From NCBI RefSeq assembly GCF_013378445.1, contig NZ_JABXYK010000026.1:1-50372 (forward strand): a stretch of DNA of 50,372 nucleotides, given 5' to 3'. The notes under the pieces are model-generated. The model was not told the origin of the DNA. It saw only the letters and a list, made by a program, of their open reading frames with translations, and did no database searches. The stretch's first letter is position 1. Every line of letters starts with the position of its first letter. Made by a program: the position numbers and the translations under genes. The DNA is from Mycoplana rhizolycopersici (GTDB taxonomy: Bacteria > Pseudomonadota > Alphaproteobacteria > Rhizobiales > Rhizobiaceae). This document shows positions 1-50,372 of the stretch, in pieces.

Positions 1-591
1 TGCGGGCTGGACGGTCCCTGCCCTCTCCTCGACGATGCCAACATAGGAGGCGGCGGAGCCCGTGCGGAGCAGGATTTCAGCGCGCTGAAGCGGCCGGAAG
101 CGCGCTTCGCCAATCGTGCGGCACACGTTGCAAGCCTGCGCCCAGGCGCCTTCCTGCGCGGTCGAGCTTGCCGTCCACAGCCAGCCGTCGAGTCGCAGAT
201 CCATGTCGATGGTGCCTGCAGCCTGCAAGCTGCTCAGTTCCTCGATGGCATCGGTCGTCGCGCGGCACAGCATGAGCGCGTCATCTTCACCCACAAGCAC
301 GCGCAGCATGTCGATTTCCGCAAACCAGCTGTGAACCTGGCCGCCATTGCGGCCCGAAGCACCCGATCCGCAGAAGTCCGCTTCGAGAACGGTCACGCGT
401 GTCTGCGGGGCTTGCTCCTTTATGCGGAGAGCCGTCCAGAGACCGGCATATCCGCCGCCGACGATCGCCACGTCACAGTCCTCGCTGCCCTGCAACGGAG
501 CGGTGACTGCGTCCGCATCGATGCTCTGCAGCCAGAAGGAGCGGTCCCCCTTTGCTGCAGCCACAGGCGGCCTCATCGTGATGGTGTTCAT
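1..591 (-). CDS. FAD-dependent amine/amino-acid oxidoreductase (DAO fold), 3' end beyond window
   Basis: N-terminal 197 residues of a flavoprotein of the glycine/D-amino-acid oxidase (DAO) family. After a ~40-residue lead comes the FAD-binding Rossmann motif VAIVGGGYAGLW, followed by an acidic residue in TVLEAD and then GSGASGRNGG, the usual second FAD contact in this family. The ATG lies 2 bp after the stop of the kinase gene upstream, so it is translationally linked as the last visible gene of the frl-type operon. The family oxidises secondary or primary amines to imines. In this context an N-substituted amino acid or Amadori-type compound is an inferred substrate. The reading frame stays open to base 1, so the C-terminus is outside the window. 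Confidence 0.85.
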   Translation of the reverse strand, partial: MNTITMRPPVAAAKGDRSFWLQSIDADAVTAPLQGSEDCDVAIVGGGYAGLWTALRIKEQAPQTRVTVLEADFCGSGASGRNGGQVHSWFAEIDMLRVLVGEDDALMLCRATTDAIEELSSLQAAGTIDMDLRLDGWLWTASSTAQEGAWAQACNVCRTIGEARFRPLQRAEILLRTGSAASYVGIVEERAGTVQPA

Positions 592-593
592 GC

Positions 594-1457
594 TCAGGCC
601 CTCTGTGTCGTGCGGATGACGCTGTCGTACTTGTCCAGCAACCATTGGGGAATTGCCTGGATCGGCTGGGGAAAGCCGCCGAGATGCGTGCAGGTTTCCG
701 CGGCATTGGCCGCGGAATGATCAAGGACAGCCTGCTCCGAATAGTGCTCGAAGAAGCGCGACACGAGGAAGGTCGCGATGAAGCTGTCCCCCGCCCCGCA
801 GGTATCGACCACCGTCACCGGCACCGAGCCTGCGAAAAACATTTCGCTGCCGTTGTCATAGAAGGAACCGCGTTTGCCGCACGTGACTACGACCTGCCGC
901 GCGCCCACCTTCTTGAACCGCTCAATCAGCGGCTCGACCGGTTTGGCCGGATCATCCGGGCCGGAGGCGAAAACCAATGGTACGTCTTCCAGCGAAAGGT
1001 CGAAATGCCGTGTCGAGACATCGATGCTGAACGGCACCCCATCCGCGACAAGGCGCCGGACGAGGCTTTCGCTGGAGTTCGTGCCAAGATGCACCCAATC
1101 GGCCTGCCGCAGCGCTTCGTATCGATCGAGGCTCGGAACATAGTTTCCGCCGACGCCAAGCGATTCGAGAAGAAAGCGCCGCTCCCCGGCATCATCGGTC
1201 AATAGCGTCACGGCGGAAGCGCCGGGGCGTATTTCGACATCGCTCCGCTCGAGGCCGGCCTTCTCGATGGCGGCGAGCATGATGTCTGCCTCCGCATCCG
1301 GACCCAGCGCACCGAAATAGCGGGCATTCAGGCCCTGCCGTCGCCACTGCACGGCGACATTGAGCGCATTGCCGCCCACGGTGACAAACCCCTTGCTGAG
1401 ATAGGCGTCGAGGCAATTGTCGCCGACGGCGATCAGGGTGGGACGGCTGTTGTTCAT
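594..1457 (-). CDS. frlD: PfkB-family sugar kinase, fructoselysine 6-kinase (FrlD) type
   Basis: A 287-residue ribokinase/PfkB-family kinase, about the length of E. coli FrlD. The N-terminus has the substrate-side glycine motif VGGNALNVAVQW, and the C-terminal part has VVDTCGAGDSF, which carries the catalytic Asp and the anion hole. FrlD phosphorylates the C6 hydroxyl of fructoselysine with ATP. The call rests on family plus neighbours: an FrlC-like epimerase overlaps its start by ATGA and an FrlB-like deglycase opens the operon. An upstream in-frame extension exists, but it lies over frlC, and the ATGA overlap fixes the start. Related kinases act on other sugar adducts, so the exact substrate is inferred. 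Confidence 0.85.
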   Translation of the reverse strand: MNNSRPTLIAVGDNCLDAYLSKGFVTVGGNALNVAVQWRRQGLNARYFGALGPDAEADIMLAAIEKAGLERSDVEIRPGASAVTLLTDDAGERRFLLESLGVGGNYVPSLDRYEALRQADWVHLGTNSSESLVRRLVADGVPFSIDVSTRHFDLSLEDVPLVFASGPDDPAKPVEPLIERFKKVGARQVVVTCGKRGSFYDNGSEMFFAGSVPVTVVDTCGAGDSFIATFLVSRFFEHYSEQAVLDHSAANAAETCTHLGGFPQPIQAIPQWLLDKYDSVIRTTQRA

Positions 1458-2299
1458 GTTTTCTCTGCTTGATCGAAATGGGGAGCGATCGCTTCCAGGC
1501 ACCGCCGCCAGACGGAAACGGGTTCGAGTGCATAGGAGCCGTTGCCGAAGGGCTCGAAGGTGAGCGTACCGGCAAAACCGTGCGCACCGAGCTCGGCGAG
1601 ATAGACGTGGAGCGGCAGGTTGCCGTCGCCCCAGGCAAGATGGCCTGCTGGCGTTCCATCTACGACATGGACGTGGGCAACGCGTTTTCCGAATTTTTCG
1701 AAGTACTCGCCGACGCTGTCGCCGGCGGTCGCCATGGCGACGATGTCGAGAACCACGTCGATATCGTCGCCGTCGAGCGCGCGCCAAAGGGCATGAAGCT
1801 CGTCGGCATTGGTAACGATGTTGCTTTCGAGACGCTGGAGCGGTTCAAGGAGGCAGGAGACCCCGACCGACCTTGCATGCGCCGCGATCCGGTTGATGGA
1901 GGCGACCGAATGCGCAAAGGCGGTTTCCCGGCTTTCGCATTCCAAACCACGGCCCGGCGTCAGGAAGAGATAGGCCGCCCCGAGTTCCGCGCAGATGTCG
2001 GCGGCCCGCATGAAGCGCTCGACGCTCGCTTTGCGATATGCGCTGTCGCCGGAGGCGATGTTGATCGGGTAGAGGACCTGCTCGGGCGTGAAGCAACGGA
2101 CCGTCAGGCCGTTGTCGCCGAGGATCGCCTTCACCTCCGCAAGTCGCGCACGGTTGTCGTGGAAGAGATCGAGATGCGGGGCGATGCCCCAAAACTCCAT
2201 CTGCTGGAAGCCGATGGCGCTGAGCTTTTCGGCAGCCCAGCGGAAGGGAAAGTGCTGAAAGGAGAAATTCGCACCGATGAGTTGTTCGCGTTTCAACAT
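1454..2299 (-). CDS. frlC: Sugar-adduct epimerase of the xylose-isomerase-like TIM-barrel family, FrlC type
   Basis: A 281-residue AP-endonuclease-2/xylose-isomerase-like TIM barrel. It matches remembered E. coli FrlC at several places in order: an early substrate-loop motif TPEQVLYPINIASGD, LEPLQRLESNIVTNA in the middle, then YFEKFGKRVAHVHVVD and the late metal-site stretch GDGNLPL. Glu and His residues in these motifs are the expected divalent-metal ligands. FrlC interconverts fructoselysine and psicoselysine, the C3 epimer. The start is 11 bp after the upstream permease stop, and its stop overlaps the frlD start (ATGA). An FrlC next to FrlB and FrlD argues for fructoselysine-like substrates rather than fructose-asparagine alone. 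Confidence 0.82.
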   Translation of the reverse strand: MLKREQLIGANFSFQHFPFRWAAEKLSAIGFQQMEFWGIAPHLDLFHDNRARLAEVKAILGDNGLTVRCFTPEQVLYPINIASGDSAYRKASVERFMRAADICAELGAAYLFLTPGRGLECESRETAFAHSVASINRIAAHARSVGVSCLLEPLQRLESNIVTNADELHALWRALDGDDIDVVLDIVAMATAGDSVGEYFEKFGKRVAHVHVVDGTPAGHLAWGDGNLPLHVYLAELGAHGFAGTLTFEPFGNGSYALEPVSVWRRCLEAIAPHFDQAEKT

Positions 2300-2310
2300 G
2301 GATTCCGCTC

Positions 2311-3171
2311 CTATTTCCCGATGCCTTCGGCAAGCCCGCGGATGAAGAAGCGCTGGGCCGCGAAGAAGGTCATGACGATGGGAAGTGCCGAGAGCGTCAT
2401 GGCGGCGAAGACGACGGCATAGTTCGTGCCGTGCTTTGCCATGATGGACGTCAGGCCGACGGGCAGTGTCTGCAGGTCCGCGCCGCTGGTGAAGATCATC
2501 GCGAACAGATATTCGTTCCACGCGAAGAGCACGTGCAGGATCACGCAGGACACCAGGATCGGTTTGCACAAGGGCAGCGTCACTTTCCAGAATATCTGGC
2601 CTTCGCTGGCGCCGTCCATGATGGCGGCCTCATCCAGGTCGCGCGGCAGGCCGAGCATGTAGGCGCGGATGAGGAAGGTCGTGAAGGGAATGCGGAAAGC
2701 GGTGTAGAGGATGATCAGCGCCCAATAGGTGTTGTAGAGGCCGAGATCCTGCATCATGCGCACCAGCGGGATGACCGCGACCGTCGGGCTGAGCATGAGG
2801 CCGCCGAGGACAATGCCGACGAAGAACGGCTTGCCTGGCAGTTTCGAGCGCGTCAGGCCGTAGGCGGTCCACGCACTGACCAGCACGGTGCAGACGGCCG
2901 ATCCCAATGTAACGATGACGCTCGTCGCAATGTAGTTCCGGATGCCCTGGTTCCAGGCCGACACGTAGTTGGCCAAGCTGAAACCGCTCGGCAGCGCAAA
3001 CGGATTGCCGAAGATTTCGGCATTGGTCTTGAAGCCGTTCAGTGCCATCCAGAACAGCGGATAGAGGACTACCACGCCGAGGCTGATCAGAAAGGTGACG
3101 AGGCAGGCCTTCGCCAGCACGGCGACGAAGTCGGTGCGCTCGGTTTCGCGCGGCTGATGGGAGACGCTCAC
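2311..3171 (-). CDS. ABC sugar permease, MalG/CUT1 type
   Basis: A 286-residue inner-membrane permease with about six hydrophobic segments and the EAA loop PRDLDEAAIMDGASEGQIF that contacts the ATPase. It is the MalG-like second permease of a carbohydrate importer, taking its substrate from the neighbouring binding protein. I start it at the GTG that overlaps the upstream permease stop (GTGA), because GGAGG lies 8 bp in front of it. An in-frame ATG 30 bp earlier would give a longer N-terminus with no better ribosome site. No ATPase gene is present in this operon within the window, so it must borrow one or have it further left. Confidence 0.9.
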   Translation of the reverse strand: MSVSHQPRETERTDFVAVLAKACLVTFLISLGVVVLYPLFWMALNGFKTNAEIFGNPFALPSGFSLANYVSAWNQGIRNYIATSVIVTLGSAVCTVLVSAWTAYGLTRSKLPGKPFFVGIVLGGLMLSPTVAVIPLVRMMQDLGLYNTYWALIILYTAFRIPFTTFLIRAYMLGLPRDLDEAAIMDGASEGQIFWKVTLPLCKPILVSCVILHVLFAWNEYLFAMIFTSGADLQTLPVGLTSIMAKHGTNYAVVFAAMTLSALPIVMTFFAAQRFFIRGLAEGIGK

Positions 3172-4136
3172 AGGTCCACCCTCCGTGTCTTCGTGTACCA
3201 TAGCTGCGCAAAACCCGTGATGAGCGTGATGACGAAGATGACCGATGCGATGGCTGCGCCATAGCCGAAATCATTTTCGATGAAGCCCTGCTGATAGAGC
3301 CATGTCCCCAGCACCTGGCTACTGTTGTTTGGCCCCCCGCCGGTCATGACCATGACCTCATTGAAGACCTGGAATGCGCCGGTGATGGTGACGATGACCA
3401 TCAGGCCCGTCATTTCGCGGGTCAGCGGAAAGGTGATGTTCCACAGGCGCCGCCAGGTCCCTGCCCCGTCCATGATCGCCGCGTCGTAGAGTTCGCGTGG
3501 GATCTTCTGGATCGCGATGGCAAACAGCAGCGTCGAATAGCCGAAACCCTGCCATTGGCTCATGGCGATGATGGCATATATCGCAGTCTGTTCCTCGCCG
3601 AGCCAGGCGCGCGACCAGTCCGCCAGGCCGATCTGCGTCAGCGCCGAATCCAGAAGGCCGATGTCGGGTTGATAGATGAAATAGAAGAGAAGGCCGGTGA
3701 CAGTGATGGAAATGGCCGAGGGCACGAAGTAAACGGCGCGCCAGAAACGGCGCCACCTCTCCTCGCTCAGCCCCTCGATGAGTGCAGCCAGCACGAAGGC
3801 GCCGAAAACCTGGAAAACGACGGAAATAACGGCATAGAGCGTGTTGTTGAGGATTGCCGTCCCAACCACCGGATCGCTTTGCAGGCGCCGGTAATTATCC
3901 AGTCCGACGTAGGCCGTTTCGCCCGTGAAGATGTCCTGGTTCTTCGTGCTGACGACGAAGTTGTCGATGATCGGATAGTAGACGAACCAGAGGATCAGCA
4001 CGAATGCGATCACGATCCAGCGGAACGAAAGAACCCCGGTTATCGGGCCGAGCCGGGCCCTTTCAGGCCGGCGCGACCCGGTGAAGCCGATTTTGACGGC
4101 TTCACCCTTGTAGTCATGCTTCACCGCAGTAATCAC
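3168..4136 (-). CDS. ABC sugar permease, MalF/CUT1 type
   Basis: A 322-residue permease of the MalF-like CUT1 group. A soluble N-terminal ~35 residues precede the first membrane span, and about six spans follow. The EAA loop reads PRELYDAAIMDGAGTWRRLW, and the family motif MTGGGPNNSSQVL lies before the last two spans. It pairs with the permease whose GTG start overlaps its stop. The gene begins 10 bp after the binding-protein stop, so binding protein, MalF-like and MalG-like subunits are one transcript. Substrate is inferred from the operon as an Amadori-type sugar adduct. Confidence 0.9.
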   Translation of the reverse strand: MITAVKHDYKGEAVKIGFTGSRRPERARLGPITGVLSFRWIVIAFVLILWFVYYPIIDNFVVSTKNQDIFTGETAYVGLDNYRRLQSDPVVGTAILNNTLYAVISVVFQVFGAFVLAALIEGLSEERWRRFWRAVYFVPSAISITVTGLLFYFIYQPDIGLLDSALTQIGLADWSRAWLGEEQTAIYAIIAMSQWQGFGYSTLLFAIAIQKIPRELYDAAIMDGAGTWRRLWNITFPLTREMTGLMVIVTITGAFQVFNEVMVMTGGGPNNSSQVLGTWLYQQGFIENDFGYGAAIASVIFVITLITGFAQLWYTKTRRVDL

Positions 4137-4146
4137 TGGCCGATCC

Positions 4147-5472
4147 TTATTTGGACGAAGCCGCCGCTTCCTTTACGCGCTCCACCACCTCTTCGGGCGT
4201 CATCGAGCCGCCGATCAGGGCCTGCAGTCCCGAAAGCCAGGCAGCCGCCACGCGCGGCGGGTTGGCCGTGTCGAGCCAGGGCATGAGATAGGAGGAGTCC
4301 GCGATCACCTTCAGACCATCGACGACGGCCGGGTTCATGGTTTCGGCCGAATAGCCGCCCACCGTCGCGCTCGGTTGGCCGTAAGGCGGCGCCGACAGGA
4401 TCTTGCCGTTTTCAGCCGAGGTGACGAACCGCATGAAATCGATCGCGAGCGGAATGTTTTTCGAGGCCGCGTTGATCATGTAGCCTTCCGGCGCGCCCTC
4501 GATAGCCTTGACGTCGCCCTTGGCATCTTTCGGAGCCGGCAGCTTGAAGAAACCGAAATCCTCGCGCTTCAGAGCGCCCTCGGCCGTCGCCTGATCGAAT
4601 TCGATGATCTCCTGATAGTACATCGCGGATTTGCCATTGCTGAACTGCTGCAAGGCCGATGCGTAGGAGGAGCCATTGGTGCCGGCGCCGTCGGAGCATT
4701 CGTCGATCAACTGCTTGAACTGCGTCAGGCTGACGGCATAACCGGGGTCGCTGTATTCGGCCGTGGCCGGGACGAAGTCCTTTTCAAGCGTCGCCTGCGG
4801 CACGTTGTAGGCAAGCAACTGTCCCGCATAGTGAACACCCGGCCAGCCTTCCTTGTTGCCGAACGAAATCGGCGTGACGCCCGATTTGCGCAGCGTCGCG
4901 CAGGCGCTCAGGAGCTCCTCGAAGCTCTTCGGTTCGGAAACGCCCGCCTTTTCGAACAGGCTCTTGTTGTAGCCCATGAACTTGGCGTCGAGATAAAGCG
5001 GAATACCAAAGAGCTTGCCATTGTACTGGAAGGCGGAAACGGCGGCATGTGCGAGCTCCTTGCCCCATTCGGTCTCCGGGCCGATGACCGGGGTGAGGTC
5101 GACGGCGCGATTGCCACGCACGAAATTCTCGCCCCAGCTGCCCGTCCATGTGAAGTAGATGTCGGGCAGCGAGTTGGATGCCACCAGGGCTTTCGTCTTG
5201 CCCTTCACGCTGTCGTCGCTCTCCTGGATGAGCTCGACCTTAACGTCTGGGTGAAGTTTCTCGTATGCCTTTGCCGCATCGACAAAGAAGGGGGAGAGTT
5301 GCTGCAGGCCGAATTTCGTCAGCACGCTGATCGTGCCCGAATGTTCGACTGCGGCACTGGGATCGGCCACGACCGGGTCCGCCGCAGCCACGCCGCTGGC
5401 GCCACCGATGACGAATGCGGCTGCAACGAGCGATCCGAGGCTCGTCGTGCTCAAAAACGCGTTTGCTTTCAT
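4147..5472 (-). CDS. Periplasmic carbohydrate-binding protein (family 1)
   Basis: A 441-residue extracellular solute-binding protein of the CUT1/family 1 group. A Sec signal peptide is visible: the first residues are MKANAFL, then a hydrophobic core rich in Ala and Val, with probable cleavage around GVAAADP. The mature part has family features such as KFGLQQLSPFF, TWTGSWGENF and a C-terminal WLSGLQALIGG. I chose this ATG over one 45 bp upstream because it starts the signal peptide and has AGAGG at good distance. It lies between frlB and the two permeases, and should deliver the operon's sugar adduct to them. Confidence 0.9.
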   Translation of the reverse strand: MKANAFLSTTSLGSLVAAAFVIGGASGVAAADPVVADPSAAVEHSGTISVLTKFGLQQLSPFFVDAAKAYEKLHPDVKVELIQESDDSVKGKTKALVASNSLPDIYFTWTGSWGENFVRGNRAVDLTPVIGPETEWGKELAHAAVSAFQYNGKLFGIPLYLDAKFMGYNKSLFEKAGVSEPKSFEELLSACATLRKSGVTPISFGNKEGWPGVHYAGQLLAYNVPQATLEKDFVPATAEYSDPGYAVSLTQFKQLIDECSDGAGTNGSSYASALQQFSNGKSAMYYQEIIEFDQATAEGALKREDFGFFKLPAPKDAKGDVKAIEGAPEGYMINAASKNIPLAIDFMRFVTSAENGKILSAPPYGQPSATVGGYSAETMNPAVVDGLKVIADSSYLMPWLDTANPPRVAAAWLSGLQALIGGSMTPEEVVERVKEAAASSK

Positions 5473-5558
5473 TTCGCAGTTCCTCTCTGTTGTCGTTCGT
5501 TTCTTAAGGCATGCCAAGGTGCAACCCTGCCCGGCGTGATCGACGGGCAGGGAAACGA

Positions 5559-6572
5559 TTAGTATTCGACGCGCTTGTAGTAGCGGCGCGTGGTCAGCGG
5601 ATGATCGCGCAGGACTTCCAGATGCGCGCTCAGGCGCTCCAGCATGGTTGCCAGGATGACCGGGGAAATCAGGCCGCGAGTTTTTGCGGAAAGGCCCGGA
5701 AGGCTGGCCGCAGCCGCATCGAGGATGCGCACCTTGTCGGTGTAGCGTTTGGCAAAGTTCTCCACCCGGTCGGTTAGCGGCCGGCAGGCGTCCTCGCCCT
5801 TGAAGATGAAGAGGCTGACGCCCGGTTCAACCAGTTCGAGCGTGCCGTGGAAGAAGTCGGAGGCCTGCACCGGACGGGTGCGGATCCACTGCATCTCCTC
5901 CAGAATGCACATGGCGTAGTAGTGAGCTTCCGGCCAGACCGATCCCGCACCGGTGAAGATGTGATAAGTCTCGTCTTTGATTTCCTTAGCGAGTGCGGCG
6001 GCCTCAACCTCGTAGCTTTCCTTTACCGAGACCAGCAGTTCCGGCAGCAGCTTGAGTTCGGCCACGGTCGCGTCGAAGTCAACATATTCGCCACGCTCTG
6101 CGAGGAGCGCGAGGACGATGATCAAGGTCTGCAGGTAGAAAGATTCGGAGGAGGTGTCGTCCTCGGCGAAGTTCGTGAAGTTGTAGTCGGCGTCGCGACC
6201 GAGAGGCGTGTCCTTGTGTCCGGTCAGAGACAGCGTCTTCACGCCGCGCTCCTTGAGGAAGGACAGAAGCTGGACGCTCTCCTTGGTCGTGCCCGACAAG
6301 GAGGGCAGGACGACCAGTGCCTTCTCGTTCAAGCCGGCGGGCGGCTCCAGAACGACCTGCGCCGAATAGGCTGCCGAAACCGGGAAGAGCGTCGAGTTCC
6401 GCGCAAGTTCGATTGCCGGCTGCGTGAGAAACTGCACGCCGCCGGTGCCCATGAAGAAAATGCGTTCCAGACCGTCATTGAGTAGTTCGCGCATCAGGTG
6501 ACGCACGTCCTGCGCGATTGCAACTGCGCCGCTTTGGATCTTAACAAAGCGATCTCTATCGAAGTTGAGCAT
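5559..6572 (-). CDS. frlB: Sugar-amino acid 6-phosphate deglycase, two SIS domains (FrlB/FraB type)
   Basis: A 337-residue SIS-domain enzyme, close to the ~340 residues of E. coli FrlB. FrlB/FraB enzymes split a 6-phosphorylated Amadori compound into glucose 6-phosphate and the free amine or amino acid. SIS domain 1 shows FMGTGGVQFL and PSLSGTTKESVQ, and SIS domain 2 shows FTGAGSVWPEAHYYA. Glu226 and His242 in LEEMQW and FFHGTLELVEP are 16 residues apart, the spacing known for the Glu/His catalytic pair of the related FraB deglycase. It is the first gene of the operon. AAGG precedes the ATG, and a perfect palindrome lies about 80 bp upstream. Glucoselysine-type substrates remain possible. Confidence 0.88.
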   Translation of the reverse strand: MLNFDRDRFVKIQSGAVAIAQDVRHLMRELLNDGLERIFFMGTGGVQFLTQPAIELARNSTLFPVSAAYSAQVVLEPPAGLNEKALVVLPSLSGTTKESVQLLSFLKERGVKTLSLTGHKDTPLGRDADYNFTNFAEDDTSSESFYLQTLIIVLALLAERGEYVDFDATVAELKLLPELLVSVKESYEVEAAALAKEIKDETYHIFTGAGSVWPEAHYYAMCILEEMQWIRTRPVQASDFFHGTLELVEPGVSLFIFKGEDACRPLTDRVENFAKRYTDKVRILDAAAASLPGLSAKTRGLISPVILATMLERLSAHLEVLRDHPLTTRRYYKRVEY

Positions 6573-6650
6573 TAGAACCTTCCCGTTTTGCGCCTCGCAA
6601 GATCGCCTTCGTAGCGAGATCGTGTCTTGCGCAAATGATCATTGAGACTG

Positions 6651-6668
6651 TGTGAGATCGATCTCACA
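6651..6668. promoter_or_regulatory. Probable LacI-family operator before frlB
   Basis: A perfect 18-bp palindrome, TGTGAGATCGATCTCACA, lies in the 169-bp gap between the LacI regulator gene and frlB, about 80 bp before the frlB start. Even-length palindromes with a central CG are typical LacI/GalR-family operators. Its core GAGATCGATCTC differs from the core at 12663-12674 only by one symmetric substitution in each arm. A smaller inverted repeat (CGCAAGA at 6596-6602 and TCTTGCG at 6625-6631) lies between it and frlB. Confidence 0.75.
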
Positions 6669-6741
6669 TATATTTAGCGCACAAGAATTTTGCGGTGGCA
6701 AGTGGGCAGTTCAAAAATTTTCCGATGGGGATGTGCGCCGC

Positions 6742-7797
6742 TCAGGCGTCTCTTCGGCGGCTGACGGAGCCGCGAACTATCATCTTGGTTTCAAAGCGAA
6801 ACTTCTGCGGCTGGCCGCCCTGTCCAGAGAGGCGATCGAACAGCAACCGAGCTGCCGCGCGACCGATTTCAGCCACTGGCTGCGCGACAACGGTGATCTG
6901 CGGATCGGTAAAGGTCGCCAGATTGAAGTCGTCGAAACCGATCAGTGAGACGTCATGGGGAATCGAAATGCCCATGGAACGGAAGGCCAAAAGCGCGCCC
7001 TGCGTCATCAAGCTGTCGACTGTGAAAAGCGCGGTCGGCGGGTTCTTCTGGCTGAAGAGGCGTATGGTCGCGTCGACGGCATGCTCAACCGTTGATTGCG
7101 AAACGGCAACCATCCGATCGTCCGGCGCAATACCGCCTGCGGCAAGTGCCGCCCGATAGCCGCTCATGCGCTCACGCGAGGTAAAGATGCGCATGTCGTC
7201 CTGCAACAGTCCTATTCGGCGATGGCCCATCCCGATCAGGTACTCGACGGCTTTGCGCGCGCCACCCTCGTTGTCCACGACGACGCTGTCGCAGTCGATG
7301 CCCTCCGCTACGCGGTCGATCAGGACCAGCGGTACGTTTTCGGCGATCAGACCCTTGAGATGGGCGTTGTTGTCGGCCGACGTCGGCGCCACGATGAAGC
7401 CGCGGATACTGAGCGACTGGAGGCTCGCCAGCAGAGAGATTTCCTGTCCAAGCTCCTCTTCGCTGCTGCCGATGACCAGATTGTGTCCGCACTCGCGGGC
7501 GAGAACCTCGATGTCGTGCGCGATGCGGGCGAAGAACGGGTTCTGTATATCGCCAAGGATGCAGCCGACGATCGGCAACTGCCCGCTCCGCAACGCCTGG
7601 GCCAGCCGGTTGCCGCGATAGCCGAGCTTTTCCGCAGCGGCCTGAACCTTCTGGGCGGTTTCGTCGCCAACATAGCCATAACTGTTCAGGGCGCGGGCAG
7701 CCGTTGCGCGCGACACATTCGCCAGCGCCGCCACATCCTTCAAAGTCGCCGGTTTCCGAACCATTTCACTCTTCGCCATCGCACAAGCGGGATCCAC
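6742..7797 (-). CDS. LacI-family transcriptional regulator, probable regulator of the frl operon
   Basis: A 351-residue LacI/GalR repressor. The N-terminal helix-turn-helix reads ATLKDVAALANVSRATAARA, the hinge helix lies in RLAQALRSG, and a periplasmic-binding-like sensor domain follows (GCILGDIQNPFF, VLIDRV, IGFDDFNLATF). The recognition helix carries TAAR in place of the usual TVSR, as does the other LacI protein of this window. I start at a GTG with AAGGAGG 6 bp upstream. In-frame ATGs at 7779 and 7764 also keep the whole DNA-binding domain. It lies between the flavin-oxidase gene and frlB on the same strand, so it may be read with the upstream importer operon. Confidence 0.88.
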   Translation of the reverse strand: MDPACAMAKSEMVRKPATLKDVAALANVSRATAARALNSYGYVGDETAQKVQAAAEKLGYRGNRLAQALRSGQLPIVGCILGDIQNPFFARIAHDIEVLARECGHNLVIGSSEEELGQEISLLASLQSLSIRGFIVAPTSADNNAHLKGLIAENVPLVLIDRVAEGIDCDSVVVDNEGGARKAVEYLIGMGHRRIGLLQDDMRIFTSRERMSGYRAALAAGGIAPDDRMVAVSQSTVEHAVDATIRLFSQKNPPTALFTVDSLMTQGALLAFRSMGISIPHDVSLIGFDDFNLATFTDPQITVVAQPVAEIGRAAARLLFDRLSGQGGQPQKFRFETKMIVRGSVSRRRDA

Positions 7798-7922
7798 CAC
7801 GATCCTCCTTGTAGCGTCGGGTCGACGGTTCGCATAGGCATGCCACCGAGGAAAGCGGCATGCCTCTGCAACCACGGGTCCAGGCCCCGCACGGGTGGGC
7901 CGGTCCGGAAGGACTGGTCGCC

Positions 7923-9053
7923 TTATCGCGATAGGAAGCGCTCGGGACGAAACGTTGCGAGCATAGGATGTTCCCCACCGGTCGCGATCTCGTGGGCCAA
8001 GAGCTCGCCCAGGATAAGACCGAGCGTCGCGCCGCTGTGGCTGAAGACGACATAGGCGCCGGGAACGGCCCTGAGGGCGCCGACCACCGGCTCGCCGTCA
8101 CCCGGGATCGGTTTGCCGCCAACGCCGATGGCGGCGATCTCGAACCTGGGATTGCCTTCCATCACCCTGGAGGCCTCCGCAAGCAGGGCGTCGACGACGG
8201 CGTCATCGATCTCATAGCCGCCGTCCTCGCGCACCCTCACACCTTCGTCTGCGGCCCAGTCGGCATCCAGCGAGAAGGCGCCGCCCGGCGCTGGACGAAC
8301 CGCCACGCGCGGCGTGTTGAGAACGGCGCGCAAGGGATGGGTGACCGGTTTGGTCTGCACCAAAAGCGCGATCGGCGTTCCATCACCGATTGTCTGTCCC
8401 GCGTCCGCCGCCATTTTCGGTACAGCCGGCCCGGTGGCAAGGACGACGGCATCGGCCAGGAAACGACCGCCCGTCGCCGTCTCGGCGCCGACGGCCCGGC
8501 CGCCTTCGACCATGATCCGCGCTTTGCCCCGATCGGTGACGAGCATACCCCCGAGTGCGGCAAATTCCTTGAGAAGCAGATCGATGAGGATCGGCAGATC
8601 GACCCACCCCTCGCCCGGGTTGAAGATCGCCCCCTGCGGCGTGATCGCACGCGCATCAAGGCCTGGCGTCACTGTTGCGACATCATCTGCCGCAAGATGC
8701 CGGGCGTCATAACCGAGCGAGACCTCGTGGCGGTATGCGGTATCAATCTCGTTGTCCTTGTCGTCGGCGTCCCAGGTCAGCCCCCCCTCGAAGCGAAGCC
8801 AGTCCGCATCGGGAAAGCGGGTGGAAAGCGTGCGGTAACGGTCGATCCCGGCCATGCGCAGGCGATGATAAGGCTCGGAGCGCATGCGCGCCGAATTCAG
8901 CCAGGAGAGTGAGCGGCCGGACGCGCCATTGGCGGGCGGGCCGTCGTTGAGAATGGTCACGGCAATACCGCGCCGGGCAAGCTGCACGCCCGTGGAAACG
9001 CCGAAAATGCCGGCGCCGATGATGACCGCCGAAGTGATGCTTTTGTCTGTCAT
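7923..9053 (-). CDS. FAD-dependent oxidoreductase of the DAO family
   Basis: A 376-residue flavoprotein. The N-terminal FAD motif is AVIIGAGIFGVSTGVQLARR, then NGASGRSLSWLN. A substrate-side core and a C-terminal FAD contact follow in VVFSHSGATLGLILGELLA. The length fits DadA/glycine-oxidase-like proteins. Start chosen at the ATG just before SITSAVIIGAG; an ATG 66 bp upstream overlaps the preceding gene and has no convincing ribosome site. It follows the Gfo/Idh gene and a polar amino-acid type importer. In agrobacteria, FAD enzymes of this fold (SocD-like amadoriases) act on fructosyl amino acids. That role here is an inference from context, and other N-alkyl amino acids are possible. Confidence 0.82.
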   Translation of the reverse strand: MTDKSITSAVIIGAGIFGVSTGVQLARRGIAVTILNDGPPANGASGRSLSWLNSARMRSEPYHRLRMAGIDRYRTLSTRFPDADWLRFEGGLTWDADDKDNEIDTAYRHEVSLGYDARHLAADDVATVTPGLDARAITPQGAIFNPGEGWVDLPILIDLLLKEFAALGGMLVTDRGKARIMVEGGRAVGAETATGGRFLADAVVLATGPAVPKMAADAGQTIGDGTPIALLVQTKPVTHPLRAVLNTPRVAVRPAPGGAFSLDADWAADEGVRVREDGGYEIDDAVVDALLAEASRVMEGNPRFEIAAIGVGGKPIPGDGEPVVGALRAVPGAYVVFSHSGATLGLILGELLAHEIATGGEHPMLATFRPERFLSR

Positions 9054-9103
9054 GGTCGCTTGTCTTTCAATCCGTGGGACAGTCGGGATGGTAAAGGAAG
9101 GGG

Positions 9104-10111
9104 TCAGGGCGCTTCCCATCGGCCGCTCTTCGCGGAGCGAATCAGGGCGTCGATTGCCTTCATGTTGGCAACCGCATCATCGATACCGGAGATGAGCGGC
9201 TCGCCGGAAAGCACCGCGGCCGCGAAGGCATCGGCCTGCTCGCGGTACTGGTCGACCGGTTCGATCGCGATCTCCTCGCGCCCCCCGCCGGCAAGATCGC
9301 GTCCGTCATCTACGACGAGCACGGTCGGCTTGTCAGCCGGCGCATTGAAGGGAACCGGGATTTCCAGGCGCCCGCGCGTGCCAAGCACAGTGACCTTCTG
9401 CGTGAGGGAAAGTTGCGTCGAACAGGTGAAGGCAAGCTGTCGGCCCTCCGGAAACTCCAGGAGGCCACTGGTCAGGCGGTCCGTACCGAAGGCCGGGTCG
9501 CGTTCCATAAGCGCGATCGCCCGCTTCGGCTCGGAACCGAAGAGGAAGCGCGCCGTGTTGATGGCGTAGCATCCGACGTCGTAAAGGCCTCCGCCGCCGA
9601 TACTGGCCTGGTTGCGCACGTTCCGGGGATCGTCGAGATAGTAGGAAAAGATCGTCTGGATGGCCCGGGCCTCGCCGATCCGCCCTTCGGCAACAAGCAC
9701 CCGCGCCCTTTTCCACTGCGGATGATGGCGTACCATGAAGGCCTCGGCGACAGGCAGGCCCGCCGCTTTTTGCGCGGCCGCCAACTTCGTCGCCTCGTCG
9801 GCGTTAAGCGCGATCGGCTTTTCGCAAAGGACCGGCTTGCCTTGTTCCAGCGCCCTGATCGTCATCGGCACGTGTAGGTGGTTGGGCAGCGGGTTGTAGA
9901 TCGCATCGATTTCCGGGTCGGCCAGCAGCGCCTCGTAGCTGCCATATGCTTTGGCGATGCCGAAGCGCGCCGCCATCTCCCCCGCCCTGCCCGGATCACG
10001 CGAGGCTATCGCCTCGACCCGTCCCAGGCGGCTGGATTGAATGGCGGGAATGACGGCCTTGGCGGCGATGCCCGCGCAGCCAAGCACGCCCCATCGAACC
10101 ATTTCTTTCAT
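9104..10111 (-). CDS. Gfo/Idh/MocA-family NAD(P)-dependent oxidoreductase
   Basis: A 335-residue dehydrogenase. The N-terminal Rossmann domain starts WGVLGCAGIAAKAVIPA. The family catalytic motif is CEKPIAL, and the C-terminal domain holds GGGGLYDVGCYAINTARF with the conserved Asp-x-x-x-Tyr region. Family members oxidise or reduce sugars, inositols and sugar adducts. It is named after glucose-fructose oxidoreductase and includes rhizopine MocA. AAGGAGA lies 6 bp before the ATG. Its stop is 51 bp before the flavin oxidase start and its start lies 22 bp after the importer gene. Likely substrate: the sugar part of the imported compound (inferred). Confidence 0.87.
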   Translation of the reverse strand: MKEMVRWGVLGCAGIAAKAVIPAIQSSRLGRVEAIASRDPGRAGEMAARFGIAKAYGSYEALLADPEIDAIYNPLPNHLHVPMTIRALEQGKPVLCEKPIALNADEATKLAAAQKAAGLPVAEAFMVRHHPQWKRARVLVAEGRIGEARAIQTIFSYYLDDPRNVRNQASIGGGGLYDVGCYAINTARFLFGSEPKRAIALMERDPAFGTDRLTSGLLEFPEGRQLAFTCSTQLSLTQKVTVLGTRGRLEIPVPFNAPADKPTVLVVDDGRDLAGGGREEIAIEPVDQYREQADAFAAAVLSGEPLISGIDDAVANMKAIDALIRSAKSGRWEAP

Positions 10112-10132
10112 TGTCTTCTCCTTGCGCCGGGA

Positions 10133-11641
10133 TCAGAGCACTTCGGCCAGGAAGCGCTGCAGGCGCGAGCTTTGCGGATTGTCGAAGATCGCCTCCGGCG
10201 CGCCCGCCTCCACGACGCGACCTTCGTCCATGAACACGACCTGATCGGCGACGCGCCGGGCAAAGCCCATCTCATGGGTGACGACAACCATGGTCATGCC
10301 GCGTTTGCCGAGATCGGCCATGAGATTGAGGACGCCCTTGACGAGTTCGGGATCGAGCGCGCTCGTCACCTCGTCGAAGAGGATGACCTCCGGCTCCATG
10401 GCAAGGGCGCGGGCGATGGCGACGCGCTGCTGCTGGCCGCCGGACAGCCCGCCAGGACGGTGATGCGCACGGCTGGCGAGACCGACATCGGCAAGCCTCG
10501 CCTTGGCGATATGCTCTGCCTTGTCCTTTGGCAAGCCCTTGATCTCGGTCAGCGACAGCATGACGTTCTCAAGCGCCGTGTGATCGGGGAAGAGATTGAA
10601 GTGCTGGAATACCATGCCCACCCGGCGGCGCAGGCGCTCTGGCTTCATGGCAAGGATGCTGTCGCCGTCGAGCAGAACGTCCCCACTCTTCGGCTCGACC
10701 AGCCGGTTGATGCAGCGAAGCAGTGTGGACTTGCCGGAGCCGGATGGACCGATGACGCAGGTGACACTGCCGGGCCTGACCGAAAGGTCGACCCCCTTCA
10801 GCACGTCGAGTTCGCCATAGGCCATGCCGAGATTGCGGATGTCCAGGCTGCCACCCTTGAATTCGGCCTCTGTGGCACGGCTCGCTCCGTCGAGTTCGCT
10901 GACCTCCTCCAGCCCGCTGGAGATAGTGGCCGGGCGCTGCTTGCCGATCCTCAGCCGGTTGTCGATGGCATTCACGACATGGGTCAGCGGTACGGTGACG
11001 ACGAGATAGAAGACTCCGGCAAGGAGCAGCGGCGAGAGATTGCCGGTCACCACCGCCTGATCCTGACCGACGCGAAAGATCTCGCGCTCGGAAGCCAGCA
11101 ACCCCAAGAAATAGACAAGGCTCGAATCCTTCACATTGCCGATGAACTGGTTGACCAGCGCCGGCAGGACGCGGCGCACGCCCTGGGGAACGACGATCAG
11201 CCGCATGCCCTGGCCGTAGCTCATCGATAGCGCCCGGCAGGCTTCCATCTGACCGCGATCGACGCTCTGGATGCCCGAACGAAAGATCTCCCCGATATAG
11301 GCGCCGGCAATGAGGCTGAGCGCCAGAATGCCGAGCGGATAGGGCGAAGGGCCGAACAGTTCGCGGCCGATGCGCGCAAAGCCCTGGCCGATCAGCAGGA
11401 TGGTGACGATGGCAGGCAGGCCGCGAAAGATGTCCGTGTAGATGCGCGCCGGAATGCGCAGCCAGGGCGAACGGGAAATGCCCATGATGGCAAGCACCAT
11501 GCCGATGACGACGCCGAGCACTGTCGAAGCCGCCGCAAGGATCAGCGTATTCTTGAGACCGACCGTGATCATGGTCGGCAGGACTTCGGCCATCGCATTC
11601 CAGTCGAGGAAGCTGCGGCGCAGGTTTTCAAGCCAGTTCAT
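10133..11641 (-). CDS. One-chain amino-acid ABC permease-ATPase fusion
   Basis: A 502-residue fusion. Residues ~1-235 are a HisM/GlnP-type permease with about five spans and the EAA loop MEACRALSMSYGQGMRLIVV. After a ~25-residue linker, residues ~260-502 are a HisP/GlnQ-type ATPase: Walker [10 protein letters not shown], signature LSGGQQQRVAIARA, Walker B VILFDEVTSALD. The normal layout uses separate genes. The fused form is known in rhizobia and fixes permease:ATPase stoichiometry in a homodimer. The reading frame runs through the junction, and the linker (rich in Glu, Ser and Ala) shows no sign of a sequencing join. The binding protein is encoded just upstream. Confidence 0.92.
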   Translation of the reverse strand: MNWLENLRRSFLDWNAMAEVLPTMITVGLKNTLILAAASTVLGVVIGMVLAIMGISRSPWLRIPARIYTDIFRGLPAIVTILLIGQGFARIGRELFGPSPYPLGILALSLIAGAYIGEIFRSGIQSVDRGQMEACRALSMSYGQGMRLIVVPQGVRRVLPALVNQFIGNVKDSSLVYFLGLLASEREIFRVGQDQAVVTGNLSPLLLAGVFYLVVTVPLTHVVNAIDNRLRIGKQRPATISSGLEEVSELDGASRATEAEFKGGSLDIRNLGMAYGELDVLKGVDLSVRPGSVTCVIGPSGSGKSTLLRCINRLVEPKSGDVLLDGDSILAMKPERLRRRVGMVFQHFNLFPDHTALENVMLSLTEIKGLPKDKAEHIAKARLADVGLASRAHHRPGGLSGGQQQRVAIARALAMEPEVILFDEVTSALDPELVKGVLNLMADLGKRGMTMVVVTHEMGFARRVADQVVFMDEGRVVEAGAPEAIFDNPQSSRLQRFLAEVL

Positions 11642-11698
11642 TAAGCGGCCCTTCAGGGAGAGGCTGGTCCGGCCGCCCGGCCGGACCAGGAGATGGAG

Positions 11699-12535
11699 TC
11701 AGGACTTGGGGAGATATTCGGCCGGCATCGGCGTGCCGGGGAACCACTTTTCGTGGATCTTCTTCCAGGTGCCATCCTGCATGGCGTCATGGAGCGCCTT
11801 GTTCAGCGCCTCGCGCAGCGGGTCATTGCCCTTGCGCACGACGAAGCCGGCCGGCGCGTCGAAGCTTGGGATGTTGACCGCGATCTTCAGATCTGGGTAG
11901 CGGCCCGAGTAGTCCTTAGCCGCCTCGAAATCAAGGAAATGCGCATCCACAGTGCCGTTGTTGAGGGCGGCCACGGCGGAGTTGTTGTCAGGGAACTTGA
12001 CCAGATCAGCGCCCGTGAAGTTCTTCTGGGCGTAGATTTCCTGGAGCGTGCCCTGCACGACGCCGAGGCGCTTGCCCTGAAGGCTCGCCGCATCCCTGAT
12101 GGCAGCATTCGGCGTCATGATCGAAAGATAGCCCGCCAGATAACCCTCGGAGAAATCGACTGTCTCCTTGCGCTTGTCGGTCGTGCCGATCGCGGCCGCC
12201 GCGACGTCGAAGCGGCCGTTGGCGACTGACGGCATGAGAGCGGCAAATTCCTGGCCGGTAAAGATCACCTGGTCCTTCTTGAAGCCTATGCGCTCGGCAA
12301 CGTTCAGAAAGAGTTCAATGTCGAAGCCCGTGAAATTACCGTCTGACGTGGTGAAGGCATAGGGCTTGGCATCACCCATCGTGCCAACGCTGATGACGGT
12401 TGGATCGATCAGGCCGAGGGGATTGTCCTCGGCGAGCACCGGCGTTGCGACGCTTGCCATGACTCCGAGGGCTACTGCGGCTGCAGTGGCGCGCATTCGG
12501 GCAAGCGGGAAAGTGATGGCGTCTGATAGTCTCAT
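11699..12535 (-). CDS. Periplasmic polar amino-acid/opine-type binding protein (family 3)
   Basis: A 278-residue family 3 solute-binding protein. Residues 1 to about 37 form a signal peptide with a hydrophobic Ala/Val core, cleaved near VLAED. The mature protein has [20 protein letters not shown] and the family signature [28 protein letters not shown] sits about 9 bp before the ATG. It is the first gene of the operon with the fused importer, the Gfo/Idh enzyme and the flavin oxidase, and its promoter carries two LacI-type palindromes. Family 3 proteins bind polar amino acids and opines, so a sugar-amino acid conjugate is a plausible ligand (inference). Confidence 0.9.
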
Positions 12536-12660
12536 CGGCTTGGTCTCCTCTGGTGGTGTTATCTGCGATGTTTTCTGCGCGCATGGGTCCCACCCGGACG
12601 AGGGAACGACCCGCTCGTCCGGCCCACGCCATCGCATGCCGGGATCTTACTGTTCTCACA

Positions 12661-12676
12661 TTGAGACCGGTCTCAA
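12661..12676. promoter_or_regulatory. LacI-type operator 1 of the divergent importer/regulator promoter
   Basis: The perfect 16-bp palindrome TTGAGACCGGTCTCAA lies between the divergently read binding-protein gene (start 12535) and LacI gene (start 12764). Its centre is 22 bp, about two helical turns, from the centre of the second palindrome. Both share the 12-bp core GAGACCGGTCTC. Confidence 0.8.
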
Positions 12677-12681
12677 ATTAA

Positions 12682-12699
12682 AAAGAGACCGGTCTCTTT
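12682..12699. promoter_or_regulatory. LacI-type operator 2 of the divergent importer/regulator promoter
   Basis: The perfect 18-bp palindrome AAAGAGACCGGTCTCTTT lies on the same face of the helix as operator 1 and 65 bp before the regulator start. It probably serves autoregulation as well as control of the importer operon. Its position rules out the longer start of the regulator at 12698, which would put the coding sequence over the operator. Confidence 0.8.
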
Positions 12700-12763
12700 G
12701 ACCTTTCGCAATTGTTATCTTCGCATTTGCCAGTCGTCAATATCTCTTGTAAGGCTAGCCTCC

Positions 12764-13834
12764 ATGGACCAAAACCCACCCCGTTCCCCCTCCGTCACGG
12801 TAGCCGACGTCGCCTGCAAGGCGGGCGTCTCGAAAGCCACCGCCGCGCGCGTGCTTGGGGGCTATGGAACCGTGAGCGACCATGTGCGTGATGCGGTGAC
12901 CGCCGCCGCCCGCGCCCTCGACTACCAGCCGAACGAACTGGCCCGCAGTATGACGACGGGGCGGTCCGGCACGATCGGGGTGGTGGTGGGCGATATCGAG
13001 AATCCGTTCTTCAGCCTGGCGATGCGAGGTATCACCGATGTCGCCCGGCAGACCGGCTTCACCGTCATCCTGATCAATTCCGGCGAAGACGCCGCCACGG
13101 AAAAGTCCGCAATTCGTACGCTGCTTGCAAAGCGGGTGGACGGCCTCATCGTCTCGCCGGCCAAGGAGAGCGATGCCGACCATTTGCGGGAGGCTGCCCG
13201 CTCCGGCCGGCCCCTCGTGCTGCTCGACCGCGGCAGCGAGACACTCGACATCGACACCGTGATCGCCGACGACCGGCATGCCGCCGAAGGTATCACGCGG
13301 CGGCTCATTGCGCTCGGCCACCGGCGCATCGCTTACATCACCGCCTGCGACACCCCCGAACACCGGTTCCGCACCCCGGCCGATATCAATACCGGCTCGG
13401 TGCGCCGGCGCATCGAGGGCTTTCTCGACGTCTGCCTGGAAGCAGGCCTGGAGGACATGGAAGACTGGGTGCATGTGGGCGCCGTGACGCCGGAACACAC
13501 CCACCGTATCGCCACTGTCATGCTCAAATCCTCGCGGCGTCCGACAGCTGTAATCGCATCTGACAGCGTGATCGGCCTTGAAGTGTTCAAGGTCTGTCGC
13601 GAGCTTGGCCTCACCATTCCAAACGACCTGTCGCTGGTGTCGTTTCACGATGCGGACTGGACGTCCGTCACAACACCGCCCGTCACGGTCGTGCGCCAGC
13701 CCGTCTACGGCCTTGGCGAAGCGGCGGCAAAGCTACTGGTCGAGCGGCTTAACGGAAACACCGCGAAGGCGACGCGCGTCGTCCTGAAGACGGAAGTCGT
13801 CGAGCGCGCCTCCGTGGCCGCCGCGCCCACATAG
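12764..13834 (+). CDS. LacI-family transcriptional regulator, divergent to the importer operon
   Basis: A 356-residue LacI/GalR protein. The helix-turn-helix region reads VTVADVACKAGVSKATAARV near residue 12, the hinge is in ELARSMTTG, and the effector domain has GVVVGDIENPFFSLA, VLLDRG and SLVSFHDADWTSV. The TAAR recognition helix is like that of the LacI protein at 6742-7797, in line with the similar operators. TAAGG precedes the chosen ATG. A longer in-frame start at 12698 would overlap the second palindrome. It is placed to control the adjacent binding-protein/importer/Gfo/flavin-oxidase operon; the inducer is unknown. Confidence 0.9.
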   Translation: MDQNPPRSPSVTVADVACKAGVSKATAARVLGGYGTVSDHVRDAVTAAARALDYQPNELARSMTTGRSGTIGVVVGDIENPFFSLAMRGITDVARQTGFTVILINSGEDAATEKSAIRTLLAKRVDGLIVSPAKESDADHLREAARSGRPLVLLDRGSETLDIDTVIADDRHAAEGITRRLIALGHRRIAYITACDTPEHRFRTPADINTGSVRRRIEGFLDVCLEAGLEDMEDWVHVGAVTPEHTHRIATVMLKSSRRPTAVIASDSVIGLEVFKVCRELGLTIPNDLSLVSFHDADWTSVTTPPVTVVRQPVYGLGEAAAKLLVERLNGNTAKATRVVLKTEVVERASVAAAPT

Positions 13835-13847
13835 ACATTCGGCGCTA

Positions 13848-14079
13848 TCAGAACTGTACCCCAAGCCGCAGGGCATCCAGCATGGCCGCATGAACCGATC
13901 GACTGCTGACCGCGCCGCCGATCCTGTGCAGTTCGAAGCCAGAGGGCGGCCGGGCAGCCAGAGGCTTTGAACCGACCAGTCTTTCTATCTCCGTGACGCC
14001 ATCATTCACTGAGAGCGGCCGCAATTCATCGAAGAGGGCGTTCACCGGGATCGTCCCATGCTCGACAATAACATGGCCG
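13848..14079 (-). pseudogene. C-terminal remnant of an old-yellow-enzyme type NADH:flavin oxidoreductase
   Basis: About 76 codons survive, reading VIVEHGTIPVNALFDELRPL and then GFELHRIGGAVSSRSVHAAM, and ending LDALRLGVQF. This resembles the end of the pyridine-nucleotide domain of the 2,4-dienoyl-CoA reductase/trimethylamine dehydrogenase group, where the motif is normally R-IGDAVASR-IHAA. The frame is cut at 14079 by the left end of an IS6-family element, and no front part is present across the element. The ATG at 14090 lies inside the element and is accidental. Family assignment is from memory of the motif. Confidence 0.6.
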
Positions 14080-14884
14080 GGCGATGTCACGTTGTCTGCA
14101 GCTTATCGTTTGGAGGATAATTCGGCTGAGATGAACTCGCCGACGATCAGTTACAAGAACCACCGCTTTCCACAGCAGATCATCGCCCATGCGGTCTGGC
14201 TGTATTTCCGGTTCCCTTTGAGCCTGCGGCTGGTGGAGGAAATGCTGTTGGAGCGCGGCATTGTCGTGTCTTACGAAACCATCCGGCGATGAGGCCGGAA
14301 GTTCGGGGCGGCTTACGCCGAACAGTTGCGCAGAAAGAAGCCGTCGCGAAAAGATATCTGGCATTTGGACGAGGTGGTGATTTCCATCTGCGGTCGAAAA
14401 CACTGGCTTTGGCGAGCGGTCGACCAGAACGGATATGTTCTCGACGAGATCGTCCAGGCCGGTCGCGATACCAAGGCTGCCAAGCGATTGCTGGTCAGAC
14501 TGCTGAAGAAGCAAGGCCCGACGCCGAAGCGCATCGTCACCGACAAACTGCGCTCATACGGAGCTGCAAGACGGGATGTGATGCCCTCTGTCGAACATTG
14601 ATCGCACAAGGGCCTGAACAATCGCGCGGAGAATTCTCACGTGCAACTTCGAAAACGAGAACGGAAGATGCAGGGATTCGATCTGTCGGCGGCTTACAAC
14701 GTTTCATCTCGGACTTTTCAGCAGTCAGAAATCTTTTCGTCGCACCACAGGAACCGCTCAGCCCTGGCCACCCACATTCATCGGATCCGCGCAATGGCGC
14801 AGTGGACAGCCGTGACCAGCGCAACTGCGTGAGTTTACTGACAAACGGCTTCACCGGGCTTTGATGAAACAACGTGACATCGCC
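14080..14884 (+). mobile_element. Degenerate IS6-family insertion sequence
   Basis: An 805-bp element. Its ends carry the inverted repeat GGCGATGTCACGTTGT, at 14080-14095 and, inverted, at 14869-14884. It holds one transposase gene broken by two stops. The flanking 8 bp (CATGGCCG and GATCGGAT) do not match, so no target duplication remains. Different gene fragments lie on either side. Confidence 0.85.
14131..14832 (+). pseudogene. IS6-family DDE transposase, inactivated by two nonsense codons
   Basis: A 234-codon frame of the IS6 type. The N-terminal part includes FPQQIIAHAVWLYFRFPLSL, then WHLDEVVISICGRKHWLWRA with the first catalytic Asp, IVTDKLRSYGAA with the second, and NNRAENSH with the Glu. 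TGA at 14290-14292 replaces the Trp codon expected in RRWGRKFG. TGA at 14599-14601 replaces the Arg codon expected in VEHRSHKG. The frame is otherwise unshifted, so both are point mutations. The stretch after NNRAENSH is also diverged. It is about the same length as the intact IS6 transposase at 41531. Confidence 0.88.
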
Positions 14885-15345
14885 GATCGGATGCTCTTCG
14901 CGCAATCCTGCACGACTGGCTTGAAAGCCACGGCTATTTGCCGATCGACGACCTGGACGAGGTCTGCGAGTCGGATGGATTGATCTAGCCGTAGTATTTA
15001 CCCGATGTTCATGCTTTGCGCACAACATTCGACGAGGCGTGACTTGTCATTGCGTACGCGCCGAATTTATCTGCCCGCTCTGGCGGGTACTTTTTCTCGC
15101 CCAACCGTACCGGAATCGCGGAATCAGGCCTTCCCGCAGCGACATTCGCAGTCGTAGATTGACGCGGCTCGATCATGCCGAGCCTCCCCGCGTCCTGCTG
15201 AGCAAACAGCGGCGCGCTTATTGCCCCGCCACAGTGCGGGGTCTTTTTTTGCTGGCCTCCGGATAAGGTTCCGGGCCGAGTGCGGCGCATAGGCGTCGAT
15301 CGCTGACACCAGCCATCCATGCGATCCTGGCCTTGTCGAGGGTCA
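14885..15345. other. Gene-poor scar between two insertion-sequence remnants
   Basis: No credible intact gene. Just right of the IS6 element, a plus-strand frame ends in ILHDWLESHGYLPIDDLDEV plus a few residues, with a stop at 14987-14989. It looks like the tail of a small acidic protein cut by the element, and I do not recognise the family. Further on there is a small hairpin, CCCGC/GCGGG at 15074-15087 followed by TACTTTTT, and a stronger terminator at 15224-15250. Confidence 0.5.
15224..15250 (+). terminator. Intrinsic terminator without an intact upstream gene
   Basis: Stem CCCCGC (15224-15229) with GCGGGG (15236-15241), a 6-nt loop, then TCTTTTTTT. It fits a rho-independent terminator on the plus strand. 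No intact plus-strand gene precedes it, so it is probably left over from deleted DNA. Confidence 0.65.
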
Positions 15346-15494
15346 CCAAGTGGCACTACATCGCACCGGGAAAGCCGATGCAGAACGGCTATGTGGAGTT
15401 CCTCAACGCACGCATGCGTGACGAACTGTTGAATGAAGCCTATTCTTCGGCCTGGATCATGCCCGCAGCGCCATCGCCGACTGGGCCGGCGACA
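15346..15494 (+). pseudogene. IS3-family transposase (OrfB) C-terminal scrap
   Basis: The frame [20 protein letters not shown] then RMRDELLNE is the well-known late part of IS3-family integrase-like transposases, covering the catalytic Glu region. After LLNE the match continues in another frame ([14 protein letters not shown]), so there is a frameshift near 15440. No inverted repeat or OrfA is visible. The scrap abuts the broken aldehyde dehydrogenase read from the other strand. Confidence 0.8.
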
Positions 15495-15624
15495 ATCGCA
15501 GCGGTCGTGTCGCTAAAGCCGGCGCAGGCATAGAGTCCAACGACATCCTTCGTGTTCGACCGGTTGATGTTCTCGATGGCGCCTTCGCCCGCAACCATTC
15601 GGCGGCAATCAGGTTCTTGAACAT
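15495..15624 (-). pseudogene. N-terminal remnant of an aldehyde dehydrogenase, 2-oxoglutarate semialdehyde dehydrogenase type
   Basis: The frame starts MFKNLIAAEW at 15624. One G is missing after the Trp codon, and the match goes on in the next frame as VAGEGAIENINRSNTKDVVG and then [10 protein letters not shown], ending at about 15495 where IS3 sequence begins. This is the start of the aldehyde dehydrogenases that oxidise 2,5-dioxovalerate to 2-oxoglutarate at the end of the Weimberg-type sugar-acid pathway. It follows the D-2-hydroxyacid dehydrogenase gene by 51 bp on the same strand, so it was the last gene of that operon. Only ~43 of ~480 codons remain, and no enzyme can be made. Confidence 0.72.
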
Positions 15625-15675
15625 GCGGAGTTGCCTTGAATGAGATCTATGCAATTGCGCGTCCCCAAGGCCGGT

Positions 15676-16611
15676 CTATCGTTTCGCGAAATGTTCAAGA
15701 AGCGCCTCGACCAGCCGGTCGCCCATCTGCTGGCGCGTCTCCCGCGTGCCGCTGCCCATGTGTGGCGAGAGCACGACGCGCGGGTCTTTTCGCAGCACTT
15801 CCGGCACATGCGGCTCCTTCTCGAATACATCGAGGCCGGCCCCTGCGATGCCGCCCCGCGCCAGGGTCGCAATCAGCGCCGGCTCATTGACGATGGTGCC
15901 ACGGGAGATGTTGACCAGAAAGCCATCCGGGCCGAGAGCATCGAGTACATTTTGATCGATGAGGCCGATGGTCTCCGGCATGGCCGGGCAGGTCACGATC
16001 AACAGGTCCGCCCAGGCGGCAAGTTCCTTAGCGGTCCGGAAGTGGGCCATATCCACGGGCTTCTTGCGGGGTCCTTGGTAAGCGACCGTGGCGCCCGTTG
16101 CCTGCAGACGTTTGGCAACGGCGGAGCCGATATGCCCGAGACCAATGATACCTGTTTTCAGCGACCGTAGGGAACGGCCAAGCGGAAACGTGCCACCATT
16201 CTCCCAACTGCCATCCCGCACGAAATCATGTCCGCGTACCGTGCCGCGGGTCACCGATATGGCGAGCGACATAGCGAGATCGGCGACATCTTCCGCGAGG
16301 ATTTTCGAAGTGTTCTGCACCGCGACGCCGCGCGCCTGCGCGGCCTCGACATCGATGCCGTCGAGGCCGGCGCTGTAGCTGGAGATGATTTCCAGCGCCG
16401 GCATGGCATCGAGCATCGCTTTGTCTATATGGGCATGGCGCACCGCGATGCCGCGGATCTTCGGCCCATGCTCGGCAAGCAGGCGCATGCCCTCATCATG
16501 GTCCTTTGGAAAACGGATGATGTCGAATGCCGCCTGCAGTTCTCGCTCGGTCTTTTCCGGGAGGTGTGCTGCCTGAAGAATGGTGATGTCGTTGTGCATG
16601 TGATCCGCCAT
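15676..16611 (-). CDS. D-2-hydroxyacid dehydrogenase, glyoxylate/hydroxypyruvate reductase type
   Basis: A 311-residue NAD(P)-dependent dehydrogenase. The nucleotide motif GIIGLGHIGSAVAKR lies near residue 150. The catalytic residues are visible: Arg in NISRGTIVNEP, Glu in DVFEKEPHVP and His in VVLSPHMGSG. The family reduces 2-oxoacids such as glyoxylate or hydroxypyruvate. It lies between the RraA-like gene (25 bp upstream) and the broken aldehyde dehydrogenase, so a role in clearing a C2/C3 oxoacid or aldehyde product of sugar-acid breakdown is inferred. Confidence 0.9.
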   Translation of the reverse strand: MADHMHNDITILQAAHLPEKTERELQAAFDIIRFPKDHDEGMRLLAEHGPKIRGIAVRHAHIDKAMLDAMPALEIISSYSAGLDGIDVEAAQARGVAVQNTSKILAEDVADLAMSLAISVTRGTVRGHDFVRDGSWENGGTFPLGRSLRSLKTGIIGLGHIGSAVAKRLQATGATVAYQGPRKKPVDMAHFRTAKELAAWADLLIVTCPAMPETIGLIDQNVLDALGPDGFLVNISRGTIVNEPALIATLARGGIAGAGLDVFEKEPHVPEVLRKDPRVVLSPHMGSGTRETRQQMGDRLVEALLEHFAKR

Positions 16612-16636
16612 GTCCTTGAGGAAAATCGGGACGATT

Positions 16637-17362
16637 TCACCGGCCCTTGGCCTGACGCCATGCAGTGAAGTCGACCTTCGTCTGCTCCTTCGTCGGCGGG
16701 TATAGGCCGATGATCGAACGACCTTTCAACACTTCCTCAGTCACGAAATCCTCAAAAGCGGTCATTTCCACGGCCTCGTCGGCAATCTCGTCGGCAATAC
16801 CTGCAGGCACGATGATCACGCCTTCCCGGTCGCCAACGACAACGTCGCCCGGCCAGACCGCGACATCGCCGCAGCCGATCGGCATGTTGATGTCGAGTGC
16901 CTGATGCAGGGTCAGGTTGGTCGGCGCCGAGGGACGGTTGTGATAGGCGGGTATGTCCAGCTCGCCGATTTCCGGGCTGTCGCGAAAACCACCGTCTGTC
17001 ACCACACCGGCCACACCGCGCACCATCAGCCGCGAGACAAGGATGGAGCCGGCAGAGGCCGCACGCGCATCCTTGCGGCTATCCATGACCAGCACCGAGC
17101 CGGGCGGGCACTGCTCGACAGCGGCGCGCTGCGGATGTTCCGGATTCTGGAAAACCGAGATCTGGTTCAGGTCTTCGCGCGCCGGGATGTAGCGCAGCGT
17201 GAAAGCCTGACCGACCATGTTCTTCGCCTTGGGCGCAACGGGGCGCACATCCTGAATGAACTGGTTGTGCAGGCCCCGCTTGAACAGTGCCGTGCAGAGC
17301 GTCGCGGTGCTGACGGCTTCGTATTTCTTGCGGGTGGCGTCGGAAAGGGTGTACGCGGTCAT
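16637..17362 (-). CDS. RraA-family protein, probable 4-hydroxy-2-oxoacid aldolase
   Basis: A 241-residue RraA-like protein. The metal and substrate region reads VAGVVTDGGFRDSPEIGELD. It contains the Arg-Asp followed by x-x-Glu that marks the class II hydroxymethylglutarate aldolase branch, with a glycine about 20 residues before. Plain RNase E regulators of this fold are ~160 residues; the longer form is usually catabolic. It lies 44 bp after the IlvD-type dehydratase and 25 bp before the hydroxyacid dehydrogenase. A retro-aldol split of a 2-keto-3-deoxy acid to pyruvate plus an aldehyde is a fair inference. Automatic labels calling it an RNase regulator are likely misleading. Confidence 0.82.
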   Translation of the reverse strand: MTAYTLSDATRKKYEAVSTATLCTALFKRGLHNQFIQDVRPVAPKAKNMVGQAFTLRYIPAREDLNQISVFQNPEHPQRAAVEQCPPGSVLVMDSRKDARAASAGSILVSRLMVRGVAGVVTDGGFRDSPEIGELDIPAYHNRPSAPTNLTLHQALDINMPIGCGDVAVWPGDVVVGDREGVIIVPAGIADEIADEAVEMTAFEDFVTEEVLKGRSIIGLYPPTKEQTKVDFTAWRQAKGR

Positions 17363-17406
17363 GGTTCCTCCAATCAGAAATGTGTGCCGGCCGGAAATGC
17401 GGGCAA

Positions 17407-19137
17407 TCAGAAAATATCGGGCTCGCCGGCAGACTTGCCGAATTCGGTTTTCAGGAAGTCGAAATCGCAGCCGTCATCGGCCTGGGTGATGTGCTTCGAA
17501 AACATCCAGCCGTAGCCGCGCTCGAACTTGTCGGCGGGGGCGACCCATTCAGCCCGGCGCCTCGCCAAGGTTTCCTCGTCCACAAGCATGTCGATCGAGC
17601 GGTTCGGCACATCGATCCGGATGATGTCGCCGGTGCGGACAAGCGCGAGCGGGCCGCCGACATGGGATTCCGGCGCGACATGCAGAATACAGGCGCCATA
17701 GCTTGTGCCGCTCATGCGAGAGTCGGAAATCCGCAGCATGTCGCGAATGCCCTGCCTGATCAGCTTCTTGGGAATCGGCAGCATGCCCCATTCCGGCATG
17801 CCCGGACCGCCCTTCGGACCTGCATTGCGCAGCACCATGATATGATCGGCCGTCACGTCGAGGTTTTCGTCCTCGACCGCCTTCTTCATCTCGGGATAGC
17901 TGTCGAAGACAAGGGCGGGGCCTTCATGCACGCGCAGGCGCTCCTCGCAGGCCGACGGTTTGATGACGCAGCCATTCGGCGCAAGGTTGCCGCGCAGGAC
18001 AGCGAGCGAGCCCTCGTGATAAATCGGGTTCGAGAGTGGCCGGATGACGTCGTCATTATACACTTCGGCGCCTTCCAGCGTATCGCCCAGCTTGAAGCCG
18101 CTGACCGTCATGACATCGAGATCGAGCCGGTCCTTCATCTGCGCCATCAGCGCGCGCAGGCCGCCGGCATAGTAGAAATCTTCCATCAGGTATTGTTTGC
18201 CCGAGGGACGGATATTGGCGATGACCGGCGTCGTGCGGCCGGCCGCATCCAGCTCGTCGAGCGTCAGCGGCACGCCGGCACGGCGCGCCATGGCGATCAG
18301 GTGCACGACAGCATTGGTGGAACAGCCCGTGGCCATGGCGACGGCGACGGCGTTGTCCACGGACTGGCGATTGATGATCTTGTCCGGCGTCAGGTCCTCA
18401 AACACCATGTCGACGATGCGGCGGCCGCAGCGGGTGGACATACGAATATGGTTGGCGTCTGCGGCCGGGATCGAGCTTGCGCCCGGCAGCGTCAGGCCCA
18501 TGGATTCGGCGATTGCAGTCATCGTGCTTGCCGTACCGAATGTCATGCAATGACCGTAGGAGCGGGCGATGCCCTCTTCCACGCCAGTCCACTGTTCGTT
18601 GGTGATTGTTCCGGCGCGGCGCTCGTCCCAGTATTTCCAGGCATCCGATCCGGAGCCCAGATATTCGCCCTTGTAATTCCCGCGCAGCATCGGGCCTGCC
18701 GGCAGGAAGATCATTGGGAAACCGGCGCTGATGGCACCCATGACGAGCGCCGGCGTGGTCTTGTCGCAACCGCCCATCAGCACAACGCCATCGACAGGAT
18801 GGGAGCGCAGGAGCTCCTCGGCCTCCATGGCAAGGAAGTTGCGATAAAGCATGCTCGTTGGCTTCAGTGCGCTTTCGGAGAGCGATTGCACAGGCAATTC
18901 GACGGGATATCCCCCGCCCTGCAGCACGCCGCGCTTCACGTCCTCGACGCGGTGTTTGAAGTGCGCGTGGCAGGCATTGAGATCGGACCATGTGTTCAGG
19001 ATCGCGATGATCGGCTTCTTGCCCCAATCCTTTTCGTCATAGCCCATCTGCATCAGGCGCGAACGGTGGCCTGAAGAGCGGAGATCGTCGGGGGCGAACC
19101 ATCTGGCGCTGCGCAGCGCACTGACTGTCTTGGGCAT
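17407..19137 (-). CDS. IlvD/Edd-family sugar-acid dehydratase, L-arabonate dehydratase type
   Basis: A 576-residue iron-sulfur dehydratase, close to the ~579 residues of rhizobial L-arabonate dehydratase. The three cysteines expected for the cluster are seen in SDLNACHAHF, GGCDKTTPALVMG and GHCMTFGTASTM. Later motifs include GCSTNAVVHLIA, VLRGNLAPNG and SDSRMSGTSYGACILH. The reaction is loss of water from an aldonic acid to give a 2-keto-3-deoxy acid. I start at MPKTVSAL because AGGAAA lies 7 bp upstream; the frame runs further up through the promoter palindrome. It is the first gene of the operon with the RraA-like, hydroxyacid dehydrogenase and broken aldehyde dehydrogenase genes. Other pentonates or hexonates are possible. 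Confidence 0.88.
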   Translation of the reverse strand: MPKTVSALRSARWFAPDDLRSSGHRSRLMQMGYDEKDWGKKPIIAILNTWSDLNACHAHFKHRVEDVKRGVLQGGGYPVELPVQSLSESALKPTSMLYRNFLAMEAEELLRSHPVDGVVLMGGCDKTTPALVMGAISAGFPMIFLPAGPMLRGNYKGEYLGSGSDAWKYWDERRAGTITNEQWTGVEEGIARSYGHCMTFGTASTMTAIAESMGLTLPGASSIPAADANHIRMSTRCGRRIVDMVFEDLTPDKIINRQSVDNAVAVAMATGCSTNAVVHLIAMARRAGVPLTLDELDAAGRTTPVIANIRPSGKQYLMEDFYYAGGLRALMAQMKDRLDLDVMTVSGFKLGDTLEGAEVYNDDVIRPLSNPIYHEGSLAVLRGNLAPNGCVIKPSACEERLRVHEGPALVFDSYPEMKKAVEDENLDVTADHIMVLRNAGPKGGPGMPEWGMLPIPKKLIRQGIRDMLRISDSRMSGTSYGACILHVAPESHVGGPLALVRTGDIIRIDVPNRSIDMLVDEETLARRRAEWVAPADKFERGYGWMFSKHITQADDGCDFDFLKTEFGKSAGEPDIF

Positions 19138-19202
19138 GGGCGTTTCCTGTGCGTGATCTGGTCTTGCTTCGGGAAGTAGCACAGGCGGAACACAACAGCA
19201 AT

Positions 19203-19220
19203 ACACTAATGCATTAGTGT
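19203..19220. promoter_or_regulatory. GntR-type operator before the dehydratase operon
   Basis: The perfect 18-bp palindrome ACACTAATGCATTAGTGT lies 66 bp before the dehydratase start, in an AT-rich patch of otherwise GC-rich DNA. The inner 16 bp, CACTAATGCATTAGTG, recur with one to two changes at the GntR intergenic region and before the Dpp-type operon. Confidence 0.82.
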
Positions 19221-19328
19221 TTATATCAAGAACTTCGGCCACTGCCCCACCGGATTCGGCCTGACGATATATTCGGATCAAGGCGGAACGTCGCCGCCAA
19301 GACAGGCGACGTCAGGATGCGGAGAGCT

Positions 19329-20033
19329 TCAGTCCGCCTGAACGAAATCAGGATAACGCTCGACAATGCTGGCAACCATGGAAAGAGTGCCGGAGAGATG
19401 TAGCTTCATCGCCTGTTCGGCCCGTTCGGGATCGCCCGCCGCAAGCCCATCGATGATCGCATCGTGATTATCGACGACGCGGCCCTTGCCGACATTCGGT
19501 AGGTTGAGTCGGCGAAGCCGGTCGATATGACCGCTGTGGCGCCGCACCACCGGCCACACATCCATCAATCCGGCCTCTTCATAGAGAATGTAATGGAAGG
19601 CGCGGTCGTGGCGCAGGAAGTCCCCATATTCACCAGATGAAACGAGCGTCTTCAACTGAGCATTGGCGTTGACGAGACGATCGATGAAGCGGCGGTCCGG
19701 TTTGGACGCAAGTTCATAGACAATCTCCTGCTCGACCGCACGCCGCATAAAATGTGACTGTCGCGCAAGATTGATATCGATCTTGGAAACCAGAGTGGCA
19801 TACTGCGGATAAACGGTGACCAGCCCCTCCTCCTCCAGCCGCATCAGTGCGTCGCGAACCGGCGTCTGGCTGAGGCCGAACTGCTTCTGCAACTCCAGGC
19901 GCGATAGTGGCGTACCCGGCGCGAGCTCCAGTTCGAGAATTTTCTCGCGAAGATATTCGACGATCTGCGGGGCGATTTGGCGCGTGCGGTCCAGTCCGGT
20001 ACGATGCTTGGCGAGGGGCAGATCAGAAGTCAC
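19329..20033 (-). CDS. GntR-family regulator with FCD sensor domain
   Basis: A 234-residue GntR protein. The winged helix at ~20-85 has LREKILELELAPGTPLSR and FGLSQTPVRDALMRLEEEGL. An all-helical FCD domain follows, with Asp and His residues (RHDRAFHYILYEEAG, DNHDAIIDGL, KLHLSGT) at the metal-ligand places of the family. It lies downstream of the dehydratase promoter region on the same strand, and divergently from the second GntR gene, with a palindrome pair in the 77-bp gap between them. It probably senses a sugar acid or keto acid. Confidence 0.9.
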   Translation of the reverse strand: MTSDLPLAKHRTGLDRTRQIAPQIVEYLREKILELELAPGTPLSRLELQKQFGLSQTPVRDALMRLEEEGLVTVYPQYATLVSKIDINLARQSHFMRRAVEQEIVYELASKPDRRFIDRLVNANAQLKTLVSSGEYGDFLRHDRAFHYILYEEAGLMDVWPVVRRHSGHIDRLRRLNLPNVGKGRVVDNHDAIIDGLAAGDPERAEQAMKLHLSGTLSMVASIVERYPDFVQAD

Positions 20034-20066
20034 AGACGTCTTCCTTTTTCAAATCGTCTTTGACTG

Positions 20067-20090
20067 TTTTAATGCATTAATGCTTTAGTG
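20067..20090. promoter_or_regulatory. Overlapping GntR-type operators between two divergent GntR genes
   Basis: CATTAATGCTTTAGTG at 20075-20090 matches the dehydratase-promoter site at 14 of 16 positions. A second register, shifted by 8 bp (20067-20082), contains the perfect 12-bp palindrome TTAATGCATTAA and matches at 12 of 16. Overlapping half-sites in the short intergenic region would allow one regulator to control both GntR genes. Confidence 0.7.
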
Positions 20091-20110
20091 AAAAGCAGCC
20101 CGCCTATTTT

Positions 20111-20872
20111 GTGAAACCGACGGTAGAAGGCAGCGCCTCCTTGGCAGACGATACAAACCCTGTTGCAGACATACCTGAAATAAGACCGTCCAGCTATGCC
20201 GATCAGGTCTACGGTCATGTTTTGCGTGATATCTTGAAAGGCGCATTTCCGCCGGGCAGCCGGCTGCCATCCGAAAGCGATCTCTCTGATCGGTTCGGCG
20301 TATCCCGTCCCGTCATTCGCGATGCTCTGGCGCGTCTACGGCTGGATGGCCTCGTGGAAGCCCGTCGCGGCAGCGGCACCTATGTGCTGACCACGCCGTC
20401 GCGCAGCCTGCCCGATCTTGCCGACCTCACCGATATCTCGCGCTTCTTGCGCTATCAGGAACTGCGGCTCTGCATCGAAGGTAACGCGGCGGCACTTGCG
20501 GCCGAGCGGCGCACGGACAAGGCGCTCGGTGACATCATTGAAGCGCATGAGGAGTTTTCAAGCCAGGTGGCCCGTGGCCTGCTTCTGGCGGAAAGCGACC
20601 GCCGTTTTCACCTGTCGATCGCGGAGGCGACCGGCAATGAGTTTTTCAGCATGGCGCTTGAGGGGCCGAACGTATCGCTCAGCAGCTTCATGAACGTATC
20701 GCTGTCGCTGACCCGCTCGGGATCGCCGGCCCGCGCCCGCAAGGTCATCGGCGAGCACGCCGATATCGTTGAAGCGATCCGCAACAAGGATCCGGTCTGG
20801 GCCCGGGTCGCGATGGAAAGCCACCTTCTGCAGGCGCGCCGGCGTATGACGAACGGCGATCTCGACCCTTGA
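20111..20872 (+). CDS. GntR-family regulator, FadR/FCD type
   Basis: A 253-residue GntR protein starting at GTG. The winged helix reads LRDILKGAFPPGSRLPSES and FGVSRPVIRDALARLRLDGL, with the wing GSGTYVLT. The C-terminal FCD domain has the expected Asp and His residues in ESDRRFHLSIAEATGN, GEHADIVEAI and ESHLLQARR. No ATG gives a full domain, so the GTG is the best start, although the ribosome site is poor. It is divergent from the other GntR gene and directly upstream of the DapA-family gene. Two GntR regulators with one operator type suggests cross-control. Confidence 0.88.
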   Translation: MKPTVEGSASLADDTNPVADIPEIRPSSYADQVYGHVLRDILKGAFPPGSRLPSESDLSDRFGVSRPVIRDALARLRLDGLVEARRGSGTYVLTTPSRSLPDLADLTDISRFLRYQELRLCIEGNAAALAAERRTDKALGDIIEAHEEFSSQVARGLLLAESDRRFHLSIAEATGNEFFSMALEGPNVSLSSFMNVSLSLTRSGSPARARKVIGEHADIVEAIRNKDPVWARVAMESHLLQARRRMTNGDLDP

Positions 20873-20945
20873 AAGCAGATATGTAATTTTTCTTTACAAC
20901 TTTTTCCAAATTCAGTAAGGATAGTTGACTTCAGGAGGGTCAACT

Positions 20946-21908
20946 ATGCGACAACCACTTGCTCCGGCCGACTACGCATCTTCCGTGGTCGCCGTGCCTC
21001 CCATCGCGCTCAATGCCGATCATTCGGTGAATGCGAGCGCGAACGAGGCTATCATCAAACATATCGAAGCGGGTGGGGTGAACATCCTGCTCTATGGCGG
21101 CAATGCCAATCTCTATCATTTCGGTCTCGACGATTACCGGGCCTCCATGGAAGCGATCAAGGCATCGACCGCCCCAACGACACATCTCATCACCTCTGTT
21201 GGGAGCGACTTCGGCAAGGCGATGGCGCAGGTGCCGATCGTCCGGCATCTCGGCTTTAGCAATGTCATGGTCCTGCCGACCAGCTTCCCGGCCGATCCGG
21301 CCGGCGTTGCCAATGGTGTGCGCAAGCTCGCCGCTGCTTTCGGAAGCGGCCTCATTCTTTATCTCAAGCGCGAGAACTACGTCGAACCGGACGAACTGGC
21401 CAAGCTGATCTCCGAAAAGGCAGTCAGCTTCGTAAAATATGCCGTTGAGAAATCGGAAGCCGCTGACGACCCTTACCTCGATGCGGTGCTTTCGGCGATC
21501 GGGGCGGAATATCTGGCCAGCGGCATGGGCGAAACGCCGATACATGACCATCTCGGCAAACGCAAACTGACGACCTATACGTCCGGCGCCGTCTGCATTG
21601 CCCCGACTGCCGCTTCGGAGCTTCTCGAGCTCTACAAGTCCGGCCGTACCGCAGAGGCCTTCGAGCTCAGCAAGCCTTTTCTGCATTTCGAGAAGGTAAG
21701 GATGATGCTCGGCGGCCTTCAGGTTCTGCACGATGGCCTGCGGCTGTCGGGCGTTGCCGATACCGGTCCGTTAATGCCGATGGTCTCGAATCTTCCGACC
21801 GACAAGCTGGCGCGCGCCAGCGACGCTGTCGAAGCCCTAAAATCCGCAGAGGAACAGGCAGTTTCGCGGTCGCTGGCAAACCGGAGGCGCGGCGTCCACG
21901 TTAGTTGA
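20946..21908 (+). CDS. DapA/NanA-family lyase, probable 2-keto-3-deoxy-acid dehydratase or aldolase
   Basis: A 320-residue class I aldolase-fold enzyme of the dihydrodipicolinate-synthase family. Tyr139 in GLILYLKREN and Lys164 in SFVKYAVEKS are placed like the proton-shuttle Tyr and Schiff-base Lys of the family. True DapA would normally be a housekeeping gene outside such an operon. Members next to IlvD-type dehydratases are L-2-keto-3-deoxyarabonate dehydratases, giving 2-oxoglutarate semialdehyde. That is the substrate of the enzyme whose broken gene ends the facing operon. AGGAGG lies 6 bp before the ATG used; an upstream ATG at 20925 precedes that ribosome site and is unlikely. Confidence 0.82.
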   Translation: MRQPLAPADYASSVVAVPPIALNADHSVNASANEAIIKHIEAGGVNILLYGGNANLYHFGLDDYRASMEAIKASTAPTTHLITSVGSDFGKAMAQVPIVRHLGFSNVMVLPTSFPADPAGVANGVRKLAAAFGSGLILYLKRENYVEPDELAKLISEKAVSFVKYAVEKSEAADDPYLDAVLSAIGAEYLASGMGETPIHDHLGKRKLTTYTSGAVCIAPTAASELLELYKSGRTAEAFELSKPFLHFEKVRMMLGGLQVLHDGLRLSGVADTGPLMPMVSNLPTDKLARASDAVEALKSAEEQAVSRSLANRRRGVHVS

Positions 21909-21923
21909 CAGGCACGTGTATCT

Positions 21924-21948
21924 ACACTAATACATTAGTGCTCTAGTG
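21924..21948. promoter_or_regulatory. GntR-type operator before the Dpp-type importer operon
   Basis: CACTAATACATTAGTG (21925-21940) differs by one base from the palindrome at the dehydratase promoter. An overlapping second copy shifted by 8 bp (21933-21948) matches at 12 of 16. It lies between the DapA-family gene and the binding-protein gene, about 95 bp before the latter start, and so puts the importer in the same regulon. Confidence 0.78.
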
Positions 21949-22043
21949 TGTTTTCTGCAGCTTGGAGGCGCTTTCCGCCAGCCTCGCGCATCCAGCGCGG
22001 GGCCAGGCAATAGTCACATCGAAGTCTTTATCTGGGAGGAGAA

Positions 22044-23558
22044 ATGACAATGACGATGAAATTCTCGAGGGGCGTATCGGCGGCGCTGATGACGATCCTG
22101 CTTTCCGGCGCAGCCCATGCTGCCGAGGGGGAAGTCAAAATCGTGCTGCCCGAGCAGCCAGCTAACCTTGAACCCTGTCGATCGATCCGCTCTGACATCG
22201 GACGCGTCATCAATTCAAACATTACGGAAACGCTGACCAACATCGAGCCGGAGAAGGGCACGGTTGCGCCATGGCTCGCCGAAAGCTGGGAGCAGGTCAA
22301 CGACCTCACCTGGCGTATCAAATTGAAGTCCGGCGTCAAGTTCCAGGACGGTACTGACTTCAACGCCGAGGCCGTCGCGAAGTCGATCGACCGGCTGATG
22401 AACCCCAAGCTCACTTGCGACAGCCGCTCAAAGTTCGGAGACGTCAAGCTGACACCAAAGGCGATCGATGCGACAACGCTCGAAATCACGTCCGACAGCC
22501 CCATCCCGATCATGCCGACGCTGCTCGGCACTGTGCAGATCGTCTCGCCAAACATGCCGTTCGACAGCGAGACCAACGCACCAGTGGGCACCGGCCCCTA
22601 CACGCTGGAAAGTGCTGGCAACGAACAAATCGTCCTGGCCCGCAGTGACAGCTACTGGGGGGCAAAACCCGAAGTGACCAAGGCGACCTACGTCTGGCGC
22701 AATGAATCCGCCATCCGCGCGGCCATGGTGGAATCCGGCGAGGCCGACATGACGCCGTCGCTCGCCGTGCAGGACGCCACCAATCCCGACACCGATTTCG
22801 CCTATCTGAATTCCGAAACGACCCGCATGCGTATCGATGCGGAAATTCCGCCTCTCAACGATGTGCGCGTCCGCAAGGCGCTGAACCTTGGAATCGACTG
22901 GGACGGCATGGGCGAAGCTCTGTTCGGCAAGGACGTACTGCGGGCATCGCAGATGGTGGTTCCCGGCGTCCTCGGCCACAACCCGGATATCAAGCCCTGG
23001 CCCTATGATCCCGAGCAGGCCAAGAAGCTGATCGAGGAAGCCAAGGCGGACGGCGTTCCGGTCGATACCGAAATCGTCATCATCGGCCGCAACGGCTTCT
23101 TCCCGAACTCCGCCGAGTCCCTGGAAGCGATGATGGCCATGTGGCAGGAAATCGGCCTCAAGGTGTCCTTGCGCCAGCTCGAAGCCGCAGACTGGGTTCG
23201 TTATCTCGATAAGCCTTTCCCGCAGGGCCGCGGCCCGACACTCTTCCAGCAGCAGCATGACAACAACACGGGCGACGCCGGTTTCACCGCCCCTGTCATG
23301 TTCCTGAGCGAAGGCCAGTATTCGACGATTGCCGATCCGGCACTTGATGTCGTTCTGAAAAAGGCGATGGCGGCGACCGGCACGGAGCGCGAAAAACTCT
23401 TCCAGGAAGCCTTCCTCAAGGTCCATGACGAGATCGTCGCCGATATCCCAATGTACCACATGATCGGTTACGTCCGCGTCGGCAACCGCCTGGACTGGAA
23501 GCCGGATCTGAAGACAAACAGCGAAATCGCGCTGTCCCAGATTAAGTTCAAGGACTAA
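22044..23558 (+). CDS. Periplasmic binding protein of the dipeptide/nickel (family 5) type
   Basis: A 504-residue family 5 solute-binding protein with a signal peptide (positive start MKFSRG, hydrophobic stretch to SGAAHAAEGE). Typical family motifs are APWLAESWEQVNDLTWRIKL, FQDGTDFNAEAVAKSIDRL, GTGPYTLESA and LNDVRVRKALNLGID. Family 5 proteins bind peptides, but in rhizobia also oligosaccharides, sugar acids and opines. GGAGGAGA lies directly before the first ATG; the next in-frame ATGs at 22050 and 22056 are alternatives. The GntR-type site upstream ties it to sugar-acid use. It heads an operon with two permeases and a fused ATPase. Confidence 0.9.
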   Translation: MTMTMKFSRGVSAALMTILLSGAAHAAEGEVKIVLPEQPANLEPCRSIRSDIGRVINSNITETLTNIEPEKGTVAPWLAESWEQVNDLTWRIKLKSGVKFQDGTDFNAEAVAKSIDRLMNPKLTCDSRSKFGDVKLTPKAIDATTLEITSDSPIPIMPTLLGTVQIVSPNMPFDSETNAPVGTGPYTLESAGNEQIVLARSDSYWGAKPEVTKATYVWRNESAIRAAMVESGEADMTPSLAVQDATNPDTDFAYLNSETTRMRIDAEIPPLNDVRVRKALNLGIDWDGMGEALFGKDVLRASQMVVPGVLGHNPDIKPWPYDPEQAKKLIEEAKADGVPVDTEIVIIGRNGFFPNSAESLEAMMAMWQEIGLKVSLRQLEAADWVRYLDKPFPQGRGPTLFQQQHDNNTGDAGFTAPVMFLSEGQYSTIADPALDVVLKKAMAATGTEREKLFQEAFLKVHDEIVADIPMYHMIGYVRVGNRLDWKPDLKTNSEIALSQIKFKD

Positions 23559-23567
23559 CCTTGATCT

Positions 23568-23599
23568 AAGGCACGGCGGCAGGAGCGTCGTGCCTTTTT
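23568..23599 (+). terminator. Hairpin with T-run between binding protein and permease
   Basis: AAGGCACGGCG (23568-23578) pairs with CGTCGTGCCTT (23586-23596) with one G-T pair and a 7-nt loop, then TTTTTC. It has the shape of an intrinsic terminator but lies inside an operon. It is best read as a partial terminator or 3' stabiliser that keeps binding-protein mRNA above permease mRNA. Confidence 0.75.
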
Positions 23600-23621
23600 C
23601 TCTCTTTTCGCTGTGGAAGGA

Positions 23622-24551
23622 ATGGCTGTGTTTGGCTTTATCCTGAGACGTTCGGCCCAGAGCCTGATCGCCGTGATCGGCCTGCTTGTGCTCGTCTTTT
23701 TCTTGTCGCGCCTTACCGGCGATCCGGCCTATCTCTATCTGCCGCTGGATTCCTCCGAGGCGCAGCGTCAGGCTTTCTCCGAAGCCCACGGCTTCAACGA
23801 TCCGCTCTACGTCCAGTTCGGACGCTACCTGCTCGGCGTCGCTAATCTCGATTTCGGCACAGCGCTCAGCCGCAACAGGCCGGCGATGGAAGTGGCGCTC
23901 GAAGCCTTTCCCCAGACCCTGAAGCTTGCAGCGATCGCCATGACGCTGGCGCTCACGCTTGCGATCGTCGTCGGCTCGCTGGCGGCGGCCAAGCCTGACA
24001 GTTTGTTCGATCGCCTTGCCAGCACTGCCTCCCTTGCCGGCGCCAGCGCTCCGGACTTCTGGGTGGCGATCGTCGCCATCCTCGTCTTCTCCGTCGGCCT
24101 CGGCCTGCTGCCGACCTCGGGAACGGGGACGCCGCTGCACTGGATCATGCCCATCTTCGTCCTGACGCTGCGCCCCTTCGGCCTTCTGGTGCAGGTGGTG
24201 CGCGGTACGATGATCAGTGCGCTCGCCTCACCCTATGTGAAGACGGCGCGCGCCAAAGGCGTGCAGCGCTCGCGGATCATCTTCCGCCATGCGCTCCGCA
24301 ACTCCTTGCTGCCAGTCATTACCGTTGCCGGCGACCTCGCCGCAAGCCTCGTCAATGGCGCCGTCGTCGTCGAATCCATCTTTGGTTGGCCGGGTATCGG
24401 CAAGCTGATGATCGATGCGATCATCCGGCGCGATTTCGCCCTGATCCAGGCGACCGTGCTGATCACAGCCGTTGCGATCTTCGTTCTCAACATCCTGATT
24501 GACCTTCTCTACGCAAGGCTCGATCCGCGCATCAGGTTTCAAGCGAAATGA
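23622..24551 (+). CDS. ABC permease, DppB type
   Basis: A ~309-residue inner-membrane permease. The first span follows FGFILRRSAQSL, and six spans are likely. The family loop VKTARAKGVQRSRIIFRHAL then LRNSLLPVITV contacts the ATPase. A GTG at 23628 has AAGGA at better distance than the ATG used and would give the usual short DppB start; a GTG at 23613 is also in frame. The stop overlaps the next permease start by ATGA. Confidence 0.88.
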   Translation: MAVFGFILRRSAQSLIAVIGLLVLVFFLSRLTGDPAYLYLPLDSSEAQRQAFSEAHGFNDPLYVQFGRYLLGVANLDFGTALSRNRPAMEVALEAFPQTLKLAAIAMTLALTLAIVVGSLAAAKPDSLFDRLASTASLAGASAPDFWVAIVAILVFSVGLGLLPTSGTGTPLHWIMPIFVLTLRPFGLLVQVVRGTMISALASPYVKTARAKGVQRSRIIFRHALRNSLLPVITVAGDLAASLVNGAVVVESIFGWPGIGKLMIDAIIRRDFALIQATVLITAVAIFVLNILIDLLYARLDPRIRFQAK

Positions 24552-25491
24552 GTATGCCAGAGATGACCATCTCCGCAGACACCAAGCCAAAGACGGCCGG
24601 ACGTTTTCAGGTCCTGCACCTGGTTGCCCGCAACAAACTGGCGCTGGCCGCTGTGATCTTCCTTACCCTCGTCGTGCTCTGTGCCATCTTCGGCCCCTGG
24701 TTGATGGGCGACCTGATCGACAAGCCGAATTTCCGTGCCCGCAACATGGCGCCGTTCAGCTTTGCCCAGGGCTGGGCCTACGTGCTCGGTGCCGATACGC
24801 TCGGCCGCAGCCTTCTTGCACGCCTGATCGTCGGCGCGCAGAATACGCTTGGCATTGCCCTCTTCGCGGTGTTCTTCTCGATGCTGATCGGCGGCTTCCT
24901 CGGCCTGATCGCAGGCTATTCCCGCGGGCTTCTCAGCAGCATTATTCTACGTGTTGCCGATATCGTCATGAGCTTCCCCTCGCTGCTTCTGGCGCTGATC
25001 GTGCTCTTCAGCCTGGGTCCCTCGGTTACCAACCTGATCATCGTTCTCGCGATCACCCGCATCCCGATCTACCTGCGCACGACACGCGCCGAGGTGCTGG
25101 AAGTTCGCGAGCGCATGTTCGTAAGCGCCGCCACGGCGCTGGGTGCCGGACACGTGCGGATCGTTTTCCGCCATATCGCCCCGATCGTTCTCCCGACGCT
25201 CGTGACCATCGGCGCCATCGATTTCGCGACGGTGGTTCTAGCTGAATCCTCGCTGAGCTTCCTTGGTCTCGGAATCCAGGCGCCGGAATTCACCTGGGGC
25301 GCCATGGTGGCAACCGGCCGCGGTTACCTCGCCAATGCTTGGTGGATCGCCTTCTGGCCAGGCCTTGCTATCCTTCTCACGACGCTCTCGCTCAACATTC
25401 TCTCCAACTGGTGGCGCACCTATGCCGATCCGCAGCAGCGCTGGCGCATCGAACTTGCGCGCTCGAAAAAGGGAATTCCGGAGAAACGCAC

Positions 25492-25495
<4 letters not shown>
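24548..25495 (+). CDS. ABC permease, DppC type
   Basis: A 315-residue permease. A cytoplasmic lead of ~35 residues precedes the first span, then comes the DppC landmark VLGADTLGRSLLARLIVGAQ. The EAA loop reads SAATALGAGHVRIVFRHIAP, and the late motif AESSLSFLGLGIQAPEFTWG is typical of the family. The start overlaps the DppB-type stop and the stop overlaps the ATPase start, both by ATGA, so the three are co-translated. Confidence 0.92.
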
Positions 25496-27137
<1,642 letters not shown>

Positions 27138-27141
<4 letters not shown>

Positions 27142-28007
27142 GGTCCTGCGCCATGCCCGCGACCATTGCGGGCGCGCTGTTCATGGCCGCCAACTCGCTT
27201 GTCGCGGCCATGGACGGCGTTATTGTCCGACTGATCGCCGGTGAGATACACCCCCTCGGGATCGTCTTCTTCCGCAATCTGTTCAGCCTTCTCGCACTCT
27301 ACGCGATCTTTCCCCGCAGCCGACTGCACAGCGACCCGGGGATTTCCTTCTGGGTGCATGCGTTGCGTGCTGTCATCAAGCTCCTGGCGCTTTTCTCCGG
27401 CTTCATGGCCGTCACGCAGATGCCGCTGGCTTCGGCGACGGCGATCGCCTTCACCATGCCGCTCTTTGTGATGCTCGGCTCGGCGCTGTTTCTCGGCGAA
27501 CAATTCTACGCGGCCCGCGTTGCAGCACTCGTGCTTGGTTTTGCTGGCGTGCTGATCGTGCTTCAGCCCGGTCCGGGCACGCTCGATACCGGTGCGCTCT
27601 GGGCTCTGGGAGGCGCGATAGGGCTGGCGGCGGTAGCGCTGCTGATGAAGGTTTCGGCTAATCGCGAAGACCCGTTGCGCATCGCCGGGATCAATCTCGT
27701 CATCACCGTTCCGGTCGCGCTTCTGATCGCCATCCCGGTCTGGACCACCCCTACCCTCTATGCGCTGGGGCTCACGGCACTTCAGGGTGTCGGCGGCCTT
27801 ATGGCTCAGCTCGCCTTCGCGCGGGCGATGAAGCTGGCAGATGCCTCCCTGCTCGTCGTCGTCGACTTCATTCGCCTGCCGACGGCGCTTTTCTTCGGCC
27901 TCGTCCTTTTCGGCGAGCCGATCAGGCTTGCGGTGGTCGTCGGCGCCGTCATCATTCTTTGCGCCATTCTAGTACTTTTTCATCGGGAGAGTCGCGAGCG
28001 ACCTTAG
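27138..28007 (+). CDS. DMT-superfamily transporter (EamA domains)
   Basis: A 289-residue membrane protein with about ten hydrophobic segments in two EamA repeats. The first repeat has VFFRNLFSLLALYA and the second ends SLLVVVDFIRLPTALFFGLV with LFGEPI. EamA proteins export small metabolites or amino acids, or exchange them. The ATG overlaps the ATPase stop (ATGA), so it is the last gene of the Dpp-type operon; a longer start 30 bp earlier exists. It may export an intermediate or a by-product of the imported substrate. The stop lies 30 bp before the left end of an IS3 element, so the gene seems complete. Confidence 0.85.
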
Positions 28008-28036
28008 CTTTTGGTGTTCTGGAAACGAAGGCGTAG

Positions 28037-29116
28037 TGGTCTGCCCCCCATGGGGTGATCCGGTTGGAATGTTAGTGCATGCTTGGCCTGCTGGCCAACG
28101 CTGGTCCGTTCTGGCGAGGCCAAATGGTCGTTTCGGGTGCCGGTGGCTTGTAGCCCAGCGATGAGTGCGGCCGCACGGTGTTGTAGTGACATCGCCAGTT
28201 TTCGATGACGATCTTTGCCTCCTTGAGCGTGTGGAAGATTTCACCGTTGAGCAGTTCGTCACGGAGCTTCGAATTGAAGTTCTCGCAATAGCCGTTTTCC
28301 CACGGACTGCCCGGCATGATGTAGGCGGTCTTGGCACCCACCGCCGCGATCCATTCCCGCAACGCCTTGGCGATGAACTCCGGCCCGTTGTCGGACCGAA
28401 TTTGCATTGGGACGCCGCGCAGGATGAACAGTCGGAAAGCACGTCGATGACATCGACGGCCTTCAGCCTCCTCTCGACCCTGACGGCAATGCATTCGCGC
28501 GTGAACTCGTCGTTCACATTGAGCATGCGGATTTTCCTGCCATTGTGTGTGCGATCCTCGACGAAGTCGTGCAGCATCGCAGTGATGCGACGATAGCCAT
28601 AGCGGTGATACTGGAGAGCGAGCGCCGTGATGTCGGCGGTCAACGCTGCTTCGTCATCCGGGGTCTTTGCGATCTTGCGCTGCGTCGAACGATGCTGACC
28701 GGCAGGCCCGTCTCTCGGACACGCCCAGTTCCCCGATGACATGATCCACGCAGGCGCGGCGGCGGGCGGGGCTTAGAAGTTTCCCTTGGCGGCCTTCTGC
28801 CAGGATCATCTTGTCCAGGGTGAGATCGGAAACTGCCCGCCTGAGCCTGGCATTCTCGGCCTCCAGTTCCTTTAGTCGCCTCACCTGATCACCCTTCAGG
28901 CCGCCGTATTCGGCTCGCCAGCGATAGTACGTAATTTCCGCCCCCCTTTCGACCGGATCGCTTCCGCCATCGATTTGCCTTGCGCATTCAGAACGTCAAC
29001 CTGACGGAGCTTCGTGACGTTCTCTTCTGCCTTGTGTCTTTTCCCTGCCATTTCAATGTCCTTCCTCGGCTCGAAAGCCATACGTCAAGAAAGATCACTT
29101 TTCACGGGGCCGACCA
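28037..29116 (-). mobile_element. Degenerate IS3-family insertion sequence
   Basis: Ends are imperfect inverted repeats starting TGGTCTGCCCC (28037) and, on the other strand, TGGTCGGCCCC (from 29116), with a common GTGATC inner part. The span of 1080 bp is shorter than the ~1.2-1.3 kb usual for the type. It carries OrfA and OrfB on the minus strand with frameshifts and an internal loss. No target duplication is seen. Confidence 0.78.
28072..29051 (-). pseudogene. IS3-family transposase OrfA/OrfB, decayed
   Basis: OrfA starts MAGKRHKAEENVTKLRQVDV at 29051. A frameshift in a G-run near 28940 splits it, and the match resumes as TYYRWRAEYGGLKGDQVRRL. OrfB then shows LLSPARRRACVDHVIGELGV, a disturbed stretch after RRACR, and ITAMLHD joined straight to FVEDRTHNGR. 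About 50 codons usually found between these two motifs are absent, including the first part of the integrase domain. Another shift follows near 28430, after which IRSDNGPEFIAKAL and SPWENGYCENFNSKLRDELL (second Asp and Glu) read to the stop at 28072. It cannot make an active enzyme. Confidence 0.85.
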
Positions 29117-29448
29117 GGTCACGGCGAAGTAACAAATTGGGTCAATTTCATGGGATCGCACCGCCCTACTCTGGCCCATGCTGTAACTGTCCCCGCTGTC
29201 GCCAGTTCAGGGGTGGCCCTCTAGTGTTCCTTAGGCGTGCATTGAGGTCTTAAAGTTCTTGTGTCGGTTCAAACCGACCTGCATTTCGATTTGTCTCGCC
29301 GCCTGCATCATAGATGCTTATCGCAGGATAAAATGTCCCCTGCGGCGCAAAGATCAAGCTCGTATTGGTAGCTACCGCATACCGTTTTTTTCCGCGCTCC
29401 GCCGCCAGCCGTGCACGCCGGCGAACCAGCGCGCACGATTCATTCAAA
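29117..29448. other. 332-bp spacer between the IS3 element and the aldehyde dehydrogenase gene
   Basis: No gene I can name. On the minus strand a frame continuing from over the end of the dehydrogenase gene reads GKKRYAVATNTSLIFAPQGT and stops at 29250-29252. It has no good start and may be the tail of a lost gene. The stretch is lower in GC than its surroundings. Confidence 0.4.
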
Positions 29449-30876
29449 CTATTCCCCGTGGCCGACCACGCTCTTGATCTCTTGGAAGTCATGGATCCCA
29501 AAGTCGGCGTATTCCCGGCCGTTGCCCGACTGCTTGTAGCCCCCGAACGATGCCATCGTGTCCCACGCCGGATAGTTTAGATAAACCGAACCGGCCCGCA
29601 TGCGCGAGGCCACCCGGCGGGCTCGTTCGATGTTGGTCGACTGAACGTACGCGGCGAGACCGTAGACGGTGTCGTTGGCGATGCGGATTGCGTCTTCCTC
29701 ATCCTCATAGGAGATGATCGAGAGAACGGGTCCGAAGATTTCCTCGTGGGCAATGGTCATGTCGGGCGTGACATTGCCGAAAACCGTCGGCCGGACATAG
29801 TAGCCGCGGTTGAGACCGTCCGGGCGGCCGAGACCGCCGGTCACTAGGGTCGCACCCTCTTCGATGCCCTTCTCGATCAGGCCCTGGATCTTGCCGAACT
29901 GCACATCGCTCACGACCGGGCCGAGATTCGTATCTTCCGAATTCGGGTCACCGGTGCGGAATGCCTCCGCCGCGACCTTGGCGATCGCGAGTGCCTCGTC
30001 GTGGCGATTGCGCGGAACGAGCATGCGGGTTGGGGCATCGCAGGACTGTCCGGTATTGCTGAAGCAACCGCGCACGCCCTTCGTGACCGCCGTTTCGAAA
30101 TCAGCATCGGGAAGGATGATATTGGCCGACTTTCCGCCGAGCTCCTGGGCCACACGCTTCACCGTATCGGCCGCCGCCTTCGCGACGATGATGCCGGCTC
30201 TGGTGGAGCCGGTAAAGGAAACCATGTCGACGTCTGGGTGGGAGGCCATCACCTGGCCGACATCCGGTCCGGTGCCGTTCACCAGATTGAATACGCCTTT
30301 CGGCACGCCCGCCTCATGCATGACCTCTGCGAAGACGATGCCGGAAATCGGCGCAATCTCCGAGGGCTTCAGGACGACGGTGCACCCTGCCGCGATAGCC
30401 GGAGCAACCTTGCAGACGATCTGGTTGAGCGGCCAGTTCCAGGGCGTGATGAGCGCGCACACGCCGATCGGCTCCTTGACGACCGTCGTCGAGCCGCGCT
30501 TTTCGGTGAATTCGTAGCTCTCGAATGCCTTGATGGTGGATTCGAGATGCCCCCGGCCTGCCCAGGCCTGTGCATCCCGTGCGAAGGCCAGCGGTGCGCC
30601 CATTTCAGCTGATACGGCCTGTGCGATGTCTTCGAAGCGCTCGAGATAGACTTCGTGGACGCGCTTCAGAAGGGCAAGCCTTTCGGCGGGCGTCGTCCGC
30701 GAAAATGTCTCGAAGGCCGCTTTGGCGGCGGCGACAGCCTTGTCTACATCGGCTGCGGAACCGACGGAGATGCGCGTGAAAGCTTCCTCGGTTGCCGGAT
30801 TGATGACGTCTAACGTCTTCGGCGAAACCGGCGATACCCATTCGCCATTGATGTAGAATTGTTTATGATTGCTCAT
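29449..30876 (-). CDS. NAD(P)-dependent aldehyde dehydrogenase
   Basis: A 475-residue aldehyde dehydrogenase. The catalytic Cys279 lies in FSNTGQSCDAPTRM and the general base Glu245 in AQELGGKSAN. Asn147 in TPWNWPL and Lys170 in LKPSE make the oxyanion and cofactor contacts. It oxidises an aldehyde to the acid. It is the last gene of the operon with the Pot-type importer and the SoxAB/OoxAB-like oxidase, 42 bp after the oxidase subunit. The aldehyde is probably what remains after oxidative deamination of the imported amine; the exact one cannot be read. The ATG is well placed at MSNHKQFYINGEW. Confidence 0.92.
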   Translation of the reverse strand: MSNHKQFYINGEWVSPVSPKTLDVINPATEEAFTRISVGSAADVDKAVAAAKAAFETFSRTTPAERLALLKRVHEVYLERFEDIAQAVSAEMGAPLAFARDAQAWAGRGHLESTIKAFESYEFTEKRGSTTVVKEPIGVCALITPWNWPLNQIVCKVAPAIAAGCTVVLKPSEIAPISGIVFAEVMHEAGVPKGVFNLVNGTGPDVGQVMASHPDVDMVSFTGSTRAGIIVAKAAADTVKRVAQELGGKSANIILPDADFETAVTKGVRGCFSNTGQSCDAPTRMLVPRNRHDEALAIAKVAAEAFRTGDPNSEDTNLGPVVSDVQFGKIQGLIEKGIEEGATLVTGGLGRPDGLNRGYYVRPTVFGNVTPDMTIAHEEIFGPVLSIISYEDEEDAIRIANDTVYGLAAYVQSTNIERARRVASRMRAGSVYLNYPAWDTMASFGGYKQSGNGREYADFGIHDFQEIKSVVGHGE

Positions 30877-30918
30877 CGAGCTGTCCTTCCTGTCATTGTT
30901 TCGAGGCTTTCCGACATT

Positions 30919-32076
30919 TTACGCAAGGACGATGCCCCCTTCGACGATCGGTCCCGTCTTCTCGAAACGGTCGAGCGCGAACGGTTTCATGCGATGGTCG
31001 ATGCGGCCCTTGGCAATCGCTTCCGCCAGCAGCCGGCCGGCCGCTGGCGCACCTGCAAACCCGTATGACCACCCGGCGGAGAACCAGAGGTCCTTGAGGT
31101 CCGGATGCTCTCCCATAAGCGGCGCGTAGTCCGTCGATGCATGGAACTGCCCCGCCCAGTGGCGCAGAATGCGCACTTCGCCAAGCTGCGGAAACATTTC
31201 CAGATAGACCTTTGCCATATTGGCCATCACCGGCACGTCGACCTTCAGCGACATGCGCGGCCGTTCCGGCACCTCCGTGCCGCCCACCACCTCACCTCGC
31301 GAGGTCTGATGGAAATAGGCGAGGCTGTCGATCAGGGCGATAGCAGGCTTGATGAGCGGGCGTGTCGGTTCAAGCGCCATCGCTTCGATGCGCATGCCGA
31401 AACCGTCCAGCGGAACCCCTGCCATTGCCGCGATATCGGGGTTGTTCGGGCCGGCACAGGAGACCACGCAATCGGCCTCAATGCGGTGATCGTCGACGAG
31501 CACCGCGCTGATGCGTGAGCCCGTACGCTCCAGACCGGAAATCGCCGTGCGGTAACGAACGTCCACGCCGTTGCGCTGGCAGAAGGCCAACAGGCCCTTC
31601 ATCACCGCGTGGTGGGGCGCCACGCCACCATCCGGCTGATGCTGTACGGCCTGCACGCGGGATTTGTTGATTGCGGGAAGCAGATCGTCGATCTCGCGCC
31701 GCGACAGCATCCAACTGTTGACGCCGAGGCTCTGCTGCACCTTCAGCCCCTCGCGCAGCATGGCCTCGCTCTTTTCGGTCTCGGACACCACGGAGTAACC
31801 GCGCTGCGTGAACATGACGTTCTCGCCCAGTCGCTTGGACCAGCTTCGCCATTCATTGACCGTCAGAACGAAAAGCTCCGTCCACGCCACGGATGCGAAG
31901 CCCGGGCGGATGAGCGTGCCGTTGCGGCCGGAAGCCCCGCCCTGCCAATAGCCGGCGTCGAACACCAGGATGTCCTTCTGGCCCTGCTCGACGAGGTTGA
32001 GGGCGACGGAAAGACCCTGAACACCGCCACCAATGATGACGACGGATGCCCGTTTAGGAAGCGGCAACGTGTTCAT
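30919..32076 (-). CDS. FAD oxidase subunit, SoxB/OoxB-like
   Basis: A 385-residue flavoprotein of the DAO fold. The FAD motif is VVIIGGGVQGLSVALNL, then GGASGRNGTLIRPGFAS; the C-terminal FAD contact is WFSAGWSYGFAGAPAAGRLL. Proteins of this size paired with a SoxA-like subunit are the catalytic subunits of opine oxidases, hydrogen-cyanide-synthase-like enzymes and hydroxyproline dehydrogenases. The start overlaps the stop of the partner gene by ATGA, so the two are made together. Substrate: an N-substituted amine or amino acid, consistent with the importer and aldehyde dehydrogenase around it. Confidence 0.87.
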   Translation of the reverse strand: MNTLPLPKRASVVIIGGGVQGLSVALNLVEQGQKDILVFDAGYWQGGASGRNGTLIRPGFASVAWTELFVLTVNEWRSWSKRLGENVMFTQRGYSVVSETEKSEAMLREGLKVQQSLGVNSWMLSRREIDDLLPAINKSRVQAVQHQPDGGVAPHHAVMKGLLAFCQRNGVDVRYRTAISGLERTGSRISAVLVDDHRIEADCVVSCAGPNNPDIAAMAGVPLDGFGMRIEAMALEPTRPLIKPAIALIDSLAYFHQTSRGEVVGGTEVPERPRMSLKVDVPVMANMAKVYLEMFPQLGEVRILRHWAGQFHASTDYAPLMGEHPDLKDLWFSAGWSYGFAGAPAAGRLLAEAIAKGRIDHRMKPFALDRFEKTGPIVEGGIVLA

Positions 32077-33539
32077 CGGTCAGGCTCCACCAATGAGGCT
32101 AGGCCCGCGGCCTGCGCGACGGTGATTGAGCGGCGCGGCGGCCGGTGGGTTGGGCGGGCAAACGTCTCGGGTTCTGCACCCACCCGCGCAGCAAGCAAGG
32201 CAAGCATGTTGTCCCAGCAGGGAAAGCCCTGGCAGGTCCCCATGCCGCAAGAGGTCAACCGCTTCAGAACCTCCGGATCCGTTTCTCCCGCGTCGATATG
32301 GCTGTAGAGCTCGCCCGCAGTGACATCCATGCACGGGCAGATCAATGTGTCTGGATGCACGTGGCGTGTCGCGTGGATGCGCTCATCGCCGCGCGCCGCC
32401 GAGCCTATGATGGAGACCGAGGGTGGCAGAGGGCGAGCCTCCACCTGAAAAAGGCCCTCGCCGGCGGTCTGGAACCCGAGGCTCGGGTCCGCCCGCCAGG
32501 GTCCCGCATGTACCACGACATCGCACCGGATTTGCGCACCGGCGCGGACGCCCGTCACGCGACGGCGGCCTGAAATTTCGATGAGGTCAGAGACCGGGCC
32601 GCGATGAACCACATCGACACCAAGGGCGCACAACTTTTCCGCGACGTCCACCTCCGCGCCCGTTCCAACCACGGCCACACGCTCACCCGGTTTCACACGA
32701 TGGACGGCGGCAAGTTGCAGCGCGGAGTAGGCATCGAACACACCCGGCAACTGGCTGCCCTTTACCAGGGGCGGCATCGAACGCCGTCCTGTCGCAAGAA
32801 CCGTTTCGTTCGGAAGCAAGGCGACGGCGCCGCGACGGTGATCATGCGGCGCCGCGACCATAAGGGTGCCGTCGCGGTAGGCGCCGAAGAGTTCCATGCC
32901 GTAAAAGAGGCGCACACCGGAATTCAGTTCCTCAACGGCCGCTCCCATGGACCTGGCGAAACGTGCGAGGCTATCGCCGCGTGTGACGAGCGCCACCGTC
33001 TGACCGAGCGCGGCGCGCCTGTTCGCCTCGGCGATCCCGGCAGGACCGCCACCGACAACGAGGCATTCCACCTCCAAACGTTGACCGGGGACGATGGCTG
33101 GCACAGTGGCAATGTCTGCAGGGCGTGCGACGCCGGCGAGGTTTGCCATCGTCCTTTCCGCAAGGCGATAGGCCAGACCGCTTTTCGGCATCCACGCGCC
33201 ATGCTCAAATCCGCCATAGACCAGTTTGGCCGGCAAGGCCTGCGCGAAACGAAGAACATCGAACCGCGGCGATGGCCACGTATTCTGCATTTCGACGACA
33301 AGCCCCGTCTCGACGGGAAGCTGATCGAGACGCACATTCGGTCGGCCGTTGACGCGCGCCAGTACACCGGTCGGGTTGGAACCACTGTACCCCAGCGGAC
33401 GATGGACCTTCCGCGAGCGGGCGAGCGTGGTAATGCCCGCACGCCACAAGGCGGCCGCAACGGTGTCCCCGCGCCGCCCGGTGATGGATGTCCCGTTCCA
33501 GAAGAAGGTTACCGCAAGTTGGCGGCTGTCTTGATCCAT
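32073..33539 (-). CDS. Oxidase electron-transfer subunit, SoxA/OoxA-like with C-terminal [2Fe-2S] site
   Basis: A 488-residue protein in three parts. Residues ~8-100 are a SoxA-type ferredoxin-fold lead (RSRKVHRPLGYSGSNPTGVL, NTWPSPRFDV) with no cysteine, so it carries no cluster. Residues ~130-400 form an FAD/NAD domain with ECLVVGGGPAGIAEAN and VAVVGTGAEVDVAEK. The C-terminal ~90 residues have LICPCMDVTAGELYS and LTSCGMGTCQGFPCWD, a four-Cys [2Fe-2S] site like OoxA/HcnB. The aminomethyltransferase half of true SoxA is absent. Start at MDQDSRQLA with AAGG upstream; a longer frame overlaps the ATPase gene. It passes electrons from the SoxB-like partner. Confidence 0.87.
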   Translation of the reverse strand: MDQDSRQLAVTFFWNGTSITGRRGDTVAAALWRAGITTLARSRKVHRPLGYSGSNPTGVLARVNGRPNVRLDQLPVETGLVVEMQNTWPSPRFDVLRFAQALPAKLVYGGFEHGAWMPKSGLAYRLAERTMANLAGVARPADIATVPAIVPGQRLEVECLVVGGGPAGIAEANRRAALGQTVALVTRGDSLARFARSMGAAVEELNSGVRLFYGMELFGAYRDGTLMVAAPHDHRRGAVALLPNETVLATGRRSMPPLVKGSQLPGVFDAYSALQLAAVHRVKPGERVAVVGTGAEVDVAEKLCALGVDVVHRGPVSDLIEISGRRRVTGVRAGAQIRCDVVVHAGPWRADPSLGFQTAGEGLFQVEARPLPPSVSIIGSAARGDERIHATRHVHPDTLICPCMDVTAGELYSHIDAGETDPEVLKRLTSCGMGTCQGFPCWDNMLALLAARVGAEPETFARPTHRPPRRSITVAQAAGLASLVEPDR

Positions 33540-33561
33540 GTCGTTGCCTTGTCCGTCTCTT

Positions 33562-34668
33562 TCATGCGCCGATGATAACGATGTCGTCAGGGGCCCAGGC
33601 CATGCCGATCCTGTCACCTGCCGTCATGCCGGAGATGGCGGTGACGTCACGGCTGCGGACGTTGATCTTGCTGCCGTCATTCATGCGCACGACCAGTCGA
33701 TATTCTACGCCCAGATAGATCTTGTCTTCGATCACACCTTCGCCGGCGTTGACGCCCGGCGATCCGGCGGCGACGGCGCGGATCCGCTCCGGACGAAGGA
33801 CCACGCAGGCGTTGTCCGTCGAGGTGAAGGCTTGTCCCCGCGGATCTTCCTTCGGCAGACTGACATTCCACCCGTCGCCTTCGACGACCACGCCGTCCGG
33901 CGTTATGCGCGCCTTACCGTGCAGCAGGTTCGCCTCGCCGATGAAATCCGCGACGAACTCGGAACGCGGCTGCTGGTAAAGCTCGTGCGGGCTACCGATC
34001 TGCTCGAGACGGCCGTCTTTGAAGATGGCGATGCGGTCGCTCATGACCAGGGCTTCTTCCTGATCATGCGTGACGGATACCACGGTTGCGCCGACCTGCC
34101 GCGTGATGTGCATGATTTCGATCTGCATCTGCCCGCGAAGCTTCTTATCCAGCGCCGCCATCGGCTCATCCAGAAGCACGATGTCGGGTTTGAAAACGAG
34201 GGCACGCGCAAGCGCCACGCGCTGCTGCTGGCCGCCGGACATTTCCTTCGGATAGCGTGCCGCACAATGCGCCAGACCGACGATCTCGAGCATTTGCATG
34301 CTGCGCTTCTCGCGCTCCGCACGCTTGATGCCTCGCGTTTCGAGGGGGTAGCCGATATTCTCCAGCACCGTCATATGCGGGAAGAGCGCGTAGTCCTGGA
34401 ACATCATGCCGATATTGCGCTTTTGCGGCGGAACGCCGGTCATGTCACGCCCATCGATCAGAAGGCGACCGGCCGACGGCTGAATGAAGCCGGCAATCGC
34501 GCGAAGCGATGTCGTCTTCCCGGAACCTGACGGGCCCAGCATCGTTAGGAACTCGCCCTTCCTGAGCTCGAAGGACACGTTGTCGAGCGCCTTCACGGGC
34601 CCGTAGAGTTTCGAAACGCCTTCAAGCTTCATTGCCGTGGTGGCGTTGTTCTGGAGAGCAGCGTTCAT
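33562..34668 (-). CDS. ABC importer ATPase, PotA type
   Basis: A 368-residue ATPase of the spermidine/putrescine/iron group. Walker A is GPSGSGKTT, the signature [15 protein letters not shown], Walker B IVLLDEPMAALD, and the switch His is in VVSVTHDQEEAL. Residues ~245-368 form the TOBE-type regulatory tail. The start overlaps the permease stop by ATGA; a much longer in-frame start lies over the permease gene and is not used. It completes the Pot-type importer of this operon and lies just before the oxidase genes. Confidence 0.92.
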   Translation of the reverse strand: MNAALQNNATTAMKLEGVSKLYGPVKALDNVSFELRKGEFLTMLGPSGSGKTTSLRAIAGFIQPSAGRLLIDGRDMTGVPPQKRNIGMMFQDYALFPHMTVLENIGYPLETRGIKRAEREKRSMQMLEIVGLAHCAARYPKEMSGGQQQRVALARALVFKPDIVLLDEPMAALDKKLRGQMQIEIMHITRQVGATVVSVTHDQEEALVMSDRIAIFKDGRLEQIGSPHELYQQPRSEFVADFIGEANLLHGKARITPDGVVVEGDGWNVSLPKEDPRGQAFTSTDNACVVLRPERIRAVAAGSPGVNAGEGVIEDKIYLGVEYRLVVRMNDGSKINVRSRDVTAISGMTAGDRIGMAWAPDDIVIIGA

Positions 34669-35444
34669 GATCTTACGTCCCTGAATTTGTATGAAAGGAG
34701 GACGCCGAGCGCCGACAGAAGAATGAGAATGGCTGCAACGGCGGCCGTTGCCGGATCGAGATTGGTGCGGACCTGGTTCCAGATCATGATCGGAACGGTC
34801 CGGGTCTGTACATCGGCAAGGAAAAGCGCAATGACGACTTCGTCCCACGACGTGATGAAGGCGAACACTGCGCCGGAAAGCACGCCCGGCATGATGAGCG
34901 GCAGCGTGACGCGCTTGAAGGTGAACCAGCGGCTCGCACCAAGGCCAAGGCTGGCGGGCACCAGCGAGGGGTTCACCATGCCCGCGCTTGCAAGCACGGA
35001 TACAACCACGAACGGGATCGCCAGCACCGTGTGCGCCAGAACGAGCCCAAGCCGCGTGGCGACGAGACCCCATCCCGAAAACACCATATACATGCCGACC
35101 GCAAGCACGATGACCGGCGTGACCATCGGGCTGAGCAGCAGTCCCATGACGACGGTCTTGCCCCGAAAGCGATGCGCGTGCAGCGCAAGGGCAGCCGCCG
35201 TGCCGACGACGGTCGCAAGCGCTGCCGCCGCAATCGCGACGACAAGGCTGTTGATCAGTGCGCTTTGCCAATCGGCCGCGCCGATGACCTTGCCATACCA
35301 GTCCAGCGTGAACCCGACAGGGGGGAATTCCAGCGTGGTCGTCGTCGTGAACGACATCGGTACGATGATCAGCGTCGGCAGAAGCAGGAACAAGGCCGTC
35401 AGGCCAACGATGAGCCAGAAGAGCGCGCGTCTCAGACGGTCCAT
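34665..35444 (-). CDS. ABC permease, PotC type
   Basis: A ~259-residue permease with about six spans. The EAA loop reads PASLGLGASRWFTFKRVTLP, then GAVFAFITSWDEVVIALFLA, typical of PotC-like proteins. I start at MDRLRRALFW, 1 bp after the PotB-type stop. An in-frame ATG at 35456 adds four residues and overlaps that stop; either is possible. It pairs with the PotB-type permease to form the membrane channel. Confidence 0.9.
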   Translation of the reverse strand: MDRLRRALFWLIVGLTALFLLLPTLIIVPMSFTTTTTLEFPPVGFTLDWYGKVIGAADWQSALINSLVVAIAAAALATVVGTAAALALHAHRFRGKTVVMGLLLSPMVTPVIVLAVGMYMVFSGWGLVATRLGLVLAHTVLAIPFVVVSVLASAGMVNPSLVPASLGLGASRWFTFKRVTLPLIMPGVLSGAVFAFITSWDEVVIALFLADVQTRTVPIMIWNQVRTNLDPATAAVAAILILLSALGVLLSYKFRDVRS

Positions 35445-35445
35445 G

Positions 35446-36336
35446 TCATACCCCATCCTTCGAGCGGCCGCGCGACTGGAGCACAGCGCGCGCAGCGCCG
35501 AACAGCCCGAAGGCAATGGCGGTCAGAACCATGAGAACGACGGCGAGTGCCGCACCGAGGCCAAAATTGAGCTGCTCGTTGAACTGGCCGGCGATCATCT
35601 GCGCGATCATCATGTCACGCGGGCTGCCGAGAAGGGCCGGCGTGATGTAGAAGCCCAGTGCGAGCGTGAAGGCGAGAATGGCTGATGCAGCCACACCCGG
35701 CAGCGACAGGGGGAAGTAGATCCGAATGAACCCCTTGAGCCAGCTGGCACCGCAGATGGACGAGGCTTCCACAAGCCTCAGATCGATCTTCTTCATGACG
35801 GTGTAGAGCGGCAGGACGGCATAGGGCAGGAGAATGTGGACCATGCCGATCATCACGCCGAACGGTGTGCGTATCAGGCGAATCGGCTTCTCGATCAGGC
35901 CCATGGCGATCAGAACGTCATTGATGAGACCGCTGTTCTGAAGAAGTACGATCCAGGAGAAGCTGCGCAGCAGCAGGCTCACCCAGAAAGGAATGAGCAG
36001 CGCCACGGTGAGGAGAAGAAGCACCGTACGCCCGCCATGCGCCATGGCATAGGCATAGGGATAGGCCACCGCGACGGTGACCGCCGTCACGATAAGCGAC
36101 ACGCGAAACGTCTCGCCGATCACCCGCAGGAAGACTGGGGTCGTGAAGATCTGCTCGTAGTATTCCACGCTTCCGCCCGGCAGCGAGATCGCGACGAGCC
36201 TCAGCAAGGGAAATACGAAGAAGAGTGCGAGGAACAGGACCGCTGGCGCAATCAGCCAGAACGCTGTTGGCACACGAAACGGCCATGGTGCACGCGCCGA
36301 CACCGGCACGGCGCCATCCTGAGCTGAGACGTTCAT
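35446..36336 (-). CDS. ABC permease, PotB type
   Basis: A 296-residue permease. A ~30-residue cytoplasmic lead and a first span (APAVLFLALFFVFPLLRL) precede the core with SLLLRSFSWIVLLQNSG, a PotB landmark. The EAA loop is VEASSICGASWLKGFIRIYF. Start at MNVSAQDG; a longer frame runs back over a hairpin after the binding-protein gene and has no support. It forms a heterodimer with the PotC-type permease. Confidence 0.9.
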   Translation of the reverse strand: MNVSAQDGAVPVSARAPWPFRVPTAFWLIAPAVLFLALFFVFPLLRLVAISLPGGSVEYYEQIFTTPVFLRVIGETFRVSLIVTAVTVAVAYPYAYAMAHGGRTVLLLLTVALLIPFWVSLLLRSFSWIVLLQNSGLINDVLIAMGLIEKPIRLIRTPFGVMIGMVHILLPYAVLPLYTVMKKIDLRLVEASSICGASWLKGFIRIYFPLSLPGVAASAILAFTLALGFYITPALLGSPRDMMIAQMIAGQFNEQLNFGLGAALAVVLMVLTAIAFGLFGAARAVLQSRGRSKDGV

Positions 36337-36368
36337 CTTAAACCTGAAACACGAGGTTGCGCCTGGAC

Positions 36369-36388
36369 CCGCCCGCTTTCGCGGGCGG
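36369..36388 (-). terminator. GC-rich hairpin after the binding-protein gene
   Basis: CCGCCCGC (36369-36376) and GCGGGCGG (36381-36388) form an 8-bp perfect stem with a 4-nt loop in the 69-bp gap between the binding-protein stop and the PotB-type start. There is no T-run. It is more likely a 3' stabiliser giving more binding-protein mRNA than a terminator. Confidence 0.6.
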
Positions 36389-36405
36389 ATCACTTGCCAT
36401 ATCCG

Positions 36406-37416
36406 TTACTGGAGAAGCCATTCCTGGAAGCGCAGGTCGACCTTGGCGCCATTTTCGGCCCACCAGTCCGCATTCATCAGAACCTGGGTGTCGAGGTGGT
36501 CCGTCGGCAAGCTGCCCTTGAACTTAGCGTCAACAGAAGCAAGCGCGTTCTTGTTGGACGGGCCGTAAGGCATGTATTTCGTGAACGCGATCTGCTGGGC
36601 CGGCTCAGTGAAGAAGTTGATCGCCTTCATCGCCGCTTCCTTGTTCTTCGTACCCTTGGGGACGACCCAGTATCCGGTCTGCGAGGTCCAGTTGGTCCAG
36701 TCGATCTTGATGCCCTTCTCGGCAACATTGACGGCACGGCCGACCCAGACGAGCGCCATGCCCGCTTCGCCGCTCGAGAGGAGTTGCTCGGACTGCGAGC
36801 CGCTTTCCCACCAGACGAGGTCCTCCTTGATCGTATCGAGCTTCTTGAGCGCACGCTCGACATCGATCGGATAGAGATCCTCCAGCTTCACACCATCGGC
36901 TATGAGAGCGGCTTCGAAAATACCCGATGCCGCATATTTCCAGACCGCACGCGAGCCGGGAAACTTGTCCGTATTGAAGAAATCCGCGAAGCCCTTCGGC
37001 GCCTCGCCACCGAACTCTTCGGCATTATAGGCAAGCACGGTCCCTTCGATATCAGCCGCGACACGATACGTGCCGGCGGCGCCTTCGATAAACTTGGATT
37101 TGTCGACCACGGAGTAGTCGATGGGCTCCAGCCACTGCGCGTCGGTGTCGAGGCCGAAACTGTCATCGGTCACGATGAGGTCCAGCGTGACGTTACCGGT
37201 TTCCACCATAGCCTTCAGCTTGGCGTTGCTGGAGGAGCTGTCTTCGACGATCTTGATATCTGGGTTCTGCGCCATGAAGGGCTGGAAATAGGATTTCGAC
37301 TGGGCTTCCTGGTACACACCGCCATAGCTCGAGATCGTAAGTGTCGTATCCGCAGCGTTGGCGACTGTGCCGGCGAGAAGTGTCGCCATGGCAGTCATTG
37401 CAAGAATATTACGCAT
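36406..37416 (-). CDS. Periplasmic polyamine/opine-type binding protein, PotD/PotF family
   Basis: A 336-residue family 1/PotD-like binding protein. Its signal peptide spans residues 1-22 (MRNILAMTAMATLLAG to VANAADTT). The mature start LTISSYGGVYQEAQSK and the inner motifs GTVLAYNAEEFGG, KFPGSRAVWKYA and WWESGSQSEQLLSSGE are typical of the group. These proteins bind polyamines, and in rhizobia also opines and related cations. It is upstream of the two permeases and the ATPase, and 54 bp after the RidA gene. Confidence 0.9.
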   Translation of the reverse strand: MRNILAMTAMATLLAGTVANAADTTLTISSYGGVYQEAQSKSYFQPFMAQNPDIKIVEDSSSSNAKLKAMVETGNVTLDLIVTDDSFGLDTDAQWLEPIDYSVVDKSKFIEGAAGTYRVAADIEGTVLAYNAEEFGGEAPKGFADFFNTDKFPGSRAVWKYAASGIFEAALIADGVKLEDLYPIDVERALKKLDTIKEDLVWWESGSQSEQLLSSGEAGMALVWVGRAVNVAEKGIKIDWTNWTSQTGYWVVPKGTKNKEAAMKAINFFTEPAQQIAFTKYMPYGPSNKNALASVDAKFKGSLPTDHLDTQVLMNADWWAENGAKVDLRFQEWLLQ

Positions 37417-37470
37417 GTTCAGTTCCCCATCCTTTGCTTGGAATTCTTCGATTGTGAATGCGCTTGAATT

Positions 37471-37824
37471 TTACACAGCCGCCTGGACTGCGATCTCGAC
37501 GAGAATGTTCTCTGCCGCGAGATTGGCTTCAACGGTTGCGCGGGCCGGCAGTGCCGTTTCCGGAATCCAGTCTTCCCAGGCCTTGTTCATCGCCGCGAAA
37601 TCCGAGACGACATGCTTCAGCCACACCTGCGCGAATAGGATCTTGGATTTGTCGGTTCCCGCCTTGGCGAGAAGCTCGTCGATGCGCGCCAGAACCTGTG
37701 CGGTCTGGCCGGCGACATCCTGACTGCGATCGGCCGGAACCTGCCCGGTGACATAGGCGATACCGTTGTGAACGAGCACATGGCTCAGGCGCTTGCCGTT
37801 CGGTTCAAAGCGTTGGATGGACAT
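37471..37824 (-). CDS. RidA-family enamine/imine deaminase
   Basis: A 117-residue RidA/YjgF/UK114-family protein. Typical motifs are VLVHNGIAYVTGQVPAD, QTAQVLARIDELLAKAG and PARATVEANLAAENILVEI. The Arg in PARATVE is the substrate-binding Arg of active members. RidA proteins hydrolyse reactive enamines and imines made by amine-oxidising or PLP enzymes. Placing one in an operon full of flavin amine oxidases suggests it clears the imine product. It lies between the IclR regulator and the binding-protein gene. Confidence 0.92.
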   Translation of the reverse strand: MSIQRFEPNGKRLSHVLVHNGIAYVTGQVPADRSQDVAGQTAQVLARIDELLAKAGTDKSKILFAQVWLKHVVSDFAAMNKAWEDWIPETALPARATVEANLAAENILVEIAVQAAV

Positions 37825-37841
37825 TCGGTCTCCTTACGAAA

Positions 37842-38690
37842 CTAAGTTTGTTGCTTGATTGTGCCGGCGGGCTTCAGCCCCTTCGCGGCACTCGAAATGG
37901 CCCGCGCGGTGTTCACGAGCTGTGGGGCAAGATCCGACAGGACCTGCTCTGGCCGCCACCGGCTGAACGGCACGGAAATATTTATTGCGGCAAGCGGCTG
38001 GCCGTCAGCGTTGACGATGCACGCGCCGACGGCGATGTCGCCGACGTAGATTTCCTCCGTAGTAAGGGAAAAGCCGTCCGTATGGGCGCGCTGCAGGAGC
38101 TCCATCAGCGCGTCGGGATCCGTAACGGTATGGGCGGTGAACGCCATCCTGTTGGATCGCTCTATATACTCCCTCGCTGCCTCTTTCGGCAGCGCCGAGA
38201 GATAGGCGCGGCCTGCCGCCGTGCAGTACATCGGAAGACGTTGCCCTATCGGAACATGGATCGGCATTTCCTTGTGGCTCGTGAACCGCGCCACATACAC
38301 CATGTCCGTTTCCCACGGCTCGAGCAGGTTGCAGCTCTCGCCCGTCTGGCGATTCAGCTGCTGGATGAAGGGGTTCGCCCTCTCGACCAGTTCCGCGGTC
38401 TGGAGATAGCCGGTTCCCATTTCCAAAGACTTCACGGTCAGCCGATATCGCTTGGAGCCGCCGTCACGGGCGAGGTAGCCAAGAGCCTCCAGCGTGAATA
38501 CGGAACGCTGCACGGTGCTCTTGTTGAGGCCGGTGGCATCCGCAAGTTCCAGCAGGTTCATCGCGGGTCTCGAAGGGCCGAAGGCCGTCAGAACGGAAAG
38601 GCCTTTGGCAAGAGCGGTGACGTAGAGAGGTGAATCTTCAGCTTCGGTCATAGTAGCCAATCGCGTCAGGTTGGAGATACCTGCAGTCAT
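37842..38690 (-). CDS. IclR-family transcriptional regulator
   Basis: A 282-residue IclR protein. The N-terminal winged helix reads LAKGLSVLTAFGPSRPAMNL with ATGLNKSTVQRSVFTLEALG. The effector domain has the conserved MYCTAAGRAYLSALP and VGACIVNADGQPLAAINISV. I start at MTAGISNL because GGGAGGGG lies 7 bp upstream; a longer in-frame start has no such site. It is the second gene of the operon after the PuuB-like oxidase, and probably controls it through the palindromes before the operon. The effector should be the imported amine or its product. Confidence 0.9.
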   Translation of the reverse strand: MTAGISNLTRLATMTEAEDSPLYVTALAKGLSVLTAFGPSRPAMNLLELADATGLNKSTVQRSVFTLEALGYLARDGGSKRYRLTVKSLEMGTGYLQTAELVERANPFIQQLNRQTGESCNLLEPWETDMVYVARFTSHKEMPIHVPIGQRLPMYCTAAGRAYLSALPKEAAREYIERSNRMAFTAHTVTDPDALMELLQRAHTDGFSLTTEEIYVGDIAVGACIVNADGQPLAAINISVPFSRWRPEQVLSDLAPQLVNTARAISSAAKGLKPAGTIKQQT

Positions 38691-38799
38691 AGCATTCCCC
38701 TCCCTGCTGTCACGATGCAACGGTGGCGTGTGGCTTGTCCGCCCCCATAGGACCGGAGCGAACTCAGATGACGCTGCGCCGTAAAGCTGCTGATCATGT

Positions 38800-40155
38800 T
38801 CAACCTGCCTGCCGCGCTTCGCGCGCGTCCTTCGCATGCAGCCAGCGATAGGCCATCCACTGTCCAAGCCGGATGAACGACGCGAGCGGATAGCGCTCCG
38901 GTTCACGGGTCAGGAATGTCGCACCCGTCTCGAACGGCTTGCCGGCCGCCATCATCGCCAGCTTCGTGCCGAGGTGAATGGAGAAGGACACGCCACTGCC
39001 TGCATAGCCACCGGCGGTGAAAACCGCGCCGAGCCCCGGCACCCGATAGCAGAACGGCAGGGAATTGCGGGTGACTGCGACCCATCCACCCCACCAGTTC
39101 TCCACCTCGATCCCGGCGAGTGCCGGAAACTTTCGCGTCATCGCGTCATAGAGATATTGCCGGTGGCGGGGCGCCGCCGCGTCCGCGCCCGAAATCGCAC
39201 TGCGTCCGCCGAACAGCATGCGGTTGTCGGGAAGGCGGCGGTAGTAGAAGAGCAGGCCACGGGTATCGAACATGCAACTGCCAGAAGGCAGGCTCGCATC
39301 CACCTGCGCTTGTGTCATCGGGGCGGTGACAATGATCTGGGAATGGACGGGCAGAACCCGGGCAGCCAGTCGTGAATGCAGTTGCGACGACGTATAGCCA
39401 TTGGTCGCCACGATGACCCGTTTGGCGCGAACCGTGCCGGCGGGCGTCGAAAGGTGATGAACATCGCCTTTGGTCTTCCAGCCGACGACGGGAGAATTCG
39501 TATGAACGCGCGCACCGTGGCTGCGCGCCATGCCATGAACACCCTGCGCAAACTTCAAAGGATCGAGGGAGAACCCGTCAGGCAGATGCAGAGCGCCATG
39601 ACTTTCCGGTCCCTCATGAATGCCACGCACGCCCGCGGCGTCGACATAGCGTGCGGAATACCCGAGAACCGTATTGTAGAGTTCTTCTTCCCGCCTCAGC
39701 GCTGCGGCATGGCCGGCGAACGTTGCGACCTTGTAGACGCCGTCCGGCTGCTTGTCGCATTCGATGCCACCGTCTGCGATCAACGCGCGAACGGTATCGA
39801 GACCTTGGCGAAGTTCACCGAAATAGGCCCGAGCGACATCCGCACCATACGCCATGATCAGGGTCGACCAGGGCATACGCCCACCGGAGATGCGGGCAAA
39901 GCTGCCATTTCTTCCGCTACATCCCCATGCGGAAGACCGCGCCTCGAGAACAGTGGCTTTGATCCCGTGATTGCGCCCCAAAGCCAATGCTGCCGATAGG
40001 CCCGTGTAGCCACCGCCGATGATGGCAACCTCGGTGTCGACATCTCCTGCGACTGCCCCATCATCCTCAGGTTCGTTCTTACTCACTCTCAGCCAGTATG
40101 AGTCCGGATTGGACTGCTTCTGATCTGGAAACGGGTGGACGAGGGGATCGTACAT
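38800..40155 (-). CDS. FAD oxidase, gamma-glutamylputrescine oxidase (PuuB) type
   Basis: A 451-residue flavoprotein of the DAO fold. A ~40-residue lead ends in SYWL, and then come VAIIGGGYTGLSAALALGRN and WGCSGRNGSFARISGG. The C-terminal part has WWGGWVAVTRNSLPFCYRVP and FTAGGYAGSGVSFSIHLGTK. Size and order fit PuuB/OrdL-type oxidases of polyamine and amino-acid catabolism. It is the first gene after the promoter at ~40160-40220, followed by IclR and RidA genes on the same strand. The true substrate is unknown; the nearby Pot-type importer supports an amine. Confidence 0.87.
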   Translation of the reverse strand: MYDPLVHPFPDQKQSNPDSYWLRVSKNEPEDDGAVAGDVDTEVAIIGGGYTGLSAALALGRNHGIKATVLEARSSAWGCSGRNGSFARISGGRMPWSTLIMAYGADVARAYFGELRQGLDTVRALIADGGIECDKQPDGVYKVATFAGHAAALRREEELYNTVLGYSARYVDAAGVRGIHEGPESHGALHLPDGFSLDPLKFAQGVHGMARSHGARVHTNSPVVGWKTKGDVHHLSTPAGTVRAKRVIVATNGYTSSQLHSRLAARVLPVHSQIIVTAPMTQAQVDASLPSGSCMFDTRGLLFYYRRLPDNRMLFGGRSAISGADAAAPRHRQYLYDAMTRKFPALAGIEVENWWGGWVAVTRNSLPFCYRVPGLGAVFTAGGYAGSGVSFSIHLGTKLAMMAAGKPFETGATFLTREPERYPLASFIRLGQWMAYRWLHAKDAREARQAG

Positions 40156-40165
40156 TCAGACCTTC

Positions 40166-40221
40166 TATCGCTATGCGATATTTTTATATCGATATAAACA
40201 TCACATCGAAAAATTTTCGAT
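40166..40221. promoter_or_regulatory. Three palindromes in the promoter of the amine-oxidase operon
   Basis: Three inverted repeats in 56 bp of AT-rich DNA directly before the PuuB-like gene. TATCGC-TAT-GCGATA is at 40166-40180, the perfect palindrome TTTATATCGATATAAA at 40183-40198, and ATCGAAAAATTTTCGAT at 40205-40221. Their centres are ~17.5 and ~22.5 bp apart. They are the best candidates for IclR sites and promoter elements. Confidence 0.65.
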
Positions 40222-40344
40222 TTGTCAACATCGTTTTTCACGCGATATGCTGAACGCAGCGATCGACCTCCTACGCAGCAAGCTGGAGACCACCTTTTTG
40301 GTCGGCAGGAACGGCGCAGCAGAGAAGCACGATGGGACACGGGG

Positions 40345-40374
40345 AAAAGGGGCGGTCAGGTGCCGCCCCTTTTT
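40345..40374. terminator. Bidirectional intrinsic terminator
   Basis: AAAAGGGGCGG pairs with CCGCCCCTTTT around a 7-nt loop. T-runs follow on both strands (TTTTTGTTG on plus, and the run opposite AAAA on minus). It separates the amine-oxidase operon promoter from the HigBA unit. Confidence 0.8.
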
Positions 40375-40387
40375 GTTGCATCTTGTA

Positions 40388-40422
40388 GCGATACGCGATA
40401 CGCGATACGCGATACGCGATAC
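40388..40422. repeat. Five exact copies of GCGATAC in tandem
   Basis: A 35-bp perfect tandem repeat of a 7-bp unit, ending 8 bp before the HigB start. GCGATA also occurs at 40175-40180 and 40241-40246. It occupies the place of the toxin-gene promoter and leader. Confidence 0.95.
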
Positions 40423-40430
40423 AGAAAACT

Positions 40431-40709
40431 ATGATCGTCAGCTTTCGGCACAAGGGCCTCGAAGCCTTTTACCGCACCGGTACAACCAAAGTCATTCAAG
40501 CCGCCCATGCCCGAAAGCTCGGGATGATCCTGGCCATGCTCGATGTGGCCAAGGAATCGCAGGACCTGAATCAACCGGGCTTGCGGCTGAATCCTCTGAA
40601 AGGCGACCTGAAAGGGCATTGGTCGGTGTGGATGAATGGCAATTGGCGCATCCCCTTCCGTTTCGACGGGGCTGACGTCGAACTGGTCGATTATCAGGAC
40701 TACCACTGA
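40431..40709 (+). CDS. higB: HigB-type toxin (RelE superfamily mRNA endonuclease)
   Basis: A 92-residue protein with the HigB hallmark start (IVSFRHKGLEAFY; normally IxSFRHKGL). The core is ARKLGMILAMLDVAKESQDL, LNPLKGDLKGHWSVWMNGNW and FRFDGADVELVDYQDYH. Length and motif order are canonical. HigB cuts mRNA on the ribosome. The toxin gene precedes the antitoxin, the usual order for HigBA and the reverse of most pairs. The gap to the antitoxin is 11 bp. No clear ribosome site is seen in front of the ATG, only the end of the 7-bp repeat. Confidence 0.93.
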   Translation: MIVSFRHKGLEAFYRTGTTKVIQAAHARKLGMILAMLDVAKESQDLNQPGLRLNPLKGDLKGHWSVWMNGNWRIPFRFDGADVELVDYQDYH

Positions 40710-40720
40710 GGACACGAACC

Positions 40721-41008
40721 ATGATCCATACCCATCCTCATCCGGGCGAAATCCTTAAAGAAACGGTTATTGAGCCGCTGGAACTCTCCGTGACCGAAGC
40801 CGCCGAGCGGTTGGCCATGTCACGGGTGGCGCTGTCGCGGGTACTCAATGGCAAGGCCGGTATCAGCCCGGATCTGGCCCTTCGGTTGGAAAAGGCCGGG
40901 GTCAGCACGGCGCGCTTCTGGATCAACCTGCAGGCCAACTATGACCTGTGGGTGGCCATGCAGCATGAGCAACCGCCAGTGCGGCCGCTCCAAAACGCGG
41001 CGGCCTGA
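40721..41008 (+). CDS. higA: HigA-type antitoxin (XRE-family DNA-binding)
   Basis: A 95-residue antitoxin with the family start HPHPGEILKETVIEPLELSV. The helix-turn-helix is EAAERLAMSRVALSRVLNGK, and the tail has ARFWINLQANYDLWVAM. It neutralises HigB and should repress the pair's promoter by binding DNA upstream, here the region of the repeat. Confidence 0.93.
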   Translation: MIHTHPHPGEILKETVIEPLELSVTEAAERLAMSRVALSRVLNGKAGISPDLALRLEKAGVSTARFWINLQANYDLWVAMQHEQPPVRPLQNAAA

Positions 41009-41009
41009 A

Positions 41010-41257
41010 ATGGAAGCCGGCGACACCCTGGACCGGGTACGGTCCGCAATAGCCGGTCAGCTCGACCGGCCACGCTGACGGGCGAGGAACGGCGGTACTA
41101 CTACAACCTGCTCGATGACGTGATGGCCAACCCGAGTCCGGATGAAATCAGCGCGATGGCTCGCCTCGGGAGCGAGCCGGGCGCAGTCGGATATGACGAT
41201 GTAGGTCACTTAGTGCAGCGCCAGTCCACAATATACGGTCCAGAGAAAAGCCGCTGA
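41010..41257 (+). pseudogene. Possible short reading frame with a frameshift, unknown function
   Basis: An ATG directly after the HigA stop opens MEAGDTLDRVRSAIAGQLDR and stops at 41078. In the next frame the sequence goes on as LTGEERRYYYNLLDDVMANP and ends EKSR at 41257. Together they look like one ~82-residue acidic protein broken by one shift near 41070. I do not recognise it, and it may be non-coding. Confidence 0.35.
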
Positions 41258-41270
41258 GAGGCAGCGGCTT
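41248..41270 (+). terminator. Hairpin after the HigBA unit
   Basis: AAGCCGCTG pairs perfectly with CAGCGGCTT around a 5-nt loop. The T-run is poor (CATTTCG). A likely transcript end for higBA, or for the truncated glyoxalase-fold gene from the other side. Confidence 0.6.
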
Positions 41271-41286
41271 CATTTCGCAAGTAGGA

Positions 41287-41481
41287 TCAGGCTGCTAGTT
41301 GGGAGGCATCGGCGATGCGCTTGGACAGGCCCCAGATATGGCCGAACGGATCGAGCACGGCGGCGGAACGACCGCCTCTATCGTCCAGTTGGGCGGCATC
41401 ACGGATGGTCGCCCCGGCCGCGACGGCCCGGCTGACAACCGCATCGAGCTCCACCACGGTCAGATTGAGAACGGCGCTGAC
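41287..41481 (-). pseudogene. C-terminal remnant of a VOC/glyoxalase-fold protein
   Basis: 64 codons and a stop remain, ending SAAVLDPFGHIWGLSKRIAD and ASQLAA. The DPFGHxWxL motif is the usual C-terminal signature of PhnB/glyoxalase-like VOC proteins. The gene's front is missing because an IS6 element starts at 41482. No matching front half lies on the other side of the element. Confidence 0.72.
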
Positions 41482-42296
41482 GGCATCGTAACGTTAAGCG
41501 GGCATTGGTGAAAATGTGGCATCTGGTGGCATGACCAGACTGGCCCGTGATCCGCTTTATCGACGTCATCGATTTCCCGCAGAGGTGATTGCCCATGCGG
41601 TGTGGCTCTATTTCCGATTTCCCCTCAGTCTGCGCATGGTCGAGGATATGCTGGCCGCCCGTGGTGTCATCGTCTCTCACCAAACAGTGAGGCTCTGGGC
41701 GGAGAAATTCGGCAGATACGCCAATGATATCCGGAAGCGATCAGCCGGCAGGCTCGGCGATAAGTGGCACCTCGATGAAGTTGTCATCACCATCGGTCGA
41801 AAGAAACACTGGCTTTGGCGCGCCGTTGATCAGGACGGCTTTGTTCTTGACGTGCTGGTTCAAAGCCGCCGCGATGCCAAGGCTGCAAAGCGTTTAATGC
41901 GAAAGCTTCTGAAAGGGCAAAGCCGTTCGCCACGCGTGATGATCACCGACAAGCTTGGATCCTACGGTGCGGCGAAACGTCAGATCATGCCCGGCGTCGA
42001 GCATCGTTCGCATAAGGCCCTGAACAATCGGGCGGAAAACTCCCATCAGCCAATCCGACGGCGGGAACAGATCATGAAGCGCTTCAAGTCGGCACGACAC
42101 CTTCAGCGCTTCACTTCCATGCACGACCCGATTGCCAACCTCTTTCATATTCCCCGCCACGACATTCCATCCGCCCACCATCGTGAACTGCGAGCCGTAG
42201 CCTTGGGTACCTGGCACCAGATCGCACGCCTTCAAGCCGCCTGAACCAAAGCCTCAATTCCACATCTTGAATGCGCAGCGTTAACGTTACAGTGCC
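41482..42296 (+). mobile_element. IS6-family insertion sequence, apparently intact
   Basis: An 815-bp element. Left end GGCATCGTAACGTTAA (41482-41497) and right end GGCACTGTAACGTTAA (inverted, 42281-42296) match at 14 of 16. One intact transposase gene is inside. Flanking 8-mers (GCGCTGAC and CTTACAAC) differ, so no target duplication. Its ends differ from those of the IS6 copy at 14080-14884, so it is a different member. Confidence 0.88.
41531..42244 (+). CDS. IS6-family DDE transposase
   Basis: A 237-residue transposase with all parts: HRFPAEVIAHAVWLYFRFPL, WHLDEVVITIGRKKHWLWRA (Asp 1), MITDKLGSYGAAKRQ (Asp 2) and NNRAENSHQPIRRREQIMKR (Glu). Length is normal for IS6. A GTG at 41516 would add five residues. 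No stop or shift is seen, so it should be functional; IS6 elements move by replicative cointegrate formation. Confidence 0.93.
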   Translation: MTRLARDPLYRRHRFPAEVIAHAVWLYFRFPLSLRMVEDMLAARGVIVSHQTVRLWAEKFGRYANDIRKRSAGRLGDKWHLDEVVITIGRKKHWLWRAVDQDGFVLDVLVQSRRDAKAAKRLMRKLLKGQSRSPRVMITDKLGSYGAAKRQIMPGVEHRSHKALNNRAENSHQPIRRREQIMKRFKSARHLQRFTSMHDPIANLFHIPRHDIPSAHHRELRAVALGTWHQIARLQAA

Positions 42297-42521
42297 CTTA
42301 CAACCCCGCTCCGACTGACAGCCGCTGGCACTCATGTTTTGCTGGGTCTTTTCGCCGAACAAGGAAAAGTTGGCGATATCGTGTTCTGGGCGGCCGTACT
42401 GCAATCAACGTCTCGCGAAAGACGGCCATAAAGGACCTCGAACACGATACAGGTCGCGAGAGATTGTCCTGCGGGTCAGGATATCGGAGACTGCCTCGTT
42501 TCATTCCTGCACCGGATATCC
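42297..42521. other. 225-bp region between the IS6 element and the AraC-type gene
   Basis: Probably the promoter of the membrane AraC-type gene plus remains of a gene cut by the element. A plus-strand frame near 42316 reads THVLLGLFAEQGKVGDIVFW; I cannot assign it. No convincing operator was found. Confidence 0.4.
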
Positions 42522-43565
42522 ATGCCCTTCGTCCCGCTCTCCTTCGTCGTCGCTGTCCTGTTGCTCGTTCTCTTCGCCGCCGCCGTGCGCCACGGCGATG
42601 AAAGGCCGGTGAACCGGCCGTTTCTGGCGCTCATCCTCATCAGCGCGTTCCTGTCGGTGCTCTCCGGCCTGCGCTGGGGCTATGGCATGCAGGGCACCAT
42701 CATGTTCCTTGCCCCGGTCTGCGCCGCCGCCGTGCCGCCGCTCGCCTATGCCGGGGTGACGGAACTGGTCCGCAGAAGCCGGACGTCTTTGGTCCGCCGT
42801 CTTGCCCTCCATGCCGTTCCCATGCTCATCGTCATCGTGCTTCTCGCGACGTGGCGCGACGCCATCGACATGGCGCTCGTGCTGAGCTTCGTCGCCTACG
42901 CGGTCGCGATCCTGCTTTTAATGCGACCGGGGACGGATGCCTTGCGCCTCGCGCCCTTCGAGGAGGCGGCACGCGCCTACCGCGCCATCCTCTTTGCAGC
43001 ACTTGCTCTGCTTCTCTCCGCAGCGATCGACACCTTCGTGTTCCTCGATCTGACCTGGATGGGAGGACAATATGCTCCGCCGCTGATTGCGGTCGGCAAT
43101 CTTGTCTCGCTGGTCATCCTGTCGATTGCCGCGGCCGCCGCCAGCCGAAGCCACGCGGTGGCGGAGACGGGCGAAGCGACGGTGCGGTCCGAAACAGGTA
43201 GCGACGAGGAGACGCTTTCCGCCGTCGAAGCGCTGATGGCGACCAAGCGTGCCTATCGCGATGTCGATCTCAATCTTGACCGGCTGGCGCGCAAGCTCGG
43301 TATACCGGCGCGGCGGATTTCCACGGCGATCAACCGGGCGACCGGCAAGAACGTCTCGCAATATGTCAACGAGCACAGGATTGCCGAGGCCTGCGCGCTG
43401 CTCGCCGAGACGGGCAAGTCCGTGACCGAGATCATGTTCGAGGTGGGGTTCCAGACCAAGTCCAACTTCAACCGCGAATTCCGCCGCGTCACCGAAATGT
43501 CACCGCTCGAATGGCGCGAGCGCAAGACCGCGACGTCCCCGATCGCGATCAAGCACGACCCATAA
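42522..43565 (+). CDS. Membrane-anchored AraC-family regulator
   Basis: A 347-residue protein. Residues ~1-210 hold about seven hydrophobic segments (for example FVVAVLLLVLFAAAVRHGDE, MLIVIVLLATW and NLVSLVILSIAAAAASR). Residues ~235-340 are an AraC DNA-binding domain with LNLDRLARKLGIPARRISTA and the second helix-turn-helix VTEIMFEVGFQTKSNFNREF ending MSPLEWR. Such membrane AraC proteins sense a membrane or extracellular signal directly. The gene lies 34 bp before an exporter operon on the same strand and probably controls it. Confidence 0.9.
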   Translation: MPFVPLSFVVAVLLLVLFAAAVRHGDERPVNRPFLALILISAFLSVLSGLRWGYGMQGTIMFLAPVCAAAVPPLAYAGVTELVRRSRTSLVRRLALHAVPMLIVIVLLATWRDAIDMALVLSFVAYAVAILLLMRPGTDALRLAPFEEAARAYRAILFAALALLLSAAIDTFVFLDLTWMGGQYAPPLIAVGNLVSLVILSIAAAAASRSHAVAETGEATVRSETGSDEETLSAVEALMATKRAYRDVDLNLDRLARKLGIPARRISTAINRATGKNVSQYVNEHRIAEACALLAETGKSVTEIMFEVGFQTKSNFNREFRRVTEMSPLEWRERKTATSPIAIKHDP

Positions 43566-43599
43566 CGCGTTTTAGGTCGCCGCTCTGCTATCGCCGGCC

Positions 43600-44712
43600 A
43601 TGATGTCCGGCATGAACACACATTTCGACATCGCCGCCGAACAGGGCCGAAAACTGGCCGAGACGCTCAAGTCGCTATCGCTTGAACCCCTCCCCCGCGA
43701 CAGACAGCTGCCGAAGCCGATGCTCCGGCGTCTCGTTCTTCCGGCTTGCCTTTCCGCGCTGGTGGTCGGGGCGGCCGCCGGCGCAGTCCTCTATCGGTCG
43801 GACGTGCTTCGCCATGTCGATGCCGCCCTGTCGGAGCCAGAGCGCGCGACGGTCGACCTTGTCGCCGTGACGAAGATGGAGGGCGAGCGATCCGCCGCTC
43901 GCAATCCCCTCCCCGTCGACCGCGAGGTCACCGGCTCCGGTTTCGTCGTCGCGCCAGACACGACGACCGTCTTTGCCAAATATGAAGGCAGGATCACGCA
44001 GATCGCCGTGGTGCTGGGCGACCGTGTCGAGGCGGGCCAGATTCTCGTTACGCTTGAGGATGCCGGCGCCCGGTTCGCGCTCGAGCAGGCGAGCGCCGCG
44101 AAGGTTCAGGCCGGTTTGATCCTCGCCGCTCGTGACATCGACCTTGCGCAGGCCGGCACCGTGCTGGACCGCACCGAAATCCTCGCCGCCCGCAACGCGA
44201 CCTCCAGGCAGGCGCTTGAAGACGCACGCGCCGCCGCCGAGCGCGCCTCAAACGCCGTGGCGCAGGCCCGGCAATCCGCAGACAGCGCCGACCTCGCCAT
44301 TCGCATCGCCGAGGAACGGGTGGCGGAACTGACCGTTCGCGCGCCCTTCGCCGGCACCGTCACCCGGCTCGACGCCCGTGTCGGCGATACGGTGCTCGCA
44401 CGGATAGACAGCGTTCGCGAAAGCCAGAGCTTGCTGACAATCGCAAACACGAAGAGCCTCGCGATCGACGCCGACGTGGCGGAAACCACCATCGCCGCGC
44501 TGAAGCCCGGCCTTCTCGGCCAGGCGGTGCTCGACGGTTTTCCCGACCAACCCTTCGCCGTCAGGCTGCTGCGGCTGGCGCCCGTCGCTTCCGTGGAAAA
44601 AGGTACCGTCACGCTGCACCTGTCGCTCGACGATCCGCCGGACGGCATCCTGCCGAACATGGCCGCCCGTATCCGCATCGCCCTTGATGAAACAGGAGAA
44701 AACCCGCAATGA
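43600..44712 (+). CDS. HlyD/MacA-type periplasmic adaptor
   Basis: A 370-residue membrane-fusion protein. A ~45-residue cytoplasmic lead precedes one span (LVLPACLSALVVGAAAGAVL). A lipoyl-like half follows (GRITQIAVVLGDRVEAGQIL), then a long Ala/Arg-rich coiled coil at ~165-240, and the return half (VRAPFAGTVTRLDARVGDTV). It bridges an inner-membrane exporter to an outer-membrane channel; none is encoded next to it. An ATG at 43612 is an alternative start. The stop overlaps the ATPase start by ATGA. Confidence 0.9.
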   Translation: MMSGMNTHFDIAAEQGRKLAETLKSLSLEPLPRDRQLPKPMLRRLVLPACLSALVVGAAAGAVLYRSDVLRHVDAALSEPERATVDLVAVTKMEGERSAARNPLPVDREVTGSGFVVAPDTTTVFAKYEGRITQIAVVLGDRVEAGQILVTLEDAGARFALEQASAAKVQAGLILAARDIDLAQAGTVLDRTEILAARNATSRQALEDARAAAERASNAVAQARQSADSADLAIRIAEERVAELTVRAPFAGTVTRLDARVGDTVLARIDSVRESQSLLTIANTKSLAIDADVAETTIAALKPGLLGQAVLDGFPDQPFAVRLLRLAPVASVEKGTVTLHLSLDDPPDGILPNMAARIRIALDETGENPQ

Positions 44713-45410
44713 TCCAAGACATCGCCCCCTATATCGCGCTCATCGGCATCAGGAAGGCATACCGCATCGGCGGCGAGATGATGCCGATCTTCTCCGGGCT
44801 CGATCTCACCATCCCCCGCGGCGATTTCGTCGCCGTCATGGGCCCGTCCGGATCGGGCAAATCGACGCTGCTCAACATGCTCGCCGGCATCGACCGTCCG
44901 GATGCCGGCACCTTGAGCATCGGCACCAGCCGTCTCGACCAGATGGGCGAGGCTGCGCGCTCTGCCTGGCGGGCGCACAATATGGGCATCGTCTTCCAGT
45001 TCTATAATCTGCTGCCCATGCTCAACGCCGCGGAGAACGTCGAGCTGCCGCTGCTGTTGAAACCGCTATCGCGCAAGGAGCGGCGCCTGCGCGTCGAAAG
45101 GGTCCTCGACCTCGTCGGGCTGTCCGGGTGGGAAAAACAGTACCCCGCCATGATGTCCGGCGGCCAGCAGCAGCGCATCGGCATTGCGCGCGCCATAGTC
45201 TCCGATCCGGGCCTGCTTCTCTGCGACGAGCCGACCGGCGACCTCGATCGAAAATCCGCTGACGAGGTTCTGGACATGCTGCGCTTCCTCAACCGCGAGC
45301 TGGAAAAGACCATCGTGATGGTGACGCACGACCCGCAGGCCGCGCTTTACGCCCGCCGCACGCTACACCTCGACAAGGGCGATTTCGTCGAAGAGAAGAG
45401 GGCCGCCTGA
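44709..45410 (+). CDS. ABC exporter ATPase, MacB/LolD/DevA type
   Basis: A 233-residue ATPase: Walker [10 protein letters not shown], signature [14 protein letters not shown], Walker [13 protein letters not shown] (the GDLD ending is typical of the LolD/MacB group), and the switch His in IVMVTHDPQ. It works with FtsX-type permeases, not import permeases. Overlaps on both sides (ATGA with the adaptor, TGATG with the first permease) show tight co-translation. Confidence 0.93.
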
Positions 45411-46552
45411 TGACCTTTTTAGACCTTGCCCGAAAGAATGCCTGGCGAATGCCGCTGCGCACCGTGCTCCTCATGGTCTCGATCGCGGTCGCTTTCCTCA
45501 TCTACGGCCTGACCGCGAGCTTCATCAATGGTGCACAGGGAGCGGCTGGAGCCAGCGACGACCTTCTCGGCGTCACGAGTGCCGGCGGCCGCACGCAGCC
45601 GTTGCCGATGGCGGCGAAGTCGCGAATCGCCGCCGATCCCGGCGTGGCGGTGGTCGGCTATGTCAAGCGACTGCGCGGCTTCGTCGATGTGGAGAGGAAT
45701 GTCGTTGCCATCAGCGCCGCCGATCCTGACCTGCTGATGACCGTCAACGGTAAGGAGTTGGGCCTGACACCCGCATTGGTTGGCGCAATCGGCCAGTCGC
45801 ATGACAAGGTGCTGGTCGGCCGCGCCCTGGCCGAGGCGCAGGGCTGGACCGTCGGACAGCGCGTGACGGTCACCGCCTTCGACACACCGAGGGAGGACGG
45901 CGGTCGCGATTGGCGCTTCGAGATTGCCGGCATATTCGAGGGCGAAAGCGCCGCCACCGACTCCTACTTCATGATCGCCCGCTACGGCTATGTGAACGCC
46001 GCGCGTGCGCGCGCCAAGGACACCGTCGACGCCTTCGTCGTCCGCCCTCGCGCGGGCGTTTCGCCGGGGGAACTCGCCGCCAGGATCGATACGCTTTTCG
46101 CCAACTCCGCCACACCGACACGCACACAATCGGAAAAGCAGTTCCTGGAGGCGTTCCTGCGCCAATATGCCGATATCGAGCTGATCGTGAACCTCGTTGT
46201 CGGCGCGGCCTTCGTCACCCTCCTGATGATCGTCGTCAACATCATGGTCTTTGCCGTGCGCGAACGCACCTTCGAGATCGGCCTGCTGAAGACGCTCGGC
46301 TTTTCCCGCTTGCGCATCCTGGCGCTTATTCTCGGCGAAACCCTCTTCGTCTTCGCCGTGGGCGGCGGTATCGGCCTCGCCCTGGCAAAACTCGCCACCG
46401 TAGCCGCCGGCCCGGTGCTCGGGCTGGTCTTCTCCGCAGCGGTTTTGGCGAAGGCGATCGCGATCATCACCGTCCTCGGGCTTGCGAGCGGCGCGCTGCC
46501 AGCCTTCAACGCGATGCGGACCCCCATCATCAAAGCTTTCAGAACGAGGTAA
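45410..46552 (+). CDS. FtsX/MacB-type ABC permease 1
   Basis: A 380-residue permease. One N-terminal span (TVLLMVSIAVAFLIYGLTAS) is followed by a ~220-residue periplasmic domain and three C-terminal spans. The FtsX signature lies around VVNIMVFAVRERTFEIGLLK and TLGFSRLRIL. The layout is the mechanotransmission type, in which ATP use in the cytoplasm moves the periplasmic parts. A second, different permease follows, so the pair is probably a heterodimer. Confidence 0.9.
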   Translation: MTFLDLARKNAWRMPLRTVLLMVSIAVAFLIYGLTASFINGAQGAAGASDDLLGVTSAGGRTQPLPMAAKSRIAADPGVAVVGYVKRLRGFVDVERNVVAISAADPDLLMTVNGKELGLTPALVGAIGQSHDKVLVGRALAEAQGWTVGQRVTVTAFDTPREDGGRDWRFEIAGIFEGESAATDSYFMIARYGYVNAARARAKDTVDAFVVRPRAGVSPGELAARIDTLFANSATPTRTQSEKQFLEAFLRQYADIELIVNLVVGAAFVTLLMIVVNIMVFAVRERTFEIGLLKTLGFSRLRILALILGETLFVFAVGGGIGLALAKLATVAAGPVLGLVFSAAVLAKAIAIITVLGLASGALPAFNAMRTPIIKAFRTR

Positions 46553-46556
46553 TCCC

Positions 46557-47750
46557 ATGCCGATATTCGCCTCCACCCATAGAAGACAAGCGCTCGTGAT
46601 GATCCGGACAAATTTGTCCAGCCTGCCGCGTCGTTTCGCGATTTCCGCCTCCATGGCCCTGTCGGTCGCGCTCGTCGTCTGCGTGCTCGCCGGCTTCCTG
46701 TCCATGGCAAAGGGGTTCGAGAGGGCGCTGAACGGCGCCGGCTCCCACTCCATCGCCGTCGTCCTCGGAGGCGGCACCAATCAGGAGACCGGCTCGGATA
46801 TCCCCGCTTCCGTCATCCGCACACTCGACGCCATGACCGGTGATATGGGCGTCGTCCGCGATGCCGGCGGCAAACTCGTCTCTTCCCGCGAGATCGTCGT
46901 GCCCGTCGATGTGAGGCAGCGCACGCTGGCGCTGCGCGGCATGGATGCGATCGGCCCGTCGATTCGCGACGGCATCACGCTTTCGGCCGGCCGCGTCTTT
47001 GCGCCCGGTGCGCGCGAAATCGTTGTCGGAGACCGGCTTGCCGGAGAATTCGGCCTCGGCATGGGGGACACGGTCCGGCTCGGCGCCGTCGACTGGACGG
47101 TCGCCGGTCACTTTTCGGCCCGTGGCAGCGCCTTCGAATCCGAACTCTGGGCCGACCTCGACGCCGTGCGCGCCGCCTTCGACCGGCAGGGCCAGGTGCA
47201 AAGCCTGAAACTCCGCCTCACCGATCCCGCTTCGCTCAATCGCTTGCAAGAGTTTCTCTCCACGATCACGGAGACCCCGCTGGTCGCCGTCTCCGAAGCC
47301 GATCTATACGCAGCGCAATCCGGACGCACGGGGAGCCTCATCCGCCTGTTCGGCTGGCCTATCGCGCTGCTGATGGCTGTTGGGGCGACGGCGGGCGCGC
47401 TCAACACGATGATGAGTTCGGTTGCCGATCGGACCGTCGAGATCGCCACCGTGCGCGCGCTCGGCTTCAGCCGCCTTTCGGCCTTTCTTGGCACCTGGAT
47501 CGAAGCCGTGGTGCTCGCAAGCGCCGGCGTCGTCCTCGGCCTCTTCGCGTCATGGCTGGCCTTCAACGGCTGGCAGGCTAGCACGATCGGCGCAAACAAT
47601 ACCCGCATGGCCTTCCAGCTCGCCGTGACGCGCGACATCCTGTTGACCACAGGCCTGCTCGGCCTTGCCATCGGCATCCTCGGCGGCGCACTGCCCGCCC
47701 TCGCCGCCACGAGATTGCCGCTGACAACGGCGCTTCGAGCGCGTGGTTAG
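46557..47750 (+). CDS. FtsX/MacB-type ABC permease 2
   Basis: A 397-residue permease with the same order: N-terminal span (FAISASMALSVALVVCVLAG), a large periplasmic domain (GMDAIGPSIRDGITL, GDRLAGEFGLGMGDTVRLGA) and three C-terminal spans with MMSSVADRTVEIATVRALGF. GAGG lies before the ATG at 46557; a longer in-frame start is inside the first permease gene. It completes the adaptor-ATPase-two-permease set. Substrate is unknown; lipids, lipoproteins, peptides or macrolides are all known for the group. Confidence 0.9.
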   Translation: MPIFASTHRRQALVMIRTNLSSLPRRFAISASMALSVALVVCVLAGFLSMAKGFERALNGAGSHSIAVVLGGGTNQETGSDIPASVIRTLDAMTGDMGVVRDAGGKLVSSREIVVPVDVRQRTLALRGMDAIGPSIRDGITLSAGRVFAPGAREIVVGDRLAGEFGLGMGDTVRLGAVDWTVAGHFSARGSAFESELWADLDAVRAAFDRQGQVQSLKLRLTDPASLNRLQEFLSTITETPLVAVSEADLYAAQSGRTGSLIRLFGWPIALLMAVGATAGALNTMMSSVADRTVEIATVRALGFSRLSAFLGTWIEAVVLASAGVVLGLFASWLAFNGWQASTIGANNTRMAFQLAVTRDILLTTGLLGLAIGILGGALPALAATRLPLTTALRARG

Positions 47751-48189
47751 CGAACGGCTACAACAAATCGCAAGGAACCTAAGGTCTTGAAGGGATATGA
47801 ACCATCGGCCAGAAGGACGAGTTGGCAGCGGCATCGACGGCAATAGAAATATCGGCATCATCGAGCACGACGAAAGGGTTCTTTCCGCCCTCAGCTACAC
47901 GTCAAACATTGACGTGCGTTTACAGGGGGATGATTTTTGGCGCAAAGCGTCCCAATTCGCCAATCAGTTTTACAGGTGATTAAGGGGCGGTTCTTCCTTA
48001 AACGGCGACATCATCATCCAGGCACGCTGCTAACTTGACAGGTTCTTCGATCGGCACCTACGGGTTTAAACACGCATTTGTGGCCCAAAGCCTGGCGTTT
48101 TTAGCCACTCCCGGACCTGGGCGGTAAAAGCTCCGATGTCCTCTTTTCCTGTTGGTTGTTTTGGCAGCGGACGGTCGGCCATGGGCCAA
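47751..48189. other. 440-bp region without a recognisable gene
   Basis: Between the exporter operon and the IS66 remnant. A 60-codon plus-strand frame at 47797-47979 has no ribosome site and no recognisable motif. GC drops after ~47900. The C-terminal tail of the IS66 frame reaches to about 48101. Confidence 0.4.
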
Positions 48190-48455
48190 ACAGCAGACTT
48201 CCGCCGTGTGTTCGCTCCCGGTAATTCCACGGCAGAAGTTCCTCGACCCGGCTCTGCTTGTGGCCGTTCACGATGGCTGTGAGTGTAGCGGTCAAATAGC
48301 CCAGCGGATCGACGGCATTGAGTTTGCAGGTCTCGATGAGCGAGGCGATGGTGGCCAGTTCTCGGCCGCGGTGTCGTGCCCTGCGAAGAGTGCGTTCTTT
48401 CGGTTCAGTGCAATCGGCCGGATGGTCCGCTCGACGCTGTTGCTGTCGATCTCCT
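48190..48455 (-). pseudogene. IS66-family transposase (TnpC) C-terminal remnant
   Basis: On the minus strand, [20 protein letters not shown] then GHDTAAENW is the well-known late TnpC motif. After the Trp the match goes on in another frame as [20 protein letters not shown] and NGHKQSRVEELLPWNYRE, so one base is lost near 48360. Only this tail is present. At about 48455 the sequence switches to an IS21-type gene on the other strand. Confidence 0.85.
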
Positions 48456-49059
48456 GCAGTCGGAGATCGCCGAGAAGCAGGCCCGCTCCATTCGCTACCA
48501 GCTCAGCATCGCCAAGCTGCCGCTCGCCAAGGACATCGACGACTTCGACTTCGCCGATACGCCTGTCAATGAATCCCTGGTGCGGGAACTGGCTACCGGC
48601 ACCTTCGTCGCCGATCAGCGCAATATCGTGCTCGTCGGCGGCACGGGAACCGGAAAGAGCCACCTGGCCATCGCCATTGCCCGAGCCCTCATCCGCAACG
48701 GAACACGCGGGCGCTTCTTCAGCGTCGTTGACCTGGTCAATCGCCTGGAAACGGAAACGCGCAGCGGCAAGCAGGGGCGAACGGCCGACTATCTCAACCG
48801 TCTCGACTTCATCATCCTCGACGAACTCGGATACCTGCCGTTCGCCCAGGCCGGCGGCCAGCTCCTGTTCCATCTCATCAGCAGGCTTTACGAGCGCACT
48901 TCAATCATCGTCACCACGCACCTCGCCTTCGGCGAATGGCCGACGGTGTTCGGCGATGCCAAGATGACGACTGCGCTCCTCGACCGTCTGACCCATCACT
49001 GCGAGATCGTCGAAATCGGAAACGAGTCCTGGCGCTTCAAGAACCGTTCTCAAAGCTAA
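48456..49059 (+). pseudogene. IstB-type ATPase helper of an IS21 element, 5'-truncated
   Basis: About 200 codons of an AAA+-like IstB helper: [20 protein letters not shown], Walker [20 protein letters not shown], Walker [21 protein letters not shown], sensor region [20 protein letters not shown] and the end WRFKNRSQS. The usual first ~45-50 residues (MxxELRLPxI region) are absent. The frame is open back into IS66-derived DNA, where an ATG at 48376 gives an apparent but chimeric start. It is probably non-functional without istA. Confidence 0.85.
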
Positions 49060-49197
49060 AGCCGAAGACGACCATCACCCGCACTTGGCCTACCCTCTGC
49101 AACCCCGGCCAGCGCCGGGCAGGCCAAGCGCTGATCTACACAACAAGGGGGTCAAAATTGGATAGTAAAAGGGGTCAATGCTCGGTGCTGATTGACA
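48456..49197 (+). mobile_element. IS21-family element, right-hand part
   Basis: Holds the truncated istB gene and the right end. Past the gene are two GGGGTCAA direct sub-repeats (49148-49155 and 49171-49178) and an end GTGCTGATTGACA at 49185-49197, as usual for IS21 termini. The left half with istA is missing, replaced by the IS66 remnant. Confidence 0.72.
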
Positions 49198-49404
49198 GCC
49201 AGAGGCGATGCAGCAATCGCAGCAGAGATCGCTGACCCAGGCGGCCGCCTATTACAACAATCCCGACCGCAAGCGTGGCCGGGCGGCGCGGTTGATTGTC
49301 TGACGAAGACCGATAGCGCGAGCAGGTGAACCTGTTGCTACTGGAGCAAACTCGCACTCCAGAAATGGCAACGCCTTCGCTCTGCTGAGAGCGAAGACGG
49401 CTCT
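49198..49404. other. Short spacer with a small frame, before the RTX gene end
   Basis: A 31-codon plus-strand frame at 49208-49303 (start MQQSQQRSL, then TQAAAYYNNPDRKRGRAARL) looks like the tail of a longer protein cut by the IS21 end; family not known to me. No clear terminator for the RTX gene was found here. Confidence 0.4.
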
Positions 49405-50372
49405 CTACAAAATGAAATCGCCCTTGGTCAGGCCGATGATGCCGGTCAGTTCGATCTGGAAGTCGGCCTGCTGGTCGCGGTCGGTGTCGCCGTAGACGAT
49501 GGTGCGGTCGTTCTCCGTGCCCTTTTCGTCGAAGATGCGGAAGATCACTTCGCCGGCCTTGCCGGTGAAGTCGTTCTTGCCGCGCCAGACGAAGTCCTGG
49601 TTGCCGGAGCGCGTGCTGTCGGCGTCGATCTTCGACAGGTCGAGCTTGTCCTGCGCGTGGACGAAGTCGGTGATGATGTCGCGCTTGTCGCTGCCCGAGA
49701 GCGGATTGTAACCGCCGTTATTGACAAGGCCGGACTGGCCGGGGGCGGAATCCTTGACCGAGGTGAAGACGAAGGTATCGCGGCCGGAGCCGCCGGTCAT
49801 GATGTCGACGCCGGAGCCACCGATCAGCCGGTCATCGCCGGAGCCGCCCGAGAGCACGTCGTTGCCGCCCCGGCCCTCGAGCACGTCGGCGGCGGAGGTG
49901 CCGGTCAGCTTGTCCTTGCCGGAAGTTCCCCTCTTCGTTTCCGCCACGTCGGTGACGGCGACTTTGAAGGTCTGCCAGTCCTCATGCTTCGTGCCGATCG
50001 AGGGGTCGTCGAGGCGCACGGTAACGTTCAGCGAGGGGTTGGTCTCGTAGTCGAGCTTGGCCCCCTTCTTCAGCCATAGCGCGCCGTTCTTGATCTCGAA
50101 CAGCTTCGCGTCGCTGCCGGCGAGCGACAGCTTGTTGTTGCCGCCGTCGGGGTCGGAGATCTTCAGCGTCGCCACCTTGCGCGCCGAGGCGGTCGAGGCA
50201 CCCTCGGCGATCTGGCGCAATGTCTGCGTGGCGACGAGCTCCGGTGCGTCGTTGACCGGGGTGACGGCGAGGTTGAAGGTTCCGGCGACCGGTGTCGAGC
50301 CATCCTCGTTGCCGTCCTCGACGGCGACCTTGAAAGAAGCCTTGGTCAATTCTGCGCCGGAATGGACGAAGC
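49405..50372 (-). CDS. RTX/calcium-binding secreted protein, C-terminal part (5' end beyond window)
   Basis: At least 322 residues, open to the right edge. Visible parts in order: repeats of cadherin/VCBS-like modules (FNLAVTPVNDAPELVATQTL, and a second one with LKISDPDGGNNKL, LDYETNPSLNVTVRLDDPS). Then an RTX block of glycine-aspartate nonapeptides (GRGGNDVLSGGSGDDRLIGG, SGVDIMTGGSGRDTFVF). Last is a C-terminal peptidase-M10/serralysin-like region (DIITDFVHAQDKLDLSKIDA) and the end LTKGDFIL. This is the build of type I secreted adhesins or surface proteins that fold on binding calcium outside the cell. No secretion genes are in the window. Confidence 0.9.
   Translation of the reverse strand, partial: FVHSGAELTKASFKVAVEDGNEDGSTPVAGTFNLAVTPVNDAPELVATQTLRQIAEGASTASARKVATLKISDPDGGNNKLSLAGSDAKLFEIKNGALWLKKGAKLDYETNPSLNVTVRLDDPSIGTKHEDWQTFKVAVTDVAETKRGTSGKDKLTGTSAADVLEGRGGNDVLSGGSGDDRLIGGSGVDIMTGGSGRDTFVFTSVKDSAPGQSGLVNNGGYNPLSGSDKRDIITDFVHAQDKLDLSKIDADSTRSGNQDFVWRGKNDFTGKAGEVIFRIFDEKGTENDRTIVYGDTDRDQQADFQIELTGIIGLTKGDFIL

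Follow-up and report, generated by a model that had tools for sequence, protein, structure and literature searches.

Bases 1-13834 of the window (the whole stretch of DNA analysed, 50,372 nucleotides, which is one entire contig, C26, of Mycoplana rhizolycopersici) hold two neighbouring catabolic units of a single soil bacterium. A soc operon (7923-13834; socR and socABCD), of the type known for deoxyfructosyl-glutamine (DFG), is adjacent to an frl-type operon (1-7779) with the gene order LacI-FrlB-solute-binding protein-two permeases-FrlC-FrlD-FAD oxidase, which is cut by the contig end. Both operons are predicted to degrade Amadori compounds (conjugates of a sugar and an amino acid) by differing chemistry, and the locus is probably a catabolic island for Amadori compounds, in which two operons are regulated separately. 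According to two reports, such compounds are found in decaying plants and in the rhizosphere, where they feed particular bacteria (PMC8262997, PMC12632257). The locus sets the known soc half apart from a little-described frl operon that keeps an FAD oxidase in every CUT1-type relative checked, and it is the persistence of this enzyme that calls for an explanation. Surveys that count soc alone or frlB alone can overlook half of the capacity.

Gene content and order, the relatives of the proteins, the catalytic pair of the deglycase, the operator motifs, the recurrent pairing and the constancy of the FAD enzyme are direct observations. All minus-strand genes named in an earlier note on this DNA are present, with open reading frames free of internal stops. 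The extent given there, 1-12763, has to be revised: the unit ends at 13834, since it takes in the divergent LacI gene socR (12764-13834, plus strand) together with its operators, it has two LacI regulators, and its right half had not been recognised as soc. Agrobacterium tumefaciens F2 carries the entire 13.9 kb at 82.9% DNA identity, and this synteny of the whole locus excludes a chance arrangement.

The soc operon

The operon comprises, on the minus strand, SocD, an FAD-dependent fructosyl-amino-acid oxidase (7923-9053; 80% identical to the protein encoded at the socD position in C58), SocC, a Gfo/Idh/MocA oxidoreductase (9104-10111; 83%), SocB, a fused polar amino acid permease and ATPase (10133-11641; 93%), and SocA, a family 3 binding protein (11699-12535; 82%). 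The LacI-family regulator SocR (80%) is divergent from socA. Gene order and orientation are those of the soc operon of Agrobacterium pAtC58, and the five proteins are orthologous to those of C58, with 80-93% identity along almost their entire length. The pAtC58 copy adjoins repABC, whereas the copy here lies directly upstream of the frl-type operon.

On pAtC58, the genes socR and socABCD are reported to encode the catabolism of DFG (PMC4231840). The combination of an oxidase, a Gfo/Idh enzyme and a polar importer, which the earlier note took to be undescribed, is therefore not new: the Gfo/Idh enzyme is SocC, the oxidase is SocD, and the same gene order is found in pAtC58. The F2 homologues of SocD and SocC are annotated as fructosyl amino acid oxidase and deoxyfructose oxidoreductase, respectively.

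The nearest solved chains of SocA are 6hqh, 5l9o and 5lom, of which the latter two are named deoxyfructosyl-amino acid transporter periplasmic binding protein. Among solved structures, a profile search puts 7fgp, named glycine/D-amino acid oxidase, closest to SocD, at 188 bits; fructosyl amine and peptide oxidases reach 32-38 bits against the SocD profile, which counts against the favoured explanation. The structure model of SocD was poor (pLDDT 72).

The frl-type operon

All genes of this operon lie on the minus strand. FrlB (5559-6572) is a SIS-domain deglycase, FrlC (1454-2299) resembles 3-epimerases with a xylose-isomerase TIM barrel, and FrlD (594-1457) resembles PfkB kinases. The importer consists of a family 1 (CUT1) solute-binding protein (4147-5472; PF01547, with sugar-binding homologues) and two CUT1-type ABC permeases (3168-4136 and 2311-3201), assigned by reading frame and synteny, with orthologues annotated as sugar and as carbohydrate ABC transporter permease, respectively. 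Kinase and deglycase thus share one operon with an importer, as in frl and fra systems.

The best curated families are fructoselysine-6-phosphate deglycase for FrlB (97 bits against an equivalog cut-off of 430), fructoselysine 3-epimerase for FrlC (118 against 305, NCBIfam) and fructoselysine 6-kinase for FrlD (120 against 247, NCBIfam). As none of the three equivalog cut-offs was reached, the proteins are placed in the same families without being called as the E. coli enzymes, to which they are 27-32% identical (FrlC 28%, FrlD 32%); the low scores and identities count against assigning one exact frl substrate. Residues Glu226 and His242 of FrlB, 16 residues apart, align with E. coli FrlB, as had been claimed, and are kept in 109 of 112 homologues (duplicates included), the other three not being comparable. 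The pair has the spacing of the catalytic Glu/His pair of FraB. Nearest relatives that act on plain amino sugars, named beforehand as the case that would speak against an Amadori function, were not encountered, since the best families of FrlB, FrlC and FrlD are those of fructoselysine enzymes, at scores far below the equivalog cut-offs, and SocA is nearest to binders of deoxyfructosyl-amino acids. Searches by family and by structural relatives thus support the reading of the locus as a kinase/deglycase operon of frl type to which an Amadori-type amino acid importer and an oxidase of fructosyl amino acids are joined.

Gene constancy was judged in the best 80 of 308 FrlB relatives, which were fetched by FrlB similarity and are not a random sample. 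Sixty-six of these loci are CUT1-type, 63 of them with at least 6.5 kb and 62 with 8 kb of downstream sequence. FrlD is present in 63/63, FrlC in 43/63, so that it is optional, and an ATPase in 50/62. An orthologue of this ATPase was not found in the present assembly, where the best match is 63% identical.

By operon name and description, the order deglycase, binding protein, two permeases, kinase and ATPase is that of Bacillus subtilis frlBONMD-frlP (PMC12632257), the matching ATPase position being seen in relatives of the locus and not in the window. The relatives (same best 80 of 308) differ from B. subtilis in having FrlC (43/63) and the FAD oxidase (63/63), which B. subtilis lacks as read from the operon name, and the operon here differs in having a LacI gene and a TGAGATCGATCTCA motif upstream. 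E. coli frlABCD-frlR shares the homologous FrlB, FrlC and FrlD, but there one gene, frlA, provides for transport and frlR is the regulator, and the annotated frl genes include no FAD oxidase.

Regulators and operators

LacI1 (6742-7779, minus strand; PF00356 and PF13377), which travels with frlB and is the presumed regulator of the frl-type operon, is 34% identical to C58 SocR. An operator-like palindrome, TGTGAGATCGATCTCACA, lies upstream of frlB (6651-6668); among FrlB homologues of at least 66% identity, its motif GAGA-N4-TCTC occurs in 72 of 73 distinct frlB upstream regions, the miss being L116. Two palindromes, GAGACCGGTCTC, lie between socA and socR (12662-12697), and the same pair is found in the C58 socA-socR gap. 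Among SocA homologues of at least 55% identity, the soc motif is present in 35 of 40 distinct upstream regions (misses L049, L056, L059, L125 and L126). The two motifs are distinguished by a single base pair in each half and, being nearly identical, offer a ready regulatory comparison. Judging from the families, each regulator would be paired with its own operator. That the regulators and operators differ speaks against a single co-induced pathway; together with the many genomes that have one unit only, these differences point to two units under separate control, with substrates that perhaps overlap.

Proposed catabolic routes

From the protein families we infer the following reactions and substrates. 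Under the control of SocR, SocAB would import deoxyfructosyl-glutamine and similar alpha-fructosyl amino acids, SocD would use FAD to oxidise these compounds, yielding an osone and the free amino acid, and SocC, as a Gfo/Idh enzyme, would probably act on the sugar product. The CUT1 importer, controlled by LacI1, would bring in another or an overlapping set of fructosamines. FrlD would phosphorylate the fructosamine at C6, FrlB would cleave the resulting 6-phosphate to give the amine and glucose 6-phosphate, FrlC would convert a 3-epimer in the loci that have it, and the FAD enzyme, DAO1, would oxidise an amine belonging to the frl pathway. The substrate of DAO1 and a simultaneous use of the two routes are purely conjectural; joint use of the soc and frl units on shared substrates is plausible.

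The FAD enzyme of the frl-type operon

DAO1 (1-591, minus strand; PF01266) is the final gene of the frl-type operon visible in the window and resembles FAD-dependent amine oxidases. Only its first 197 residues are present, since contig C26, of which the window is the full length, ends within the gene. The least expected feature of the locus is that this oxidase is constant in CUT1-type loci while FrlC is optional: it is found in all 63 with enough flank (from the best 80 of 308 FrlB relatives). In a family sample of 297 genomes, DAO1 at 63% identity or more occurs in exactly the nine that have a CUT1-type FrlB. The 14 loci of other type contain no DAO1 of at least 45% identity within downstream flanks that are short in some (L117 0.8 kb, L128 1.1 kb, L123 6.9 kb, L140 6.8 kb). 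L117 is probably of CUT1 type and truncated by the end of its contig, and L123 has an FrlB 73% identical to that of the window, yet differing permeases and no DAO1 within its 6.9 kb. The constancy leads to a testable prediction as to which fructosamines need DAO1.

The earlier note had merged the two FAD enzymes into one oxidative route, which does not hold. DAO1 is sarcosine/glycine-oxidase-like, of another family than the fructosyl-amino-acid oxidase SocD, and belongs to the frl operon. F2 DAO1 gave no match to C58 SocD at E 1e-3, and neither the best 50 fold matches nor the 29 profile matches to DAO1 include an amadoriase (fructosyl amine or peptide oxidase, SocD); the nearest solved folds to a model of the R. 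subbaraonis homologue are glycine and sarcosine oxidases. These comparisons rule out that DAO1 and SocD are of the same kind. Full-length F2 DAO1 matches the putative aminophosphonate oxidoreductase family TIGR03329 best, along its full length but at 423.5 bits, under the cut-off of 632.8, and phosphonate genes are absent from the annotated operon genes in F2, Shinella and R. daejeonense. The DAO1 alignments comprise 42 of 64 sequences (A1) and all 15 sequences plus the window (A2).

DAO1 may act last, oxidising the amine freed by FrlB (an omega-amino acid or a plain amine) to a semialdehyde, an order to which we give somewhat less than an even chance. Three of four inspected plasmid loci with non-frl relatives of DAO1 (43-44% identity) adjoin hydantoinase/oxoprolinase genes, and two of these three also have a succinate-semialdehyde dehydrogenase, none being present in the stretch of the third; the fourth (39% identity) contains other FAD oxidases and an aldehyde dehydrogenase. 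The relatives' own substrates give no anchor, however, and the frl operon is without an aldehyde dehydrogenase. The reverse order, in which DAO1 would oxidise an N-substituted amine imported by the CUT1 system to a fructosamine, for FrlD and FrlB to process, seems rather unlikely, as the sequence gives no pointer to such a substrate and polyol-amines of the mannopine type are usually handled by an NAD enzyme. The constancy of DAO1 beside an optional FrlC and its nearest solved folds would suit this order, as would the oxidation of N-methyl-aminoethylphosphonate, a secondary amine, by FAD enzymes of the wider PF01266 class (PMC10590968).

Recurrence of the pairing

Among 422 matching plasmid records, F2 is the one in which a single place accounts for 80% or more of the 13.9 kb. 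Of 62 frl loci that could be compared (window included), 19 have soc genes no more than about 10 kb away, a locus being counted as paired if it has at least two of SocA, SocB and SocD at 50% identity or more; the remaining 43 include L004 and L087, with SocD alone. The soc genes are upstream, upstream and inverted, or downstream, with or without SocC, and the pairing extends to Arthrobacter, of another phylum.

The FrlB tree was drawn from 62 loci: the window, L003-L006, and any locus of the range L062-L126 whose FrlB reaches 60% identity, provided that it also has soc genes or no less than 7 kb of upstream sequence; L001 and L002, L127-L141 and the short loci L008-L061 are not in it. The tree requires 14 changes of pairing, 10 of them forced by starred branches (shuffled mean 16.6). 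The SocA tree, drawn without L061 (51% identity) and without L069 and L070, whose loci stop short of SocA (L038 comes from the same genome as L069), requires nine, four of them forced (shuffled mean about 14). Set against one origin of the frl-soc pairing, these changes call for repeated gain or loss, between which the counts do not separate.

In the family sample, a CUT1-type FrlB and a SocA of at least 60% identity co-occur in four genomes and are linked in three, one of which is the window, chosen because of this finding; the other FrlB type and SocA are linked in 0/6 (Fisher p = 0.033). With a fifth genome, G209, left out since its SocA match is 51% identical and in which the units are some 50 kb apart on one contig, the ratio would be 3/5. 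Of the sample's 25 genomes with SocA, 20 are without a CUT1-type FrlB. A related operon of C. sphaeroides 2.4.1 has as its neighbours an asparaginase, another SIS enzyme and an importer of amino acids, which would make up a further fructose-amino-acid-like set.

That the operons are adjacent through ordinary plasmid clustering of accessory catabolic genes, with no common substrate class and the frl-type operon serving another sugar-amine, appears improbable: each unit is mostly found alone, with its own regulator gene and operator motif, and the frl enzymes are distant from characterised ones, but the pairing recurs in varied arrangements and in a second phylum, linkage in the family sample is more frequent with the CUT1-type FrlB than with the other type at the p value above, and the C. 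sphaeroides neighbourhood is of a similar kind. Within the island of two separately regulated operons, the CUT1-type frl operon could be a three-enzyme variant (kinase, deglycase and obligatory DAO1) for one class of sugar-amines, repeatedly joined to soc, so that one locus would open Amadori compounds both by phosphorylation and splitting and by oxidation, under two LacI regulators with operators differing by one base pair per half-site. We advance this extension tentatively.

The contig end

A mobile element interrupting DAO1 exactly at base 1 is ruled out, as homology to the relatives runs to the last base. The rest of DAO1 was not found elsewhere in the assembly, and its tail may have been lost in this strain. 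A second copy of bases 1-941 of the window, 97.45% identical, ends contig C4; C26 and C4 both stop at residue 197, and this shared endpoint fits a repeat left unresolved in the assembly.

Layout of the locus

An oxidative route, represented by SocD, and a phosphorylate-and-split route, represented by FrlD and FrlB, stand side by side as genes at one locus; their use on the same compound at the same time, as proposed in the earlier note, is plausible. On the minus strand, transcription runs in the order socA-socB-socC-socD (soc unit, 7923-13834, with socR divergent from socA), then lacI1, and then frlB, the gene for a family 1 binding protein, two permease genes, frlC, frlD and DAO1 (frl-type unit, 1-7779). 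DAO1, which encodes a FAD oxidase, breaks off at residue 197, where the contig stops. This contig, C26, makes up the entire window and belongs to a genome of 5.6 Mb that was assembled into 78 contigs. A second copy of window 1-941 (the 3' end of frlD and the start of DAO1) ends contig C4 of the same genome (L162:18160-19097, 97.45% identical), and is adjoined by 84-90% copies of window pieces from 43.2-46.6 kb, which carry ABC transporter genes. This is a segmental duplication, and the assembly also breaks there.

The soc half is a known operon

The right half of the locus is the already known soc operon. In annotated plasmid At of strain C58, genes for a FAD oxidoreductase, a Gfo/Idh/MocA protein, a fused permease/ATPase and a binding protein, together with a divergent LacI gene, adjoin repABC. 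The plasmid record carries no soc gene names, so that the soc assignment there is by place and order. Protein identities between the window and C58 are 82% for SocA, 93% for SocB, 83% for SocC, 80% for SocD and 80% for SocR. According to PMC4231840, catabolism of deoxyfructosyl-glutamine (santhopine) is encoded by socR and socABCD on pAtC58, beside repABC. The nearest solved chains to the SocA binding protein include 5l9o and 5lom, described as the periplasmic binding protein of a deoxyfructosyl-amino acid transporter, and the soc annotations in A. tumefaciens F2 are fructosyl amino acid oxidase, deoxyfructose oxidoreductase and deoxyfructosyl-amino acid transporter. Gene order and identities in C58, the solved SocA relatives and the F2 annotations thus identify the Gfo/Idh enzyme of the earlier note as SocC, and one of its two oxidases as SocD. 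A Gfo/Idh enzyme and two oxidases are indeed present, but the former and one of the latter are the known SocC and SocD of the C58 order. The best solved relative of SocD is 7fgp, named glycine/D-amino acid oxidase, and fructosyl amine and peptide oxidases score far lower. The soc genes are also known from tobacco-root Arthrobacter (PMC8262997); the word "deglycase" is absent from the main text of that paper.

The frl half

The best curated families of FrlB, FrlC and FrlD are the fructoselysine enzymes, but all three proteins stay far below the equivalog cut-offs (97 of 430, 118 of 305 and 120 of 247 bits, respectively). Identities to the E. coli proteins are 27%, 28% and 32%. FrlB scores higher with the solved SIS proteins 2a3n, which is Salmonella GfrF (214 bits), and 8glr (211 bits) than with 3eua, a putative fructose-amino acid-6-phosphate deglycase (144 bits). 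The Glu226/His242 pair to which the earlier note pointed is conserved in 109 of 112 homologues, some of them duplicates; the other three differ in length and are not comparable.

The operon layout matches B. subtilis frlBONMD-frlP, which comprises deglycase, binding protein, two permeases, kinase and ATPase (PMC12632257). The ATPase is observed in relatives of the window locus; FrlC and the FAD oxidase are extra in the window operon. In strain 1D1609, a frlB-containing cluster is up-regulated on virulence induction, according to PMC6629968. Plasmid pB of C. sphaeroides 2.4.1 (L178) carries a frl-type operon with FAD oxidase, with a deglycase merely 43% identical. Its neighbours encode asparaginase, argininosuccinate lyase, an amino acid importer and another SIS protein, which is 52% identical to FrlB; together they recall a fructose-asparagine set.

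Recurrence of the frl-soc neighbourhood

The neighbourhood of frl and soc exceeds chance. In A. tumefaciens F2, the entire 13.9 kb is present with 82.9% identity. Counting the window, 19 of 62 comparable loci are paired, with at least two of SocA, SocB and SocD. The soc genes lie upstream and in line in the window, L003 (the F2 locus), L072, L074 and L097, and likewise, at about 5.5 kb, in L069 and L070. They lie upstream with other genes between in L117, downstream in L101, beside an inverted LacI1 in L119, and 0.7-0.9 kb before frlB in the Arthrobacter loci L125 and L126, where the match to SocB covers just half of it and a separate ATPase-type gene comes next. SocC is missing from the upstream soc operons of L078, L081, L082, L084, L108 and L110 (Phyllobacterium, Mesorhizobium and a Rhizobiales isolate) and from that of L086, which is inverted. 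In all seven, the gap between SocB and SocD is below 150 bases; the Gfo/Idh gene is therefore not constant in soc operons. In L004 and L087, SocD alone lies directly upstream of the LacI gene of the frl operon, with no socABC within the stretch compared, as if it were the remnant of a lost soc operon or had been recruited singly.

On the FrlB tree, the pairing requires 14 changes, of which at least 10 are forced. In the family sample of 297 genomes, CUT1-type FrlB and SocA (at least 60% identity) co-occur in G000 (the window's genome), G073, G270 and G271; in three of these four genomes the two are linked. G000 was selected for this finding, and without it linkage is 2/3. Six genomes combine the other FrlB type with SocA, always on different contigs (3/4 against 0/6, Fisher p = 0.033); G209, where both are present but the SocA match is 51% identical and about 50 kb away, was left out. 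Under uniform placement, three of four within 12 kb has p of about 3e-7, a figure that ignores shared ancestry and the choice of G000. Of the 25 genomes of the sample that have SocA, 20 are without CUT1-type FrlB. None of the listed open-access titles and abstract openings describes the pairing, and we found no open-access paper treating santhopine together with fructoselysine.

DAO1, a FAD enzyme of the frl unit

The surprising part of the locus is DAO1 (1-591, minus strand). Among the best 80 of 308 FrlB relatives, all 63 CUT1-type loci with enough downstream sequence encode FrlD and DAO1 (63/63 each), and 43/63 encode FrlC; FrlD starts within 170 bases after the second permease in 19 of the 20 FrlC-less loci. 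The 14 loci outside the CUT1-type class lack DAO1 within the flanks examined (four of them shorter than 7 kb). In the family sample, homologues of at least 63% identity occur in exactly the 9 of 297 genomes that have FrlB of at least 76% identity; beyond these, five matches reach E 1e-90, all of 39-43% identity.

A DAO1 profile built from 42 proteins and the AlphaFold model of the R. subbaraonis homologue (pLDDT 90.8) both point to glycine, sarcosine and L-amino acid oxidoreductases; neither the best 50 fold matches listed nor the 29 profile matches include an amadoriase. The nearest curated family, judged by the F2 homologue, is TIGR03329 (423 bits, below the cut-off of 632.8). FAD enzymes of the same PF01266 class in phosphonate clusters oxidise N-methyl-aminoethylphosphonate (PMC10590968). 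Of four plasmid loci inspected with DAO1 relatives outside frl operons, three (43-44%) adjoin hydantoinase/oxoprolinase genes, two of these also with succinate-semialdehyde dehydrogenase, and the fourth (39%) adjoins FAD oxidases and aldehyde dehydrogenase. We take DAO1 as a putative amine oxidase step of the frl pathway, which may come either before or after FrlB. None of the listed open-access titles and abstract openings describes a FAD oxidase of the frl operon.

Regulators and putative operators

Each unit has a LacI-family gene, and the products share the letters S-R/K-A-T-A-A-R, presumably the recognition helix of LacI1 and SocR. Overall, LacI1 is 34% identical to C58 SocR. Upstream of frlB, the palindrome GAGA-N4-TCTC occurs in 72 of 73 distinct regions, with 67 occurrences reading TGAGATCGATCTCA; upstream of socA, it occurs in 35 of 40 distinct regions, almost always as GAGACCGGTCTC. 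Between the putative frlB and socA sites, each half shows one difference, T against C. In the marine Rhodobacterales loci L115 and L118, the frlB sites have the soc form, whole or partial. The simplest reading of these motifs is that control of the two units would be separate but related, and cross-talk between the putative LacI1 and SocR sites is possible.

Further catabolic modules

Beyond socR, F2 has a third set of genes (L003:22818-31868), which is Amadori- or opine-like; L004 and L005 too have such a module next to their frl unit. The F2 module encodes an NADH:flavin oxidoreductase, a second FrlC-like protein, a GlpD-like FAD enzyme, a second SIS protein, a GntR regulator, an ornithine-cyclodeaminase-like protein (reductase) and a polar amino acid importer, and none of its annotated genes is a kinase gene. 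The genome of the window lacks an orthologue of this SIS enzyme, the best match being FrlB (31%). The window itself holds a further amine/opine-type catabolic cluster (29449-40155), judged by eye from translations, with aldehyde dehydrogenase, polyamine-type ABC importer genes, a regulator and three more FAD oxidoreductases (30919-32076, 32073-33617 and 38800-40155), the last of which matches DAO1 at 28%.
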